DNA of 64,000 nucleotides from Bartonella taylorii (GTDB lineage: Bacteria; Pseudomonadota; Alphaproteobacteria; Rhizobiales; Rhizobiaceae): assembly GCF_023920105.1 (NCBI RefSeq), contig NZ_CP083693.1, positions 174,501 to 238,500 of the forward strand, written 5' to 3'. Positions 1 to 64,000 of the stretch are shown here, piece by piece (the first letter of the stretch is position 1; every line of letters starts with the position of its first letter). The translations under genes and the position numbers were made by a program. Below the pieces are notes generated by a model. The model had not been told where the DNA came from, did no database searches, and was given only the letters and a program-made list of their open reading frames with translations.

Positions 1-482
1 TTTCCTGTACTTTGGGGCTTTATAGGTGTAGATTGTACATTCGCTGTAGTTTGAGCTTTTAAGGTTGTTGCAGAGTCTCCACTTGTTTGAGTAAGCGTAC
101 GCGGTGTTCCAGAAGCAGCAACCTCATCTGTTGCCACAATTTCTTTAGATGGAGACTTTGCTTCAGGCTTTGGAGCGTCAGAACTTCCTTGTTTAGACGT
201 AGAATTTCCAGACGTTTGCTTCATAGAACTTGCAGGTTTTTCAAGGGGGGAAGATTTAGAGGGTACAGTTGTAGGAGGATTCTCTTTAGATGAAAAAGAG
301 CTTGTAGGATTATCTTTTCCTGTAGGTGTTGTGATTGTAGATGCAGGCTGAGCTTTTGAGCTTCCAGGTGTATAATTTCCAGTTGATGGTGGAGTAGTTG
401 TTGCATTAAGGGCATAAGACAGGTTGGAATAAGAGTATAATAGAACTCCAGAAACTGTACATAGTAATAAACTTTTTTTCAT
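1..482 (-). CDS. Autotransporter N-terminus, partial (cut by window start)
   Basis: The frame opens with ATG at 482 and stays open to position 1, giving about 160 residues. The N-terminus (MKKSLLLCTVSGVLLYSYSN, then LSYA) is a typical Sec signal peptide of about 24 residues and closely resembles the leaders of the next four minus-strand autotransporters. What follows is low-complexity Ser/Thr/Pro/Lys-rich sequence, not beta-helix, so the visible part is a mature N-terminal extension or linker. AGGA lies about 8 bases before the ATG. Autotransporter identity is inferred from the leader and the position in the array; no barrel is visible. It could instead be another exported protein that uses the same leader. 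Confidence 0.7.
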   Translation of the reverse strand, partial: MKKSLLLCTVSGVLLYSYSNLSYALNATTTPPSTGNYTPGSSKAQPASTITTPTGKDNPTSSFSSKENPPTTVPSKSSPLEKPASSMKQTSGNSTSKQGSSDAPKPEAKSPSKEIVATDEVAASGTPRTLTQTSGDSATTLKAQTTANVQSTPIKPQSTG

Positions 483-621
483 ATATATATTCCTAAATGC
501 TTATCCCCGCTCTTTAATAAAAATTTTGATAGATTTTTAATTCAATATGTTATTTTTATAAAGCTCAAAATGAAACATATGTGGTACTGGTTGTATTTCA
601 AGATGTAAATCAAAGTATTTT

Positions 622-1869
622 TTAAAAGCGGTAACGCATTCCACCGGAAACATGTACTCCAGATATGCCAGTTTTTTTGAGTTTATGTTGATAACTGATA
701 TCACCATGAAGCGTGATATTTTGCGATAGGTGCGCATTAACACCTAAGCCACCTTCAATAGAGGTTCCCATAGACGTAAGTTGAAAACTCTCACCAATCT
801 GTATGGTTTTCTTTTTACCAAAAGTCTTGATAAAGTTCATTTTGCCGTAGAAGGAAACGGCATGTCCTTTGTTTTGCGTTAAACGTCCGCCAATACGGAG
901 CAACCATTGGTAGGGATTACCTAGATTTACTTTAAACTTATCGGCATCTGAGAGAATGCCTAGCAGGAGACGTTGATAAACAAGTTGTGCTTGGGGTTCA
1001 AGTATTACGCCTTCAATAATGCTTGGCAATTTCTGTCCAACGGTAGCAGAAGCCCCTAATGTCTTTGCGTCATTTGCTATTTTAGTGTTTTTGATGAAAG
1101 CAGTGGTGATATCTCCTTTGAGAATTCCGTAAGAGAAGAATGTGCTCGCATAGATACCACCGTCATGCTGAATGTTTCCATATGCGGTGAGTGACCATTT
1201 ATCAAGCATATTCTTTTCAGCGCCTTCTATGTCCTTTGGGGTGAAAGCTAATTTCCCGTATGTTCCAAAAAAACCAAAATCTGTGCTAATATTTTGATTT
1301 TCTAGCGCTATTAATGTAAGACCTGCTTGCAATGCAGCATAGTGCATATCCGCATTAGCACTATCTTGTGATGGATTAGAGCTCGAAAACATGAGTCTGT
1401 TGCCATAAGTAGATAAAAAAATCCCCCTTTCTTTATGATCCTTTGGTTCAAACATTGTTATTCGTACATTGTCTAACAACGCATTTTGATTGTTTACATC
1501 AGCAAGTCCAATGGCGAACATCACATGAGGCATTACCAAATAGTTTGCCACTTGTGGTGTGAGAGCTTTGGCTTTTACTTCAGAATCGAGAGGGGCATGG
1601 GATAAAGTTGTGATTTCTTTAGTGTCTGCAAGCTTAGACGGTTTCTCAGTATCCGCAGCAGATGGGGCGGCAGCATTAACTTTTGAGGGCAGGTTCACAT
1701 GAGCTTCTGGTGATGTGTTAAGAGTGGTTTGCGGTGTTGAAGAAGTGGTGTTGGCACTTGAAACAATACCACCAGAGGTATTAGAGGCATTACTTGTATA
1801 AGTGAGGTTAAAATAAGAAAAAAACAAAGCATAAGCGGCTGTACATAATAATAAATTCTTTTTATGCAT
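622..1869 (-). CDS. Short autotransporter with almost no passenger (415 aa)
   Basis: Exported outer-membrane protein. Residues 1-28 form a signal peptide (MHKKNLLLCTAAYALFF...). Residues about 29-100 are a Ser/Thr/Ala/Pro-rich linker with none of the beta-helix repeats seen in its neighbours. Residues about 102-415 form the autotransporter barrel, starting PQVANYLVMP and ending in the outer-membrane signature GMRYRF with terminal Phe. CAGGAG lies 7 bases before the ATG. In the family a barrel of about 300 residues normally secretes a passenger of several hundred residues; here the passenger is essentially lost. Either it is a passenger-deletion derivative whose barrel still inserts, or a silent barrel donor. 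The frame is intact, so it is probably expressed. Confidence 0.85.
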   Translation of the reverse strand: MHKKNLLLCTAAYALFFSYFNLTYTSNASNTSGGIVSSANTTSSTPQTTLNTSPEAHVNLPSKVNAAAPSAADTEKPSKLADTKEITTLSHAPLDSEVKAKALTPQVANYLVMPHVMFAIGLADVNNQNALLDNVRITMFEPKDHKERGIFLSTYGNRLMFSSSNPSQDSANADMHYAALQAGLTLIALENQNISTDFGFFGTYGKLAFTPKDIEGAEKNMLDKWSLTAYGNIQHDGGIYASTFFSYGILKGDITTAFIKNTKIANDAKTLGASATVGQKLPSIIEGVILEPQAQLVYQRLLLGILSDADKFKVNLGNPYQWLLRIGGRLTQNKGHAVSFYGKMNFIKTFGKKKTIQIGESFQLTSMGTSIEGGLGVNAHLSQNITLHGDISYQHKLKKTGISGVHVSGGMRYRF

Positions 1870-1927
1870 AAAGAGGCTCCTGATATATTTTTCTTCTTTT
1901 TGATAGAAATTTAATAATTTTTTGACG

Positions 1928-1947
1928 CATTACACTTTTTTGTAATG
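1928..1947. other. Inverted repeat in 5' region of the short autotransporter
   Basis: CATTACA (1928-1934) and TGTAATG (1941-1947) form a 7-bp stem with a six-base loop, 59 bases upstream of the ATG at 1869. It could be an operator or an mRNA hairpin; nothing in the sequence decides which. Confidence 0.3.
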
Positions 1948-1959
1948 TACAGACATAAA

Positions 1960-1984
1960 CAGCGCTGCTTATATTTCAGCGCTG
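1960..1984 (-). terminator. Possible hairpin terminator of the 769-aa autotransporter
   Basis: Two copies of the self-complementary octamer CAGCGCTG (1960-1967 and 1977-1984) can pair as an 8-bp GC-rich stem just past the stop codon at 2016. Only a weak T run follows on the minus strand, so this is a plausible but not classical intrinsic terminator. Confidence 0.4.
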
Positions 1985-2015
1985 CATTTATTTCAGAAAT
2001 AGAAATCAAAGATTT

Positions 2016-4325
2016 TTAAAAGCGGTAGCGCATTCCACCAGACAAATTAATTCCAGATATACCAGCTCTTTGCAGTTTATGTTGATAATTCACATCAGCA
2101 TGAAAGGCGATATTTTCAGAGAGGTGCGCATTAACACCAAGTCCACCTTCAATTGAAGATCCCATAGAATCAAGGTGGAAAGTATCGCCAATCTGTATTG
2201 TCCTTTTATCACCAAAAGCTTTTATCATATTCAGTTTGCCGTAGAAAGAAATGGCGCAGCCTTGTTCAGCAGGCATCATTGTTTGCGTTAAACGCCCTCC
2301 AACGCGTACTAACCATTGATGAGGGTTGCCCATATGTACGTTAAAACCATCAACATCTGAGAGAGTGCCAAGCATAAGATGCTGATAAACAAGCTGTGCT
2401 TGGGGTTCAAAAACCAATCCCGCAACATTAGTTGCTAATTTTTGTCCGATAGTGGCCGATGCATTCAATGTATCAGTGTCATGCAATTTTGCTGTATTTC
2501 CGATGAGAGCTGTGGTGATGTTTCCCTTCAGAACTCCATAGGAGAAGAGCGCATTGACATAGATGCCATTGTTATGGTCGAGGCTACCATATGCAGCGAG
2601 TGACCATTTATCCAATGTACTCTTGTCAGAGCCGTCCATATGCTTTGGGGTAAAAGCCAGTTTTCCATATGTGCCTAAAAGACCAAAGCTCGTGGTCATA
2701 TCCTGATCTTCTAGCGCTGCTAACATAATGCCTGCTTGCAATGCAGCATAGCGAACATCAGCACCATAGCCATATTTTAAGGGACTACGACTGGAAGATA
2801 ATGTGCTTTTATTGCCGTAAGTAGATAAGAAAATCCTTTTCTTTTTATTCTCCTCTGGTCTAACTGCTGTTGTTCGCATATTGTCTAACAGCGTGTTTTG
2901 ATTGTTTACATCAGAAAATTCAGCAGAGAATACAGCGTTAGGCATTACTAAATAGCTTGCTACTTGAGGAACAAGAGCTCTGATTTTTGCTTCACGATCA
3001 AGGGTAGCATTTTGCAGACGGAAATCCCAAAAATTCTCATCCTCTCCCAAGAAGCTTTGGTTAACATCAGCCTTTCCATTGCTTGATGTGGGGCCGTAGG
3101 CATTTAACGTATATTTATAAGGTAAACCGCCCATCGTGGTGTAGCTATTTGCGAGTTTGAAGGAATTTTCATCTGCTTTTCCAGAAACTTGCACGAGTGA
3201 AAGACCACGTGTATTTAAAGGAATAGAATTGTCTGGAGCAGAACTTTCTGCCTTTGATGTCTCACTCTTTGAAAGGCTGTTGAAATGGATTGTTGTGGTG
3301 CCTGAAACATCACCATGAACCAGAACACGGTCAGTTTTTTGTTGTTCCTTTGCTAAACCATTACTCCATTCGGTATTAAAATAAATTCTTGCACTGCCTG
3401 TTGCATTGTAAACTTCCGCTATATTGGGAACTTTATTTTCCAGCGGCTTAGGCTCTTCAGCTTGTGGCTTTCTTCCTACACTCAAGGTTTTATAATGATC
3501 CTCCGTATTGAATACGATAGAACTATTGTTAAGATTAAGGACTGAAATGTTAGAATGTGCTCTTTTATTAATATCAAGCAGTGAGTAGTTAAACAGTTTA
3601 ATAATGCTATCATTATCTACTTCGTTTTTACTAATCTTTAGAAGCCATTTGCTGTCATTGTTCAAAGTAAAAGCTGTTGTGTTATTTTGTAATGTTTTTG
3701 CTCTTCCTTCCAAAATTGAATGATCAGCAGTTAATGTAAGAATGACAGGGGCAGTTCCTAGCATGCTTTTATTTTTTAATAATACATCAGCACGAATTTC
3801 TGAGTTTTTAAGTTTAATCTCACCATTTGAGAAGGGCCCTATAATACCAATACCATCTTTCACAAGAAGTTTCGTATTGGTAAGAATTGCCTGATTGACA
3901 ACTTCTTCACCTTCATTTTTAACAAATTTTGTAATGAAATCAAATTTAATACCATAGCTTTCATGGTTTCCTTTGACGGTTACAACAGAATCTTCAAGAT
4001 TGATTATACCGTTTGCAATTTCCAACCCTGTTATCAGCGTCTTTGCATCTACTTCTTTAGCATTAATGCGGGCACCTTTTGTTGCATTAAATGAAACCAT
4101 TTCTGAGGTCATATCTGCTTTTTTAATCGTGACTACAGTCTTTGAGCCTTTCGCGTTCACAGTGCTAATTCTATCGCGAATAATAACGTTGTTAAAAGTC
4201 TGTTCTCCCTTAGTAACATTAACTTTAGGGATTTCACGAGGGGAATTTTCTGCATAAGCCGAATTAAAATGAGAAAAAACGAAAGCTCCAGCAATTGTAC
4301 ACAATAAAAAATTTTTCTTATACAT
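2016..4325 (-). CDS. Autotransporter, beta-helix passenger (769 aa)
   Basis: Type V secreted surface protein. Signal peptide residues 1-25 (MYKKNFLLCTIAGAFVFSHF...YA). Residues about 30-330 are beta-helix-like, with many ITL/IKL-N-S strand turns. The pre-barrel segment has the subfamily motifs LxLVQVSGKA, the Y-T-x-x-G-L-P-Y-K-Y-x-L-N-A-Y-G-P stretch and FWDFRLQ. The barrel covers about 447-769, beginning ALVPQVASYLVMPN and ending GMRYRF. AAGGA lies about 7 bases before the ATG. The passenger is shorter than in the next two paralogs (about 420 versus 750 residues). Passenger function (adhesion, immune evasion) is inferred only from the family. A possible extended -10 (TGTATAAT, minus strand, near 4435-4442) lies about 110 bases upstream. 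Confidence 0.93.
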   Translation of the reverse strand: MYKKNFLLCTIAGAFVFSHFNSAYAENSPREIPKVNVTKGEQTFNNVIIRDRISTVNAKGSKTVVTIKKADMTSEMVSFNATKGARINAKEVDAKTLITGLEIANGIINLEDSVVTVKGNHESYGIKFDFITKFVKNEGEEVVNQAILTNTKLLVKDGIGIIGPFSNGEIKLKNSEIRADVLLKNKSMLGTAPVILTLTADHSILEGRAKTLQNNTTAFTLNNDSKWLLKISKNEVDNDSIIKLFNYSLLDINKRAHSNISVLNLNNSSIVFNTEDHYKTLSVGRKPQAEEPKPLENKVPNIAEVYNATGSARIYFNTEWSNGLAKEQQKTDRVLVHGDVSGTTTIHFNSLSKSETSKAESSAPDNSIPLNTRGLSLVQVSGKADENSFKLANSYTTMGGLPYKYTLNAYGPTSSNGKADVNQSFLGEDENFWDFRLQNATLDREAKIRALVPQVASYLVMPNAVFSAEFSDVNNQNTLLDNMRTTAVRPEENKKKRIFLSTYGNKSTLSSSRSPLKYGYGADVRYAALQAGIMLAALEDQDMTTSFGLLGTYGKLAFTPKHMDGSDKSTLDKWSLAAYGSLDHNNGIYVNALFSYGVLKGNITTALIGNTAKLHDTDTLNASATIGQKLATNVAGLVFEPQAQLVYQHLMLGTLSDVDGFNVHMGNPHQWLVRVGGRLTQTMMPAEQGCAISFYGKLNMIKAFGDKRTIQIGDTFHLDSMGSSIEGGLGVNAHLSENIAFHADVNYQHKLQRAGISGINLSGGMRYRF

Positions 4326-5025
4326 AGATATATCCTTGATATTGATATGCTTTTGATGCTTACTTCATTCCCCTGATGGCGCAAGTTTCGAGATTATTTA
4401 TATCATTATGTCTTTATTGTAAAGAACAAAACAAATTATACAATGGTATTCTTTATAGTTTGAAGATTTGCTTCAGAAAATCTTTTAAAAGAGTGATGCA
4501 TTAATCAGTGGAAAAACGAATTTTGGAAAACCTCGCTTGGTCAAGCTATATTCAAGAAACACTGTGAATCATGATCTTTTGAAAAATTGTTCATGGATCA
4601 AAAATTGTCATCATAAAATTCTATAGAGTTGAAATGGATATTGCTTTATGCGTTTGCTAAAAATTTGCAGCAGGTTTTTTCTGTTGTAGGAAAAGAAGTG
4701 GACATATTATGTGTTTTTAAACATAAAAAGATAAAATACTTTAAATTTTTAATTAATACAAAAGAGATTTTTGAGGTCATTCGATTTTTATAAAACACAA
4801 AGGCAACTTTTTTGGGAGTTCTGTATAAATTAAAGACGAAGTATTTTGTTACATTGGGATGAGTGAAGTGAATTCGCTCAAGATAGATGATGTAAGAAAG
4901 ATATGAAGAAAGAAACAGTAATTCGACGAGTATTTTCATGACAGGTTAAAATAAAAAAGACAGCACACTATGCTGTCTTTTTGCTAAACCAGACAAAAAA
5001 TACGCTTGTTATTCATAATTTTACA
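4326..5025. other. 700-bp AT-rich intergenic region
   Basis: It separates two minus-strand autotransporters. It holds the 5' region of the 769-aa gene at its low-coordinate end and the terminator of the 1095-aa gene at 4953-4982. No conserved reading frame was recognised; a 97-codon frame in the middle resembles nothing and has no convincing ribosome site. Confidence 0.6.
4953..4982 (-). terminator. Intrinsic terminator, probably bidirectional
   Basis: AAAAAGACAGCA (4954-4965) pairs with TGCTGTCTTTTT (4971-4982) around a five-base loop. A T run follows on both strands. It lies 44 bases past the stop of the 1095-aa autotransporter. Confidence 0.85.
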
Positions 5026-8000
5026 TTAAAACCGATAGCGTATTCCACCAGAAAAATTGGTTCCAGATATGCCCGATTTTTGAATATTACGTTGATAACT
5101 GACATCACCATGAAGTACAATATTTTGCGATAAGTGCGCATTCACGCCGAGTCCTCCTTCAAGGGACGCTCCCATAGAGTCAAGATGGAACGTATTACCA
5201 ACTTGTATCGTGCCTTTGTCGCCAAAAGCTTTAAGTATATTGAATTTACCGTAGAAAGAAACAGTATGGTCTCCCTCAATAGGGAGCATAGTTTGCGTTA
5301 AACGTCCGCCAATCCTTACCAACCATTGTTGAGGATTGCCCATGTTTGCTTTAAATCCATCGATATCTGAAAAGGAGCCGAGTATGAGACGCTGATAAAC
5401 AAGTTGTGCTTGTGGTTCAAAGATTAATTTTTCAATACCAGTTATTATTTTTTGACCAACGATGGCAGATGCACTCAATGTTTCTGTATTATCGACCTTT
5501 GCAGTATTTCCGATCAGAGCTGTGGTGATATTTCCCTTCAGAGCTCCATAGGAGAAGAATGCATTGACATACATGCCATTATTATGATGAACGCTACCAT
5601 ATGCAGTGAGTGACCATTTATTCAGCGTGCTCTTGTCAGAGCCTTCCATATCCTTTGGAGTAAAAGCTAGTGTCCCGTATGTGCCCAAAAGACCAAACTC
5701 TGTAGTGAGGTTTTGATTTTCTAGTGCAGCTAATGTGATTCCTGCTTGTAAGGCAGCATAGTGAACATCGGCGCCATAGCCATATTGTAGTGGATTATGG
5801 TTAGAAGATAGTATGATCTTATTACCATAGGAGGATAAGAAAATTCCTTTCTTTTTGCGCGTTTCAGGATAAAACACTCTTATTTGTGTATTGTTTAATA
5901 GTGTATTTTGATTGTTTACATCAGCGTATCCAGCGGAGAATACAGCATTAGGCATCACCAAATAGCTTGCTACTTGTGGTACAAGTGCTCTGGTTTTTTC
6001 CTCAGGATCAAGGTGAATATTTTGCAGACGGAAATCCCAAAAATTCTCATTTTTTCCCAAGAGGCTTTGGCTAACATCAGCTTTTCCATTGCTCGATGTG
6101 GGGCCATAGGCGTTCAACACGTATTTATAAGGTAAACCGTCTATTGTAGTATAGCCATTTGCAAGTTTGAAAGCAGTCTCTTCTGCTTTTCCAGAAACTT
6201 GAACGAGCGAGAGACCACGTCTATTCCAAGGAACAGAGTTTTTTGCTTTTTTGCTTTCATTTTTCGAAAGGTTGTTGATATAAATTGTTGTAGTACCTGA
6301 TACATTGCCATGAATAAGAAGCCTATCCGTTTTTTGTTGTTCTGTTGGTGCACTATCACTCCATTGGGTATTGAAATAAATCTTTGCACTGCCTGTTGCA
6401 CTGTAGACTGTTTTGTTTGTTACGGTGTTATTTATGGTGTTAGGTGTCTTAGTCCCTATATGTAATGTTTGATATTGGTCTTGCGTTGGTTCCTTAAAAA
6501 CAATGGTACTATCGTTGAGATTCAGCATAAAAACTGTGGAATGTAATTTCTTTGTCAGATCAAATGGTTGGTTGTTATTGTTGTTTGTGCTGGCCTTTAA
6601 ATACCATGTTGTGCCATTGATCAAACTCAAGACTGTTTGGGTAGGGTTTCTCTCTGAATCTTTTGCACTCCCTTCTAAAATAGAGTGGTTTGCGATTACG
6701 CTGGATTCGCCAGAATCACCTTGATTTGGGCGGCCTACTAATAAAATGTTGGCACGGATTTCTGAATCTTTGAGTATAATTTTTGATTGGTTTCCTCGTA
6801 CTGTGAGTCCATTGCTATCGGTATGTATGTGAGCATCTACTAGCTCAATTTGCCCACCACATGTTGCAAAAATAACAGATCGCCACCCCGTTGTGGTAAG
6901 TGCCCCTCCTTTCATAGTGATTTTTGACTGTTCATTTTGTGCTTGTAGCCCTATATCATTGGTTTCTATAGAAACATCGATAAGATCAATTTGTCCGCCA
7001 GAACTTGCTAAAACAGCAGGATTTCTTCTGGTTATAGACAATGTTTCTCCCGACGTTGTAATTGTTCCTCTCTTCATTGTGACTTTTGATTGCTCATTTT
7101 GTGCTTGTAATCCAACATTGCGTGCGTTCATAGAAACATCGATAAGATCGACTTGTCCTCCAGAACCAGCTAAAACAGCAGGTTGCAAGCCCGTTGTGGT
7201 CATTGATCCCCTTATCATGATGACTTTCGATTGCGCATATTGTGCTTGTAGTCCTTGCGTCATTAATATCTCATCTTCTTCTTGTGGTTTTTGTGTCAGT
7301 GTTCCATCATCATTGGTATGTACAATGACGTCTGTAAGATAAATCTTCCCGCCAGAATTAGCTAGGACTGCAGGTTGAGCACCAGCGGTGGTAAGTGTTC
7401 CTCCTTTCATGGTGATTTGCGACTGTAAACCGTTGGCTGAGAGCCCGTAGTCATTGGATAAGATTTCAATATTATTTTCTAGGGTTATTGTACTTTCTTT
7501 CTCGGCATATATGCCCATATTGTTCCCTTGGATTGAGCCGCCCGATATTGTTATTTGAGAGTTATCATTTGCATGTATGCCGGTTCTTGCATGCGTAATT
7601 GTTATATTTTTTAAAGAAACTTTGCTTTTTTTGATAGCACTTATCCCTATGCTCTCTTTGAAGGCAATGAGAGGGCCAATGATATCAATTTTAACATTTT
7701 CTAACGCGTTTTTATCATTATGGCTTTCTTCAAAAGCGACACCTAGGTGGTTAGCTTTAATGGAGCTAGCGAACATACTCAATGTTCCTCCGCTTTTTAT
7801 ACTCGTTCCAACCCCTTCTATTATCTCAGTTCTATCGGGTGTCTTTGTATTTTGGTCTTGATTGCTTACTTCAATCGCTACATTTTTTAGTTCAATGCTA
7901 CCATTCGTTTCGGCTTCTACACCGATCGGTATCCGTATGTTCACCTTTTTTGGACGAATGGAGCCGCCAGTCATCTTAATCCTACCACTTTCATGTGCCC

Positions 8001-8313
8001 ACAAACCGGTTGCAACGTTTTTTATCGTTGTGTTTCCTTCTAACTCAATGATACTACCGGATTGATTAGCTTCTACACCACTTATGGCTTTTATTGTTGA
8101 TCTTTCTTGTACTGGAAGTCCACTGATTGTGAGATCTTTGCCATGAATTTTACCACCAGCCAGTGCATAGACATTTTCGTAGTTTTCTCCAGTTGGAGCA
8201 ATTTTATCTGCCCCTTTATTAGCAAAAAAGGAGCGGGTGTGTGCATTGGAATGAGCACTCAATAATATTGTCGCTGTTATAGCCGTGTATGATAAAAGAG
8301 TATTTTTATACAT
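5026..8313 (-). CDS. Autotransporter with tandem beta-helix repeats (1095 aa)
   Basis: Type V surface protein. Signal peptide residues 1-25 (MYKNTLLSYTAITATILLSA...). Passenger about 30-740. Residues about 290-495 contain four to five tandem repeats of roughly 50-60 residues built on the pattern LTTxGxxPAVLAxSGGxIxLxDVxIxTxxxGLQAQxxQSKITMKGG, each matching a few rungs of a right-handed beta-helix. Pre-barrel motifs are as in the other members (SLVQVSGKA, YGPTSSNGKAD, FWDFRLQ). Barrel about 775-1095, ending GIRYRF. AGGTGA lies 6 bases before the ATG. The repeats are the obvious site for copy-number change. The barrel is very close to that of the 769-aa neighbour, which points to array duplication. 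Confidence 0.93.
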   Translation of the reverse strand: MYKNTLLSYTAITATILLSAHSNAHTRSFFANKGADKIAPTGENYENVYALAGGKIHGKDLTISGLPVQERSTIKAISGVEANQSGSIIELEGNTTIKNVATGLWAHESGRIKMTGGSIRPKKVNIRIPIGVEAETNGSIELKNVAIEVSNQDQNTKTPDRTEIIEGVGTSIKSGGTLSMFASSIKANHLGVAFEESHNDKNALENVKIDIIGPLIAFKESIGISAIKKSKVSLKNITITHARTGIHANDNSQITISGGSIQGNNMGIYAEKESTITLENNIEILSNDYGLSANGLQSQITMKGGTLTTAGAQPAVLANSGGKIYLTDVIVHTNDDGTLTQKPQEEDEILMTQGLQAQYAQSKVIMIRGSMTTTGLQPAVLAGSGGQVDLIDVSMNARNVGLQAQNEQSKVTMKRGTITTSGETLSITRRNPAVLASSGGQIDLIDVSIETNDIGLQAQNEQSKITMKGGALTTTGWRSVIFATCGGQIELVDAHIHTDSNGLTVRGNQSKIILKDSEIRANILLVGRPNQGDSGESSVIANHSILEGSAKDSERNPTQTVLSLINGTTWYLKASTNNNNNQPFDLTKKLHSTVFMLNLNDSTIVFKEPTQDQYQTLHIGTKTPNTINNTVTNKTVYSATGSAKIYFNTQWSDSAPTEQQKTDRLLIHGNVSGTTTIYINNLSKNESKKAKNSVPWNRRGLSLVQVSGKAEETAFKLANGYTTIDGLPYKYVLNAYGPTSSNGKADVSQSLLGKNENFWDFRLQNIHLDPEEKTRALVPQVASYLVMPNAVFSAGYADVNNQNTLLNNTQIRVFYPETRKKKGIFLSSYGNKIILSSNHNPLQYGYGADVHYAALQAGITLAALENQNLTTEFGLLGTYGTLAFTPKDMEGSDKSTLNKWSLTAYGSVHHNNGMYVNAFFSYGALKGNITTALIGNTAKVDNTETLSASAIVGQKIITGIEKLIFEPQAQLVYQRLILGSFSDIDGFKANMGNPQQWLVRIGGRLTQTMLPIEGDHTVSFYGKFNILKAFGDKGTIQVGNTFHLDSMGASLEGGLGVNAHLSQNIVLHGDVSYQRNIQKSGISGTNFSGGIRYRF

Positions 8314-9036
8314 CTAATATCACCTGAACTTATAAGTCTCGCATGTCATCTTTCAAGTTTAATGAAGATGATAAAAGAGTATTTTATCGTACTTAAATTT
8401 TTAAGTAAAGTTTAAAATTAAATTATATTATTAAAATAAAATACTTATATTTAAATTTTTGTTTTTTAATTTATATGTATTGATATTTTAGAGAGTTTTA
8501 ATTTTATAAATTGTTTTTTTATTCCATGCTTTTTTAAAGCAGGTAAATTTGATCATGTCATTGTATGTTATTCTTTTTACTTTCTTAACAGTTTAACTGC
8601 TGAGAGAAGGGGTATTCTATTTTTTATCATTTTTCAATTTTTTGTTTGCGCATACATAGTGTTTCATGACAAATAAACGAGTGAAAATCACACATTAAAG
8701 AATAGATTATGCTATGGATAAGAAATAAATAAATATAATTTATTTAATTATATTTATTTATAATAACAAGATTTCGCACAGGATATTCAGTTAAAACTTA
8801 TTATGAGAGGAACAAGAAATTTTCTTTTCGTCAGAGTTTCTATATTATAGAAACATCCATACCATTTACTATTAACTGTAGTAATTTATGAGTGTGCCTT
8901 TTTTCTACATTGAAAATAAAAGGGGAGGAGGGTTTTGATGAGGCAATTCGGATTTATAAATTAAAAGCCAGCACAATGTACTGCCTTTTTTGATAAACTG
9001 TACAGATAACGATACACTTATTGTTACAATTTTGTT
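8314..9036. other. 723-bp very AT-rich intergenic region
   Basis: It contains the promoter region of the 1095-aa autotransporter (high A/T, many TTTAAAATTAAA-type runs near 8390-8470) and the terminator of the upstream paralog at 8963-8991. No coding frame of note was seen. Confidence 0.6.
8963..8991 (-). terminator. Intrinsic terminator of the 1103-aa autotransporter
   Basis: On the minus strand GGCAGTAC pairs with GTGCTGGC with one mismatch and one G-T pair across a three-base loop, followed by TTTT. It lies 46 bases after the stop and is clearly homologous to the terminator at 4953-4982. Confidence 0.7.
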
Positions 9037-12000
9037 TTAAAACTGATAACGTATTCCGCCTGAAAAACTTGCTCCAGTTATACCAGTTTTTTGAAGCTTT
9101 TGTTGAGCGCTGACATCCCCATGAAGAGAGATGTTTGGAGACAGTTGCGCACTGATACCAAGCCCGCCTTCAATAAAAGAGCCCAAAGGATCACGTTGAT
9201 AATTTTTATTAATATGTATTGCTTCATCGTCGCCAAAAGTTTTGACCGCATTTACTTTGCCGTATAGGGAAATAGAATGGCCATTTTCAGCTGTGACAAC
9301 AGTTTTTGTCAAACGTCCACCAACTCGGATCAACCATTGATGGGGATTGTTCATATCAATGGTAAGATTATCGGCATCTGAAATGGTATCAAACATCAAA
9401 TGTTGATAAGCAAGTTGTGCTTGGGGTTCGAAGGTTAAGCCTTCCATTCCAGTTGCAAATTGTTTGCCAACGGTGGTGGAGATGCTCAACATTTTGGCAT
9501 TTTTCAATTTTGCAGTTTTGCCAATGACGGCATTGGTGATATCTCCCTTTATTATCCCATAGGATAAAAGTGTATCGATGTAGAATCCATTGTCATGCTG
9601 TATGCTGCCATAGGCTGTAAGTGACCATTTATCCAGTGAGCTCTTCCCAGCATCTTGCATATCTTTTGGGGTGAAAGATATTTGCCCATAGGTTCCTACA
9701 AGACCAAAACGTGTGGTTACGTTTTGGTCCTCAATTGCTGCCAATGTAACACCGGCTTGTAGAGCAGCATAACGAATATCAGCACCATAACCATATTTGA
9801 AAGGGCCACGCTCAGAAGATAAGGTTCCTGTGCTTCCGTAAGTGTAAAGGAAGAAACCGGTTTGTTTGTTTTTTTCTCTTCCTAAGACGGATGTTCTCAT
9901 ATCGGCTAAAAACGCGTTTTGCTTAGCCATATCGGTTAAGCCCGTAGTGAAGAGAGTATTTGGCATGACCAAATAGCTTGCCATTTGTGGTACGGGGGCA
10001 GATACGATACCAGAGCCTGAACCTGTGTCAAGAAATGCCTTGTGTAAGCGGAAATCCCAGAAATTTTTATTCTTTTCATCAAAGAGGTTTTGCCCAATAT
10101 CGGCGTTACCATGGCTTGATGTTGGTCCATAGGCAGTGAGCGTGTATTTATAAGGTTCTCCCCCTATCGTGGTATAGCCCTTGGCTAATTTGAAAGAATC
10201 CTCTTTCGCTTCTCCAGAAACTTGGATGAGCGAAAGACCACCTGTATTAGAAGGATTAGAAGCATTTACTACACTATTTTTATCCCCTAAATCGCTTGTG
10301 ATATAAATTGTTGTGGAGCCTGAGACATTACCATGAATCAGAAGTTTATCAGTTTTTTGATCAGCTATGGCATCGCCATCACTCCATGCAGTGTTGAAAT
10401 AAATCTTTGCATCGCCAGAGGCGTTGTAAACTGCTTGCGTGTCTGGTTTTCCAGAACCTATATGCAATGTGTGATAATGCTCTTCTGTTGGTCGGTTAAA
10501 AGAAATAGTGCTGTCATTGAGGTTAAGCACAGAAATATCAGAACGTGATCTTTGAGTGATATCAAGCAGATTACCTTCATCGTCTTTTTCTTTTGTGCTA
10601 TTCTTCAAGGTCCATGTTGTCTTGTTTTTTAAATCAAAGAGTACATTTCTTTTTTGTGCAATTTTTGCTCTGCCCTCTAAAGTGGAATGATCTGCGTTTA
10701 ATGTGAAGGTACCGTTGAATATTTCCTTAACATCTTTACCACCCCACCAACTTTCATCTTTCCTCCAAATTTTGTTCGACAAAATACCGTCATCTAATAA
10801 AACATCGGCATGGATCTTTGAATTTTTAAGATTAACTGTACCAATTGATGGAGCAGCATGATTTTCAATGCTCTTTTCAACAATAGCTCCGACGAGAATT
10901 CCGGCTCCATTTTCAACATGAACATCTGCATTGGTTAGATTGATTTCACTGCTTTGATTTTTTTGTAGATTCTCTGTAGAGAAAGACATGAAATGCAAAC
11001 CAACGACTTCTGTTGTTACAGAAGCATTTGCAAGATCAATGTGCCCGTTAATTTGTGCTGATAGTGCAACTTTTTTTGCTGCTATCTTGCTTGCAACTGT
11101 ATCAATACCGCCATTAATCATCTTAATTGTGCTATTATTGGCTGCAGCAAGACCAACATCAAAGTTTTGAAGGATCGTTTTACCGTTTAATTCAATTAAA
11201 CTGTTCGGTTCATAGGCTCCCACACCGGTGGTTTTTTCGGACTCACTACCGGTTATTGTTAAATCTCCACTAACAATTTTACTCCCACCGTCTGCATAAA
11301 AACCTTCGTCAACATTTTCGATGGTTGTTTTGCCTGTTAAGTGAATTTCACTACCAGCGTCCGCTGTCCATACACCAGAGCGTTCTCTGTCCGGGTCTGA
11401 ATTGATTGCTTTACTACCGATGACTGTTAACTCTTCGCTAGTAATTTTGCCCCCACCAACTGCTCCAAGACCGTTCACAGTATTGTCGATTGTTGTGTGT
11501 CCATGCAATTTTATTATACTACCAGAGCCAAGGGCAACTGCACCACTTCCCTTACCATTTGTTGTTAGGGCAACATCTGTGGTATCAATCTGTCCACCGT
11601 TGATTGCATACAATGCTGTTTGGTTCGCGGTTACGGACCCTCCCGTCATTTTAATCTCAGATCCTGAACCGTTTGCAAGGAGTCCATTGTTATTAGATGA
11701 TGTAATTTTAGCATTATTTAAGATAATCGTACTGCCGGTTTGGGCATTTATTCCTACCTCGCGTACATTAAATGACCCTCCTGAGACTGTTATTGTCGAG
11801 TGATCATTTGCAAATATACCGGCGGTGGCTTGAGTTACTTTTACATTTTTTAAAGCGACTATACTTTTGTCTGCTTTTATTCCATTGATCAGTGGCGTGC
11901 TATTTTCACTACTCGTTATCACTACATCTTTCAGGTTATTTTTGTCGTTCTGGCTGTTAGAGAAGTAAACACCAGTGTTAGAAACCCTAATGGTTCCTCC

Positions 12001-12348
12001 AGTCATTTGAAGTATAGCGCCTTCTTTTGCTTCAATACCTAAGGAAATGACAGAATCGGTGCCTTGAATGGTCGTGTTATTTAATTTAATCGCACTGTTA
12101 TTGCCTTCAGTGGTTACAGCAAAAACGCTTTTGTTTGAGATCTGGCTTGTATCTTTATTTCCCAGCACAGTTAAATGGTCGCCAATAATTTGGCCACCGT
12201 TTTTTGCATGAATAATTTCATAGGTTTCGTTGGCGATTTCTTTTTTCTCTTGAGAAACTTCAAGGGTTTTAGCATGTGCATTGAATTGGATGTTAAACAG
12301 TATGATAGCTGCTGTCGTTGTATATGATAAAAGGGATTTTTTATACAC
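9037..12348 (-). CDS. Autotransporter, long beta-helix passenger (1103 aa)
   Basis: Type V surface protein. The chosen start is GTG at 12348: AAGGAG lies 7 bases upstream, and from there the leader (VYKKSLLSYTTTAAIILFNI...AHA) matches its paralogs. An upstream in-frame ATG at 12384 would add 12 residues that spoil the signal peptide. Passenger residues about 30-750 are rich in rungs of the type GGxI-x-LTVIGS and SEIxLTGKTTIxN. The motifs LSLIQVSGEA, YGPTSSHGNAD and FWDFRL precede the barrel, about 787-1103 (PVPQMASYLVMPN to GIRYQF). A GTG start may reduce translation relative to its neighbours. Specific ligand unknown. Confidence 0.92.
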   Translation of the reverse strand: MYKKSLLSYTTTAAIILFNIQFNAHAKTLEVSQEKKEIANETYEIIHAKNGGQIIGDHLTVLGNKDTSQISNKSVFAVTTEGNNSAIKLNNTTIQGTDSVISLGIEAKEGAILQMTGGTIRVSNTGVYFSNSQNDKNNLKDVVITSSENSTPLINGIKADKSIVALKNVKVTQATAGIFANDHSTITVSGGSFNVREVGINAQTGSTIILNNAKITSSNNNGLLANGSGSEIKMTGGSVTANQTALYAINGGQIDTTDVALTTNGKGSGAVALGSGSIIKLHGHTTIDNTVNGLGAVGGGKITSEELTVIGSKAINSDPDRERSGVWTADAGSEIHLTGKTTIENVDEGFYADGGSKIVSGDLTITGSESEKTTGVGAYEPNSLIELNGKTILQNFDVGLAAANNSTIKMINGGIDTVASKIAAKKVALSAQINGHIDLANASVTTEVVGLHFMSFSTENLQKNQSSEINLTNADVHVENGAGILVGAIVEKSIENHAAPSIGTVNLKNSKIHADVLLDDGILSNKIWRKDESWWGGKDVKEIFNGTFTLNADHSTLEGRAKIAQKRNVLFDLKNKTTWTLKNSTKEKDDEGNLLDITQRSRSDISVLNLNDSTISFNRPTEEHYHTLHIGSGKPDTQAVYNASGDAKIYFNTAWSDGDAIADQKTDKLLIHGNVSGSTTIYITSDLGDKNSVVNASNPSNTGGLSLIQVSGEAKEDSFKLAKGYTTIGGEPYKYTLTAYGPTSSHGNADIGQNLFDEKNKNFWDFRLHKAFLDTGSGSGIVSAPVPQMASYLVMPNTLFTTGLTDMAKQNAFLADMRTSVLGREKNKQTGFFLYTYGSTGTLSSERGPFKYGYGADIRYAALQAGVTLAAIEDQNVTTRFGLVGTYGQISFTPKDMQDAGKSSLDKWSLTAYGSIQHDNGFYIDTLLSYGIIKGDITNAVIGKTAKLKNAKMLSISTTVGKQFATGMEGLTFEPQAQLAYQHLMFDTISDADNLTIDMNNPHQWLIRVGGRLTKTVVTAENGHSISLYGKVNAVKTFGDDEAIHINKNYQRDPLGSFIEGGLGISAQLSPNISLHGDVSAQQKLQKTGITGASFSGGIRYQF

Positions 12349-12841
12349 TAGTACTCTCCTTTTATAGAAGCCCCAAATATTCATTCCCCCGCGAACTTCA
12401 TAAGAAGAGTAGAAAATGGATAATTGTCTTTAACCTAAACCTATTAGTATTGATAACTTATCACTTTGGTAATGTATTTTTGTTTGTTTGTCAAAAATTA
12501 AAATTAATCTATATTAAAACAGAATATGTATTTATGTTTACAACATAATGCATTTACAGTAAAATATATTTACTAATATTAATTAGTATAAAATAGTATA
12601 ATAGTTTTTGTAATATTTCTTGTTTTATATTAATTTTTAGCAAGCATATCTCAAGCTAATGAATCTTAATTAATGAATTACTTCCAAGGGAAAGCTTGAA
12701 ATATATTATTAAATCACATTTTCATTGAAGGATCATTATTTTGAGTTTTTGACACATTCTTGACAAAAAAATCTAAAAAATTGTTTTTCAGAAATTTTTA
12801 TAATACAGTAAAACATGCAATGTGTTTATGGTCGTGTGTTT
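12349..12841. other. Divergent promoter region, 493 bp
   Basis: It lies between the minus-strand 1103-aa autotransporter and the plus-strand phosphoesterase. It is very AT-rich. It includes a TTTACAACATAATGCATTTA stretch near 12536-12555 that resembles the TACAT-A-ATGYA element found upstream of several plus-strand autotransporters, and a TATAAT at 12799-12804, 37 bases before the phosphoesterase start. No good -35 is visible at standard spacing from that -10. Confidence 0.45.
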
Positions 12842-13972
12842 ATGAGATATAAAATTGGATATATGGCAATCACCATGATTGCTTTTACTCTCTCTGGTTG
12901 TTTTGATCTCGTTTCTGAAAGAATAAAAAAAGACGAGAAGTTCCATAGTGCATTCATGGATTGGTCCATGAAAGAAAAGTCTCTTGCAAAAAATTATACT
13001 GCGATTATCATGGCTGATCCGCAACCGTGGCGTTTGAATTCTGGTGATCCTAATGGCGTATCAAATAGGGAACCATGGTTGAAAATAAACGAGCAGGTTG
13101 CTCGTGTCATAAAAGCGCAAAAGGCTGCGTTTCATATTGTTAATGGTGATTTGACAGAGTTTGGCCAACAAAAAAACTATAACGATTATAAGAATGTCTA
13201 TAAAAGCTTTGGTACTCCTGTCTATGAGGGGTTAGGCAATCATGATTATGCCAATAATGTTGGAAAGTGTACAATTCCTGAAGCATTTAACTTTTATAAA
13301 GATGCGTGTGCTCTTAGTGCTGTTTCGAGAATGGTGTCAGAAATCAAAAAATATCGTAACCAGTTCTCTTATTTCAGTGCAGATGTTACTGAAAGTTCAC
13401 TTTCTATTTCGGGTGGAAATATTCATGTCATCAAAGGGAGTTTGAGTTACTCTTGGGATTATGGAGATGTTCACTATGTGCAGCTTCACAATTACCCAAG
13501 TTATACGGTGCGTTTGAAGGGGCAGTCTATGGAGGCGCAAATCAATAAGTCTTTGGATTGGCTTAAAAAAGATTTAGCTGCTGCTGATGCTAGAGGTAAA
13601 ATTACAATCATCAATTTTCATGATGCTCGCCCAGCTTCCATTGATGGTGAATCCTTCTTTATTCGTAAAAAGAATGTTAAAGATTTGTCGGTATTTAAGT
13701 CAATCATCACTTCTCATAATGTCAAAGCAATATTCGTGGGGCACACGCATTATCAATCCTATTGCCGTGCAAAAAATGATAGGGTCTTTGGCAATATTCC
13801 TGTCTATACAGCCGGTGCGCTCTTTAATGGGGATTATTACCTTATAGATGTTAAGGGGAAGACTATTCACGTTAAAGCCTATAATGGAGAGATAGGAAGC
13901 CCTCTTTTGATCAAAGATCTCGGTATTATAGGAGAAGATACAGAATTTTCCGCAAGTTGTAGTCAGTTATAG
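12842..13972 (+). CDS. Lipoprotein metallophosphoesterase (376 aa)
   Basis: Calcineurin-like phosphoesterase predicted to be membrane-anchored in the periplasm or at the surface. The ATG at 12842 gives a clean lipoprotein signal: MRYKIGYMAITMIAFTLSGC, lipobox LSGC with acylated Cys20. A frame extension back to 12815 would add nine polar residues. Metal-ligand motifs in order: ADPQ (Asp59; the family more often has DxH), NGD 101-103, GNHD 132-135, a His at 260 and GHTH 300-303. All five motif positions of the fold are present, so it should be catalytic. The substrate cannot be told; nucleotide or phospholipid head groups are possible. It is a single-gene unit, and no intrinsic terminator was seen downstream. 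Confidence 0.88.
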   Translation: MRYKIGYMAITMIAFTLSGCFDLVSERIKKDEKFHSAFMDWSMKEKSLAKNYTAIIMADPQPWRLNSGDPNGVSNREPWLKINEQVARVIKAQKAAFHIVNGDLTEFGQQKNYNDYKNVYKSFGTPVYEGLGNHDYANNVGKCTIPEAFNFYKDACALSAVSRMVSEIKKYRNQFSYFSADVTESSLSISGGNIHVIKGSLSYSWDYGDVHYVQLHNYPSYTVRLKGQSMEAQINKSLDWLKKDLAAADARGKITIINFHDARPASIDGESFFIRKKNVKDLSVFKSIITSHNVKAIFVGHTHYQSYCRAKNDRVFGNIPVYTAGALFNGDYYLIDVKGKTIHVKAYNGEIGSPLLIKDLGIIGEDTEFSASCSQL

Positions 13973-14730
13973 TGAGATTTTTTTCTTACTTTAAAAGCAT
14001 AAGAGGAAAAGCATGCTGTATTACAAATTTGAAAAGTGATGGGAATATAGGCGCTCTCAGAACTGTATTAAAAGAACAGGGCATCTTGTCGTTTCTATCT
14101 TTTATAAAGCTGCCATATTTTTTCTTCTTCTCTTAGCGTAGTATGGGCCGTGATGCACTTGCGGGGCCTTTAATTTGTTATGTTTCCGTAGTTTATATTA
14201 AGTGACTGGTACAGTTGCGTATCGAGAGTTTTTTGTTTGCTTTGAGAGAAGTATAAAATGGTACTTTAAAAAGATTCTTTAAGATACTTATTTTATAGAA
14301 GTTTTTGTGGTTGGTTTGTACATTTCATATTTTTCAAAATATTGGTGTTTTTCTTCAAAGTATAATAGATTTACTCTGATGTGGTAAAAAGTCATGTTTT
14401 TTGAGGAGTGGATGGGTGTTTTTGAGAGCTTTAAATGGTTTTTTCAATTATGAGGGACAAAAAATTAGCAAATGGTTTTGAGAAAATAGGGCAATACGTG
14501 CTGTTTTGTGCACAACAGTTTCGCAAATAAAGGTGCTTTTTAATTGAAAAAAAGACAAAATATGCCTTACTATACTGCGTTATGCTAGATTATAAAATAC
14601 ATCATAGAATGTGGTCAAAAAGCTCAAGAGTGATGAAAAACAAATTCAATGGAATAAATGGAATTAAAATTCCTAAATTTTCTCTCATGTCTTGATTGTG
14701 TCGAATTTAGTTGGGGGATTGTTTCGAATT
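13973..14730. other. 758-bp region without recognised genes
   Basis: AT-rich, between the phosphoesterase and tRNA-Gln, with frequent stops in all frames. The only structure noted is the imperfect repeat of the tRNA 3' flank at 14701-14740, described separately. Confidence 0.5.
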
Positions 14731-14740
14731 TGGCTGGGGA
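14701..14740. repeat. Imperfect direct repeat at tRNA-Gln 3' end
   Basis: TCGAATTTAGTTGGGGGA (14701-14718) repeats TCGAATTTGGCTGGGGA (14724-14740). The second copy includes the CCA end and acceptor strand of tRNA-Gln. A short duplication of a tRNA 3' end is what old integration events often leave behind, but local slippage would also explain it. Confidence 0.5.
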
Positions 14741-14804
14741 ACTTGGATTCGAACCAAGATTGACGGAGTCAGAGTCCGCTGTTCTACCATTAAACTATTC
14801 CCCA
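14731..14804 (-). tRNA. tRNA-Gln (anticodon CTG)
   Basis: A 74-nt cloverleaf on the minus strand. Acceptor TGGGGAA pairs with TTCCCCA, discriminator G, encoded CCA at 14731-14733. Anticodon stem GCGGA/TCCGT with loop CTCTGAC gives CUG. T-arm TTGG-TTCGAAT-CCAA. The T1-A72 pair with G73 is typical of bacterial tRNA-Gln. It is read in the same direction as, and upstream of, nothing obvious; the siderophore ATPase gene ends 87 bases before its 5' end. Confidence 0.96.
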
Positions 14805-14891
14805 GTATGCAGATGCGGTTGTTTTTAGCAGATTTTACAGTGTACACAAGTACAAAAAGAGTTTTTATGATTATTGATAGGTGAGGTAAAT

Positions 14892-15650
14892 TCATTGATA
14901 ATAAAGGGCGATAGGTATGCCGTTAATTGTTTTGATCTGAATATCCACATCATAAATGTCTTTAAGAATTTCTGGCTGCATAATGTCTTGTGGTGTTCCA
15001 CAATAAGCTGCTTTTCCATTTTTGAGTGCAACGATCATATCTGAATAAGATGACGCGAAATTAATATCATGCATGACAATGAGAATAGTTTTTTTGAGTT
15101 CATCAGCTGTACGGCGTAATTGTTTCATCATGGAAACGGCATGTTTCATGTCCAGATTGTTTAATGGTTCGTCTAACAGAAGATAATCAGTATCTTGACA
15201 GATGACCATTGCAATAAAAGCCCGTTGACGCTGTCCGCCAGAAAGTTCATCTAAAAAGCAGTCTTTTAGATCTTGTAAGCCGAGATATCGGAGTGCACTG
15301 TCAATGAATTGTTTGTCTTCTTTACTATACCAACCTTTTGAATAAGGATAACGTCCGAAACTTACTAAATCATGTACGGTTAAACGAAAAGACAAAGGAT
15401 TATCTTGGCGTAGAATTGAGAGTTTTTGAGCCAAAGCATCATGGGGCATTTTATCAATATCAATGCCGTCGATATTAATTATACCTTTATGGCGTGGTAA
15501 AAGACGTCTTATAAGCATCAAAAGTGTTGATTTGCCAGAACCATTGGGGCCAATGAGAGAAATAATCCCCCCTTTAGGAAGATGAAGGGATAAATTATCG
15601 ATAATCAATCGTGCTCCATAAGCCTTGGAAAGATGATTGATTTCAATCAT
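14892..15650 (-). CDS. Siderophore ABC transporter ATP-binding protein (252 aa)
   Basis: Cytoplasmic ATPase that powers iron-siderophore import. Motifs: Walker A GPNGSGKS 34-41, signature LSGGQ 136-140, Walker B YLLLDE 156-161, and a switch His in the VMHD stretch near 190. The start at 15650 forms an ATGA overlap with the stop of the upstream permease, so translation is probably coupled; AAGGGGAAAC lies upstream. A longer frame to 15698 would overlap the permease by about 50 bases and is disfavoured. It belongs to the FecE/FatE/YclP-like family of iron-chelate ATPases. The exact chelate is unknown. It is the last gene of the operon. Confidence 0.93.
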   Translation of the reverse strand: MIEINHLSKAYGARLIIDNLSLHLPKGGIISLIGPNGSGKSTLLMLIRRLLPRHKGIINIDGIDIDKMPHDALAQKLSILRQDNPLSFRLTVHDLVSFGRYPYSKGWYSKEDKQFIDSALRYLGLQDLKDCFLDELSGGQRQRAFIAMVICQDTDYLLLDEPLNNLDMKHAVSMMKQLRRTADELKKTILIVMHDINFASSYSDMIVALKNGKAAYCGTPQDIMQPEILKDIYDVDIQIKTINGIPIALYYQ

Positions 15651-16597
15651 TTTAGTTTCCCCTTCATCAGTAAAAATAAGAAGACAGTTCCCCCACAAAA
15701 TTCGATAATAAAACTTAAGCGTCCTGCCATATTAAAAACTTGTTCTAAAACAAATTGTCCTCCAACCAAACAAATTATCGCCAATAATATTGCAACCGGT
15801 ATAACAACACTGTGTTTTGCCTGAGGCGAGAGTTCATAGGAGAGGTTGGCAACTAACAGCCCAAAAAAGGTGACGGGTCCTACCAGTGCTGTGGAAATGG
15901 ATACGAGAATGGAAACAAATATAAGAATAGCTGTAGTACTTTTGTGATAATCAACTCCAAGATTGAGTGCGTTCTCGCGTCCGAGAGCAAGAATATCCAG
16001 AAGGTGGCGTGAACGCCACCCAATCAGACTTACAATAAAGACAATCATTGTAGCAAAGCCTATTAATGACGTATTGAATTTGTTAAAATTTGCAAACATA
16101 ATGTCAGTAAGATTCATCATTTGGTCTGGGTTTAATTGCAATTGCATGAACATGCGTAAACTGAAAAAAAAGCCTCCAAAAACAATACCAATTAATAAGG
16201 TTAAATGAAGTCCTTTGACGCTCCCTGAAAAAAGCCAGCGAAAAAGGCTTATTGAAAAGAGAATAAGAATGAGAGCTTCAAGAATGAGTTGCCCTTCTTC
16301 ATTCAAAAAGGGCAAAGAAAGAGAGCCAAGAAAATAAATCGTAATGGTTTTTATTAAAATATAAAGTTGATCAAATCCCATGATAGAAGGAGTAAGAAGA
16401 CGATTGTTGACCACTGTCTGAAATAAAACAGTAGAAACGCTTATTGCGTACGCAATGAGAAGAAGAGAAGCAAGTTTTGTGAAACGAAATGTCCACGTAT
16501 AAATGTTGATATTCCATGACATATAAAGGCTGATTACAGTGCACGCCATTACGATAAGTGCTGTTAGTACAAGCGTTGTTGCTTTCTTTTTATCCAA
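15647..16597 (-). CDS. Siderophore ABC transporter permease 2 (316 aa)
   Basis: Polytopic inner-membrane permease of the FecCD family (FatC/YclO-like), with about nine hydrophobic segments. The family-typical stretch GPVTFFGLLVANLSYEL lies near residue 245. The start is TTG at 16597, inside the last codons of the first permease (8-bp overlap), with GGAG 8 bases upstream. It would pair with the first permease to form the membrane channel. The rare TTG start together with tight overlap suggests stoichiometric coupling. Confidence 0.92.
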   Translation of the reverse strand: MDKKKATTLVLTALIVMACTVISLYMSWNINIYTWTFRFTKLASLLLIAYAISVSTVLFQTVVNNRLLTPSIMGFDQLYILIKTITIYFLGSLSLPFLNEEGQLILEALILILFSISLFRWLFSGSVKGLHLTLLIGIVFGGFFFSLRMFMQLQLNPDQMMNLTDIMFANFNKFNTSLIGFATMIVFIVSLIGWRSRHLLDILALGRENALNLGVDYHKSTTAILIFVSILVSISTALVGPVTFFGLLVANLSYELSPQAKHSVVIPVAILLAIICLVGGQFVLEQVFNMAGRLSFIIEFCGGTVFLFLLMKGKLK

Positions 16598-17546
16598 GAC
16601 GCTTTCTCCAGCGTAAAAGAAGTATGATAAAAATAAAACTACCGATAACCCCCATTATGGTGCTGATGGGAATTTCAAGAGAAGGATGAATTATTCGTCC
16701 TAAAAGGTCACAGATCAAAACTAGTTCTGCTCCGCTGATTGCTACCCAAGGAGCGGTATGGCGCATATTGTCACCCATAAAATTTGAAACAAGGTTTGGA
16801 ATAATGAGTCCAACGAAAGGGATTCGTCCGACTGTACAGACTATAACAGCGGTGATTGATGCAACAATAAAAAGACCAAAGAGCATGACAGTACGATAAT
16901 TAAGCCCAAGGTTATTGGTTAAGTCCTCTCCCAGACCAGCTACTGTAAAACGGTCTGCGGTGCAATAGGCAATAATGCATAGGGGAAGAGAGAGCCATAA
17001 GAGTTCATATTTTCCTTCAAGAATCATCGCAAAACTGCCAAATAAATAAGCTTGAAGAGAAGGAAGCAACATCTCATAATCAGCAATAGCGTTGGTTAAG
17101 GAGCCAATAACATATCCTAGCATAATCCCTGTGAGTGGTACAATGAGGGCAGATTTTAGAGGAATTTGGCGCAATAAAAACATAAAAAAGAGTGCACCAG
17201 TCATGGCAAAAATTGTAGCGATAATCATTTTTCCAAGCACAGGAATGTCGGGTAGAAAAATCATAACAAAAAGAATACCAAGAGAAGCGGATTCAACAGT
17301 TCCAGCAGTTGATGGTTCAACAAAGCGATTGCGTGCAAGAAGTTGCATGATCATGCCCGAGAGGGCAAGTGCTGCACCTACTAAAAGGATTGCAATGGTA
17401 CGCGGAAGACGTGTTTGCCAAAAAATAAGCCAAGCATGAGTATCGCCTGATAATAGGTCAGAAGGTGTTACATCAGAATAACCAACAAAAATGCTGAGGA
17501 TAGATAATAGAGCAAGAATGGTTATGGCTATCCGGTAATTTTTCAC
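16590..17546 (-). CDS. Siderophore ABC transporter permease 1 (318 aa)
   Basis: FecCD-family inner-membrane permease (FatD/YclN-like). It has many transmembrane helices. The motif GAALALSGMIMQLLARNRF near residue 60 and the GRIPFVGLIIPNL stretch near 240 are diagnostic of the BtuC/FecC fold and form the contact with the ATPase coupling helix. It is the first permease after the binding-protein gene, from which it is separated by a 96-bp gap carrying a strong hairpin terminator. Confidence 0.93.
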   Translation of the reverse strand: MKNYRIAITILALLSILSIFVGYSDVTPSDLLSGDTHAWLIFWQTRLPRTIAILLVGAALALSGMIMQLLARNRFVEPSTAGTVESASLGILFVMIFLPDIPVLGKMIIATIFAMTGALFFMFLLRQIPLKSALIVPLTGIMLGYVIGSLTNAIADYEMLLPSLQAYLFGSFAMILEGKYELLWLSLPLCIIAYCTADRFTVAGLGEDLTNNLGLNYRTVMLFGLFIVASITAVIVCTVGRIPFVGLIIPNLVSNFMGDNMRHTAPWVAISGAELVLICDLLGRIIHPSLEIPISTIMGVIGSFIFIILLLRWRKRLG

Positions 17547-17566
17547 GTTAAATCATTTTCCAACAG

Positions 17567-17601
17567 AAAAAAAGCAAAGGTTGCTTATAGACAACCTTTG
17601 C
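17567..17601 (-). terminator. Intra-operon intrinsic terminator after binding-protein gene
   Basis: On the minus strand GCAAAGGTTG (17601-17592) pairs perfectly with CAACCTTTGC (17583-17574) across an 8-base loop, and seven T residues follow directly. It lies between the binding-protein stop (17643) and the first permease start (17546). It probably gives more binding protein than membrane components by partial termination. Confidence 0.88.
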
Positions 17602-17642
17602 TCTTAAATTCTATTTTTACAGCAAGCAAGCTATTTATATGC

Positions 17643-18587
17643 TTATTTACTTTTTGTAAAAGCCTCATTGATCTGTTGTGTAGCTTCGTTAAGTCCAGTG
17701 AGACCACCACTTGCACGATACCAGCTCCAAGAATCTAAATAAATAATTTGATTTTGTTTTCCAGCAGTTGTGCGTTTAACAAGATCATTATCGAGCAGTT
17801 GTGCGGCAGATTGTCCTTCTCGCCCAATTGCGGCATCGCGGTCAATAACCAATAGCCAGTCAGGATTGGTTTCAAAAATAAATTCAGGGGAAATAAGCTG
17901 CCCATGTTTTTGCACGGTAAGTTTATCGGTTGCAGGAGCAATTCCAAATGCGGAATGGAGAATATCAAAACGCGATTTTGGACCCAAAGCACTGATTTTT
18001 CCACCAGAGGTCATGAGCACGAGTCCTGTGCCTTTCCCTTGAGTATTTTGACGGACTTTTGCTAAATTTTCATTGAGTTGTGCAATTTCCTTTTCTGCTT
18101 CTTTTTCTTTACCAAAAATTTTCCCAAGGATAGACACATTCCGTTTAATATCTTCAAGAGAGTTTTCATTCCCTACGGTGAGATCAATAGTTGGAGCGAT
18201 TTTGGATAAATCCTTATATTTAGTTTGGGTGCGTGAGGAAATGACAATGAGATCGGGTTGAAGGGTAGCAATTTTTTCATAATTTGGTTCAAAAACGGTA
18301 CCGATTTTTTCATATTTTGCATCATCAAATTGCTGCAAATACGCAGGTTTTTTTCCTTCAGGTACGCCGGAAACAGCTTTGATACCAAGGCGGTTCATGT
18401 TATCTAGCGTTGCAAGATCGAACACTATAACCTTTTGAGGAGAGGTGGGAACACTAGTGGAGCCTGAAACATGGTTAATGGTCACATTTGCTGCATTTAC
18501 ACTCGCATTTACCCATGAAAACGTTGCAAAACTGGTTGCAACAACCAAAACAAAAGTTACCCATTTTAGATATTTCATCATCGTCAT
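17643..18587 (-). CDS. Periplasmic siderophore-binding protein (314 aa)
   Basis: Captures an iron chelate in the periplasm and delivers it to the permeases. The signal peptide covers about residues 1-30 (ending near VNASVNAA). There is no lipobox Cys, so it is probably soluble. The mature protein has the periplasmic-binding fold typical of the FatB/CeuE/YclQ group: KVIVFDLATLDNMNRLG, then PNYEKIATLQPDLIVIS, and the C-terminal lobe ends LDSWSWYRASGGL. AGGATGAG precedes the ATG at 18587. Bartonella are not known to make siderophores, so the ligand is probably host- or microbe-derived; this is inference. Expression is likely iron-controlled from the divergent region 18588-18818. Confidence 0.92.
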   Translation of the reverse strand: MTMMKYLKWVTFVLVVATSFATFSWVNASVNAANVTINHVSGSTSVPTSPQKVIVFDLATLDNMNRLGIKAVSGVPEGKKPAYLQQFDDAKYEKIGTVFEPNYEKIATLQPDLIVISSRTQTKYKDLSKIAPTIDLTVGNENSLEDIKRNVSILGKIFGKEKEAEKEIAQLNENLAKVRQNTQGKGTGLVLMTSGGKISALGPKSRFDILHSAFGIAPATDKLTVQKHGQLISPEFIFETNPDWLLVIDRDAAIGREGQSAAQLLDNDLVKRTTAGKQNQIIYLDSWSWYRASGGLTGLNEATQQINEAFTKSK

Positions 18588-18818
18588 TTTATCTCATCCT
18601 TTCTTTATATTTTATAAATTAAGAGGTTGCACATTATTTCATAAGTTACAAGAGGTTACACAGTTAAAAATTTAACTTAGGCATTTTTATGTACAAAACG
18701 ATATATTTATAAGTAACAATATGTTGTAAAGCAGACTAACATATGTTACAAATCGTGTATGTACCTTATTTCCGCTTAATTCTAATTCTTTTGCAAATTA
18801 TATTTAGAAAGTTTGACA
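18588..18818. promoter_or_regulatory. Divergent control region: siderophore operon / 2394-aa autotransporter
   Basis: This 231-bp region separates two divergent start codons. Direct repeats AGAGGTTGCACA (18622-18633) and AGAGGTTACACA (18651-18662) are spaced 29 bp, with a partial AAGTTACA at 18643-18650 between them. A perfect 12-bp palindrome TAACATATGTTA lies at 18737-18748, with a related TAACAATATGTTG about 23 bp before it. These look like regulator sites. Whether they bind an iron regulator (Fur, Irr, RirA) or an autotransporter regulator cannot be read from sequence. Confidence 0.5.
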
Positions 18819-21800
18819 ATGATCAATGTATTTAAAAAGCGTACACGTTTGTGCGCACTAACAACGAGCACTCTTTTCTTTTTACAAGGTGTAGATGCGT
18901 CTATGGGGAGTGGTTGGTTTTCATTCCCCTCAGTACAAAAATTATCATCTTTCGTGTTGGGAAGCGGATCCCAAGAACCTGCATCACCACCTACGCCATC
19001 TGGATCGCCATCTATAGAACAATCACCATCTGGAGGGCAATCTCAAGCGCTACCTTTAAAATCTGGAGAGGGCAGTAATCCTGTGCAGGGGAGCAGTAAT
19101 CCTGTGCAAGGGAGCGGTGATCCTGTGAAAGGGAGCGAGAAGGCTGGGCAGGGGAGCGAGAAGGTTGGACAGGGAAGTGAGAATGCTGAACAAGGTGCGG
19201 GAACTGTTCAGGGGAAAGGGTCTTCAAAGCTCACTTTTGCGTGCAATGGTGGGAATTATAAAAGCGTTGCTTCCATGTTCTGTGATGATGGTGGGAATCA
19301 TGTAATGAAAAGGGGTGCTATTCAGACGCAGAAAATTGATCAAATTGCTGTGTATGCAACGACTAAGTCTTCATCGGAGCTTTCTGGTGGAATACAGAGG
19401 CCTGTTACTGATGGGGCGGGTGGTCAGGATTCTGGTTTGGGTGTAGGAGGAGTAATTTCAGGGACAACTATTGTGTTAAATAATATGTCCATTAGTGGGG
19501 TGGCTCCTTCGTCTATTGCAGTGGTGCCTCCTATAAAAGGTGCTTTAGATGATGTGGCTAAAAAAACAGCTGGTGATCATGGTGAAGCTTTTGCGGCAGG
19601 GGTATTAGCAACGTCTTTTTCAAAAGTTAAGTTGGAAAATTCGAATATTAAGAAGTTTGCAGTTGGGGTTCATGCGCACCAGTACGGGGGAATCTACATG
19701 AAAGGTGGGACGGTCTATTATACTGATATAGGTGCTGCGGCTCGTCAGGGATCGTTTGTTATTTTGGATGGAGTGGTTTTTGATGAAGTTAGAACTGGTT
19801 TGCACAGTTCTAATGGATCTAGAATAATGATGAAATCTGGGCAGATTAACTTTGCGAAAGGCGGAGCAGGAGTCATATCGGAGAATAAAGGAATTGTTAA
19901 ATTAGAAGGGGCTAGAATAAGAATTAAAGAGGGAAGTGGTAAGCAAGATACTTCTGATGTTACAAGTTTTGCCCTCCTTTCGGATGGAGGGCTTATTTCC
20001 TTTCATAATGGAGAAGTTACGGGGACTGATGCAGTTGCTTTGTGGGTAACTGATGATATTACTGCGTCTTCTCTTCGAATGAATGTTGATGCTTTACCGG
20101 GTTTTCTCTCTCACCGTTCTTTGGGTAGTGAAAGTAGTGACCATAATATGAATCCAGTTTATAAAGTTCATCACGTTGTGGATAGTATTTATCCTGATGT
20201 TATCACTACTATGAATTCTATTGTAGGTGATGAAAATACCTCGCACCATCTGAATATTGTAGATTCTAATAGTCCTGTAGATGCTTTGAAGGTTAAAGCT
20301 GATATCAAGGAATCAAATATTAAAATTGAGGGGAGAAATTCTTATGGGATATCTTTTGGTAAAATAAGTAGAATAAGTTCAAACGGTCAGAAACGCAAAG
20401 AAAGGAGTGAGGTTAATACCAACAAGCAAATGGTTTTTTTGCAAAAGACTTCTCTTTTTGTTCCGGAAGGTGTAGCTGTTTATGGTAATAATTTGAATGG
20501 TATTGTCCTTTTAGGAGAGGGGACAGTTCTTTCTGGTGATTCATTTTTGAAGGCTGAATCTTTTTCTAATCTGGCTGTGTACGCTTTTAAATCTTCGATT
20601 ATGGGTGATTCTCAAATTAGTGAAAATGCTCATGCTAGACTTTATTTGTCTGATGAATCGGGATGGTATTTAGCAAAAAGTAATAATAGAAATCTGGGAC
20701 AGGTAAATACAGGGGGAGAAGTAAATACGGGGAGGGTAGTAGATAAGTATTGTATAGATTCATGTGTTTCATTTGTAGGTCTTGCAAATAGTGCGATTGC
20801 ATTTTTACCTCCAAGAGATGAAAACGAAGGTTATCAAATGCTGCATATTGGAGACAGTAGAGGTGTAGCTTACATTGCTACTGGAGATTCCAAAATTTAT
20901 GTCAATACGAGTTTTGTTTCTGACGATTCAGGTAACGTTAAACTTTTGTCTGATCAACTTTTTATTTATGGTGATGTTTTTGGAAAAACTAAGGTTTATG
21001 TGAACGACTCGTCTGTCATTGAGACCCTAAATGGAAAGTTAAAAAATGGAGAAAAAGTTCAGCGTGAAAGTATACAAAATCAGGCTGAAGGAAAGGAAAA
21101 TAAGAATATTCCTGACAGTATTCCAATTGTTCAAGTTTTGGGAGAAGCAAACAGAGATTCCTTTGAGCTTGCTACTGGATATGTTACATTGCAGGGTTCG
21201 CCTTATCAGTACATCCTTCGCGCTTCTGATCCAATTCTCGGTTCAGGACGTACACAGCTGTGGAAATTCAACTTAGAAAGTAAATTGGAAGGTGGAGCTG
21301 ACGGATCTGTTAATTCTCCGGGATTGAAGGTTGATCCTAATGCATCTGGTAGCCGCACACCTGATGCTGGTACTCCCACACCTGATGCTGGTACTCCCGC
21401 GCCTGAAGCTGGTACTCCCGCGCCTGAAGCTGGTACTCCCGCATCTGATCCTGGTCGCTCCCCGTCTGAGCCTGGTAGCCACACACCTCAGGCTGATGGT
21501 TCCACAGTTCAGACTGGTAATCCCGTATCTGAGCCTGGTAGCCAAACATCTCAGGCTGGTAACTTGACCCCTCAGGCTGGTATCTCCACACCTGTGTCTG
21601 GTCTCCCCGCGCCTGAGGTTGGTAACTCCGCATCTGATCCTAGTAACCCAATATCTCAGGATGGTAGTCCCACATCTGAGCTTGGTGGCCAGATACCTCA
21701 GACTGGTGGTTCCACACTTCAGACTGGTGACCCCGCACCTGAGGCTGCTAGCCAGACACCTCAGGCTGGTAGCCCTGCATCTGGTGCTTCCGCATCTGAT

Positions 21801-24800
21801 CCTAGTAACCCCACATCTGATCCTGGGCGCTCTCCGTCTGAGCCTGGTAGCCAAACATCTCAGGTTGGTGGTCATATACAGGAGGTTCGTGACTCTTCAT
21901 TGTCTCAGAACTCTATACCTGTAGTATCTGGTCAAGCTGGTTCGCTTGAAAAAGATAATGTAGATCCCTCTACTTTGAGGGTATCTAGTTCACGTGGACC
22001 TTCTGGACATACTCTATCTCTCTCGTATGGAATTCCTACATCTGACCAAGAGAGATATGGAAATATAGTAGTGACAAAAGGCGATGTGGATATTGTACTT
22101 TTGAATCAAATGGATAAAGCTTCTTATGGGGTAGAATCTGGTATGGTAGAGTATAACATAACAGATGAAAGTGGTAACCCTATAACATTTGATAGTAATT
22201 CTGATAGAATTGATGTTATAAAAAGTGTACCTGGTGTGACTCCACCTAGTACGCCTATAGGGACCGGTGTAACTCCTCCTGTTCAATCTAATGAAGCATC
22301 TGAAAATGTAAGGACTATTACGCATGAGGGAGCTGGAATACCTGTAGCAGGAAAAACTCCATCTGTTGTTCCTGCTGGTGCCTCGACACTTCAGGCTGGT
22401 ATCTCCACACCTGAGTCTGGTGTCCCCGCGCCTGAGTTTGGTAACTCCGCATCTGATCCTAGTAACCAAATATCTCAGGATGGTAGTCCCACATCTGAGC
22501 TTGGTGGACAGACACCTCAGGCTGGTGGTTCCACACCTCAGACTGGTGAGCCCGCAACTAAGCCTGGTAGCCACATACCTGATTCTGGTAGCCCTGCGCC
22601 TGAAGCTAGTAATCCCGCATCTGATCCTGGTCGCTCCCCGTCTGAGCCTGGTAGCCACACACCTCAGGCTGGTGGTTCCACACTTCAGACTGGTGACCCC
22701 GCACCTGAGGCTGCTAGCCAGACACCTCAGGCTGGTAGCCCTGCATCTGAGCTTGTTAGTACGCCTGTAGGGACCGGTGTAACTTCTTCTGTTCAATCTA
22801 ATGAAGCATCTGAAAATGTAAGGACTATTACGCATGAGGGAGCTGGAGTACCTGTAGCAGGAGAAACTCCACCTGTTGTTTCTACTGGTGCCTCTGCACC
22901 TAAGGCTTCTAGCCCCACACTTCAGGCTGGTGGTTCCACACTTCAGACTGGTAATCTCGCATCTGAGCCTGGTAGCCCCACACTTCAGGCTGGTAACCTG
23001 ACACCTCAGGCTGGTAGCTCCGCACCTCAGGCTGGTAAATTGCCTTCTGCTGTGAAGTCTACTGATTCCACGAACTCTACGTTAGGTTCCAAAGAATCTA
23101 TTTCTGTAAAGCCTGTGGCTTCTGAGGAATCTAGAGTCCCCGCTGTCGCAGGTGTTAGCAGTGCAGGTAAGGAAGGTACTCCTGCTGGATGTAATGGTAT
23201 TGGGGGGAATGGTGCTGGGCAATCGCAAGGCTCTCTTTTATGCAGTGATGGCAAATCATATACAGTCCGGCAGCTTACACTGAACGCAAATAATTCAACA
23301 CAACATTCTATGCATGTAAAAAGTGGCACGAATATTAAGCTAAACGCTGCCACCATTATTGGTCCGGATTCTGGTAATAGAGATGCTGTTGATCTTGCTA
23401 AATTGAGTTCTGTAAGTGCTGTTTTTGCAGAAGAGAATGCAGAAGTTGTTTTAGAGAATAAATCAATAATTCAATCTTCTGTGATTGGGCTTGAGGCGAA
23501 AAGTGGTGGAAAGGTTAAAATGGATAACGGGACAGTCAATGCTCGTTATATGGCTGCTTTGGCGGGTACGGGGGCTGTTGTTACTTTAAAGAACACGCAA
23601 ATTAATGTGGAGGGGGATTCAGCTACCGCTGGTTTGGTTAGTAAAGGCGGTGATATAACCATGGAATCTGGAACGATTACTATGAAAAAGGGAGTTGCGG
23701 TTCAGTCGGAAGAAGGTGGACATGTTAGATTAAACAAAGTTAGCGTTATTGCGAAAAAAGAAGCAAGAGAGCCGGATTCTGCTAACAAGTCTGAACATGC
23801 AGCTATTCTGTTGAACAATAATAGCGTTGTTGAATTTACTCATGGTGATGTTGTTACTGATGCTAATGCTTTGTGGATTAGGGATGGTGATGGCAACATT
23901 GAGCAGGGCTCTTCTAGAAGAAGAAGATCCTCTGACGTTCGTCCTTCTATGAATCACGCTAATATTGAATTTTCTACTATTAAAGTGGAGAGTGATAATT
24001 CCTATGGCATATATTTTGATGGGGCGGGTCGGAAAGCCGTAGATCAACAGAGTCAAAATAAAATCCCAGAAAAAATTGTTTCAGGATCATCAGTTGAGGA
24101 TTCTGGAACAGGAAGCCTTGTTAAGCGAAGTGCTGTACGTCCACAGGAGAAAGCTCCTGTAAGCATAACAGGGGCGGTTTCACTGAAACGCACTAATTTC
24201 GAAGTTCTAAAAAGCATAGCTATTTATGGTAATAATTCTGGTGGTCGTGTTTCTTTGGAAAATAGAACAAATCTTACTGGTGATTTGCTTTTGAAAGCAG
24301 AGAGTAATTCTCATATGTCGGTTTTGGTTGATAACTCTTCTATTATGGGTGGTGTGCGCGTTGATAAAACTTCTTATGCTACATTAGATTTGACCAATCG
24401 TTCAGAGTGGTATCTGACAAGAAGTGCGCATAAAAATTTGAGAGCTCCAGATTCAGAGTGCGTGGATTCGTGTATTTCCTCTGTAAGTCTTGTAAATAGT
24501 GATATTCATTTTTTACCTTCGCAATCTGAAGAGTTAGAGTATCAGACACTTCGCATTGGAGAAGGAAAAGGTATTGTCTACAAAGCGCAGGGCGATGTTT
24601 CAATTCACTTCAATGCACGTTTAAACCCCAATGATCCGAGTGATAGACAAGTAAGTGATCGACTTGTAATCCATGGTGATGTTGAAGGAAAAACAGTAGT
24701 ATCTGTGCGAAGCGTTTCTGGAAGTGTAGGAGAAAACAACGGAAGTGATAAAACAGCACATAGTGTTTCAGTTATTCAGGTTTATGGAAAGGCAGAAAAA

Positions 24801-26003
24801 GATTCTTTCCGGCTGGATAGTGATTATGTTGCGCTGGGGAACTCACCTTACAAATATACTCTTCGTTCTTACAGTCCAGAAATGACTTCGAAACAAGAAC
24901 ATGTTCAACAGAAGTTTATGAAGGACGGTGGAGAATTTTGGAATTTCCGTTTAGAGAATCAGTATGTTAAGTCTGAGAGTTTTGATGCAAATATCGTTTC
25001 TAAGGCCGATACTATCTCTCTTCCTAGGAAAGTTGTAAGATCTGTTGTTCCGCAAGTTCCGACTTATCTGCTCTTGCCAAATAGCGTGTTTCATGCTGGT
25101 TTGATGGATATTAGCAATCAAAACAAGCAGTTAGAGACATTGCGGACTACTTCCAGTGGAATGGTAGAAATTCGTGAAAATCCTGCTTTGTATTTGCGCG
25201 GCTATGGCGGAAGTTACCGTTATGCTTCAGATTTGTCCGCACTTGAATATGGTTACGGAGGTGATCTTAGCTATAATGGTGTAGAGGCAGGTGTCTTGTT
25301 AAAAACAATTGAAAATGCTGACAACGCCATATCCTTTGGGGTTATGGGGTCTTATGGCAAACTTTCTCTCCAGCCTCAAGATGTTGAACAAAGCCAAGAG
25401 AGTGCCTTTGATAAATGGACTGCTACAGCCTATGGTAGCCTGCAGCATGAGACGGGTCTCTATGTAGATGGTCTTCTCTCCTATGGTCTGTTCAAAGGTG
25501 ATGTTGTCACCCTTGCACGGGGCAAGACAGCAACATTGAAGGGTAATCCTTTAAGCGTTTCTTTGACTGGTGGTCAGACGTTTGTAACGGGATATGAAGG
25601 TTTTGTCTTTGATCCACAAGTTCAGGTTGTTTATCAACATCTCCAGTTTAGTAAGGCCCGTGATATTGACAATTTTGATATTGAGCTTGGCAAGCTTGAT
25701 CAGTGGGTAGCACGTGTTGGTGGGCGTTTGAGCAAGGTTCCTACAGGATCTGAAGGAGTGAATGCTGTTGCTTTCTACGGGAAGCTTTATTTTGCACATG
25801 GTTTTGGAGGGAATAAATCTGTGCATTTCAAAGATGCTTTCCAGTTAGGTGCTTTTGGTTCTTCGCTAGAAGCTGGATTAGGATTTAATGCCAAATTGTC
25901 TTCGCAGTTTTCTCTGCATGGTGATGTTGTCTATCAACATAAGCTCAATAAGGCTGGTTTCTCTGGTACCAGTTTTTCTGGCGGAATCCGCTATCAGTTT
26001 TAG
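18819..26003 (+). CDS. Giant double-passenger autotransporter (2394 aa)
   Basis: Type V surface protein. The start chosen is ATG at 18819 (MINVFKKRTRLC...), matching its paralogs; a TTG six bases earlier is also in frame. Signal peptide residues 1-27. Gly/Ser/Gln heptads about 82-131 (GSxxxVQ type). First passenger unit about 135-815, ending with pre-barrel motifs (QVLGEANRDSFELATGYVTL, WKFNLE) but with no barrel. Heptapeptide linkers about 841-1023, 1186-1310 and 1357-1405. Second passenger unit about 1440-2040, again ending QVYGKAEKDSFRL and FWNFRLE. Barrel about 2074-2394, ending GGIRYQF. It looks like a fusion of two autotransporter genes that kept one translocator. A module containing SNEASENVRTITHEGAG occurs twice in the linker. 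Confidence 0.92.
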   Translation: MINVFKKRTRLCALTTSTLFFLQGVDASMGSGWFSFPSVQKLSSFVLGSGSQEPASPPTPSGSPSIEQSPSGGQSQALPLKSGEGSNPVQGSSNPVQGSGDPVKGSEKAGQGSEKVGQGSENAEQGAGTVQGKGSSKLTFACNGGNYKSVASMFCDDGGNHVMKRGAIQTQKIDQIAVYATTKSSSELSGGIQRPVTDGAGGQDSGLGVGGVISGTTIVLNNMSISGVAPSSIAVVPPIKGALDDVAKKTAGDHGEAFAAGVLATSFSKVKLENSNIKKFAVGVHAHQYGGIYMKGGTVYYTDIGAAARQGSFVILDGVVFDEVRTGLHSSNGSRIMMKSGQINFAKGGAGVISENKGIVKLEGARIRIKEGSGKQDTSDVTSFALLSDGGLISFHNGEVTGTDAVALWVTDDITASSLRMNVDALPGFLSHRSLGSESSDHNMNPVYKVHHVVDSIYPDVITTMNSIVGDENTSHHLNIVDSNSPVDALKVKADIKESNIKIEGRNSYGISFGKISRISSNGQKRKERSEVNTNKQMVFLQKTSLFVPEGVAVYGNNLNGIVLLGEGTVLSGDSFLKAESFSNLAVYAFKSSIMGDSQISENAHARLYLSDESGWYLAKSNNRNLGQVNTGGEVNTGRVVDKYCIDSCVSFVGLANSAIAFLPPRDENEGYQMLHIGDSRGVAYIATGDSKIYVNTSFVSDDSGNVKLLSDQLFIYGDVFGKTKVYVNDSSVIETLNGKLKNGEKVQRESIQNQAEGKENKNIPDSIPIVQVLGEANRDSFELATGYVTLQGSPYQYILRASDPILGSGRTQLWKFNLESKLEGGADGSVNSPGLKVDPNASGSRTPDAGTPTPDAGTPAPEAGTPAPEAGTPASDPGRSPSEPGSHTPQADGSTVQTGNPVSEPGSQTSQAGNLTPQAGISTPVSGLPAPEVGNSASDPSNPISQDGSPTSELGGQIPQTGGSTLQTGDPAPEAASQTPQAGSPASGASASDPSNPTSDPGRSPSEPGSQTSQVGGHIQEVRDSSLSQNSIPVVSGQAGSLEKDNVDPSTLRVSSSRGPSGHTLSLSYGIPTSDQERYGNIVVTKGDVDIVLLNQMDKASYGVESGMVEYNITDESGNPITFDSNSDRIDVIKSVPGVTPPSTPIGTGVTPPVQSNEASENVRTITHEGAGIPVAGKTPSVVPAGASTLQAGISTPESGVPAPEFGNSASDPSNQISQDGSPTSELGGQTPQAGGSTPQTGEPATKPGSHIPDSGSPAPEASNPASDPGRSPSEPGSHTPQAGGSTLQTGDPAPEAASQTPQAGSPASELVSTPVGTGVTSSVQSNEASENVRTITHEGAGVPVAGETPPVVSTGASAPKASSPTLQAGGSTLQTGNLASEPGSPTLQAGNLTPQAGSSAPQAGKLPSAVKSTDSTNSTLGSKESISVKPVASEESRVPAVAGVSSAGKEGTPAGCNGIGGNGAGQSQGSLLCSDGKSYTVRQLTLNANNSTQHSMHVKSGTNIKLNAATIIGPDSGNRDAVDLAKLSSVSAVFAEENAEVVLENKSIIQSSVIGLEAKSGGKVKMDNGTVNARYMAALAGTGAVVTLKNTQINVEGDSATAGLVSKGGDITMESGTITMKKGVAVQSEEGGHVRLNKVSVIAKKEAREPDSANKSEHAAILLNNNSVVEFTHGDVVTDANALWIRDGDGNIEQGSSRRRRSSDVRPSMNHANIEFSTIKVESDNSYGIYFDGAGRKAVDQQSQNKIPEKIVSGSSVEDSGTGSLVKRSAVRPQEKAPVSITGAVSLKRTNFEVLKSIAIYGNNSGGRVSLENRTNLTGDLLLKAESNSHMSVLVDNSSIMGGVRVDKTSYATLDLTNRSEWYLTRSAHKNLRAPDSECVDSCISSVSLVNSDIHFLPSQSEELEYQTLRIGEGKGIVYKAQGDVSIHFNARLNPNDPSDRQVSDRLVIHGDVEGKTVVSVRSVSGSVGENNGSDKTAHSVSVIQVYGKAEKDSFRLDSDYVALGNSPYKYTLRSYSPEMTSKQEHVQQKFMKDGGEFWNFRLENQYVKSESFDANIVSKADTISLPRKVVRSVVPQVPTYLLLPNSVFHAGLMDISNQNKQLETLRTTSSGMVEIRENPALYLRGYGGSYRYASDLSALEYGYGGDLSYNGVEAGVLLKTIENADNAISFGVMGSYGKLSLQPQDVEQSQESAFDKWTATAYGSLQHETGLYVDGLLSYGLFKGDVVTLARGKTATLKGNPLSVSLTGGQTFVTGYEGFVFDPQVQVVYQHLQFSKARDIDNFDIELGKLDQWVARVGGRLSKVPTGSEGVNAVAFYGKLYFAHGFGGNKSVHFKDAFQLGAFGSSLEAGLGFNAKLSSQFSLHGDVVYQHKLNKAGFSGTSFSGGIRYQF
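21343..23040 (+). repeat. 21-bp (heptapeptide) repeat linker in the 2394-aa gene
   Basis: Three blocks (21343-21890, 22378-22750, 22890-23040) of degenerate 21-base units encoding heptads of the type AGTPAPE / PGSxTPQ / TGGSTLQ. They sit between the two passenger units. Period 21 keeps the frame, so unit gain or loss changes linker length without breaking the gene. The same repeats create long open frames on the other strand and in another forward frame. Confidence 0.9.
22613..25995 (+). repeat. Duplicated 3' tract, copy A (partner 32312-35799)
   Basis: From about 22745 to 25995 the sequence reads the same as 32549-35799 at a constant offset of 9804. Upstream of a 105-bp (35-codon) insertion in copy B, a further ~135 bp matches at offset 9699. 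It covers the linker end, the second passenger unit and the barrel, stopping four codons short of the stop. Such identity in otherwise divergent paralogs implies very recent duplication or gene conversion. Confidence 0.92.
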
Positions 26004-26030
26004 GATAAGCTACAGTACGTATCTTTACGA

Positions 26031-26055
26031 AAAGGCAGCATAATGCTGCCTTTTT
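26031..26055 (+). terminator. Intrinsic terminator of the 2394-aa autotransporter
   Basis: GGCAGCA and TGCTGCC pair across a TAA loop, flanked by AAAA and TTTTT; 28 bases after the stop codon. Confidence 0.88.
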
Positions 26056-26456
26056 GCTTTATAACAATCTGTGTTGCTATTAAAAGATCCTAGTCCTTTT
26101 GATACGAAAGTCACAATATTTTTCTTTTTGTTTTACGTGTGAAAGCATTTTTTATGCTAAAGCAAATTTTCTTAAAATTTTGGCTGATAATGACACGATA
26201 CAGTGACTGACTTATAGAGGCTCTTTAATGGTGGGGGGGCTGCGTTAGTGTATAATATCTTAAAATATGCTACTTTATGGCGATCTGATTTATCCGCTAT
26301 AATGCTTAATGTTTCTTAACGCTGGTTTTTAGAATTTATTTTTACTGATTTAGATAATTCTTTCACACATGTCTTTGGTCAATTTTTAAAGTCCACAAGG
26401 GTAGATTGTGTCTTTAATTAATTACACGCTATGATTTTATTTTTGCTTTACACTAA

Positions 26457-26469
26457 ATGCATAATGCAT
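26457..26469. promoter_or_regulatory. Palindromic element ATGCAT-A-ATGCAT
   Basis: A perfect 6+6 inverted repeat with one central base, 221 bp upstream of the 1133-aa autotransporter, next to TTTACAC. It is similar to TACAT-W-ATGYR elements upstream of other plus-strand family members. Candidate shared operator; regulator unknown. Confidence 0.4.
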
Positions 26470-26659
26470 TATACACCTATAAAGTGCATTAAATGAATAT
26501 TCTCTCATAAGTGGTTGTTGTATTGGACGTAGATCTTCAGCCAAGTTTATTTGGATAATTTATTGCACGGGTTAAATGAGCAATAGATGCATCCTTTTGG
26601 TTTCGCCTTTTTATTTTGAGGTGTTTACCGAGGTGTTTTCGCGAGTGCTTTTGTTTTCA

Positions 26660-26698
26660 ATGAGAGGGGAAGAAAAGTTTCGAGGGAACTATGATTAA
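26660..26698 (+). other. Candidate leader mini-ORF overlapping the next start
   Basis: ATG at 26660 opens 12 codons (MRGEEKFRGNYD) that stop at 26698, five bases inside the autotransporter start (26691-26693). A similar frame occurs before the 1745-aa gene. It may be translated as a coupled leader, or the sequence may be conserved only as an untranslated leader. Confidence 0.3.
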
Positions 26699-29600
26699 AG
26701 TGTTTAGAAATCATGTATGTTTATGTACTTTCACAACGGCTATCTTTTCTTTGCTACAAAGTGGAATAGCAGTTGGTGCAAATATTGGAAGAGAAGGGGG
26801 AAAATCTTATAATATTAGCGTTTTTCCAGTGCCCCCAAGTGTGACCCTCTCTAGTTCTCCTAGAGAGATTCCTAACAGATCTGGTACGTATGACTATAAC
26901 GGGAATAATGGCTTTAGCGGATATGGATATAGTGGTGGCTATAATAGCCTTAGTGGTAGAAGACATAATAGCCTTAAAGGGGAGAGTGGGTCTGTTGGTG
27001 TCAATTCTACCGATATCAGTATTACTTCGATCAACTCAATCAACCCAGCTACTCCGATTAGCGCGTATAGGGGGCCAGATGGGAACGGATATATAGGTAT
27101 CAACGGGCATGAAGTTCTAGACTCTAATAGTATTAGTGGTAGCAGCCATAATCGCTTTTTTAGTGAGAGTCACCATAATGGCTTTAGCGGGGAGCGTGTG
27201 GGCAGCGGATCTGGTAGTGTAGTTTCTCATGTTCTTCTTGGTGGGAATAACTTGAATCGTACTCTTAGCGGAGAAAGTGGGGATAATGGACATATCGAGT
27301 ATAATCGTTTTGATGTCGAATATAATGGTGAGAAGCAATCATTATATGATGGCTTATATTATGTGTGTGACGGTTGCGGGAGCCGCCTAATTGATAATCA
27401 ATTTTATAAAATTACGAATGAGAACGTTTCCAACTATCCTTCTGATCCTACTGCTATAACGGTGAAAGGAATAGGTACGAAAGTTATTGGGAAAAATGTA
27501 ACGGTTAGTAGTCAAGTTGCTGATAAAACTTTTCTAGTAGGTGTGCATGTATTAGAGAACGGTAAGATTGTTTTGGAAGATCCGATTCTCAAAGGCACAG
27601 TTATAGCCCTTCGTGCGAGTGATGGAGTGATTGAGGTAAAAAATGGAAAGATTGAGAAAAGTCATGAGGGTGTTGATGCAACAGAGAATTCGTTTGTTCT
27701 TTTAGAAGATACAGAAATTAAGACTGCTAATGGGATCGCAAGTCTTTTAAGTTATGAGCATTCAGAAGTTTGGATGTCAGGTGGATCAGTTGATTTTATG
27801 AACAGCCATGGGATTTCTTCGATGTTAGGTGGAAAAGTAAATCTCGAGAATGTTGAAATTACTGGGAAGGCGGACAAAGGCAAGGATCGTGCGGTTGTAC
27901 ATATGGATTCAGGGGGGGCTGTTAATTTAGAGGGTAGTATTGTTAGTGCTGGTGGGGGCCTCCATGGTATATTATTAGAAACTACAGTCGATTCTATTCC
28001 TCTGCAGGAAGTTACAGATTTATCAAATGAGGATTATGATTTAAAGATTCCTGTGACTGAAGTTAATATGAAATCCTCTTCTGTTACCGTAAAGGGTAAG
28101 GGATCTTATGGTATCTACTTGCGGGGAGAGAAGCCATGGAGCGAAGGTGAAGCCAAAAAAGAAGAAATTTCATCAGAGAAAGAAAAAAATCCACCACGAT
28201 TAGAAGTTGTTAATTTGGATAAAACAGAGTTTTCTGTTTTAGACGATGCGGCTCTTTATGGTAGAAACATTATTTCTGGTGCGGTGGGGTTGGTGCACAG
28301 CACTCTTCGTTCCGGGAATTTTTTATTAAAAGCTGAGGAAGGTGCTTCTATAACAGTTTTGGCTGATGCTTCTACTCTTGAAGGCCGTACTTACGTTGAT
28401 AAAAATTCTAATGCCAAACTTTATTTGGGAGGCCGTTCTAAATGGATTTTACAACAACCGTTGCAAAAAGATCAACATGAGGCTGCACATGATTCTTCTA
28501 TTTCACTTGTAAGCCTTATGGGTGATAGTAGTATTAAGTTTACACAATTAAAACCTGATCAGAATTACATTTACCAAACACTCAGCATTGGAAAAGGAAC
28601 AGGTGAGGTTTATAGAGCGCAGGATGGTGCTCAGATTTATCTTAATACATATCTGAATAGTGGTGGCGCTCTTGATCATCAACAGACTGATCGTGTTTTG
28701 ATTGATGGTGATGTTTTTGGAATAACAACAGTGCATGTGCATGGTATTTCAGGAAGTCCAGGGGAATCTACTGGGAGTGGTGGAAATAATCAAGGTATTT
28801 CAATTATTCAGGTTTCTGGAGAGGCAAAAGAGCGTTCTTTTCAGTTGTATGGTGGTTATGTTGCTCTGAAAGATTCACCTTATCAGTATAGGCTTTATGC
28901 TTATGGTCCAACGTCTGGTTTGGGAGAAGCGGATCCTACTCAAAGATTGGTTAAAGGTAGCGGGGAATTTTGGGATTTTCGTCTCGAAAATGGATATATT
29001 GATGCTGATCTTAGACCTGAACCAGCCCCGATTCCTAGGCCTGAACCAGAACCTTCTCCTGATCTTAGACCTGAACCAGCGCCAGCTCCTGGACCTGATC
29101 CAAAACCTCATCCTAAGCCCGGAATCAAGGCTGTTGTTCCACAAGTTCCGACTTATCTGCTTTTGCCAAATGCTTTATTTCATGCAGGTTTGATGAATAT
29201 TAGCAATCAAAACAATCGGTTAGAAGCTTTGCGAACCACTTCCAATGGCATGTTAGAAATTCGTGAAAATCCTGCCTTTTTTGTGCGTGGTTATGGTGGA
29301 AATTACCGTTATGTTTCAAATCTTTCCGCTCTTGAATATGGTTATGGAGGTGAACTTGATTCTAATGCCATAGAGGCAGGCGTTTTGTTGCAAACAGTTG
29401 AAAATGCATATGGTGCTACTTCTTTTGGGGTGATAGGGTCTTACGAGAGACTTTCTTTGCAGCCTTTGGATGTTGAAAAAAGTCAAAAAAGCATGTTTGA
29501 TAAATGGTCAGTGACAGCATATGGTGGTATGCAGTGGGATACGGGCTTTTATGCTGATGGTCTTCTCTCCTATGGTTTGTTTAAGGGTGATGTCCTTACT

Positions 29601-30092
29601 CTTGCACGTGGCAAAACTGCAACATTAAAAGGAACCCCTCTAAGTGCTTCATTGACTTCTGGTAAAGCTTTTATGATAGGGGATAAAGGTCTTATTTTTG
29701 ATCCGCAGGTTCAAGTTGTCTATCAGCGTCTTCAGTTTAATAAAACTCGTGATATTGACGACTTTGATATTGATATGAGAAAACTTGATCAATGGGTAGC
29801 GCGTGTTGGTGGACGTTTAACAAAGACACTTCCAGCAACTGACGAGGCACGAGTTGTTTCTTTCTATGGGAAGCTTCATCTTGCGCATGGTTTTGGAGGT
29901 AAACAATCTGTACATTTCAAAGATGCTTTCCAGTTGGGAGCTTTTGGTTCTTCGCTAGAAACGGGATTAGGTTTTAATGCCCAATTGTCTCAAAAATTTG
30001 CGCTTCACGGTGATCTGATGTATCAGCACAAGCTTACCAAAGCTGGTTTTTCTGGTACTAGTTTTTCTGGTGGACTGCGCTATCATTTCTAG
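26691..30092 (+). CDS. Autotransporter with Gly/Asn/Ser-rich N-terminus (1133 aa)
   Basis: Type V surface protein. GAGGG lies 4 bases before the ATG. Signal peptide about residues 1-29 (MIKVFRNHVCLCTFTTAIFS...). Residues about 55-215 are low-complexity Gly/Asn/Ser/His repeats (NGFSG, NSLSG, HNSLKG types) unlike any paralog in the window. A CDGCG-containing segment at about 225 opens the passenger, which runs to about 770, followed by IQVSGEA and FWDFRLE. A short Pro/Glu linker (PEPxP repeats, about 780-805) precedes the barrel, about 812-1133, ending GGLRYHF. A G7 tract at 27912-27918 lies in the passenger. Ligand unknown. Confidence 0.93.
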   Translation: MIKVFRNHVCLCTFTTAIFSLLQSGIAVGANIGREGGKSYNISVFPVPPSVTLSSSPREIPNRSGTYDYNGNNGFSGYGYSGGYNSLSGRRHNSLKGESGSVGVNSTDISITSINSINPATPISAYRGPDGNGYIGINGHEVLDSNSISGSSHNRFFSESHHNGFSGERVGSGSGSVVSHVLLGGNNLNRTLSGESGDNGHIEYNRFDVEYNGEKQSLYDGLYYVCDGCGSRLIDNQFYKITNENVSNYPSDPTAITVKGIGTKVIGKNVTVSSQVADKTFLVGVHVLENGKIVLEDPILKGTVIALRASDGVIEVKNGKIEKSHEGVDATENSFVLLEDTEIKTANGIASLLSYEHSEVWMSGGSVDFMNSHGISSMLGGKVNLENVEITGKADKGKDRAVVHMDSGGAVNLEGSIVSAGGGLHGILLETTVDSIPLQEVTDLSNEDYDLKIPVTEVNMKSSSVTVKGKGSYGIYLRGEKPWSEGEAKKEEISSEKEKNPPRLEVVNLDKTEFSVLDDAALYGRNIISGAVGLVHSTLRSGNFLLKAEEGASITVLADASTLEGRTYVDKNSNAKLYLGGRSKWILQQPLQKDQHEAAHDSSISLVSLMGDSSIKFTQLKPDQNYIYQTLSIGKGTGEVYRAQDGAQIYLNTYLNSGGALDHQQTDRVLIDGDVFGITTVHVHGISGSPGESTGSGGNNQGISIIQVSGEAKERSFQLYGGYVALKDSPYQYRLYAYGPTSGLGEADPTQRLVKGSGEFWDFRLENGYIDADLRPEPAPIPRPEPEPSPDLRPEPAPAPGPDPKPHPKPGIKAVVPQVPTYLLLPNALFHAGLMNISNQNNRLEALRTTSNGMLEIRENPAFFVRGYGGNYRYVSNLSALEYGYGGELDSNAIEAGVLLQTVENAYGATSFGVIGSYERLSLQPLDVEKSQKSMFDKWSVTAYGGMQWDTGFYADGLLSYGLFKGDVLTLARGKTATLKGTPLSASLTSGKAFMIGDKGLIFDPQVQVVYQRLQFNKTRDIDDFDIDMRKLDQWVARVGGRLTKTLPATDEARVVSFYGKLHLAHGFGGKQSVHFKDAFQLGAFGSSLETGLGFNAQLSQKFALHGDLMYQHKLTKAGFSGTSFSGGLRYHF

Positions 30093-30569
30093 TTTTTCAT
30101 GTTTTTTGGCAATTTTTTTAAAGCCACAAGCATAGCTTGTGGCTTTTTCTTTTCCTTCAAAAGTTTTTATTGCTTAGCATTTTTGAAAGAATATTTTCAC
30201 ATTTAAAATGCGCTTTTTAGTTCTTTGAAGTTTTTTTGAAAAATGAGATCAGATTTTTGTTCTCAATAATTTCAAAATTTCCTATTTTATGGTGATTTAT
30301 CCTATTTGTATAAATTTACTAAAGCTGTTTTTGGTAACTGCTTTTTTAGAGAATTTCACATCGTTTTCAGCTGCATATTCATAAGTTTTTTGTAAAAATT
30401 ACAATCTTAGCTTGCGATTTTTTCATTATGCATTTACATAAACTACAAAATATATTAATTAAGTACAAAATATGTTATCAAAGTGTATTAAATGTGTTGC
30501 TCGTCGTCAAGGTATTTTGACAGAGTGTGTTTTTTTAATGAGCGGGGAAAGAAAGTTTATGGCGGAACT
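30093..30569. other. 477-bp intergenic region, 5' control of the 1745-aa gene
   Basis: It contains the terminator at 30121-30149, then an AT-rich stretch with TTTACATAAACTACAAAATA (30433-30452) and GTACAAAATATGTTAT (30463-30478), which resemble the elements before the other plus-strand family members. The region at 35808-36284 is the same length and a recognisable homolog, so gene plus spacer behave as one duplicated module. Confidence 0.55.
30121..30149 (+). terminator. Intrinsic terminator of the 1133-aa autotransporter
   Basis: AAGCCACAAGC pairs with GCTTGTGGCTT across an ATA loop, followed by a T run. Confidence 0.9.
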
Positions 30570-30573
30570 ATGA
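30538..30573 (+). other. Candidate leader mini-ORF (11 codons) overlapping the 1745-aa gene start
   Basis: ATG at 30538 opens MSGERKFMAEL and stops with TGA at 30571-30573, which overlaps the ATG at 30570 (ATGA arrangement). The equivalent stretch before the 1133-aa gene also opens with ATG and overlaps its start. Translational coupling is possible but unproven. Confidence 0.35.
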
Positions 30574-33500
30574 ACAAGATATTTAAAAATCATCTCTCAT
30601 TATGTGCTTTTACAACAGCTGTTATTTTTTTCGTGTCCAATGTAGATGCTCAAGTACAAGCTGCTGTTAGTGGTGATGTGCAGAATTGTAAGAATTATTT
30701 TTCGTGTGATAAAAATGGCTCATTTTATCGGTGCAATGGTGGTAGGGAGTACTTCATTTCCAAAAAAACTTATCAAAAAACTGGTGAACGCAATGCTGAA
30801 GGAGCAGCTATAGAAGCGTCTAAACATGGGACAAAGATTATAGGGAACAATATAACTATTCAGGGGGGGGCGAATAGTGGTAGTCTGGATAAAAGCTCTT
30901 GGAAGTATGGTGTAGCGGCCAGTAAATGGGGAGTCGTTAACATATTAACGGGGGCGATTGACTTTACAAATGCTGTTGGAGTTCACGCAAGTGGTAATGG
31001 AAGTGTCTACTTAACGAGCGTTTCCATTACCGGAACGGGTAGTCAGGCGGCGAATGTAGATAACAATAGTGAAAATTCGGCTTTTCAGATATCCGAAGAT
31101 TATGGCTATATCAATTTTGTCAAAGGTAACGTTAAGGTTTCTAATGCTCACGGCGTTTCATTTATGGGAATTGCCGGCGGTATTGATATACGCGATTCCA
31201 ATGTTGTAGTGGAGGGTAATACATCTTATGGCGTCTATCTTTTTGATAAGCAAGGGCAGCAATATAATAAGGATATAGAAGAGCGTTATAAGAGAAAAGA
31301 GACTTATTCTTTTAGGAACGGCCTTTTATCCCATAGTTTGCCGAGAGGAGAGGTATTAAAGCGTGGGGGGGTTGGTTTACATGGTGGCAGCTTTACCGTT
31401 CGAGATGGTGTGGCTATTTATAGCAAAAAATCTGGTAGTATTATTACATTAAAGGAGGGCGCTACACTTTCTGGAGATTTATTACTGAAGGTTGAGGATA
31501 GTTCTTTTGTAAAAGTTGTAGCTGAGGGGGGATCGTCACTTGTAGGGGGGGGTCGTATTGATGAAAGTTCTGATGCTCAATTTGGGTTGATGGAGAGATC
31601 AAAATGGACTTTAACGCGACCGAAAAATAAAGAATTGCAAGGTCTTGGCTCTATAGGTGTTTCATCGATTTCATTGATAGATCTTATTGATAGCTCTATT
31701 CTTTTTGCACAACCAGGCACCAGCGAAGCTGGTAATTATCAAACGCTTGTCATCGGAAAAGGATCAGGTGAGGTTTATAAGGCGCAAGGTAATTCTGAGA
31801 TTCACTTCAATGTGCATTTGGGTTCTAGAGATTTGAGTGGTAAGCAGATCTCTGATAGGCTTGTAATTCATGGTGATGTTTCTGGACAAACTAAGATACG
31901 TGTGCGTGGTGTTTCAGAAAATACAAAAAATGAAAGAGACGAGTCGGTATCGCCTTATAGTTTTCCAATTATTCAGGTTTATGGACAGGCAAAGAAGGAT
32001 TCTTTTATCTTAGATGGTGGTTATGTTACACTGGGCAATCTTCCTTATAAGTATGTTCTTCGTGCTTATGGTCCAGTTATTCCTCTAAAAATAGACTATT
32101 TCGTCCCAGAATTGGCTGCAAGTAGTAAAAATATTTGGTATTTTCGTTTAGAAGACGAAAAATCTAAGTCTATTATTGCTGGATATAATGCAGCTACTGA
32201 TAAAAATAAAGGAAGTAGTTCTGGTGAAGAGAAAGGAAGTGGTGGATCTGTAACGCCTTCTGTTTCTGTGTCTTCTGAAGATTCTGTGCATATAGTAACT
32301 GATCCTAGTAGACCCGCATCTGATCCTGGTCGCTCCCCGTCTGAGCCTGGTAGCCACACACCTCAGGCTGGTGGTTCCACACTTCAGACTGGTGACCCCG
32401 CACCTGAGGCTGCTAGCCAGACACCTCAGGCTGGTAGCCCTGCATCTGAGCCTGGTAGCTCCGCCTCTGAGTCTGGTAACCCCACAGCTCAGGCTGGTAA
32501 CCTGACACCTCAGGATGGTGGTCCTACATCTGAGCTTGGTAGCCCTGCATCTGAGCTTGTTAGTACGCCTGTAGGGACCGGTGTAACTTCTTCTGTTCAA
32601 TCTAATGAAGCATCTGAAAATGTAAGGACTATTACGCATGAGGGAGCTGGAGTACCTGTAGCAGGAGAAACTCCACCTGTTGTTTCTACTGGTGCCTCTG
32701 CACCTAAGGCTTCTAGCCCCACACTTCAGGCTGGTGGTTCCACACTTCAGACTGGTAATCTCGCATCTGAGCCTGGTAGCCCCACACTTCAGGCTGGTAA
32801 CCTGACACCTCAGGCTGGTAGCTCCGCACCTCAGGCTGGTAAATTGCCTTCTGCTGTGAAGTCTACTGATTCCACGAACTCTACGTTAGGTTCCAAAGAA
32901 TCTATTTCTGTAAAGCCTGTGGCTTCTGAGGAATCTAGAGTCCCCGCTGTCGCAGGTGTTAGCAGTGCAGGTAAGGAAGGTACTCCTGCTGGATGTAATG
33001 GTATTGGGGGGAATGGTGCTGGGCAATCGCAAGGCTCTCTTTTATGCAGTGATGGCAAATCATATACAGTCCGGCAGCTTACACTGAACGCAAATAATTC
33101 AACACAACATTCTATGCATGTAAAAAGTGGCACGAATATTAAGCTAAACGCTGCCACCATTATTGGTCCGGATTCTGGTAATAGAGATGCTGTTGATCTT
33201 GCTAAATTGAGTTCTGTAAGTGCTGTTTTTGCAGAAGAGAATGCAGAAGTTGTTTTAGAGAATAAATCAATAATTCAATCTTCTGTGATTGGGCTTGAGG
33301 CGAAAAGTGGTGGAAAGGTTAAAATGGATAACGGGACAGTCAATGCTCGTTATATGGCTGCTTTGGCGGGTACGGGGGCTGTTGTTACTTTAAAGAACAC
33401 GCAAATTAATGTGGAGGGGGATTCAGCTACCGCTGGTTTGGTTAGTAAAGGCGGTGATATAACCATGGAATCTGGAACGATTACTATGAAAAAGGGAGTT

Positions 33501-35807
33501 GCGGTTCAGTCGGAAGAAGGTGGACATGTTAGATTAAACAAAGTTAGCGTTATTGCGAAAAAAGAAGCAAGAGAGCCGGATTCTGCTAACAAGTCTGAAC
33601 ATGCAGCTATTCTGTTGAACAATAATAGCGTTGTTGAATTTACTCATGGTGATGTTGTTACTGATGCTAATGCTTTGTGGATTAGGGATGGTGATGGCAA
33701 CATTGAGCAGGGCTCTTCTAGAAGAAGAAGATCCTCTGACGTTCGTCCTTCTATGAATCACGCTAATATTGAATTTTCTACTATTAAAGTGGAGAGTGAT
33801 AATTCCTATGGCATATATTTTGATGGGGCGGGTCGGAAAGCCGTAGATCAACAGAGTCAAAATAAAATCCCAGAAAAAATTGTTTCAGGATCATCAGTTG
33901 AGGATTCTGGAACAGGAAGCCTTGTTAAGCGAAGTGCTGTACGTCCACAGGAGAAAGCTCCTGTAAGCATAACAGGGGCGGTTTCACTGAAACGCACTAA
34001 TTTCGAAGTTCTAAAAAGCATAGCTATTTATGGTAATAATTCTGGTGGTCGTGTTTCTTTGGAAAATAGAACAAATCTTACTGGTGATTTGCTTTTGAAA
34101 GCAGAGAGTAATTCTCATATGTCGGTTTTGGTTGATAACTCTTCTATTATGGGTGGTGTGCGCGTTGATAAAACTTCTTATGCTACATTAGATTTGACCA
34201 ATCGTTCAGAGTGGTATCTGACAAGAAGTGCGCATAAAAATTTGAGAGCTCCAGATTCAGAGTGCGTGGATTCGTGTATTTCCTCTGTAAGTCTTGTAAA
34301 TAGTGATATTCATTTTTTACCTTCGCAATCTGAAGAGTTAGAGTATCAGACACTTCGCATTGGAGAAGGAAAAGGTATTGTCTACAAAGCGCAGGGCGAT
34401 GTTTCAATTCACTTCAATGCACGTTTAAACCCCAATGATCCGAGTGATAGACAAGTAAGTGATCGACTTGTAATCCATGGTGATGTTGAAGGAAAAACAG
34501 TAGTATCTGTGCGAAGCGTTTCTGGAAGTGTAGGAGAAAACAACGGAAGTGATAAAACAGCACATAGTGTTTCAGTTATTCAGGTTTATGGAAAGGCAGA
34601 AAAAGATTCTTTCCGGCTGGATAGTGATTATGTTGCGCTGGGGAACTCACCTTACAAATATACTCTTCGTTCTTACAGTCCAGAAATGACTTCGAAACAA
34701 GAACATGTTCAACAGAAGTTTATGAAGGACGGTGGAGAATTTTGGAATTTCCGTTTAGAGAATCAGTATGTTAAGTCTGAGAGTTTTGATGCAAATATCG
34801 TTTCTAAGGCCGATACTATCTCTCTTCCTAGGAAAGTTGTAAGATCTGTTGTTCCGCAAGTTCCGACTTATCTGCTCTTGCCAAATAGCGTGTTTCATGC
34901 TGGTTTGATGGATATTAGCAATCAAAACAAGCAGTTAGAGACATTGCGGACTACTTCCAGTGGAATGGTAGAAATTCGTGAAAATCCTGCTTTGTATTTG
35001 CGCGGCTATGGCGGAAGTTACCGTTATGCTTCAGATTTGTCCGCACTTGAATATGGTTACGGAGGTGATCTTAGCTATAATGGTGTAGAGGCAGGTGTCT
35101 TGTTAAAAACAATTGAAAATGCTGACAACGCCATATCCTTTGGGGTTATGGGGTCTTATGGCAAACTTTCTCTCCAGCCTCAAGATGTTGAACAAAGCCA
35201 AGAGAGTGCCTTTGATAAATGGACTGCTACAGCCTATGGTAGCCTGCAGCATGAGACGGGTCTCTATGTAGATGGTCTTCTCTCCTATGGTCTGTTCAAA
35301 GGTGATGTTGTCACCCTTGCACGGGGCAAGACAGCAACATTGAAGGGTAATCCTTTAAGCGTTTCTTTGACTGGTGGTCAGACGTTTGTAACGGGATATG
35401 AAGGTTTTGTCTTTGATCCACAAGTTCAGGTTGTTTATCAACATCTCCAGTTTAGTAAGGCCCGTGATATTGACAATTTTGATATTGAGCTTGGCAAGCT
35501 TGATCAGTGGGTAGCACGTGTTGGTGGGCGTTTGAGCAAGGTTCCTACAGGATCTGAAGGAGTGAATGCTGTTGCTTTCTACGGGAAGCTTTATTTTGCA
35601 CATGGTTTTGGAGGGAATAAATCTGTGCATTTCAAAGATGCTTTCCAGTTAGGTGCTTTTGGTTCTTCGCTAGAAGCTGGATTAGGATTTAATGCCAAAT
35701 TGTCTTCGCAGTTTTCTCTGCATGGTGATGTTGTCTATCAACATAAGCTCAATAAGGCTGGTTTCTCTGGTACCAGTTTTTCTGGCGGAATCCGCTATCG
35801 TTTCTAG
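30570..35807 (+). CDS. Double-passenger autotransporter (1745 aa)
   Basis: Type V surface protein. The start chosen is ATG at 30570 (MNKIFKNHLSLCAFTTAVIF...), which gives a proper signal peptide of about 28 residues; an in-frame ATG at 30492 would bury it. First passenger unit about 30-530 with a Cys-containing entry (CKNYFSCDKNGSFYRCNGG) and pre-barrel motifs but no barrel. Heptad linkers about 581-663 and 709-757. Second passenger unit about 790-1390. Barrel about 1424-1745, ending GGIRYRF. From about residue 660 it reads the same as the 2394-aa protein except for the last residues. The first passenger instead resembles the 1131-aa neighbour (CNDGKAHEISQKTYKLTGE). It is therefore a mosaic of two different paralogs. 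G8, G7 and G8 tracts lie in the first passenger. Confidence 0.92.
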   Translation: MNKIFKNHLSLCAFTTAVIFFVSNVDAQVQAAVSGDVQNCKNYFSCDKNGSFYRCNGGREYFISKKTYQKTGERNAEGAAIEASKHGTKIIGNNITIQGGANSGSLDKSSWKYGVAASKWGVVNILTGAIDFTNAVGVHASGNGSVYLTSVSITGTGSQAANVDNNSENSAFQISEDYGYINFVKGNVKVSNAHGVSFMGIAGGIDIRDSNVVVEGNTSYGVYLFDKQGQQYNKDIEERYKRKETYSFRNGLLSHSLPRGEVLKRGGVGLHGGSFTVRDGVAIYSKKSGSIITLKEGATLSGDLLLKVEDSSFVKVVAEGGSSLVGGGRIDESSDAQFGLMERSKWTLTRPKNKELQGLGSIGVSSISLIDLIDSSILFAQPGTSEAGNYQTLVIGKGSGEVYKAQGNSEIHFNVHLGSRDLSGKQISDRLVIHGDVSGQTKIRVRGVSENTKNERDESVSPYSFPIIQVYGQAKKDSFILDGGYVTLGNLPYKYVLRAYGPVIPLKIDYFVPELAASSKNIWYFRLEDEKSKSIIAGYNAATDKNKGSSSGEEKGSGGSVTPSVSVSSEDSVHIVTDPSRPASDPGRSPSEPGSHTPQAGGSTLQTGDPAPEAASQTPQAGSPASEPGSSASESGNPTAQAGNLTPQDGGPTSELGSPASELVSTPVGTGVTSSVQSNEASENVRTITHEGAGVPVAGETPPVVSTGASAPKASSPTLQAGGSTLQTGNLASEPGSPTLQAGNLTPQAGSSAPQAGKLPSAVKSTDSTNSTLGSKESISVKPVASEESRVPAVAGVSSAGKEGTPAGCNGIGGNGAGQSQGSLLCSDGKSYTVRQLTLNANNSTQHSMHVKSGTNIKLNAATIIGPDSGNRDAVDLAKLSSVSAVFAEENAEVVLENKSIIQSSVIGLEAKSGGKVKMDNGTVNARYMAALAGTGAVVTLKNTQINVEGDSATAGLVSKGGDITMESGTITMKKGVAVQSEEGGHVRLNKVSVIAKKEAREPDSANKSEHAAILLNNNSVVEFTHGDVVTDANALWIRDGDGNIEQGSSRRRRSSDVRPSMNHANIEFSTIKVESDNSYGIYFDGAGRKAVDQQSQNKIPEKIVSGSSVEDSGTGSLVKRSAVRPQEKAPVSITGAVSLKRTNFEVLKSIAIYGNNSGGRVSLENRTNLTGDLLLKAESNSHMSVLVDNSSIMGGVRVDKTSYATLDLTNRSEWYLTRSAHKNLRAPDSECVDSCISSVSLVNSDIHFLPSQSEELEYQTLRIGEGKGIVYKAQGDVSIHFNARLNPNDPSDRQVSDRLVIHGDVEGKTVVSVRSVSGSVGENNGSDKTAHSVSVIQVYGKAEKDSFRLDSDYVALGNSPYKYTLRSYSPEMTSKQEHVQQKFMKDGGEFWNFRLENQYVKSESFDANIVSKADTISLPRKVVRSVVPQVPTYLLLPNSVFHAGLMDISNQNKQLETLRTTSSGMVEIRENPALYLRGYGGSYRYASDLSALEYGYGGDLSYNGVEAGVLLKTIENADNAISFGVMGSYGKLSLQPQDVEQSQESAFDKWTATAYGSLQHETGLYVDGLLSYGLFKGDVVTLARGKTATLKGNPLSVSLTGGQTFVTGYEGFVFDPQVQVVYQHLQFSKARDIDNFDIELGKLDQWVARVGGRLSKVPTGSEGVNAVAFYGKLYFAHGFGGNKSVHFKDAFQLGAFGSSLEAGLGFNAKLSSQFSLHGDVVYQHKLNKAGFSGTSFSGGIRYRF
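32312..35799 (+). repeat. Duplicated 3' tract, copy B (partner 22613-25995)
   Basis: Same block as copy A, with a 35-codon heptad insertion in the linker (about 32452-32556). Identity ends at the base before the last two codons, after which this copy has its own 3' flank and terminator. Confidence 0.92.
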
Positions 35808-35834
35808 TGTAATCACGTTTTTGGTCAATTCTTT

Positions 35835-35865
35835 AAAAAGCCACAAGTTATACTTGTGGCTTTTT
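35835..35865 (+). terminator. Intrinsic terminator of the 1745-aa autotransporter
   Basis: AAAAAGCCACAAG pairs with CTTGTGGCTTTTT across a short TTATA loop. The stem is almost the same as at 30121-30149. Confidence 0.9.
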
Positions 35866-36185
35866 GCTTTTTGTCAGTTGTTTTGCGAGCAATTTTGAAA
35901 ATAAGTCCTTTACATGTCTTAAAAATGCTAAAATACTTTCCTGTTGGGTTTCTTTGTTCTCCTTTTCGAAATGAGATTAAGATTTTATACTTCATCGTTT
36001 GCAATTCTCGTTTTTATGGTGATTTTTCCGATTAGTGCACATTTGTAAGCTGCTTTTAAATAACTGCTTTTTTGTACGGCTTTATTTTTAGTTGTATTTT
36101 TACGTGTTTTTTGTGAATATTACAATTTTAGATTGTAATATTCTTCATTTTGGCTTTACATAAGATACAAAACGGATTAATAAAA

Positions 36186-36196
36186 TACATAATGTG
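36186..36196. promoter_or_regulatory. TACAT-A-ATGTG element
   Basis: Near-palindrome 88 bp upstream of the 1131-aa autotransporter, downstream of a TTTACAT box. Member of the candidate shared operator family (26457, 42434, 45775, 53173). Confidence 0.35.
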
Positions 36197-36284
36197 TTTT
36201 ACGTGTGGAGCGCGATCAAAGCAATTAAGCAGGACGCCTATTTTTGTTTGTTAGAGGAAGGGGAAGAAAGTTTTCAGTAGAATT

Positions 36285-39200
36285 ATGATCAAAATATCTA
36301 AAAATCATCTCTCTTTATGTAGTTTTACAACGATTATTTTTTTCTTTGTGCACAATGCTAATGCCAATATGTCGTTTTCTAAGAGGGATCATTTTTCATG
36401 TAGCGACAGTGAGCCATTTTATCGGTGTAATGATGGTAAAGCGCATGAAATCTCTCAAAAAACTTATAAACTCACTGGTGAAAGTCATGGTGCAGCCGTA
36501 GAGGCATCAGGGGAAGATACAGTAATTGAGGCAGACAGTATAATCATTAATGGCGTTTCGTATGCAAAGGATCATTCAGGAAAAAGCTCTTGGACAACAG
36601 GTGTAAAAGCATCAACGGAAGGAAGTGTTGCTCTATTCAAATCCATCTTAAATAATGTGTCTATAGGTGCAGATGTTGATGATGGGGGAGCTTTTGAGAT
36701 GCGAGACGGAGTGATTAATGCAATCCGAATGGGCATCAGCGTAGCCGGTGAACAATCTTTTATTTTTTTAAGCAATACAGAAATTAAGACAAGTACTGGT
36801 GCGATAAGTCTTTTTAGCCAAGGTAATGCGAAGATTGAGATGAAAGCGGGGAAGATTGATTTTACAAATGGTATCGGGGTTCAAACAGCAGGAGGGGGTA
36901 AAGTTATTTTAGATGGTGTTTCTATTACGGGAGGAGAAAAACAGGCGACAAATACAGGTAGTCATAGTGAAAATTCTGCTTTTCAAATGCTTCAAGGAGA
37001 TGGTTCTATTACTTTTCAGAAAGGCAGAGTTAATATTACCAATGCACATGGTCTTTCATTCCAGGGGAATGATAATAATGCTGCTCATATAAAAAACTCC
37101 ACTATTATGGTAAGGAATCAGACATTTAATGGTATGCGCTTTTTTTGGGAAGCAGCATTTAATGGGGGGGGAAAAACAGTTTTGTCTGGACGAGGGGCTG
37201 TCCATTTGACAAAGGCTTCTTTTATGGTTCCAGAAAGTACAGCTATTTATAGTCGCCAATTTAAGAGTTCTATTGAACTCTCACAAGGTTCAACAGTTTT
37301 TGGAGATTTATTGCTGAGGGCTGAGGAAAACTCCATTGTAAAGATTAGAGCTGATGCTTCTACCCTTATAGGGGGAACTCATGTTGATAAAAATTCTACT
37401 GCTGCGTTACAATTAAAGAATAATTCAAAATGGACTTTATTGCGACCAAGATATGAAAAACTGCAAGATTCTGCTTCTTCTGGTCCTCAATTAGGTGAAT
37501 ATTCATCTATTTCATCGCTAGATCTTTCTGATAGTTCTCTTTTTTTTAAAGAACTAAAAACAGGTGATACTTATAACACACTTCTTGTTGGAAAAGGTTC
37601 AGGCAAGGTTTATCATGCGCAAGGCAATGCGCATCTTTATCTCAATACATATTTGGATAAAGGGGGGGCTCTTCAGGATCAAAAAACGGACCGGCTTTTA
37701 GTCCATGGTGACGTTTCTGGAACAACGACAGTACATGTGCGAGACGCTTTGGGGAGTCGGGGGGAATATACGGGAGAGCGGGGAAATAGCAAGGGGATTT
37801 CCATTATTCAAGTTTATGGAACAGCGAATGAAGATTCTTTTCAGCTAAATGGTGGTTATGTTACATCGCAAGGTTCGCCTTATCGGTATAGCCTCTATGC
37901 TTATGGCCCAAGTTCTTCTTTAGGGGGAGCTAATTCATCTCAAAGAGTGCTTAAGGGCGAAGGGGAATTTTGGGATTTCCGCTTAGAGAGTGAAGAGATT
38001 CAGCCTACCTCTTCTGATACCACGGATTTGTTTCTTATTCGTTATCTCCCCGTGTCTGGTCATACTCTTCCTGAAAATACTCCCTCTTCTTTTTCAGATC
38101 TGCTTCCTGATATTGTTGGAGATGAGTCTACTTTCGTTGAAGTTGGGGAAAGTGCTGAAGATTCAAAACTTTCTTCTCTTCTTCCTACTGTCCCAAGTTT
38201 TCCTATTGTTACACTCGTTGGAGCTACTGCCAATGAACCTAAGGTTTTGAGTCATTCGTCTGCTTCTCGTCCTACATCTCCTGACAATACTTCCTCTTCT
38301 TTTCCAGATTTGCTTCCTGATGTTGTCGGAGATGAGCCTACTTTCGTTGAACTTGAGAAAAGTTCTGAAAATTCAAGCCTTTCTCCTCTTCTTCCTACTG
38401 TACCAAGTTCTCCTATTGTTACACCCGTTGGAGCTGCTGTCAATGAACTTAAGGTTTTGAGTCATTCGTCTGCTTCTCGTTCTATTTCTACTGCATCTAG
38501 TGCTACTTTTTCTCCATACGTTAGACCTGTTGACACTGATACTGTGAAGAAACATCCTTCTGCTCTTACTACTGTGCCAAATGATAAATCTACTCTTGCA
38601 TCTGTTCTTGTCACGCCGGAGGAGGGGGCTGCTGGATCCGAGCGAGATCGTGTGTCTGCTATAGCTAAGGTTGTTCTTGCTTCTGAGCTTTCTTCTCATT
38701 TTCAGCAAAATGTGAGGGCTGTTGTCCCACAAGTTTCAACTTACCTCCTTTTGCCCAATAGTTTATTCCACGCTGGTCTGATGGATATCAGTAATCAAAA
38801 TAAGTGGTTGGAAACACTACGGAATGTTTCTCGTCGATCTTTGAAAGACGATGAAAATTTTGCTTTATTTCTGCGTGGTTATGGCAGTAATCATCGTTAT
38901 GTTTCAAACTTATCTGTACTTGAATATGGTTATGGAGGCGAGCTTGATTATAATGCTATAGAGGCTGGAACTTTGTTGAAGAATATCGAGAGTGCATACA
39001 GTACTACATCTTTTGGGGTTATGGGGACGTATGGAAAAGTCTCTTTGCAGCCTTTGAATGTTGAACAAAGCCGAGAAAGTACATTTGATAAATGGACGGT
39101 GACAGCATATGGCAGCATGCAGCATGATGCAGGCTTTTATATGGATGGTCTGTTATCTTATGGTCTGTTTAATGGGGATGTCCTTACCCTTGCACGGGGC

Positions 39201-39680
39201 AAGACGGTAACATTAAGGGGGAAACCTCTGAGTGTTTCGTTAACTACTGGTAAAGCGTTTATGATGAAGTGTAAAAATTTTGTTTTAGAGCCCCAGATAC
39301 AGTTTGTTTATCAACACCTCCGATTTAATACGGCACATGATGTTGACAACTTTAATATTGAAATGAAAAAACCGGATTATTGGGTAATGCGTATTGGGGG
39401 ACGTTTAACTAAAGCACTGGCTGTGATTAGAGAAGCGCATGTTGTTTCTTTCTATGGAAAACTTCATTTTGTTCGTGATTTTAGTGATAAACAACGTGTG
39501 CATTTGGGAGATAGTTTTCTGTTGGGTGCTTATGGCTCTTCTCTAGAAGCTGGCTTTGGCGTTTATGCACAACTATCTCCAAAGGTTACATTTCACAGTG
39601 ATTTAATTTATCAGCATAAACTTACCAAAGCTGGTTTTTCTGGAACGCATTTTTCTGGCGGATTAAGCTATCATTTTTGA
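36285..39680 (+). CDS. Autotransporter with duplicated 70-residue linker module (1131 aa)
   Basis: Type V surface protein. Signal peptide about residues 1-27 (MIKISKNHLSLCSFTTIIFF...). Passenger about 30-560, beta-helix type, entry with CSDSEPFYRCNDGKAHEI close to the first passenger of the 1745-aa protein. Pre-barrel motifs IQVYGTA, YGPSSSLGGA and FWDFRLE. Residues about 598-732 hold two copies of a roughly 68-residue Ser/Pro/Asp module (SSFSDLLPDIVGDESTFVE... and SSFPDLLPDVVGDEPTFVE...), about 75-80% alike, then a Ser/Thr-rich linker. Barrel about 809-1131, ending GGLSYHF. G8 (37164-37171) and G7 (37672-37678) tracts lie within the frame. No terminator hairpin was recognised downstream. Confidence 0.93.
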   Translation: MIKISKNHLSLCSFTTIIFFFVHNANANMSFSKRDHFSCSDSEPFYRCNDGKAHEISQKTYKLTGESHGAAVEASGEDTVIEADSIIINGVSYAKDHSGKSSWTTGVKASTEGSVALFKSILNNVSIGADVDDGGAFEMRDGVINAIRMGISVAGEQSFIFLSNTEIKTSTGAISLFSQGNAKIEMKAGKIDFTNGIGVQTAGGGKVILDGVSITGGEKQATNTGSHSENSAFQMLQGDGSITFQKGRVNITNAHGLSFQGNDNNAAHIKNSTIMVRNQTFNGMRFFWEAAFNGGGKTVLSGRGAVHLTKASFMVPESTAIYSRQFKSSIELSQGSTVFGDLLLRAEENSIVKIRADASTLIGGTHVDKNSTAALQLKNNSKWTLLRPRYEKLQDSASSGPQLGEYSSISSLDLSDSSLFFKELKTGDTYNTLLVGKGSGKVYHAQGNAHLYLNTYLDKGGALQDQKTDRLLVHGDVSGTTTVHVRDALGSRGEYTGERGNSKGISIIQVYGTANEDSFQLNGGYVTSQGSPYRYSLYAYGPSSSLGGANSSQRVLKGEGEFWDFRLESEEIQPTSSDTTDLFLIRYLPVSGHTLPENTPSSFSDLLPDIVGDESTFVEVGESAEDSKLSSLLPTVPSFPIVTLVGATANEPKVLSHSSASRPTSPDNTSSSFPDLLPDVVGDEPTFVELEKSSENSSLSPLLPTVPSSPIVTPVGAAVNELKVLSHSSASRSISTASSATFSPYVRPVDTDTVKKHPSALTTVPNDKSTLASVLVTPEEGAAGSERDRVSAIAKVVLASELSSHFQQNVRAVVPQVSTYLLLPNSLFHAGLMDISNQNKWLETLRNVSRRSLKDDENFALFLRGYGSNHRYVSNLSVLEYGYGGELDYNAIEAGTLLKNIESAYSTTSFGVMGTYGKVSLQPLNVEQSRESTFDKWTVTAYGSMQHDAGFYMDGLLSYGLFNGDVLTLARGKTVTLRGKPLSVSLTTGKAFMMKCKNFVLEPQIQFVYQHLRFNTAHDVDNFNIEMKKPDYWVMRIGGRLTKALAVIREAHVVSFYGKLHFVRDFSDKQRVHLGDSFLLGAYGSSLEAGFGVYAQLSPKVTFHSDLIYQHKLTKAGFSGTHFSGGLSYHF

Positions 39681-39796
39681 TTTTTACTTTACGTATAATC
39701 CAAAACAAATTACTAAAACGACACATAATAGAACAATAGGTAGATGTATTTCCTCGGTTTTTAATGAGAGTGAGAAAAGAAAGTTTATAGTAAATT

Positions 39797-42359
39797 ATAA
39801 TTAAAGTCTTAAAAAACCATGTATGTTTATGTGCTTTTTCAACGTCTGTTTTTTTATTTGTACCCAATATAGATGTTCATGCACAGGATGAGCCTTCGTG
39901 TAGTTCCCTTTTTAAGTCATATCCATGTAGTTTTGGTGGGAAGCATGGGGGGTGATGGCAGATTTCATATACATTCCGTTGATACAGGTTCTGTTTTGGC
40001 TGCTGACTTCCAAAATTCTAGGAAAATAGTCATTGAGTCTGGAAAGAAGAAAAATTCAATATCTGATAAGACTTTTACAATTTAAGAACTCTAAAATGAT
40101 TACATCAGAGGTGTTTACATTAGATTTTGTGATTATTCGAAAGAAACTTTCCGTTATTGGAAGTGGTCAAAAGATACGAAGTGGTGATCTACCTCATGCA
40201 GTTTTTTGGGTGAAACAAGGTAGCTCTCTTTTTGTTGAGGATAATAAGGTTAATGTTAATCATGTGCATGGTTTAGTAGGAGAAAGTGCACCAGCAATTT
40301 TTTCTCATGATGGCTTTCCACAAAATATGTCTGAGATTGTTGTTGAGAATTCAGATATTCTCATTAAGGGGCGTGGGGCTCGAGGTTTGTATTTTCTGGG
40401 TGGTTCCTCGGAGGGTAGATGTATGGAGGGAGAACAACTTGTTAAGTTAGGGGAGTTTCAATTTAAGAAAACCACCTTTAAAGTTCCAGATGGTATGGCT
40501 ATTTATATCGATGATAGCAGAAGATACCCTTATATCGTATCGGGAGCGCTCACATATTTTTGCTGATCTGTTATTAGAGACTAAGAATAACGCGTATGTC
40601 GGGATTGAAGCTGATGCTTCTTTTCTGGTAGGGAGAGCACACGTTGATGAGAATTCTTATGTCGAACTTGAGTTGTCTAATAAATCGCAATGGATTGTGA
40701 CGCCAGGAAATAATAATCAGCAGAACTAAAAATCTACAGATTCGTCGCTTTCATTTATGAGGCTCATTGACAGTTCTATTGTTTTTAAGAAAGCAACAGG
40801 TGGTAATTATCAGACACTTCATATCGGGAAATTAGCTGGTGATACCTTAGATTATACTTATGTTGCGAGTGATGCGCGCCTTTTTGTAAATGCATCTCTT
40901 GCTACAGATAGTCAAAATAAGAGGGTAAGGGCAGATAAACTTTTAATTTATGGCAATGTTTATGGAAAAACCAAAGTGCATGTCGTGGAATTTTCAGTAA
41001 ATTCAAGGAAAAAAAAGCCGTAGTCAAGATGCGCAAAGAGATGCACACAGTGGTGTTTCAGTCGTTCAGGTTTATGGAAAGTCGGCGGAAGATTCTTTTA
41101 AATTGGCGACTAATTACGTAGCTCTAAGAGGAGCACTTTATTGGTATAGTCTTCGTGCTTATGGTCCAAAAGATCAAAAGAAAGCAGAAGATAAGCACAG
41201 ATTGATTAAAAGTACTGCTGGAGATTTTTGGGATTTCCGCCTTGAAGCTGAGTATATGCAGCGTTCTTCTCGCCATTCTCAGTTAAAAACATCTCAGTTG
41301 ACGAACAATCTTTCTAGTCGCCGTATACCTTGTTCTATTGGATTTAGCGTTGGTCATAATTACATTGTAGCTGATTCTGAGGCTTCTATCTTTTATCCTG
41401 AAGTGGGAATTCAGGCAATTGTGCCATAAGTTCCGACCTATCTGCTCTTTCCAAATGCTTTGTTTCATGCTGGTTTTATGAATATTAGTAATCAAAACAA
41501 GCAGTTGGAAGCATTACGCATTGCTTCAGGAGATTTTTTTAGCAAGCAGCAAAAATTCTGCCTTTTTTATGCGCGGGTACGGTGGAAGCCATCATTATAC
41601 CTCAGATCTCTCTGCTCTTAAATATGGTTATGGAGGCAATCTTGATTATAATGCTGTAGAGGTAGGCGCTTTGCTAAAAGCAATTGAGAGCGCGCATCGT
41701 ACAACAACCTTTGGAATTATGGGGACGTATGGAAAAATTTCTCTACAGCCTCAAGATGTTGTTGAAAACAAAAAAAGTGCATTTGATAAGTGGTCTGTTA
41801 TTTTATGGTTTGTTTAAAGGTGATGTTCTTACTCTTGTAAGGGGAAAGACGGCAACATTAAAAGGGAAAATCTCTAAGCGCTTCATTGACTTCTGGTAAA
41901 GCGTTGATGACAGGGTACGAAAGTCTTGTTTTTGATCCACAGGTTCAGGTTATTTATAAAAATCTGCAATTTGATAAAACGTCTAATATCGATGGCTTTG
42001 ATATTGAAATGGGGAAACATGACCAGTGGGTGATGCGTGTTGGGGGACGTATGACTAAGATTCTTACGGCATCCCAAACGGGGCGCTTTGTTTCTTTCAA
42101 TGGGAAGCTTCGTCTTGCTCATAATTTTGGAGAAAAACAATTTGTGCATTTTGGAGATGAATTTCAATTAGGAGCTTTTGGCTCTTCTCTAGAAGTTGGA
42201 GGGGGATTTAATGCTCAATTATCTTCAAAATTTGCTTTGCATGGAAATGTCATCTATCAGCATAGACTTACTAAAGCAGGGTTTTCTGGAATAAGCTTTT
42301 CTGGTAAATTACACCATCATTTTTATTTATCCATAAAATATAGAATGATTTATATATAA
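39797..42359 (+). pseudogene. Autotransporter pseudogene
   Basis: A full-length member of the plus-strand family, decayed. The expected start ATG is ATA at 39797 (ATAATTAAAGTC versus ATGATTAAAGTG in the 1133-aa gene). The leader, passenger, pre-barrel (FWDFRLEAEYMQ) and barrel are still recognisable but scattered over frames, with breaks near 40085, 40560, 40729, 41023, 41429, 41560, 41810 and 41870. A barrel segment (the stretch corresponding to GSMQHDTGFYMDGL) is deleted near 41805. The terminal stop TAG has become TAT, so the last frame runs on for 11 residues past HHHF to 42359. It is not expected to make protein, but it is a potential donor of passenger and barrel sequence. Confidence 0.9.
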
Positions 42360-42433
42360 GTATATATGCATTATATTAATCATTAAATTAACTATTTATT
42401 GTATATTTGTTTTATTTTAGGAATATTATAATA

Positions 42434-42444
42434 TACATTATGCG
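42434..42444. promoter_or_regulatory. TACAT-T-ATGCG element
   Basis: It lies 34 bp upstream of the 1062-aa gene, in a 119-bp spacer that is repeated nearly unchanged before the tandem paralog. Candidate operator or part of the core promoter. Confidence 0.3.
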
Positions 42445-42478
42445 ATTGTTCTTCATTAATAAATAAGGGTTAAGAAGA

Positions 42479-45400
42479 ATGATGGTTAATGTATCTTATA
42501 ATCATACATTTTTATGCACTTTTACAACAGCTATTCTTTATTTTTTGCAGGTTGCTTATGTTAGCGCTGCTGGAAATTTATGTGATCCAGAGGCTCCGTT
42601 TTATGAATGCGGTGATGGTAAAAGGCACATAATCAAAAATAAAACCTATCATTTAAAAAATTCTTGGCGTGTTCGTTCTGATTCCGCTCCCATTGCAGCT
42701 ATATATGTAGAAAGAAAGAATACGGTTGTTGAGGCGTTTCAGATAACTGTCTTGGGTGACAATCCGGATACGATATCTGCATACGGTGGATATGTAAGAT
42801 ATGGAGGAAAGCTTATTCTAACGGATTCAAATTTTAAGGATGCACCCGGTATTCGTGCTCACAATGCCGTTATTAGTATGACAAGAGGGTCAATTAAGGG
42901 GACTTCGCATGCTGTTTATGCATCGGGGAAAGAAGCAGATATTGGTTTAGTCAATGTGAATATCGATATTCAGCCGGATAATTTGAAGACAAAGGGGATT
43001 GCTATTGTTAGTGGTTTTGGAGCAACGGTTAGGATGTCAGATAGTGCTGTCACTTTTAATGAGATTGGTTCTTTTTCAACACGGTTTGGAGGGCGCTATT
43101 TTCTTGATAGTGTGGTCATTAAAGGTGAAGGGAAAAAGCAGGATTCTATAGTTGGTAATAAAAATGCGGCTATGTTACCACAAGCTTTTGAGGTATTTCA
43201 AGCGAGTGATGTTTATTTGAGGGGCAATTCTATTCAGCTTACAGATATGCGTGGTTTTTTGATAAAAAACTTCTCAGGTTATGCAGATGATAATGGTAAG
43301 TTGATTCAAAATTATGATTCACCTTATAGTTTTAAGAATACAAATATTAAGATTGAAAGATCCGATATTTCTGTACAGGAAGAGGGGGCACGTGGTTTGT
43401 ATTTTCATGTGGCAGGTCCAGACGAGTCTGCCAAAATGTTGAATCTACACTATAGCAAAACTTCAGAAGCCAAAAAAGTCATTGCAGGAGTAGCATTTGT
43501 TTCTTTATCACAGACAACTTTTGTAGTTCCGGATGGTATCGCGATTTATGCTACGGGGGATAAAAGCTATAGGGCTGAAGGTATTCTTGAATTATCGAAT
43601 GAAACAAAGATTTCTGGTGATTTGTTGCTAAAAGCTGAAAATAATTCTTCTCTATTGGTGAAGGCAAGCGCTTCTTCCCTTACAGGGGGTATGCACGTTG
43701 AAGATACCTCTACTGCTAGATTAGAATTAACGCATGGTTCGACTTGGTATCTTACCAAAAGTAAATACAACGGTTTACAGGAATCTGTTTCATCACTTTC
43801 ATCTCTAAGCCTTTCTGATAGTACACTTATTTTTGATGATGAAGATATATCGAATGGTTATCAAACGCTGCGCATTGGAAAAAGGACGGATATAAATGAA
43901 GGAGATAAAGTAGTATTGTCAGCTTATAAAAAAGCTTATAGTGCAGAGGGGAATGCTCAGGTTAAGCTTAGTGCATTTTTGGATGATGAGGGTTTGTTTG
44001 ATCCTCAAAAAACGGATCGTATTTTGATCTATGGTGACGTTTCTGGAACGACTCTTGTTCATATGCAAAATTTTCTCACAACTTCAGGTAAAGAGATACG
44101 TGATGGAAAAGATCAGAGCCTTTCATTGATTCAAGTTTCTGGGATGGCACAGGAAGATTCCTTTAAGCTGGCCAATAGTTATACTACAGTTAATGGTTTT
44201 CCTTATCAATATCGTCTTCGTGGCTATGGACCAGGTTCTTCTTTTGGAGAAGCGGATGCTACGCAAAGATTAGTTGAAGGTGATGGAAAGTTTTGGGATT
44301 TCCGTCTTGAAGGTATCTATGTTAATCCTGAATCAGATTCTTCTGAGATTATGCCTGTCATATCTTCTCCATCTGTGCTGCCTGATCCGAGTGAACCTGC
44401 ACCTACAGATCCAGCACCCACTCCATTTACATCTGCATCTTCTTCGTCTGTACCGCCTGATCCAAGTGAATCTGTACCTCCAGATCCAGCACCCACTCCA
44501 TTTACATCTGTGTCTTCTTCGTCTGTGCTGCCTGATCCGAGTGAACCTGCACCTACAGATCCACCACCCACTCCTCCGTCTCCTTTTGTTTCACCTACGC
44601 CTTCTGCGTCTGATCCAAGTGATCCTATACCTACAGATCTTTCACCTTCTCCTACTCCGCCTGTTCCTATTAAGCCTGATATTCAGCCAGAACTGGGAAT
44701 TAGGGCTGTGGTTCCGCAGTTACCAACTTATCTCCTTCTGCCAAATGCTTTATTCCATGCTGGTTTGTTGGATCTTAGCACTCAAAATAAGAAATTGGAG
44801 GCAATACGAAGTGTTTCTCAAAACTCTTTGAAAAGCGATGAGAACCCAGCATTTTTTATTCGTGGTTATGGTGGAAGTCATCATTATGCTTCAAATCTGT
44901 CTATTTTTGAATATGGCTATGGAGCCGAACTTGATTATACTGCGCTGGAAGCAGGTGTTTTGCTGAAAGAAATAGAGAATTTATACAATCATACATTCTT
45001 TGGGGTCACGGGAACTTATGGAAACCTTTCTCTATATCCTCTAAATGTTGAGCAAAGTAAAAAGAGTACATTTGATAAATGGTCCGTTTCTGCTTATGGA
45101 AGCCTGCAACATGATACGGGTTTTTATATGGATGGGCTGTTATCTTACGGTCTGTTTAGGGGTGATGTTTTCACTCTTGCACGAGGTAAGGCAGCAACAT
45201 TAAAAGGTAAACAGCTTAGTACTTCTTTGACAAGTGGTAAAACATTTATAATAGGGCATAATGGTGTTGTTTTTGATCCGCAGGTTCAGCTTGTTTATCA
45301 GCATCTTCAGTTTAATCGCGTGCGTGATGTTGATGATCTTGATGTTGATATGGGAAAATTTGATCAATGGACGGCGCGTTTTGGTGGGCGTTTGACTAAG

Positions 45401-45667
45401 ATGTTTGCGGGCTCTGAAGAGGGGCATGTTATTTCTTTCTATAGTAAGCTTTATCTTTTGCATAGTTTTGGAGATAAACAGCTTGTCTCTTTTAAAAAAG
45501 ATTTCCAGTTAGGAGCTTTTGGTTCTTCCTTAGAAGCAGGGATTGGTTTTAATACCCGATTATCTGCGAAATTTGTATTGCATGGAGATATAAATTATCA
45601 GCATAGACTGACAAAAGCAGGGTTTTCAGGAATAAGCTTTTCTGGTAACTTACACTATCATTTTTAG
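42479..45667 (+). CDS. Autotransporter, tandem copy 1 (1062 aa)
   Basis: Type V surface protein. Two adjacent ATGs (42479 and 42482); by alignment with MIKVFRNH-type leaders the second may be used. AAGGGTTAAGAAG precedes them. Signal peptide about 1-31. Passenger about 32-610, with a CDPEAPFYECGDGKRH entry. Pre-barrel IQVSGMA, YGPGSSFGEAD and FWDFRLE. Residues about 625-735 form a Pro/Ser/Asp linker of ~24-residue units (PDPSEPAPTDPAPTPFTS type). Barrel about 740-1062, ending GNLHYHF. From 43566 to 45586 it reads as identical to the next gene apart from one linker unit; the N-terminal half and last ~25 residues differ. Confidence 0.93.
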   Translation: MMVNVSYNHTFLCTFTTAILYFLQVAYVSAAGNLCDPEAPFYECGDGKRHIIKNKTYHLKNSWRVRSDSAPIAAIYVERKNTVVEAFQITVLGDNPDTISAYGGYVRYGGKLILTDSNFKDAPGIRAHNAVISMTRGSIKGTSHAVYASGKEADIGLVNVNIDIQPDNLKTKGIAIVSGFGATVRMSDSAVTFNEIGSFSTRFGGRYFLDSVVIKGEGKKQDSIVGNKNAAMLPQAFEVFQASDVYLRGNSIQLTDMRGFLIKNFSGYADDNGKLIQNYDSPYSFKNTNIKIERSDISVQEEGARGLYFHVAGPDESAKMLNLHYSKTSEAKKVIAGVAFVSLSQTTFVVPDGIAIYATGDKSYRAEGILELSNETKISGDLLLKAENNSSLLVKASASSLTGGMHVEDTSTARLELTHGSTWYLTKSKYNGLQESVSSLSSLSLSDSTLIFDDEDISNGYQTLRIGKRTDINEGDKVVLSAYKKAYSAEGNAQVKLSAFLDDEGLFDPQKTDRILIYGDVSGTTLVHMQNFLTTSGKEIRDGKDQSLSLIQVSGMAQEDSFKLANSYTTVNGFPYQYRLRGYGPGSSFGEADATQRLVEGDGKFWDFRLEGIYVNPESDSSEIMPVISSPSVLPDPSEPAPTDPAPTPFTSASSSSVPPDPSESVPPDPAPTPFTSVSSSSVLPDPSEPAPTDPPPTPPSPFVSPTPSASDPSDPIPTDLSPSPTPPVPIKPDIQPELGIRAVVPQLPTYLLLPNALFHAGLLDLSTQNKKLEAIRSVSQNSLKSDENPAFFIRGYGGSHHYASNLSIFEYGYGAELDYTALEAGVLLKEIENLYNHTFFGVTGTYGNLSLYPLNVEQSKKSTFDKWSVSAYGSLQHDTGFYMDGLLSYGLFRGDVFTLARGKAATLKGKQLSTSLTSGKTFIIGHNGVVFDPQVQLVYQHLQFNRVRDVDDLDVDMGKFDQWTARFGGRLTKMFAGSEEGHVISFYSKLYLLHSFGDKQLVSFKKDFQLGAFGSSLEAGIGFNTRLSAKFVLHGDINYQHRLTKAGFSGISFSGNLHYHF

Positions 45668-45668
45668 T

Positions 45669-45701
45669 TATCTATAAATTATAGAATGATTTATAGATAA
45701 G
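45669..45701. terminator. AT-rich inverted repeat after tandem copy 1
   Basis: TTATCTATAAAT (45669-45680) and ATTTATAGATAA form a perfect 12-bp stem directly after the stop codon. The low GC content makes it a weak intrinsic terminator candidate. A decayed version follows the pseudogene at about 42340. Confidence 0.4.
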
Positions 45702-45774
45702 TATATATACATTATATTAATCATTAAATTAACTATTTATTGTATATTTATTTTATTTTAGGAATATTATAATA

Positions 45775-45785
45775 TACATTATGCG
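45775..45785. promoter_or_regulatory. TACAT-T-ATGCG element (copy)
   Basis: Same position and sequence as at 42434-42444, 34 bp before the next start. The surrounding ~110 bp is nearly the same in both places, so the duplication carried its own promoter region. Confidence 0.3.
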
Positions 45786-45819
45786 ATTGTTCTTCATTAA
45801 TAAATAAGGGTTAAGAAGA

Positions 45820-48800
45820 ATGATGGTTAATTTATTTTATAATCGTACATTTTTATGCACTTTTACAACAGCTATTCTTTATTTTTTGCAAATTGCCCAT
45901 CTTGAAGCTGCTGGAAATTCAAGTGATGCAGGAGAGGCATTTTATAAACGCGATGATAGAAAAACACACCTTCTCGTAGATAAAGTTTATTACTTAAAAA
46001 ATTCTCAGGAGGCGTCTGTTCGTACTGCGCCTATTGCAGCTATATATGTAGAAAAAACAGGCACTATTGTTAATGCCTCTCATATAACAGTTTATGGCGA
46101 TAATCCAGATAAAATATCTGCCTATGGGGCGTATGTAAGAAATGGTGGAAAACTTAATCTAACATTTGCAGATTTTAAGAACATACCGGGTCTTCGTGCT
46201 CAAAATGCAGTTATTAGCATGACAGTAGGGGAAATTAAGGGCGTTTCACATGCTGTTTATGCATGGGGGAGAGAAACGGATATTGCTTTAGAGAGTGTGG
46301 ATATCGATATTCAGCCAGATAATTTGAAGACAAAGGGGATCGGTATTATGAGTGGTTTTGATGCAATGGTTAGAATGTCAGACGGTACCGTTAATTTTAA
46401 CCAGATTGGCTCATTTTCAACACGGTTTGGGGGGCGCTATCTTCTTGATACTATGTTTGTTACGGGGAAAGGAAGGAGAGAGGAATCTATAACAGATGGT
46501 GATGGAGCTATGGGGGTATTGCCGGAAGCTTTTGAGGTTTTTCAAGGTGGTGATGTTTATTTGAAAAAAGGTTTTATTCATCTTAACAATATGCATGCAT
46601 TCTTGATTAAAAATTTCTCAGGTTATGTGGACAACAATGGCAAATTAATTCAAAAATATGTTTCACCAGATGGTTTTAAGAATACAAGTATTAAGATAGA
46701 AAAAAACGATATTTCTGTGAAAGGGGAGGGAGTATATGGATTGTATTTTAATGTTTTAGCTCCAGAAGAGCTTGCTAAAATGACTAGGCAACGAGATGAT
46801 GAAAAAATTTTAGATACCCAAACAGTTATCACGGGGAAGGCATTTGTTTCTTTATCACAGACAAATATAACAGTTCCGGATGGTATCGCGATTTATGCAA
46901 CGGGGGATAAAGGCTATAGGGCTGAAGGTATTCTTGAATTATCGAATGAAACAAAGATTTCTGGTGATTTGTTGCTAAAAGCTGAAAATAATTCTTCTCT
47001 ATTGGTGAAGGCAAGCGCTTCTTCCCTTACAGGGGGTATGCACGTTGAAGATACCTCTACTGCTAGATTAGAATTAACGCATGGTTCGACTTGGTATCTT
47101 ACCAAAAGTAAATACAACGGTTTACAGGAATCTGTTTCATCACTTTCATCTCTAAGCCTTTCTGATAGTACACTTATTTTTGATGATGAAGATATATCGA
47201 ATGGTTATCAAACGCTGCGCATTGGAAAAAGGACGGATATAAATGAAGGAGATAAAGTAGTATTGTCAGCTTATAAAAAAGCTTATAGTGCAGAGGGGAA
47301 TGCTCAGGTTAAGCTTAGTGCATTTTTGGATGATGAGGGTTTGTTTGATCCTCAAAAAACGGATCGTATTTTGATCTATGGTGACGTTTCTGGAACGACT
47401 CTTGTTCATATGCAAAATTTTCTCACAACTTCAGGTAAAGAGATACGTGATGGAAAAGATCAGAGCCTTTCATTGATTCAAGTTTCTGGGATGGCACAGG
47501 AAGATTCCTTTAAGCTGGCCAATAGTTATACTACAGTTAATGGTTTTCCTTATCAATATCGTCTTCGTGGCTATGGACCAGGTTCTTCTTTTGGAGAAGC
47601 GGATGCTACGCAAAGATTAGTTGAAGGTGATGGAAAGTTTTGGGATTTCCGTCTTGAAGGTATCTATGTTAATCCTGAATCAGATTCTTCTGAGATTATG
47701 CCTGTCATATCTTCTCCATCTGTGCCGTCTGATTTAAGTGAACCTCCAGATCCAGCACCCACTCCATTTACATCTGCATCTTCTCTGTCTGTGCTGCCTG
47801 ATCCGAGTGAACCTGCACCTACAGATCCAGCACCCACTCCATTTACATCTGCATCTTCTTCGTCTGTACCGCCTGATCCAAGTGAATCTGTACCTCCAGA
47901 TCCAGCACCCACTCCATTTACATCTGTGTCTTCTTCGTCTGTGCTGCCTGATCCGAGTGAACCTGCACCTACAGATCCACCACCCACTCCTCCGTCTCCT
48001 TTTGTTTCACCTACGCCTTCTGCGTCTGATCCAAGTGATCCTATACCTACAGATCTTTCACCTTCTCCTACTCCGCCTGTTCCTATTAAGCCTGATATTC
48101 AGCCAGAACTGGGAATTAGGGCTGTGGTTCCGCAGTTACCAACTTATCTCCTTCTGCCAAATGCTTTATTCCATGCTGGTTTGTTGGATCTTAGCACTCA
48201 AAATAAGAAATTGGAGGCAATACGAAGTGTTTCTCAAAACTCTTTGAAAAGCGATGAGAACCCAGCATTTTTTATTCGTGGTTATGGTGGAAGTCATCAT
48301 TATGCTTCAAATCTGTCTATTTTTGAATATGGCTATGGAGCCGAACTTGATTATACTGCGCTGGAAGCAGGTGTTTTGCTGAAAGAAATAGAGAATTTAT
48401 ACAATCATACATTCTTTGGGGTCACGGGAACTTATGGAAACCTTTCTCTATATCCTCTAAATGTTGAGCAAAGTAAAAAGAGTACATTTGATAAATGGTC
48501 CGTTTCTGCTTATGGAAGCCTGCAACATGATACGGGTTTTTATATGGATGGGCTGTTATCTTACGGTCTGTTTAGGGGTGATGTTTTCACTCTTGCACGA
48601 GGTAAGGCAGCAACATTAAAAGGTAAACAGCTTAGTACTTCTTTGACAAGTGGTAAAACATTTATAATAGGGCATAATGGTGTTGTTTTTGATCCGCAGG
48701 TTCAGCTTGTTTATCAGCATCTTCAGTTTAATCGCGTGCGTGATGTTGATGATCTTGATGTTGATATGGGAAAATTTGATCAATGGACGGCGCGTTTTGG

Positions 48801-49083
48801 TGGGCGTTTGACTAAGATGTTTGCGGGCTCTGAAGAGGGGCATGTTATTTCTTTCTATAGTAAGCTTTATCTTTTGCATAGTTTTGGAGATAAACAGCTT
48901 GTCTCTTTTAAAAAAGATTTCCAGTTAGGAGCTTTTGGTTCTTCCTTAGAAGCAGGGATTGGTTTTAATACCCGATTATCTGCGAAATTTGTATTGCATG
49001 GAAATGTCACCTATCAGCATCGGCTTACTAAAGGAGGGTTTTCAGGAGCAAGTTTCTCTGCTGGTTTGCGGCACCTTTTTTGA
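45820..49083 (+). CDS. Autotransporter, tandem copy 2 (1087 aa)
   Basis: Type V surface protein and close paralog of the preceding gene. The signal peptide and first ~350 residues are alike but clearly diverged. From the equivalent of residue 366 to about 1060 the two read as identical, except for one extra 23-residue Pro-rich linker unit here (about 632-655). The last residues differ again (GGFSGASFSAGLRHLF), with terminal Phe kept. Barrel about 765-1087. The pattern of diverged ends and a homogenised middle is that of gene conversion between tandem copies. No terminator was seen after the stop. Confidence 0.93.
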   Translation: MMVNLFYNRTFLCTFTTAILYFLQIAHLEAAGNSSDAGEAFYKRDDRKTHLLVDKVYYLKNSQEASVRTAPIAAIYVEKTGTIVNASHITVYGDNPDKISAYGAYVRNGGKLNLTFADFKNIPGLRAQNAVISMTVGEIKGVSHAVYAWGRETDIALESVDIDIQPDNLKTKGIGIMSGFDAMVRMSDGTVNFNQIGSFSTRFGGRYLLDTMFVTGKGRREESITDGDGAMGVLPEAFEVFQGGDVYLKKGFIHLNNMHAFLIKNFSGYVDNNGKLIQKYVSPDGFKNTSIKIEKNDISVKGEGVYGLYFNVLAPEELAKMTRQRDDEKILDTQTVITGKAFVSLSQTNITVPDGIAIYATGDKGYRAEGILELSNETKISGDLLLKAENNSSLLVKASASSLTGGMHVEDTSTARLELTHGSTWYLTKSKYNGLQESVSSLSSLSLSDSTLIFDDEDISNGYQTLRIGKRTDINEGDKVVLSAYKKAYSAEGNAQVKLSAFLDDEGLFDPQKTDRILIYGDVSGTTLVHMQNFLTTSGKEIRDGKDQSLSLIQVSGMAQEDSFKLANSYTTVNGFPYQYRLRGYGPGSSFGEADATQRLVEGDGKFWDFRLEGIYVNPESDSSEIMPVISSPSVPSDLSEPPDPAPTPFTSASSLSVLPDPSEPAPTDPAPTPFTSASSSSVPPDPSESVPPDPAPTPFTSVSSSSVLPDPSEPAPTDPPPTPPSPFVSPTPSASDPSDPIPTDLSPSPTPPVPIKPDIQPELGIRAVVPQLPTYLLLPNALFHAGLLDLSTQNKKLEAIRSVSQNSLKSDENPAFFIRGYGGSHHYASNLSIFEYGYGAELDYTALEAGVLLKEIENLYNHTFFGVTGTYGNLSLYPLNVEQSKKSTFDKWSVSAYGSLQHDTGFYMDGLLSYGLFRGDVFTLARGKAATLKGKQLSTSLTSGKTFIIGHNGVVFDPQVQLVYQHLQFNRVRDVDDLDVDMGKFDQWTARFGGRLTKMFAGSEEGHVISFYSKLYLLHSFGDKQLVSFKKDFQLGAFGSSLEAGIGFNTRLSAKFVLHGNVTYQHRLTKGGFSGASFSAGLRHLF
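46913..49002 (+). repeat. Tandem duplicated block (partner 43566-45586)
   Basis: About 2.02 kb that reads as identical between the two tandem autotransporter genes (offset 3347, then 3416 after a 69-bp linker insertion). It covers the passenger C-half, linker and nearly all of the barrel. Confidence 0.9.
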
Positions 49084-49199
49084 CAAGGCAGATGTATCTT
49101 TCATTGGTGAAAAAGGTCACAATATGGGTTTTCTTTGATTTGTAATTGAAAATTGGCTGTTTTTTTGAGCAATACTGGTATTTTAAGTAAGGGGGAAGG

Positions 49200-49720
49200 G
49201 AATTTTAAGTAAAGTTATGCTGAAGATGTTTTAAAAGATATACTTTACTGTGTTTCTATAGTTATGTTTTTTCTTTTTTGCAAATTGTAGATGTCAAGGC
49301 ACTGCGTGTCGCAATCATCATTTTCAAATAACAGTGTTGGAAAAGAGAGCGTTTATAACCAGAGATTTTGAGAAGTAAGTGCTGGCGTTGTAGTTGGAAT
49401 AATGTTTGATATTTTTTCAAAGATTTTTTTGAAAAGCTCTTTTACGCGTTTTTTACTGGCTTATTTTCAAGCATTATGAAATTTTTCTTCCACTTTGTTG
49501 AGCTGATCTTAAACAAAAGAGTGTTAAGGGGTTGTGCTTTTTATGAAAGACTGTAGCATGATACGGGTTTTATAGGAACGGGTTATTCGCTTATGGTTTG
49601 TTTAGGGTGGGATCCTTCTATTCTTGGCTGGATAAGATAGCAACGTTCAAGGGTAAACAGCTCAGACATTTTAAAGACATTTTCTTATTTGATGTGTTTA
49701 GTTTTTCTTTAGAGAGAAAG
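49200..49720 (+). pseudogene. Autotransporter relic
   Basis: Scattered remains in a 716-bp gap. Near 49217 ATGCTGAAGATGTTT followed by a stop-riddled leader (TTCTTTTTTGCAAATTGTAGATG) resembles the family signal peptide. Near 49550-49665 (TGTAGCATGATACGGGTTTTATAGG ... AGCAACGTTCAAGGGTAAACAGCTCAG, in parts) aligns with the barrel segment around 48520-48635 of the preceding gene. Everything between is lost. The rest of the gap has no recognisable gene. Confidence 0.7.
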
Positions 49721-49799
49721 AGAGTTTTGGTGCTTAATTGTTTCTGGAGAATTGTACAGCTATTTTTATCTGCGATGATAGCTATTGTTGGTGCTTTTC

Positions 49800-50771
49800 T
49801 TAAAGAATGATGTTGATAATACCGCATTCACCGCTTTCGCTTCCAAAGGCGAGGTTGTGACCCGTTTGATCCCAGTTTAGAGCTGAGATGGCGCTTGTTC
49901 CACAACCTTTTAGAAGGACTTCTTTTCCATCGTGAAAATATGCACACAAAATCATTCCATCATTGAAGCCTATTGCTACAATTTCTTTATTTGGATGACA
50001 TGCAACGGTGTTGACAAGCGCATTTGCTTGTGTGCCGAGTTCTAATGGTGCTTTCCCCATGGGACCATCTTTCGCATGAAAGGGCCAAACAATGGCCGCT
50101 GATGCACCTGATGTTGCTAGCCATTTTCCTTTTGCACTCCAAGACCATTTTTTGACTTTGCTCGGATAGCCACTCATGCGTAAATGTTGATTATCAATGA
50201 GACGCCAGCCATGGAGAGCGTTTTCTTGCATAGTAGAAATCACATAGCGGTTGTCTGGTGAGAAAGTGACACCAAAATGTGCTCCTTTCCATACCAGCGT
50301 AGTTGGTGTTGTTTGCGTTGATAACCAATGAAGGGTCACACCATTGTAATGGGCAACGGCAAGTCGTAAACCTTTTGGAGCGAAAGCAAGCCCTTCTACA
50401 CACCGTTCATGGAGGAGTTCTTGTAGTCCGTTACCAACATTTGCCCATGTTCGACGTGAGGAGGAAAAGGCATAAATTTTCTGTGGTCCAAAAGCAACGT
50501 TATTTATCCATTTGCTTTCTTGTTTGCTTAGCAATTCTGTACGACCATCTGCTGTTGTTTGACAGACCTTTCCATCTTCTCCACCTGTGATGATAGCTGT
50601 GTTATCATGTGCAAAATGGCTTGAAATTATTCCTTGGTGAACTTTAATGGTTTTGGGGGGAGATTCTAAAAAAACAATTAAACCTTCTACGGAGACGAAG
50701 GTTGGTTTATTCTCAATAAAGCCACAGGAAAGGCAATAACTTTGGAGATCGTAATGGGTAATGCTTGGCAT
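49800..50771 (-). CDS. WD40 beta-propeller protein (323 aa)
   Basis: Predicted cytoplasmic WD-repeat protein; several degenerate blades are readable (for example IITGGEDGKVCQ, RLAVAHYNGVTLHW, YVISTMQENALHGW, WLATSGASAAIVW, IVAIGFNDGMILCA, NLAFGSESGECGII). No signal peptide or enzyme domain. The start chosen is ATG at 50771; a GTG two codons upstream is also in frame. The gene follows the CobW gene by about ten bases in one operon. WD40 proteins of this kind sit next to COG0523 GTPases in other alphaproteobacteria, which suggests a linked but unproven role in metal homeostasis. Confidence 0.82.
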   Translation of the reverse strand: MPSITHYDLQSYCLSCGFIENKPTFVSVEGLIVFLESPPKTIKVHQGIISSHFAHDNTAIITGGEDGKVCQTTADGRTELLSKQESKWINNVAFGPQKIYAFSSSRRTWANVGNGLQELLHERCVEGLAFAPKGLRLAVAHYNGVTLHWLSTQTTPTTLVWKGAHFGVTFSPDNRYVISTMQENALHGWRLIDNQHLRMSGYPSKVKKWSWSAKGKWLATSGASAAIVWPFHAKDGPMGKAPLELGTQANALVNTVACHPNKEIVAIGFNDGMILCAYFHDGKEVLLKGCGTSAISALNWDQTGHNLAFGSESGECGIINIIL

Positions 50772-50781
50772 TGTCACTCAC

Positions 50782-51810
50782 TTATGCACAATTTTCAAAA
50801 CCAGTTTTAAGCTTGTCGGGATCAAGATTGCGACCAATGAAAACAAGTCGGCTTTCACGTTTTTCATTTTCACGCCATGGACGTTGATGTTGTCCTTCAA
50901 GGATCATATGTATGCCTTGAATGACATAACGGTCATCGTCTCCTTGAAATGCAATAATACCCTTTAAACGCAAAATATCAGGGCCTTGTTGCTGAGTTAC
51001 TTGTTGGATCCAAGAGAAAAATTTTTCTGGATGAAGAGCACTTGTTTTTAAACTTATGGAACTTATCGTAATATCATGAATGGTGGCAGTATGGTGATGT
51101 ACGTGATGATGATTGCAATCTGGACCACACACATGGTTTGAATGTTGGTGATCGAGGAAATGGGGATCGTTGTCTAGTGTGCGTTGTAGGTCAAATGAAC
51201 CACGGTCTAGGAGTTTATTAAGTGGGATATTGGCGCGTTCTGTTGCATAAAGTATGGCTCGAGGATTAATTGCGAGAATAAGTGATTGCACATGTGCACA
51301 TTCTTCTGCACTAACAAGATCAATTTTATTTAACAAAATGATGTCAGAGAAGGCAATTTGATCTTCAGCTTCACGGCTTTTTTTAAGTTGGAGTGGAAAA
51401 TGTTTTGCATCAACGACTGCGATGACACTGTCGAGAGCAGTTTTTTCATGGACAGTATCATCCATAAAGAAAGTTTGCGCAACAGGAATGGGATCAGCAA
51501 GTCCTGTTGTTTCTAAAATAATGGCATCAAATCGATGAGAGCGTTGCATCAGACTTTCCAAAATACGAATAAGATCGCCACGCACGGTACAGCAAACACA
51601 ACCATTATTCATTTCGTAAATTTCTTCGTCTGATTCAATAATAAGGTCATTGTCGATGCCAATTTCACCAAATTCATTGACAATGACGGCATAACGTTTT
51701 CCATGGTTTTCGCTGAGAATGCGATTGAGAAGAGTGGTTTTTCCTGAGCCAAGATAGCCTGTAAGAACCGTAACGGGGATTTTGTTGAGCGTTTTTTGTT
51801 TTTTTTCCAT
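50782..51810 (-). CDS. CobW/COG0523 GTPase metallochaperone (342 aa)
   Basis: G3E-family GTPase thought to deliver metal (often zinc) to client proteins under limitation. Walker A GYLGSGKT 18-25; the metal-binding CxCC motif at 71-74 ([13 protein letters not shown]), diagnostic of the family; NKxD 161-164; a His/Cys-rich loop about 221-240 ([20 protein letters not shown]); and a C-terminal CobW_C domain. AAGGCG precedes the ATG. It sits between the amidohydrolase (12-bp gap) and WD40 genes. The His-rich insert favours zinc or cobalt/nickel. No cobalamin genes are nearby, so a role in B12 synthesis is unlikely. Confidence 0.9.
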
Positions 51811-51822
51811 GGTTTACGCCTT

Positions 51823-52566
51823 TTATTGTAATGCATTTATTTTAAACCGGTTGATATCATCAAGTAAATCACGAAGTCCGCAAAGAACATGAGAAAAAAT
51901 TGCTTCACCTGCTTGCGGTGTTGCTTCACTTGCATTGCCTACTGCTCCTTGTGTGTTCAGATCCCGCATTGTCCACCCAAAGGCATGAGGACCATAGGCG
52001 CGTAAATAGCGATAATTGGCAATCATATCAGATTGCTTATTATGGAAATTTTCTGCTTTTTCCATGTGTACTTTTTCTGGTGCTAAATAAAGCATTAAGG
52101 AGGTTTCAATAAATCCTCCATGGATATCAAGATGGTGTTGAGACGGTTTCATCAAGCCTTCTGGTAAGCCAAAACGAGTCCAACTTGTCGCTACTGCAAG
52201 CATTGAAAAACGTCTTCGTAGTTCGGTGATGACAATGCTCATTAAAGGTGAATTTCCTCCGTGCGCGTTAAGAAGGAGAATGCGTTTAATTCCTTTATGA
52301 TAGCAGCTTTCACCTATGTTTATCCAGCGCTCTATTGCTTCAGAAAAGGTGAGGGTTTGTGTACCAGTGACGTCCATATGTTCCACCGAATAGCCAATTT
52401 TTTCCACCGGTAAGAGCGCTATATGAAATTGCTCTTGTGTTTGTAAAGTGAGTGCTTTTGCAAAAGCTTCAGCAATAATCCAATCGGTTTCAAAAGGAAG
52501 ATGATTTCCGTGATATTCGTGCGCGCCCAAGGGCAAAAGAGCGAGGAAAGGCGTATCGGATATCAT
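51823..52566 (-). CDS. Creatininase-family amidohydrolase (about 247 aa)
   Basis: Metal-dependent amidohydrolase of the creatininase/MftE/ArfB superfamily. Motifs: PLGAHEYHGNHLPFETD near the N-terminus (Glu/His metal ligands), the LNAHGGNSPL stretch in the middle, and a later DIHGGFIETSLML segment (catalytic/metal Glu). The ATG at 52566 is taken as start; an in-frame TTG at 52599 would add 11 residues and bring the length closer to the family norm, so the start is uncertain. It is first in a probable three-gene operon with the CobW and WD40 genes. The substrate is unknown; true creatininase activity should not be assumed. Confidence 0.85.
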   Translation of the reverse strand: MISDTPFLALLPLGAHEYHGNHLPFETDWIIAEAFAKALTLQTQEQFHIALLPVEKIGYSVEHMDVTGTQTLTFSEAIERWINIGESCYHKGIKRILLLNAHGGNSPLMSIVITELRRRFSMLAVATSWTRFGLPEGLMKPSQHHLDIHGGFIETSLMLYLAPEKVHMEKAENFHNKQSDMIANYRYLRAYGPHAFGWTMRDLNTQGAVGNASEATPQAGEAIFSHVLCGLRDLLDDINRFKINALQ

Positions 52567-52599
52567 AAACTTATTTGTCAAAAAAGAAAAGTTAATCAA

Positions 52600-53281
52600 T
52601 ATGAAATTGTAAAGTCATTTTTCCCGATTTTAAGCTATATATAGGAAAAACGCAAACAAGAGCATTTTGCATCAAATATGTGTACAACACAAGTGAGGAA
52701 TTTGTTAAAAACGGTGAAGATCTCATTGAGAAAAATGACCTCAATTTTTGATATAATATGAGGTTATAAATATTCAAAGAGTAGGTATATTTTGTGAGGT
52801 TTTCTGATGAATGCTGCTGTTTTTAAAAGTACATATTGAGAGATATTAAATACTCTATCACATCATGAAAATAAATCTTCTCACTTGTCTTTTAAAAATT
52901 CAAACTCATATGAAGCTACGAATATCCCTTTTTCTGTATAGCTAAGCAAGAGTGTTTATTTTGATTCTGTAGTATTTTGATAATATGAACTTGGTTTCTA
53001 TGCTTGAGTTCTTTTCAATATAGGTCTTTTATGATGTTCTGATTTTTTCAAAAGAACTTGTTTTGTTTGCGCTTTTACTTAAGAAATCGAGTTTTTTAGT
53101 AGAGTTCTTCATAGTTTATAGTTAATTTTCTTTTTCTTTTAAAAATTATGTTTTTTGTATATTTACATGAAATACATAATGTATTATATAACATATCGTA
53201 TTGTATTATATATGTTAAAATACATATAGCTTTGAATATTTTTTTACTTTTTCAGTAAAGAAAAGAGGAGCAAAGAAAGCT
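52600..53281. other. 682-bp AT-rich intergenic region
   Basis: Divergent spacer between the amidohydrolase operon and the 115-aa gene. It carries an ATTGAG/CTCAAT inverted repeat followed by TATAAT near 52723-52757, and a TTTACATGAAATACATAATG stretch (53163-53182) like those upstream of the autotransporters. No gene was recognised. Confidence 0.5.
53173..53183. promoter_or_regulatory. TACAT-A-ATGTA element
   Basis: Perfect 5+5 palindrome around a central A, preceded by a TTTACAT box, 98 bp upstream of the 115-aa gene. It matches the candidate operators before plus-strand autotransporters and suggests that this small gene is controlled with them. Confidence 0.4.
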
Positions 53282-53629
53282 ATGTTTAAATTATTTAAAA
53301 ATCGCCTGTATTTATGTATTTTTACAGCGTTTATTCTTTGTTTTACACAAAGCATAGCGGGGAATGCGAGCATTATGGAAGCTCAACTTCGAGAGGAGAT
53401 TCTTGTTATTGCACCAGTGAGGGATACAGTTTCTAAGGCTGTGAATATGGCCGTGATCCGAAATACTAGGGAACAAGGTGGGTTAGCTTTTGGGAAAGTT
53501 GAGAGGGTATCTTACTTCGATATGTTTTGGGGTGGCATTAGCGTTGTTTCACTATTAGCTTCTTTCGCTGTAGCCGATATACTTGGCGTTGTGGTATCTA
53601 TTGTGGCGTTATTGTTTGATATTGCGTAG
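53282..53629 (+). CDS. Small exported/membrane protein with autotransporter-like leader (115 aa)
   Basis: The N-terminus (MFKLFKNRLYLCIFTAFILC) is clearly homologous to the plus-strand autotransporter leaders (M-I-K-x-F-K-N-H-x-x-L-C-x-F-T-T), with cleavage expected near residue 27-30. The rest bears no resemblance to passenger or barrel: a charged segment (about 30-72) is followed by a hydrophobic region (about 80-115) that could form one or two membrane helices. AGGAG lies upstream. Function unknown. It could be a remodelled autotransporter remnant, or a separate secreted protein that captured the leader and promoter. Confidence 0.6.
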   Translation: MFKLFKNRLYLCIFTAFILCFTQSIAGNASIMEAQLREEILVIAPVRDTVSKAVNMAVIRNTREQGGLAFGKVERVSYFDMFWGGISVVSLLASFAVADILGVVVSIVALLFDIA

Positions 53630-53887
53630 TTTTATCAATTTCATTAGCGAGGTTTATTCATCATTTTATTATTTTTGAAAGGCTTATGTTTGAAGGCGAT
53701 TGGTGCAGCATTGGACAAGGGGACTGATAGGTTATCTTTTTGAAGGCAAGATAAGGTGTTATGCCGATATAGATCAGAAAAAGTTCAAAACCATTTTCTC
53801 GATATATCTTTTCAGCAAGCTAGGAACCTAAGCTCTCTTGTACAGTTTATAGCTATTTTATATAGTAAAAAGATAATAAGGCTTTTT

Positions 53888-55222
53888 TTATGCTTCAACA
53901 AGGGGGAGGCAATTAAGTAAAAGGTCTTGTTTTTTGCGAAGTTTTGCAATCCACTGGTCTTCTCGAATAGCAGTGTTATGTGCTGTTATGAGTTCATTCT
54001 TTTTGATTTTAGCTGTCACTGTCGCTTTTTCTAAAAGACCACAGGGAATAGCTTGATGAGCACGTGCTTCTGCAAGATTCATTATCCAAGCGCGATAACT
54101 GTAAAGACCAATAAAGTCCAACTGATCACCAGGATATAAATCTTTTTTAGCAACAGCACAGACTTCTACCACGGGGGTGTTAAGTGGAGCCATATCTTCT
54201 TTGCCATACAGCATAACACGCGCACAGGTTAAAGGAACTTCCATTGCTGTTAAATGATAGGGACGATGAAAGGTGAAGTAAGGTCCCTGACCAATTTTTA
54301 AATCTTCCATACGTTCGCGGAGACGTGGATGTGCTATTTCTGCAATGACAAAAACACCTGGGGAAACTCCTTGGCCTATTGAATAGTCTACAACGCCACA
54401 TTTCTCCAAAATACCACCATCCTGTTTTGGAATAAGCACTTTGCTTAAATCTTGAAGTGCTGCTTGTGGACCATGCATTCCTGGGCAATCGGGGAGAAGC
54501 CCTGTTGCATTGGCAATGGCAGCCATTTCAACCATTGTTTTGGAACCATCAATAAATTCAACTAACATACGGACATTCATATTACGTCTTGATGCTTCTT
54601 CTTCGTAAGTGTCAGGTGTGGCATCAAAGATAAGAGGATTATTTTTTCCTTTACCAGCCGCAACAATCTTATGCCCAAGGGCTGAAACAAATTCGATGAG
54701 TTCCATGCAGGACGTAGGTTCATCACCGGCACCAAGTGTATAAACAAGACCTCGTTTTTCTGCTTCATGTTTTAGATAAGTGCCAATTGTAACATCTGCT
54801 TCAACATTCATCATGACAAGGTGTTTGTTGTTTTCAAGCGCTTTGAAACCAATTTCGGCTCCAGCTTCAGGATAGCCTGTTGCATCAACGATAATATCAA
54901 TTTGTTCATGGCGTAAAACAAGATCAAGATCATCTGTCGCTGCAATCAGACCTTGTTCAATGCTTCGAGTTAGGAAATGAGTGTTTTCAACTTCTCGTAC
55001 ATGCCCATCTTCGCCGTAGGCTAGCGCGGCGGCATCAAAAATACGTGACGGTGTCCTGGTGGCAACGGCTGCGACTACTATGCCATCCATATGTGCAATA
55101 CTTGATAGCAAATCTGTCCCCATTTCACCACAACCAATGAGTCCAACACGGATGGGTGGGTGGGTTTCTGCACGCTGCTTCAGATCCCGCGCTAAACCTG
55201 TTAAGCTCACATTGCTTGCCAT
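53888..55222 (-). CDS. drl: DXR-like oxidoreductase (DRL / DXR-II type), MEP pathway candidate (444 aa)
   Basis: NAD(P)-dependent oxidoreductase of the COG4091 (predicted homoserine dehydrogenase, SAF-domain C-terminus) group. Rossmann motif VGLIGCGEMG at 26-35; then DIIVDATGYPEAG near 110-125; a central catalytic-type domain; and a C-terminal beta-clip/SAF-like domain (about 355-430, with KKDLYPGDQLDFIG). In Brucella a protein of this family (DRL) replaces DXR, converting 1-deoxy-D-xylulose 5-phosphate to 2-C-methyl-D-erythritol 4-phosphate, and Bartonella are reported to carry it too. Assignment rests on family resemblance recalled from the literature. A generic SAF-domain dehydrogenase is the alternative. 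Monocistronic. Confidence 0.75.
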   Translation of the reverse strand: MASNVSLTGLARDLKQRAETHPPIRVGLIGCGEMGTDLLSSIAHMDGIVVAAVATRTPSRIFDAAALAYGEDGHVREVENTHFLTRSIEQGLIAATDDLDLVLRHEQIDIIVDATGYPEAGAEIGFKALENNKHLVMMNVEADVTIGTYLKHEAEKRGLVYTLGAGDEPTSCMELIEFVSALGHKIVAAGKGKNNPLIFDATPDTYEEEASRRNMNVRMLVEFIDGSKTMVEMAAIANATGLLPDCPGMHGPQAALQDLSKVLIPKQDGGILEKCGVVDYSIGQGVSPGVFVIAEIAHPRLRERMEDLKIGQGPYFTFHRPYHLTAMEVPLTCARVMLYGKEDMAPLNTPVVEVCAVAKKDLYPGDQLDFIGLYSYRAWIMNLAEARAHQAIPCGLLEKATVTAKIKKNELITAHNTAIREDQWIAKLRKKQDLLLNCLPLVEA

Positions 55223-55386
55223 TATTTTTTCCTATTTGAAAATTACCTTGTTAAAAGGGTGTTTTCTTATTCATAAGGCGCATTTGCTCTCTAAGATAGC
55301 TAATCTTTTCTTGATGCTCTAATCAATGGGTTTTATAAAAGCAAGAGGGTTGCGGTACTTTTATCAAATAAAATAGGAATAGTGTT

Positions 55387-55866
55387 ATGCAGCAAAAAAT
55401 AGCAGTACAAGATGTCGTCAATTTTATTGGGAAAGAGGTAGGATTATCTCAATGGCGTCTTGTTACGCAAGATATGATTAATCAATTTGCACAAGCGACA
55501 GATGATCATCAATGGATACACGTAGATGAGGAAAAGGCTAGAAACACACCTTTTGGTGGTACTATTGCACATGGTTTTTTAACCTTATCACTTTTGTCTA
55601 CGTTAGCTTATGAGGCACTTCCAGAGTTGGAAGGTGCAACAATGGGTATTAATTATGGTTTTGATAAAGTGCGTTTTATGAGCCCTGTGAAAACAGGTGC
55701 ACAGGTACGTGCTCGTTTTGTTTTAAATGATGCCGAGATTCGACCTTCTGGCCGAGTTGTTTTTCATTATGGCGTTACGGTGGAAATTGAAAACTTAAAA
55801 AAACCAGCTCTCATTGCTCAGTGGCTTATTGTTGCTATGGTTGGCGAAAAATCTGAGAATTTCTAA
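55387..55866 (+). CDS. MaoC-like (R)-specific enoyl-CoA hydratase (159 aa)
   Basis: Hot-dog-fold hydratase. The hydratase motif is clear at about 38-70: ATDDHQWIHVDEEKA, then FGGTIAHGFLTLSLL, with the catalytic Asp/His pair. Length is typical for single-domain MaoC/NodN-type proteins. It acts on 3-hydroxyacyl-CoA / enoyl-CoA in the cytoplasm. No neighbours suggest a PHA or nodulation context, so a general fatty-acyl role is inferred. Divergent from the DXR-like gene, with a 164-bp spacer. Confidence 0.88.
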   Translation: MQQKIAVQDVVNFIGKEVGLSQWRLVTQDMINQFAQATDDHQWIHVDEEKARNTPFGGTIAHGFLTLSLLSTLAYEALPELEGATMGINYGFDKVRFMSPVKTGAQVRARFVLNDAEIRPSGRVVFHYGVTVEIENLKKPALIAQWLIVAMVGEKSENF

Positions 55867-55883
55867 ATTATTTTAGTACGTTA

Positions 55884-56015
55884 TTTTATCAAGTTTCTAC
55901 ACAGTTTTATTAGAGGTCCCTTGATAATAATATAAGAACAAAAAAGTATGATGATACTTGTCATAATAGAGCTATTACAATGCTGATAATCATGGTGGTT
56001 TTTCATACCACCTAA
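55884..56015 (-). pseudogene. Decayed duplicate of the metI 3' end
   Basis: The stretch from TTTCTACACAGTTTTATTAG to CATACCACCTAAA aligns base by base, with small indels, to 56083-56220, the last ~45 codons of metI. Frame and stops are not conserved, so it is a relic of a tandem duplication, not a gene. Its GGTGGT/ACCACC hairpin (about 55995-56012) has no T run. Confidence 0.75.
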
Positions 56016-56067
56016 ATTATTTTCACTGTTCATTATGTTGGTTTGGAAAAACTCAAATTGTTAAATT

Positions 56068-56727
56068 TTAATGTCTTTTCTTATCTAATCTCTGCACAAT
56101 TTTATCAGAAGACCACTGGGTAATAATATTAAGAATAATCAAAAGGATGATGACACTTGTCATGATAGAAGTATTATAGCGTTGATAGCCATAGCGGATT
56201 GCCATGTCGCCTAAACCGCCTCCGCCGAGATATCCGGCAAGCGAAGTGGCTCCTATAAGAGAAATAATCATGACTGTAAAACCTGTGATCAGGCTAGGGA
56301 GCGCTTCAGGAATAAGAACATGCCTAATAATTTGAAGACGGCTTGCTCCCATAGAACGAACAGCTTCAATTAGACCGTTTTCAACGGTTTTAAAAGAGAG
56401 TTCTGCCATTCGTGCATAAAAAGGAATAGCTGAGATGGTGAGTACAAAGATTACAGAAGGCATTCCTACACCTCTTCCTACAACTATACGGGTGACAGGA
56501 AGAAGATAAAATGCAAGAATAATAAAGGGAATGGCACGAATACTATCAATGAGGATACTCAAAGGGCGATTGATAAGACAGGAGGCAAAAATCCCTCCAC
56601 GTGCGGTTGTGTAAAGGAGAAGACCAAGGGGAAGTCCTATAATAAGCGCCATCAAAGAAGCACTTATCGTCATCAAGATTGTATCAAAAACAGCGTTGGG
56701 GAGTTCATGAGAGAGAACATTAAACAT
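56068..56727 (-). CDS. metI: Methionine ABC transporter permease MetI (219 aa)
   Basis: Inner-membrane permease of the D/L-methionine importer. About five transmembrane helices. The EAA loop (LIEAVRSMGASRLQIIRHVLIPEALPSLITG, in parts) near 135-165 contacts MetN, and GYLGGGGLGDMAIRYGYQRY is typical of MetI. The start overlaps the metN stop by 8 bases, indicating translational coupling. Confidence 0.95.
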   Translation of the reverse strand: MFNVLSHELPNAVFDTILMTISASLMALIIGLPLGLLLYTTARGGIFASCLINRPLSILIDSIRAIPFIILAFYLLPVTRIVVGRGVGMPSVIFVLTISAIPFYARMAELSFKTVENGLIEAVRSMGASRLQIIRHVLIPEALPSLITGFTVMIISLIGATSLAGYLGGGGLGDMAIRYGYQRYNTSIMTSVIILLIILNIITQWSSDKIVQRLDKKRH

Positions 56728-57754
56728 AACCTAAAACCTCGCAATATCGTCCTTTTTCTGTCAACCACTGAACAGCTTTTTCTAAAGCTTCTTTATCTTC
56801 TGTTGGGAGACCTAAGAATAGTCGCCCGATGGTTTCTCCTTGGACTGTATCAATACCACCATGCAGAATACGTGCTCTTAAACCGATTTCATCTTCCAAA
56901 AGATTGAGAAAAGGTTGTTGGGCAATTTCACCTGCAATATTGATTTCAATAACAGCTTCTTGGCCTATTGGTTTAAGATTTTTTGCAAATTTTTCAGGAA
57001 GTTGTGGAGTAACAAGTTTGAGCATGGCAATGGTTGTTTCCTCTTGCGGAGAGGTGAAAATGTCTTTCACACGTCCTTGTTCCATAATGCGTCCTTGATT
57101 GAGGACAACAACGCGATGCGCAATAGTGCGTACAACTTCCATTTCGTGGGTAATGAGTACAATAGTGAGATTTAGACGATTGTTAATATCAGCAAGAAGT
57201 TCCAGAATAGATTGTGTTGTTTCAGGGTCCAGAGCAGAGGTTGCTTCATCTGATAACAATATTTTAGGATTAGCAGCTAAAGAGCGCGCAATGCCAACGC
57301 GTTGTTTTTGCCCTCCTGACAATTCTGCCGGATAACAGTGCTCTTTACCACATAAGCCGACCAATTCGATGAGTTCAAGAGCACGTTTGTAGCGCTGTTT
57401 TTTGTTTATACCACTTAATTTAAGTGGTAATGCGATGTTATTAAGAATATTTTGTGATGATAAAAGATTGAAATGTTGAAAAATCATTCCAATACGCTGC
57501 CGGTAAGGCGCCCATTGTGTTTCTGACAGATTTGAAACATCTACGCCTTCAAAAAAAATAGACCCTGCGTCAATTCTCTCTAGTCCATTTAAGCAGCGAA
57601 TAAGTGTTGATTTTCCCGCTCCACTACGACCAATAATGCCAAGAATTTCACCTGCGTGGATATTGAGAGATAAATTGTCAACAGCCGGAATGCCAGCCGT
57701 TTTGTTAAAATAACGGCTGACGTTTTTTAAGGAGATCAGAGCGGGTTTTTCCAT
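56720..57754 (-). CDS. metN: Methionine ABC transporter ATPase MetN (344 aa)
   Basis: ATPase of the methionine importer. Walker A GRSGAGKS 42-49, signature LSGGQKQR near 145, Walker B followed by SDEATSALDPET near 165. The C-terminal NIL/ACT-like domain (about 265-340) is the regulatory domain that binds methionine and causes trans-inhibition in the family. It lies 23 bases after metQ. Confidence 0.96.
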   Translation of the reverse strand: MEKPALISLKNVSRYFNKTAGIPAVDNLSLNIHAGEILGIIGRSGAGKSTLIRCLNGLERIDAGSIFFEGVDVSNLSETQWAPYRQRIGMIFQHFNLLSSQNILNNIALPLKLSGINKKQRYKRALELIELVGLCGKEHCYPAELSGGQKQRVGIARSLAANPKILLSDEATSALDPETTQSILELLADINNRLNLTIVLITHEMEVVRTIAHRVVVLNQGRIMEQGRVKDIFTSPQEETTIAMLKLVTPQLPEKFAKNLKPIGQEAVIEINIAGEIAQQPFLNLLEDEIGLRARILHGGIDTVQGETIGRLFLGLPTEDKEALEKAVQWLTEKGRYCEVLGYV

Positions 57755-57777
57755 TCATAACTACCAATTTGGCGTAA

Positions 57778-58596
57778 TTACCAAGATGTTTGCGCGGCTA
57801 GCCCGAAAATTTCTTTGATTTTCGCACGGACAGTCTCGTTATTGTAAGCAGAAACTAATTTTTTGACCCATGGCTCATCTTTATCGCTGGTGCGCACAAC
57901 AATTATATTATTATAAGGATTATTCTCTGCTTTTTCCCATGCTATCGCGTCTTTTTGTAGGTCTAATCCAGAAACCAAAGCCCAGTTTGTGTTTACAATT
58001 GCAATATCAAAATCATCAACTGCTCGTCCTAACATACCGGCATCTAATTCACGAATTTGCAAGTTTTTAGGGTTTTCAATAATATCAAGCGGAGAAGCTA
58101 GAATATCGTGAGGATCTTTTAACTTAATGAGATTTAAAGAATTGAGAAGAAGTAAGGCTCTTCCACCATTTGATGGGTCGTTAGGAATGCCAACATGTGC
58201 GCCATCACGCAGTTCTTTTAAATCTTTGATTTTGTGTGAATAAACACCAATGGGAGCAATAAATGTGTACCCCACAGTTGAAAGTTTGTAGCCACGCTGT
58301 TCAATTTGATTTTTAAGATAAGGGGAGTGTTGAAAAGCATTCGCATCAATCTCTCCTGCATTAACCGCATCGTTAGGCAAAGTGTAATCAGAAAAATAAA
58401 CAAGTTCAATCTCTAAACCCGCTTCTTTAGCTTGTTCGGCAGCAACTTTCCAAATAGTTGCTTCATGCCCTTCCATAACACCGAGTTTGATTTTTGATTT
58501 GTCTGCTGCCATGGAAAAGGGAACAGACAAGAAAAGTGCAAAGAGAGGAAGGAGGAATCCGATGGTGGCATTCCGAGATAATTTCTTTAATGTCAT
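57778..58596 (-). CDS. metQ: Methionine-binding protein MetQ (272 aa)
   Basis: NlpA/MetQ-family binding protein. The signal peptide ends near FSMAA (about residue 30). The usual lipobox Cys is absent, so this one appears to be soluble periplasmic rather than a lipoprotein. Family motifs: LGVMEGHEATIWKVAAEQAK, AFQHSPYL, IAPIGVYSHKIK and NTNWA. AAGGAT lies 9 bases before the ATG. First gene of metQ-metN-metI. No SAM riboswitch fold was recognised in the leader. Confidence 0.94.
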   Translation of the reverse strand: MTLKKLSRNATIGFLLPLFALFLSVPFSMAADKSKIKLGVMEGHEATIWKVAAEQAKEAGLEIELVYFSDYTLPNDAVNAGEIDANAFQHSPYLKNQIEQRGYKLSTVGYTFIAPIGVYSHKIKDLKELRDGAHVGIPNDPSNGGRALLLLNSLNLIKLKDPHDILASPLDIIENPKNLQIRELDAGMLGRAVDDFDIAIVNTNWALVSGLDLQKDAIAWEKAENNPYNNIIVVRTSDKDEPWVKKLVSAYNNETVRAKIKEIFGLAAQTSW

Positions 58597-59114
58597 GGAT
58601 GTTTATCCTTTTTTCTTTTCCAAGAGACTTGTTGAGGGAAGAAAATATAATTCTGCACTATTTTTAAGGGATTTTAAGCTTATAAAAGCTTTATAGAATA
58701 TTCAATCATTTTTATTCAAAAAAATAATGTTATTTTTTCCTATACTGGTAAGCATTCTTTGTAAAACAACATAATGCGCTCGCGGTACTTTTTCTCAATT
58801 TAGATGATAATTCTTGTATCGCAGTTATTTGTTTGGGGAACCAATAGCACTTTCAAAACTTCTTTAAGTGATGATTGGCTGAATAGCCAAGCAATTAGAT
58901 GATATTTTAGCAGTAAATCTACGCGTCGAATATTGCGCAATCAAAACAATAGCCCAGTGTATAGGGCGGTAGGGGACAAAGTAAGAGAGCTGTTCTCTAA
59001 ATGTGATGGGTTTTTGATGGTGACACAAGAATTTATTACTATTTGACTGAAACGTGGCAAATTTTTGCAATGACAAATATTTTGCCTTTCATACTCTGGA
59101 GAGGAAGAAAAATA
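58597..59114. other. 518-bp intergenic region
   Basis: Divergent spacer between metQ and the SH3-domain gene. It includes an AAGCTT-TATA-AAGCTT inverted repeat (about 58675-58691), which may lie in the metQ promoter. Traces of coding-like sequence around 58865-58960 have stops in every frame; not identified. Confidence 0.45.
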
Positions 59115-59741
59115 ATGTTAAAAAAGAATTTTTTATCAACCACAATGATTTTGTTAGCTATAGGTGGATTGGGGCTTGGAATGACTGTTTCTCATGCGGT
59201 AGCTGGAACAGTTGCTCGCGTAGCATCAGGTAAGGCGGTTTTACGTACAGGACCAGCGAAAACTTACAAAGTTATTGCTACTGTTCCAAAGGGAGGAAAA
59301 GTGCAAATTCATGGGTGTCTCTCCAATAAAACTTGGTGTTCTCTTCGTTATAATGAAAGGGATGGTTGGGCTTCGGCACGTTATGTAAATGTTAACAATG
59401 TTCCTACGATTTCTTTTGCACATATGCGTATGAAGCCGCACTCTATGATAAAAACACAAAAAGGAGAAGTGAAGCAGGCTGCTCCTCATTCCAAATCTAT
59501 GAGGGCGCCTCAAAAAACACGAAAAAACGTGCAAAAATTGTACAGAACAGATATACTTATCGATTCTACAGGTGTAAAAAAAAGGGATGAGCGTACAATT
59601 TTGAACCCATCACAAAAGGCACAAGGTGTATCTGTAAAGCACGTAACGGCTTATAACCCGTTTTTCCCCAATGATGTCAATTTCAAAAATTTTGAACGTA
59701 ATGAAACACGCTACCGTGTTGTGACTTATCCTGCTCCATAA
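59115..59741 (+). CDS. Exported SH3-domain protein (208 aa)
   Basis: The start chosen is ATG at 59115 with GGAGAGGAAG upstream; an earlier in-frame ATG at 59043 would bury the signal peptide. Signal peptide about 1-31 (MLKKNFLSTTMILLAIGGLG...). A bacterial SH3 (SH3_3) domain at about 32-95: VLRTGPAKTYKVIATVPKGG, GCLSNKTWCSLRY and GWASARYV. The remainder is basic and low-complexity, ending in an aromatic tail. Such proteins usually bind cell-wall peptides in the periplasm. Function inferred from the domain only. Confidence 0.85.
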   Translation: MLKKNFLSTTMILLAIGGLGLGMTVSHAVAGTVARVASGKAVLRTGPAKTYKVIATVPKGGKVQIHGCLSNKTWCSLRYNERDGWASARYVNVNNVPTISFAHMRMKPHSMIKTQKGEVKQAAPHSKSMRAPQKTRKNVQKLYRTDILIDSTGVKKRDERTILNPSQKAQGVSVKHVTAYNPFFPNDVNFKNFERNETRYRVVTYPAP

Positions 59742-59778
59742 GGATAAAGAAAATTCACTGTTCTTGGAAGAGGGATAG

Positions 59779-59830
59779 GAAAAGTACGGCAGCATGAAGT
59801 GGAAAAAACGCTTCAGGCTGCCACTTTTTT
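59779..59830. terminator. Bidirectional terminator between SH3 gene and asd
   Basis: GGCAGC-A-TGAAG pairs with CTTCA-G-GCTGCC around an A-rich loop, with AAAAGT before and ACTTTTTT after. It therefore serves the plus-strand SH3 gene and, on the other strand, the convergent asd gene, whose stop codon overlaps it. Confidence 0.8.
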
Positions 59831-60860
59831 AGGGTGCTGCCTTAGGCTTTACCAAATTACGAGAAATGAGCAATTCAGCAATTTGAATGGCATTCAATGC
59901 TGCTCCTTTTCTTAAATTGTCAGCAACAACCCAGAAAGCTAAACCATTTTCGACCGTAATATCTTCACGAATACGGCTAATAAAGGTATCATCTTCTCCA
60001 GTCCCTTCGTAGGGTGTTATATAGCCACCATCTTCATGTTTATCGATAACTTGGCAGCCAGGAGCATCGCGCAGAATGGCTTGTGCTTCATGGGCGCTTA
60101 GTGGTTTTTCAAATTCAACATTTACAGCTTCAGCATGACCGATAAAGACAGGTACTCGAACAGCAGTGGCTGTTAGTTTGATCTTAGGGTCAAGGATTTT
60201 CTTCGTCTCAACCGTCATTTTCCATTCTTCTTTGGTATAGCCATCTTCCATGAACACATCGATATGGGGAATGACGTTAAAGGCAATACGTTTGGTAAAT
60301 TTTTTTGATGAGACTGGATCTGCAACAAAAACCGCTCGTGATTGTTCAAAGAGTTCATCCATTCCTTCTTTACCAGCTCCAGAAACCGATTGATAAGTGG
60401 ATACAACAACGCGTTTAATGCTTGCAGCATCATGGAGAGGTTTTAAAGCTAAGACAAGTTGAATTGTTGAACAATTAGGATTTGCTATAATATTACGTTT
60501 GGAAAAACCATCAATAGCGTGTGCATTCACTTCAGGTACAATCAATGGGACATTTGCATCATAACGCCACGTGGATGAATTATCGATGACCACGCAGCCG
60601 GCAGCAGCGATTTTAGGAGCATATTCTTTAGAAATACTTCCTCCCGCTGACATGAGGCAAAGCTCTGTGTCAGAAAAATCATAAGTATCAAGTGCTTTTA
60701 CTTTTAAAGTTTTGTCACCATAAGAAACATCTTGTCCTAATGAGCGTCGTGATGCTAAAGGGACCACTTCACGGGCAGGAAAACCACGTTCTTCGAGAAT
60801 TGTGAGCATTTCACGACCAACGTTCCCAGTCGCGCCGACAACTGCAACTTTAAAACTCAT
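59829..60860 (-). CDS. asd: Aspartate-semialdehyde dehydrogenase (343 aa)
   Basis: Reduces L-aspartyl-4-phosphate to aspartate semialdehyde for lysine/diaminopimelate, threonine and methionine synthesis. NADP-binding GATGNVGRE at 9-17; catalytic Cys130 in NPNCSTIQ; the active-site His segment in AVRVPVFIGHAEAV near 245. Full length with a normal ATG start. Diaminopimelate supply makes it important for the cell wall. Confidence 0.97.
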   Translation of the reverse strand: MSFKVAVVGATGNVGREMLTILEERGFPAREVVPLASRRSLGQDVSYGDKTLKVKALDTYDFSDTELCLMSAGGSISKEYAPKIAAAGCVVIDNSSTWRYDANVPLIVPEVNAHAIDGFSKRNIIANPNCSTIQLVLALKPLHDAASIKRVVVSTYQSVSGAGKEGMDELFEQSRAVFVADPVSSKKFTKRIAFNVIPHIDVFMEDGYTKEEWKMTVETKKILDPKIKLTATAVRVPVFIGHAEAVNVEFEKPLSAHEAQAILRDAPGCQVIDKHEDGGYITPYEGTGEDDTFISRIREDITVENGLAFWVVADNLRKGAALNAIQIAELLISRNLVKPKAAP

Positions 60861-61276
60861 TTTTCATACTCCTGTTCTTCTCTATTTTTTCCCTAGGCGA
60901 ACCCTATGAAAGGGCGAGTTGTCCAGGAATATTAAATCATATTGTTGGTCTCAGAGGTCTCATTTTCATGTACACCAATCCTGACCTACAACAGTACGAG
61001 TCGGTTCACTTTTGAATGTACCATCCTCTTGGTCTTTAAGAGTTAAGAAAGCTTGAATATTTTATGCCAAGCCGTATGAATATCTCCTTGACAGAGGTCC
61101 AATCTAGTGAAGTGCTTATCTTCTGTCAATTGTTTCCCTTGAGATGTTTGCGTTTTGCAACAATTGCATCACGCATTGCTTGCACGGATGAAGTTTTTAT
61201 ATTTCATTAAAGGTTATTAAAGGCGTTCGTTTAAGAAATGCTCAGCAAAATTATAAAATAAGGTGGTGTTTTCACT
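60861..61276 (-). other. 416-bp region with coding-like remnants
   Basis: On the minus strand fragments such as SSVQAMRDAIVAKRKHLKG and LDWTSVKEIFIRLGIKYSS can be read in pieces of different frames, interrupted by stops. It looks like a decayed gene of unknown family; no intact frame is present. Confidence 0.4.
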
Positions 61277-61633
61277 TTAGTCAAAAATCAATCGCAAGAT
61301 TGCTCTCTGTTTTCCAGAGGCAAGACTTCTAAAACCATTCAAAAGCAAGTATTCCGCTTTACTTGCTATTCTTTCATCATAATTATATAGGGCATCTTTT
61401 TTTGTTGAGATATCAGCGTAAAAGAAGGAAAGTGGAACATCCAGTATTTCGGCAATTTCTTGCAAAAGTCCTGCTCCAACGGGTTTTATTCCTTTCTCAT
61501 ATTTTTTTATTTGTTGGAAAGTTACGCCTAAATGGTCGCCCAATTGTTTTTGAGAAAGTCCTACAATATTTCTTCTGAAGCGAATTTTTTTGCCTACAGC
61601 AATGTCATTAAAATGTCGATTTTTAGCTTGCAC
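61277..61633 (-). CDS. XRE-family transcriptional regulator (118 aa)
   Basis: Small DNA-binding regulator. Helix-turn-helix at about 13-68: VGKKIRFRRNIVGLSQKQLG, VTFQQIKKYEKG, LQEIAEILDVPLSFFY. The short C-terminal tail (76-118) may dimerise. The start is GTG at 61633 with a strong GAGGGGGA six bases upstream. A GC-rich hairpin sits 17 bases further up. Bartonella has a known family of XRE genes preceded by abundant Brt small RNAs, and this leader would fit that arrangement. Target genes unknown. Confidence 0.88.
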   Translation of the reverse strand: MQAKNRHFNDIAVGKKIRFRRNIVGLSQKQLGDHLGVTFQQIKKYEKGIKPVGAGLLQEIAEILDVPLSFFYADISTKKDALYNYDERIASKAEYLLLNGFRSLASGKQRAILRLIFD

Positions 61634-61650
61634 TTTAGTCCCCCTCTGGG

Positions 61651-61666
61651 TGCGAGCGCCCTCGCA
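61651..61666 (-). promoter_or_regulatory. Leader hairpin before the XRE gene
   Basis: TGCGAG pairs with CTCGCA across a GGCG loop, in the leader just before the Shine-Dalgarno sequence (complement of 61639-61646). It is an isolated GC-rich structure in AT-rich surroundings and could act as the 3' hairpin of a small RNA or as a translational control element. Confidence 0.45.
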
Positions 61667-61905
61667 TTAGTATTCCGTGGTCTGGCAACGCATTGATTTA
61701 TAATTATAAGTAAATATTTTGCCTGATACAGATAAAAAATCCCATTACTTCGTTACTTTTGAAGACAAGACAACTGTTGTAAAATTTAGCAAATGAACAC
61801 CACTCTACGTAAAATCATCAAAAAGCAGTTAGGAAGATAAATACTTTTGTTTCAAATATAATTAACTAACTGTCTTAAAAAAACAGCATGTAGATATCAA
61901 ATACA

Positions 61906-63141
61906 TCAATGATCGTCATCTACTGTAGTTTTAAGGGGTGTTATCTCTTTATTTTTCTTAATTTTTATAACGCCAATCATTCCAGTTGAAATAATTAATG
62001 CAGACATACCTAAAAAAGAGCTCACTAATCCCACGAGTGCAAAGAGTCCAGCAATAAAGCCAGACACTGCTTCAGCAGAGTTCGCTAAAGTTGAAAAAGT
62101 TCCAAAACTCTTACCAAAATCTTCACGACGAGAATATAATTGAATAGCTGAGACTAAACTAATATCCACAAATGCACCAATAAATCCTAAAACAAAGGCT
62201 AACATGAGAATTAGTTTTAAATAAAGGATTGCAGCTAAAGGCATAACAAACATAATAACCCCATACAGAAGCCAAAATACCATTAGCTTTAATGATGTAA
62301 CATTTAATATAATTTTACTATATAACAAACCACCTACAATAGTTCCAACAGCAATGAGAGAAAATATATAACTAACAAAGCTTTCCTCTCCCCCTATAGA
62401 AAGAACAAAAGCTGGAATTAAAAATCTTAAAATTGCCCCTGTAAAGAGAATAGCAAACGATGAGCCAACGAGCGTAATAAATAAATTATTATTTTCTGTA
62501 GAAATATATTTAAGATAGGAAGCTGTTTCTCGATAAATTTTTATAAAATTGAATGGTTTATTCTTACTTGAATTTAAATTCATTAGATTACATAACAATA
62601 TAATAGCTATAAAATAGGTAAAGAAATCAAAAATGAGGACTGCCGATTTATTTGCTAAAAAAAGCAGTAGGGAACAAACTAAAGGGCCAATTACGGATGC
62701 AGTTTCTTCTATAATTTGTGCAATGCTATTTGCCTTTGTAAGATCCTTTATTGAAAACATTCTGGGAATGGCAGCTTGAAAACTTGGTTGAAAAATACTT
62801 CTTCCTATCGTTGTACATATTGCTGCAAAAATAAGAACAATAATATGCGCAGTCCCTGTTATAGTGGTTATCAAAACGAATAATGAGGCTAATAATCTCA
62901 CCAATTCACTTAAGATCATATTTTTCTTCAAAGAAAAATTATCAGCTAACCAACCTCCTATCGGGCCAAAAAAGAGAAAAGGGATAAATCGAAAAAAATA
63001 CACAAGACCTGTAAAAAAGATGTTATCTGTTAATTCTAAGACCAGTAAAACAAAAACAACTTCATAAGCATAATCACCAACTTTAGAAATAAAGAGAGAG
63101 CAAAAAAGAGTTAATGGACTCTTTTTAAAAAATAAATTCAT
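61906..63141 (-). CDS. MFS exporter (411 aa)
   Basis: Major-facilitator transporter with about 12 hydrophobic segments. Motif A-like loop FGPIGGWLADNFSLKKNMI near residue 58-76 places it with the MFS_3/EntS/macrolide-efflux type exporters. Full length. It is AT-rich and in the same direction as the radical SAM gene, 168 bp downstream of it. The substrate is unknown; pairing with a radical SAM enzyme raises the option of exporting a modified small molecule or peptide. Confidence 0.88.
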   Translation of the reverse strand: MNLFFKKSPLTLFCSLFISKVGDYAYEVVFVLLVLELTDNIFFTGLVYFFRFIPFLFFGPIGGWLADNFSLKKNMILSELVRLLASLFVLITTITGTAHIIVLIFAAICTTIGRSIFQPSFQAAIPRMFSIKDLTKANSIAQIIEETASVIGPLVCSLLLFLANKSAVLIFDFFTYFIAIILLCNLMNLNSSKNKPFNFIKIYRETASYLKYISTENNNLFITLVGSSFAILFTGAILRFLIPAFVLSIGGEESFVSYIFSLIAVGTIVGGLLYSKIILNVTSLKLMVFWLLYGVIMFVMPLAAILYLKLILMLAFVLGFIGAFVDISLVSAIQLYSRREDFGKSFGTFSTLANSAEAVSGFIAGLFALVGLVSSFLGMSALIISTGMIGVIKIKKNKEITPLKTTVDDDH

Positions 63142-63309
63142 ATAAACTATCCGATATTAACCTTTTCTACACTTAAAGTTATACTACATTTAATAAAATT
63201 TGTGATATGAACTTAAAAGTAATCGTATATTCTGATAAATCTCTTAATAATTTAGCTGTAGAAATATTTATCCTTTAGAAGGACAAATATATCAATGAAC
63301 AGGCTACTA

Positions 63310-64000
63310 TCATACATACATGAGCTCTTTTTTAGCTATAAATCTACCTGTTTCATCCAGTTTTTTTGCAATAAATGCCTTTAAAATACGTTGATCTTCT
63401 TCTGGCATCAGCCAAAACATAATATTAATATACCAATACCAGCCTAATTTCGTAAGTTGCCAAGAGTCATTATTTTCCACTATAAGGTTATTTGATAAAA
63501 GAACATCTAATTTAGCAAAAATACTGCTAGGCACAAAGTCCATTTTTATTAAAGATTTCCTCACTAAACCATGATAAGGTAGCCGTAGGATGATAGGCTT
63601 TATCTCATCTAGAATTGGAGAGTGTTTGCTAACATTTACTGGCATTTTTTCGCTATTAACGGCTGTAATATAAGCATTACGATTAGAAAAATTTGTTATC
63701 ACGTGTTCACGTATTGATGATACGGCATTTACTCCAAAACCATGCAAATCATAATTTGAATATCCATAAACATGCTCATGATAAACAAAACTGTATTCAT
63801 CCGTAACTATATCAGAGGTCACATTTGGGGTACGAATATAACCATGACCATTATGAGGCATAAATCCCTTACTTCTCATGTAAGCATCTATTAGCATATT
63901 CATAGAAAATTTTCTTGTTGCTGTAGTAAAACCTAAACCACGATTTTTGATAGCTTTATGCAATTTTACTTGTGTCACAACATTGTCAATTGGGTATATA
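63310..64000 (-). CDS. HemN-like radical SAM protein, C-terminal part (cut by window end)
   Basis: The frame is open to the window end: codons before the GTG at 63978 read IYPIDNVV with no stop, so the true start lies outside. The visible ~230 residues lack the CxxxCxxC cluster, which would lie upstream. They contain features of the HemN/HemW C-terminal half: NGHGYIRTPN (compare the substrate-side segment), YSNYDLHGFGVNAVSSI (GxGxxA-like SAM-domain end), then a winged-helix-like tail with KLDVLLSNNLIVENNDSWQLTKLGWYW. Probably a coproporphyrinogen-oxidase-like or heme-utilisation radical SAM enzyme, not necessarily HemN itself. Confidence 0.7.
   Translation of the reverse strand, partial: IYPIDNVVTQVKLHKAIKNRGLGFTTATRKFSMNMLIDAYMRSKGFMPHNGHGYIRTPNVTSDIVTDEYSFVYHEHVYGYSNYDLHGFGVNAVSSIREHVITNFSNRNAYITAVNSEKMPVNVSKHSPILDEIKPIILRLPYHGLVRKSLIKMDFVPSSIFAKLDVLLSNNLIVENNDSWQLTKLGWYWYINIMFWLMPEEDQRILKAFIAKKLDETGRFIAKKELMYV

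What the first reader, a model, noticed from the sequence alone, without database searches (positions are those of the whole stretch)
22613..35799. 3.25-kb 3' tract shared without visible change by two paralogs 9.8 kb apart
Second passenger unit and barrel of the 2394-aa and 1745-aa genes read as identical while everything upstream differs. This implies very recent gene conversion or cassette exchange, and recombination between the copies would delete or duplicate the 1133-aa gene between them.
Basis: seen in the sequence. Interest (0 to 1): 0.75.

Follow-up and report, generated by a model that had tools for sequence, protein, structure and literature searches.

The report
Surface-protein module copied between neighbouring genes
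In a Bartonella chromosome, the back part of one giant surface-protein gene appears to have been copied letter for letter over the end of a neighbouring gene, turning a one-arm surface protein into a two-arm one, which shows how such bacteria can reshuffle the antigens they display.

Summary
Genes A (18819-26003) and C (30570-35807) share 3263 identical bases; beyond a 105-nt repeat-length difference the match continues upstream to 22614/32313. The window is a Bartonella type Va autotransporter array in a single-contig 1.94-Mb genome.

Relatives give the direction. A's second passenger sits in the gene upstream of B in 35 of 36 relatives; C is a one-passenger gene (857-1074 aa) in 32 of 32 relatives with an intact gene there, but 1745 aa with two passengers here. 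C keeps its own N-terminal unit, last 8 coding bases and terminator. So A's linker, second passenger, autochaperone and barrel were copied one way into C, recently (0 changes at about 769 synonymous sites). Of 71 genus genomes, 40 encode this passenger; only this one has it in two different genes (a contaminated draft, G066, has the whole A twice).

Barrels are also homogenised within some other genomes, and E and F here share a second unchanged tract. Inferred, not shown: RecA-type conversion with crossovers in linker repeats and the barrel end. A is probably the protective antigen CFA (not sequence-tested). Assembly error is unlikely, not excluded.

The parts
18819..26003 (+). Gene A (2394 aa from ATG; 2396 from TTG 18813): two-passenger classical autotransporter, donor
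   Evidence: PF03797 and AC_1; two autochaperone hits with a home-made AC profile, about 20751-21224 and 24453-24872, barrel about 25005-26000 (converted to window coordinates)
26691..30092 (+). Gene B (1133 aa), one-passenger autotransporter lying between the copies, not part of the shared tract
   Evidence: barrel 78% to A and C
30570..35807 (+). Gene C (1745 aa from ATG 30570; ORF 1771 aa from 30492): chimera of a native first unit and A's linker, second passenger, autochaperone and barrel, recipient
   Evidence: AC at about 31659-32069 and 34257-34676, barrel about 34809-35804 (converted)
22733..25995 (+). Shared tract, copy in A, 3263 nt identical
32537..35799 (+). Shared tract, copy in C, 3263 nt identical
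22614..22732 (+). Upstream continuation of the tract in A, 119 nt identical, Pro/Ser-rich 21-nt repeat linker
32313..32431 (+). Upstream continuation of the tract in C, 119 nt identical
32432..32536 (+). 105-nt block present only in the C copy, made of linker-repeat-like sequence; repeat-length difference within the tract
32299..32310 (+). 12-nt match to A's linker units at 21634, 21796, 22453; likely left limit of the copied DNA
   Evidence: assignment is inference
23253..24452 (+). Second passenger (A2) in A
   Evidence: query
33057..34256 (+). Second passenger (A2) copy in C, 100% identical
   Evidence: G000:C1:207557-208756
35800..35875 (+). Native C end: last 8 coding nt and downstream terminator-like sequence, matching C genes of G052 and G032, not A
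43566..45586 (+). Gene E side of a second unchanged tract (813 + 1215 nt exact, 69-nt linker-repeat length difference)
46913..49002 (+). Gene F side of the second unchanged tract

Best explanation
A recent one-way copying event (ectopic gene conversion) inside a Bartonella autotransporter array. Shown: A and C share a linker, a whole passenger, its autochaperone and the barrel without a base change, while C's first unit, its last 8 coding bases and its 3' flank are its own type. Shown by comparison with relatives: the copied passenger belongs to A, and the C position normally holds a one-passenger gene. Inferred: a broken or invading strand of C used A as template (RecA-dependent repair from the same chromosome, a sister chromosome, or gene-transfer-agent DNA of a near-identical cell); the left crossover fell in the Pro/Ser-rich 21-nt repeat linkers, the right one in the conserved last beta-strand codons; because the left crossover used A's first linker rather than the one next to the barrel, a passenger came along and C became a two-passenger autotransporter. 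Linker repeat number has changed since (105 nt) while coding sequence has not. Expected effect, inferred: the conserved CFA-like second passenger is now expressed from two promoters and displayed behind C's own first passenger.
For: 3263-nt exact tract plus 119 nt. A2 passenger 302-454 bits in A-position genes of 35 of 36 relatives with B, exception G075 at 122 bits (31 of 32, 4 of 4); C-position genes of 32 of 32 relatives with an intact one have one AC domain and at most 115 bits to A2, against 805 in this genome. Whole-genome search: 40 of 71 genus genomes encode A2; 38 once, this genome in A and C, G066 twice. C's 3' end and flank match C of G052 and G032. Zero changes at about 769 synonymous sites, while the best relative's A is 79% identical over 2729 aligned nt of the tract. 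Barrel tree: A and C form a within-genome pair in this genome, G052 and G073, 3 of the 32 genomes where both barrels were compared; A and B in G049, 1 of 36. A second unchanged tract in E/F of the same array again spans the repeat linker and most of the barrel.
Against: No pre-event sequence of this species is available, so the lost native barrel of C is inferred from relatives. In 16 of 32 relatives the C-position gene scores better with this genome's D passenger than with C's, so orthology of C's first unit is loose there (the other 16 score best with C; G073 and G052 clearly). Two successive unequal crossovers (duplication then deletion) would give the same end product. G049's A/B tract runs 235 nt past the stop codons, and E/F stops 81 nt short, so the right edge is not always at the barrel end. 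No experiment shows RecA dependence, expression or function.
Confidence: 0.82

Rival explanations
1. Two-step unequal crossing-over: a crossover between the linkers of A and C first duplicated the A-end/B block behind C's first unit, then a second crossover between barrel ends deleted the duplicated B, leaving the chimera.
For: Same sequences and repeat homologies would be used; tandem duplication is common in these arrays (E/F here; two B-like genes in G066).
Against: Needs two events, the second ending within the last codons; no leftover of the intermediate (second B or A's 3' flank behind C) is seen.
Confidence: 0.1
2. Import rather than local copying: a gene-transfer-agent fragment from a near-identical cell carried the A end and recombined ectopically into C.
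For: In Bartonella grahamii a region rich in secretion-system genes, with two autotransporter clusters, is amplified and packaged in 14-kb pieces (PMC2697382, abstract and passages); 14 kb would cover this tract.
Against: Indistinguishable by sequence because donor and resident A would be identical; no test here. Whether this array lies in an amplified region of this genome was not examined.
Confidence: 0.25
3. Assembly or polishing artefact: the assembler copied one repeat into both places or consensus polishing erased real differences.
For: Identical 3.3-kb repeats are classical problem spots; reads are not available.
Against: One contig; edges unique; the C copy keeps a 105-nt block, the native last 8 nt and a native terminator; the two-passenger ORF is open end to end; an independent second tract with the same pattern exists in E/F.
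Confidence: 0.05
4. Purifying selection kept two old copies identical.
For: None beyond the identity itself.
Against: Zero changes at about 769 synonymous sites and identity across variable passenger and linker; the same stretch is 79% identical at best to a relative's A.
Confidence: 0.01

Closest known systems
Bartonella Iba / CFA (CAMP-like factor autotransporter) arrays
   Same: Tandem classical autotransporters with fast-evolving passengers; up to six tandem iba copies (PMC3610622, passages); in B. quintana the adjacent genes BQ10280 and BQ10290 are annotated as inducible Bartonella autotransporter / CAMP-like factor autotransporter (PMC3595295, one table passage); B. henselae cohemolysin described as a 180-kDa autotransporter (PMC6299047, passage), in the size range of A-type genes.
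   Different: I found no description there of a two-passenger C gene or of a zero-divergence A/C tract. Assignment of A to CFA is by annotation, size and position, not by alignment to the named protein.
Recombination among other Bartonella surface or host-interaction gene families (vomp/badA, trw, bep)
   Same: Intragenomic recombination that copies, deletes and hybridises neighbouring copies (PMC11466379, passage; PMC6299047 on gene conversion in trw, passage; PMC10936683 and PMC10288214 on badA/vomp, passages).
   Different: Those are trimeric autotransporters, pilus or effector genes; here a type Va gene gained a whole passenger module.
Gene conversion between paralogous surface antigens in other bacteria (Neisseria opa/pil, Chlamydia pmp; recalled, with two listings not read)
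   Same: Nonreciprocal copying between homologous antigen genes.
   Different: No silent cassette store or single expression site is seen here; both genes are complete and the module is acquired in addition, not swapped for an equivalent.

Membership tests
Classical (type Va) autotransporter | C-terminal beta-barrel domain PF03797 | tested here: met
   A 77.4 bits, C 79.7 bits, cut-off 26; TIGR01414 also above cut-off
Classical (type Va) autotransporter | Beta-helical passenger with autochaperone | tested here: met
   PF18883 AC_1 in A and C. Model of the copied unit: passenger largely confident short strands, but residues 577-921 (linker and barrel) failed with pLDDT about 20 on a 4-sequence alignment; best fold matches pertactin 1dab E 9.6e-6, TM 0.54 of target; no PDB sequence match
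Classical (type Va) autotransporter | Secretion to the surface | not testable with these tools
   none
Ectopic gene conversion | Tract of near-zero divergence with abrupt edges inside otherwise diverged paralogs | tested here: met
Ectopic gene conversion | Recipient keeps native sequence on both sides; donor intact | tested here: met
   3' side; 5' unit; donor type conserved in relatives:
Ectopic gene conversion | Single nonreciprocal event, RecA dependent | not testable with these tools
   end product only; two-step crossing-over gives the same
CFA (gene A) | Alignment to the named CFA protein of B. henselae or B. taylorii | not tested
   the primary papers are not held; no named protein record at hand; only reviews seen as passages
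Programmed antigenic variation with silent cassettes | One expression site plus silent donor copies | tested here: not met
   A and C are both complete open genes; silent copies are limited to one relic, about 39815-42330

The most novel reading that the evidence does not exclude
Bartonella type Va arrays work as an open module-shuffling system: repetitive Pro/Ser linkers and conserved barrel ends act as standing crossover sites at which barrel cassettes, and sometimes whole passengers, move between neighbours. Occasional use of the inner linker makes two-passenger proteins, which could also be how the conserved two-passenger gene A (probable CFA) arose and how it varies.
Probability: 0.3. Interest if true: 0.72.

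Novelty: new variant of a known kind. Interest (0 to 1): 0.55.

Why it matters
Reviews describe CFA as a protective antigen, target of neutralising antibodies and hypervariable, and one states that the precise mechanism of its variation remains unclear (PMC10936683 section 16; PMC10288214 passages). If A is CFA, this window holds a dated, directional exchange between CFA and a neighbour, with its donor, recipient and crossover regions visible. That makes intragenomic recombination a concrete, testable source of change in this array. It also shows how a one-passenger autotransporter can become a two-passenger one in what may be a single step.

Tried and rejected
Plain homogenisation of shared 3' ends was rejected because the tract adds a passenger that C-position genes of 32 of 32 relatives lack. 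The reverse direction (C to A) was rejected because the A2 passenger is an A feature in 35 of 36 relatives. A preference for the nearest neighbour was not supported: A and C exchanged across B here, in G052 and in G073, while A and B did in G049. A cassette always ending at the barrel end was rejected: G049 runs 235 nt past the stops and E/F stops 81 nt short. The structure model helped only for the passenger. Naming the species failed: the one genome-contig scan left this genome out.

Rows dropped before counts. From 35 fetched relative loci: no B in G039, G046, G026; no C-position barrel gene in G038, G040, G049; only a 598-aa remnant without AC in G056. That leaves 28 with C, plus 4 (G001, G002, G010, G011). 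G075's A is single-unit and counted as the exception. G066's A is cut by the fetch edge, G027's A is split into two ORFs and G052's A has a run of N. I fetched 35 plus 4 of the genus genomes found; of the 44 relatives passing the 1e-200 cut, G021, G031, G053, G058 and G059 were not fetched. One search's output was cut in the middle; one search covers those loci. Trees are single FastTree runs.

Full report
What was checked. A script comparing the two stretches base by base finds 3263 consecutive identical bases, 22733-25995 and 32537-35799. With a gap, a further 119 bases match without error upstream (22614-22732 and 32313-32431); between the two blocks copy C has 105 nt more (32432-32536), built of linker-repeat-like sequence. 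Identity ends 8 nt before the end of both reading frames, and the 3' flanks differ. In the whole own genome only these two places match the tract at 99-100% over nearly its full length; the next best hit is 78% over 954 nt of barrel.

What the genes are. All six long genes tested carry an autotransporter barrel (PF03797) and an AC_1 autochaperone above cut-off. Relatives found by sequence are Bartonella, and the window lies in a single contig of 1,939,282 bases. On the plus strand the array runs A, B, C, D, a relic, E, F; a second cluster on the minus strand (622-12384) carries autotransporter domains as well. A sits next to an iron-type ABC transporter gene set (FecCD, Peripla_BP_2, ABC_tran), and periplasmic and permease-like genes of the same lengths lie beside A in G011, G001, G002 and G010 as well.

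Direction. Gene order A-B-C is conserved. I compared this genome with 39 relatives (35 loci; G001, G002, G010, G011). B was identified in 36 of them (32 plus 4). The gene upstream of B carries A's second passenger at 302 bits or more in 35 of 36; G075 is the exception (122 bits, 1171 aa, one AC). An intact gene at the C position exists in 32; it has one AC domain in 32 of 32, 857-1074 aa, and at most 115 bits to the A2 passenger. In this genome C has two AC domains and A2 at 805 bits. A whole-genome search with the A2 passenger over 71 genus genomes found it in 40: once in 38, in A and C here, and twice in G066, where both hits lie in 2235-aa frames on two contigs of a draft with 10% contamination. 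So A is donor and C recipient. A caution: in 16 of the 32 relatives the C-position gene resembles this genome's D passenger more than C's, so there are at least two types at that position.

Edges. C's first unit is native: it matches the C genes of G073 (386 bits) and G052 (357 bits) best. C's last 8 coding bases and the following terminator-like sequence match C of G052 and G032, while A's end and flank match other A genes. The right crossover therefore fell in the conserved codons of the last barrel strand. The left edge lies in Pro/Ser-rich repeat linker: C reads CTGATCCTAGTA at 32299, a motif present three times in A's linker, followed by the copied block. Native C linkers of many relatives are also short-repeat sequences. 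I infer repeat-assisted crossover; the exact base cannot be fixed.

Age. The exact tract holds about 769 synonymous sites with no change, whereas the best relative's A is 79% identical over 2729 aligned bases of it. A three-in-n bound gives less than about 0.4% synonymous divergence (my arithmetic). Linker repeats change faster: 105 nt between A and C, 69 nt between E and F.

Is it a habit of the array? In a codon-aligned barrel tree, A and C are nearest neighbours within this genome, G052 and G073 (3 of 32 genomes with both), and A and B in G049 (1 of 36); otherwise A, B and C barrels group by gene. This genome, G073 and G052 are also neighbours in the B barrels, so some A/C exchange may go back to their ancestor, but neither G052 nor G073 has A2 in C. 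Among 135 within-locus barrel pairs of 36 loci, 7 are at least 90% identical; three of these are neighbouring duplicates (E/F here, G066, G026), for which tandem duplication alone is an alternative. E and F share 813 and 1215 identical bases around a 69-nt repeat difference, ending 81 nt before the stops. G049 A and B share 1196 identical bases, 235 of them past the stops (computed from the coordinates). The 3263-nt tract is the longest exact direct repeat among the loci fetched.

Protein side. A model of the copied unit (C residues 851-1771, four sequences) gives confident short-strand structure for much of the passenger and fails from residue 577 on, including the barrel. Its best fold matches are pertactin structures; no PDB sequence matched. 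So the tract codes for a complete passenger-autochaperone-barrel unit by family models, with only the passenger supported by the model. In the rows that were shown, A's second passenger is 46-60% identical between genomes, its first about 25-40%; the copied half is the more conserved one.

Relation to known work. Up to six tandem iba autotransporters with rapid change are described (PMC3610622, passages). Two autotransporter clusters expanding by tandem duplication, and amplification with packaging of host-adaptability genes in 14-kb pieces, are described for B. grahamii (PMC2697382, abstract and passages). Recombination that copies and hybridises neighbouring virulence genes is noted for Bartonella, with one 44-bp conversion in an evolution experiment (PMC11466379, passages). 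CFA is described as protective, hypervariable and of unclear variation mechanism (PMC10936683 section 16; PMC10288214 passages). The primary CFA papers were not held, so A as CFA rests on size, adjacency and the annotation of BQ10280/BQ10290 (PMC3595295, one passage). Searches of an open-access library showed me no report of this A-to-C chimera; subscription papers were not covered.

Verdict. Real, recent, directional copying of a passenger-barrel module between autotransporter neighbours; the kind of process is known, the outcome (a gene gaining a second passenger) is a new variant.

Noticed in passing
43566-45586 and 46913-49002: Genes E and F share 813 + 1215 nt exactly, with a 69-nt repeat-length difference in the linker, although their passengers and last 81 nt differ: a second unchanged tract in the same array.
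   Followed up: partly
39815-42330: Relic of an autotransporter gene between D and E, with several stops and shifts; described only.
   Followed up: no
21319-22794: A's first linker contains a roughly 0.8-kb spaced internal duplication (280 nt, 81% to the start of the shared tract), so A itself carries two related linker blocks.
   Followed up: no
38055-38474: Gene D contains a 210-nt tandem duplication (88% identical) in its linker region.
   Followed up: no
622-12384: Second autotransporter cluster on the minus strand, four ORFs with barrel domains, the first of them only 415 aa.
   Followed up: no
L053:7263-8458 and 10972-12167: In G049 (one contig, 1,588,683 bases) A and B share 1196 identical bases including 235 past the stop codons.
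   Followed up: partly
L036 (G075), 4357-7872: The gene upstream of B has a single unit (1171 aa) and lacks A's second passenger, perhaps a loss.
   Followed up: no
49800-50777: WD40-repeat-like protein next to a CobW GTPase gene at the right border of the array.
   Followed up: no
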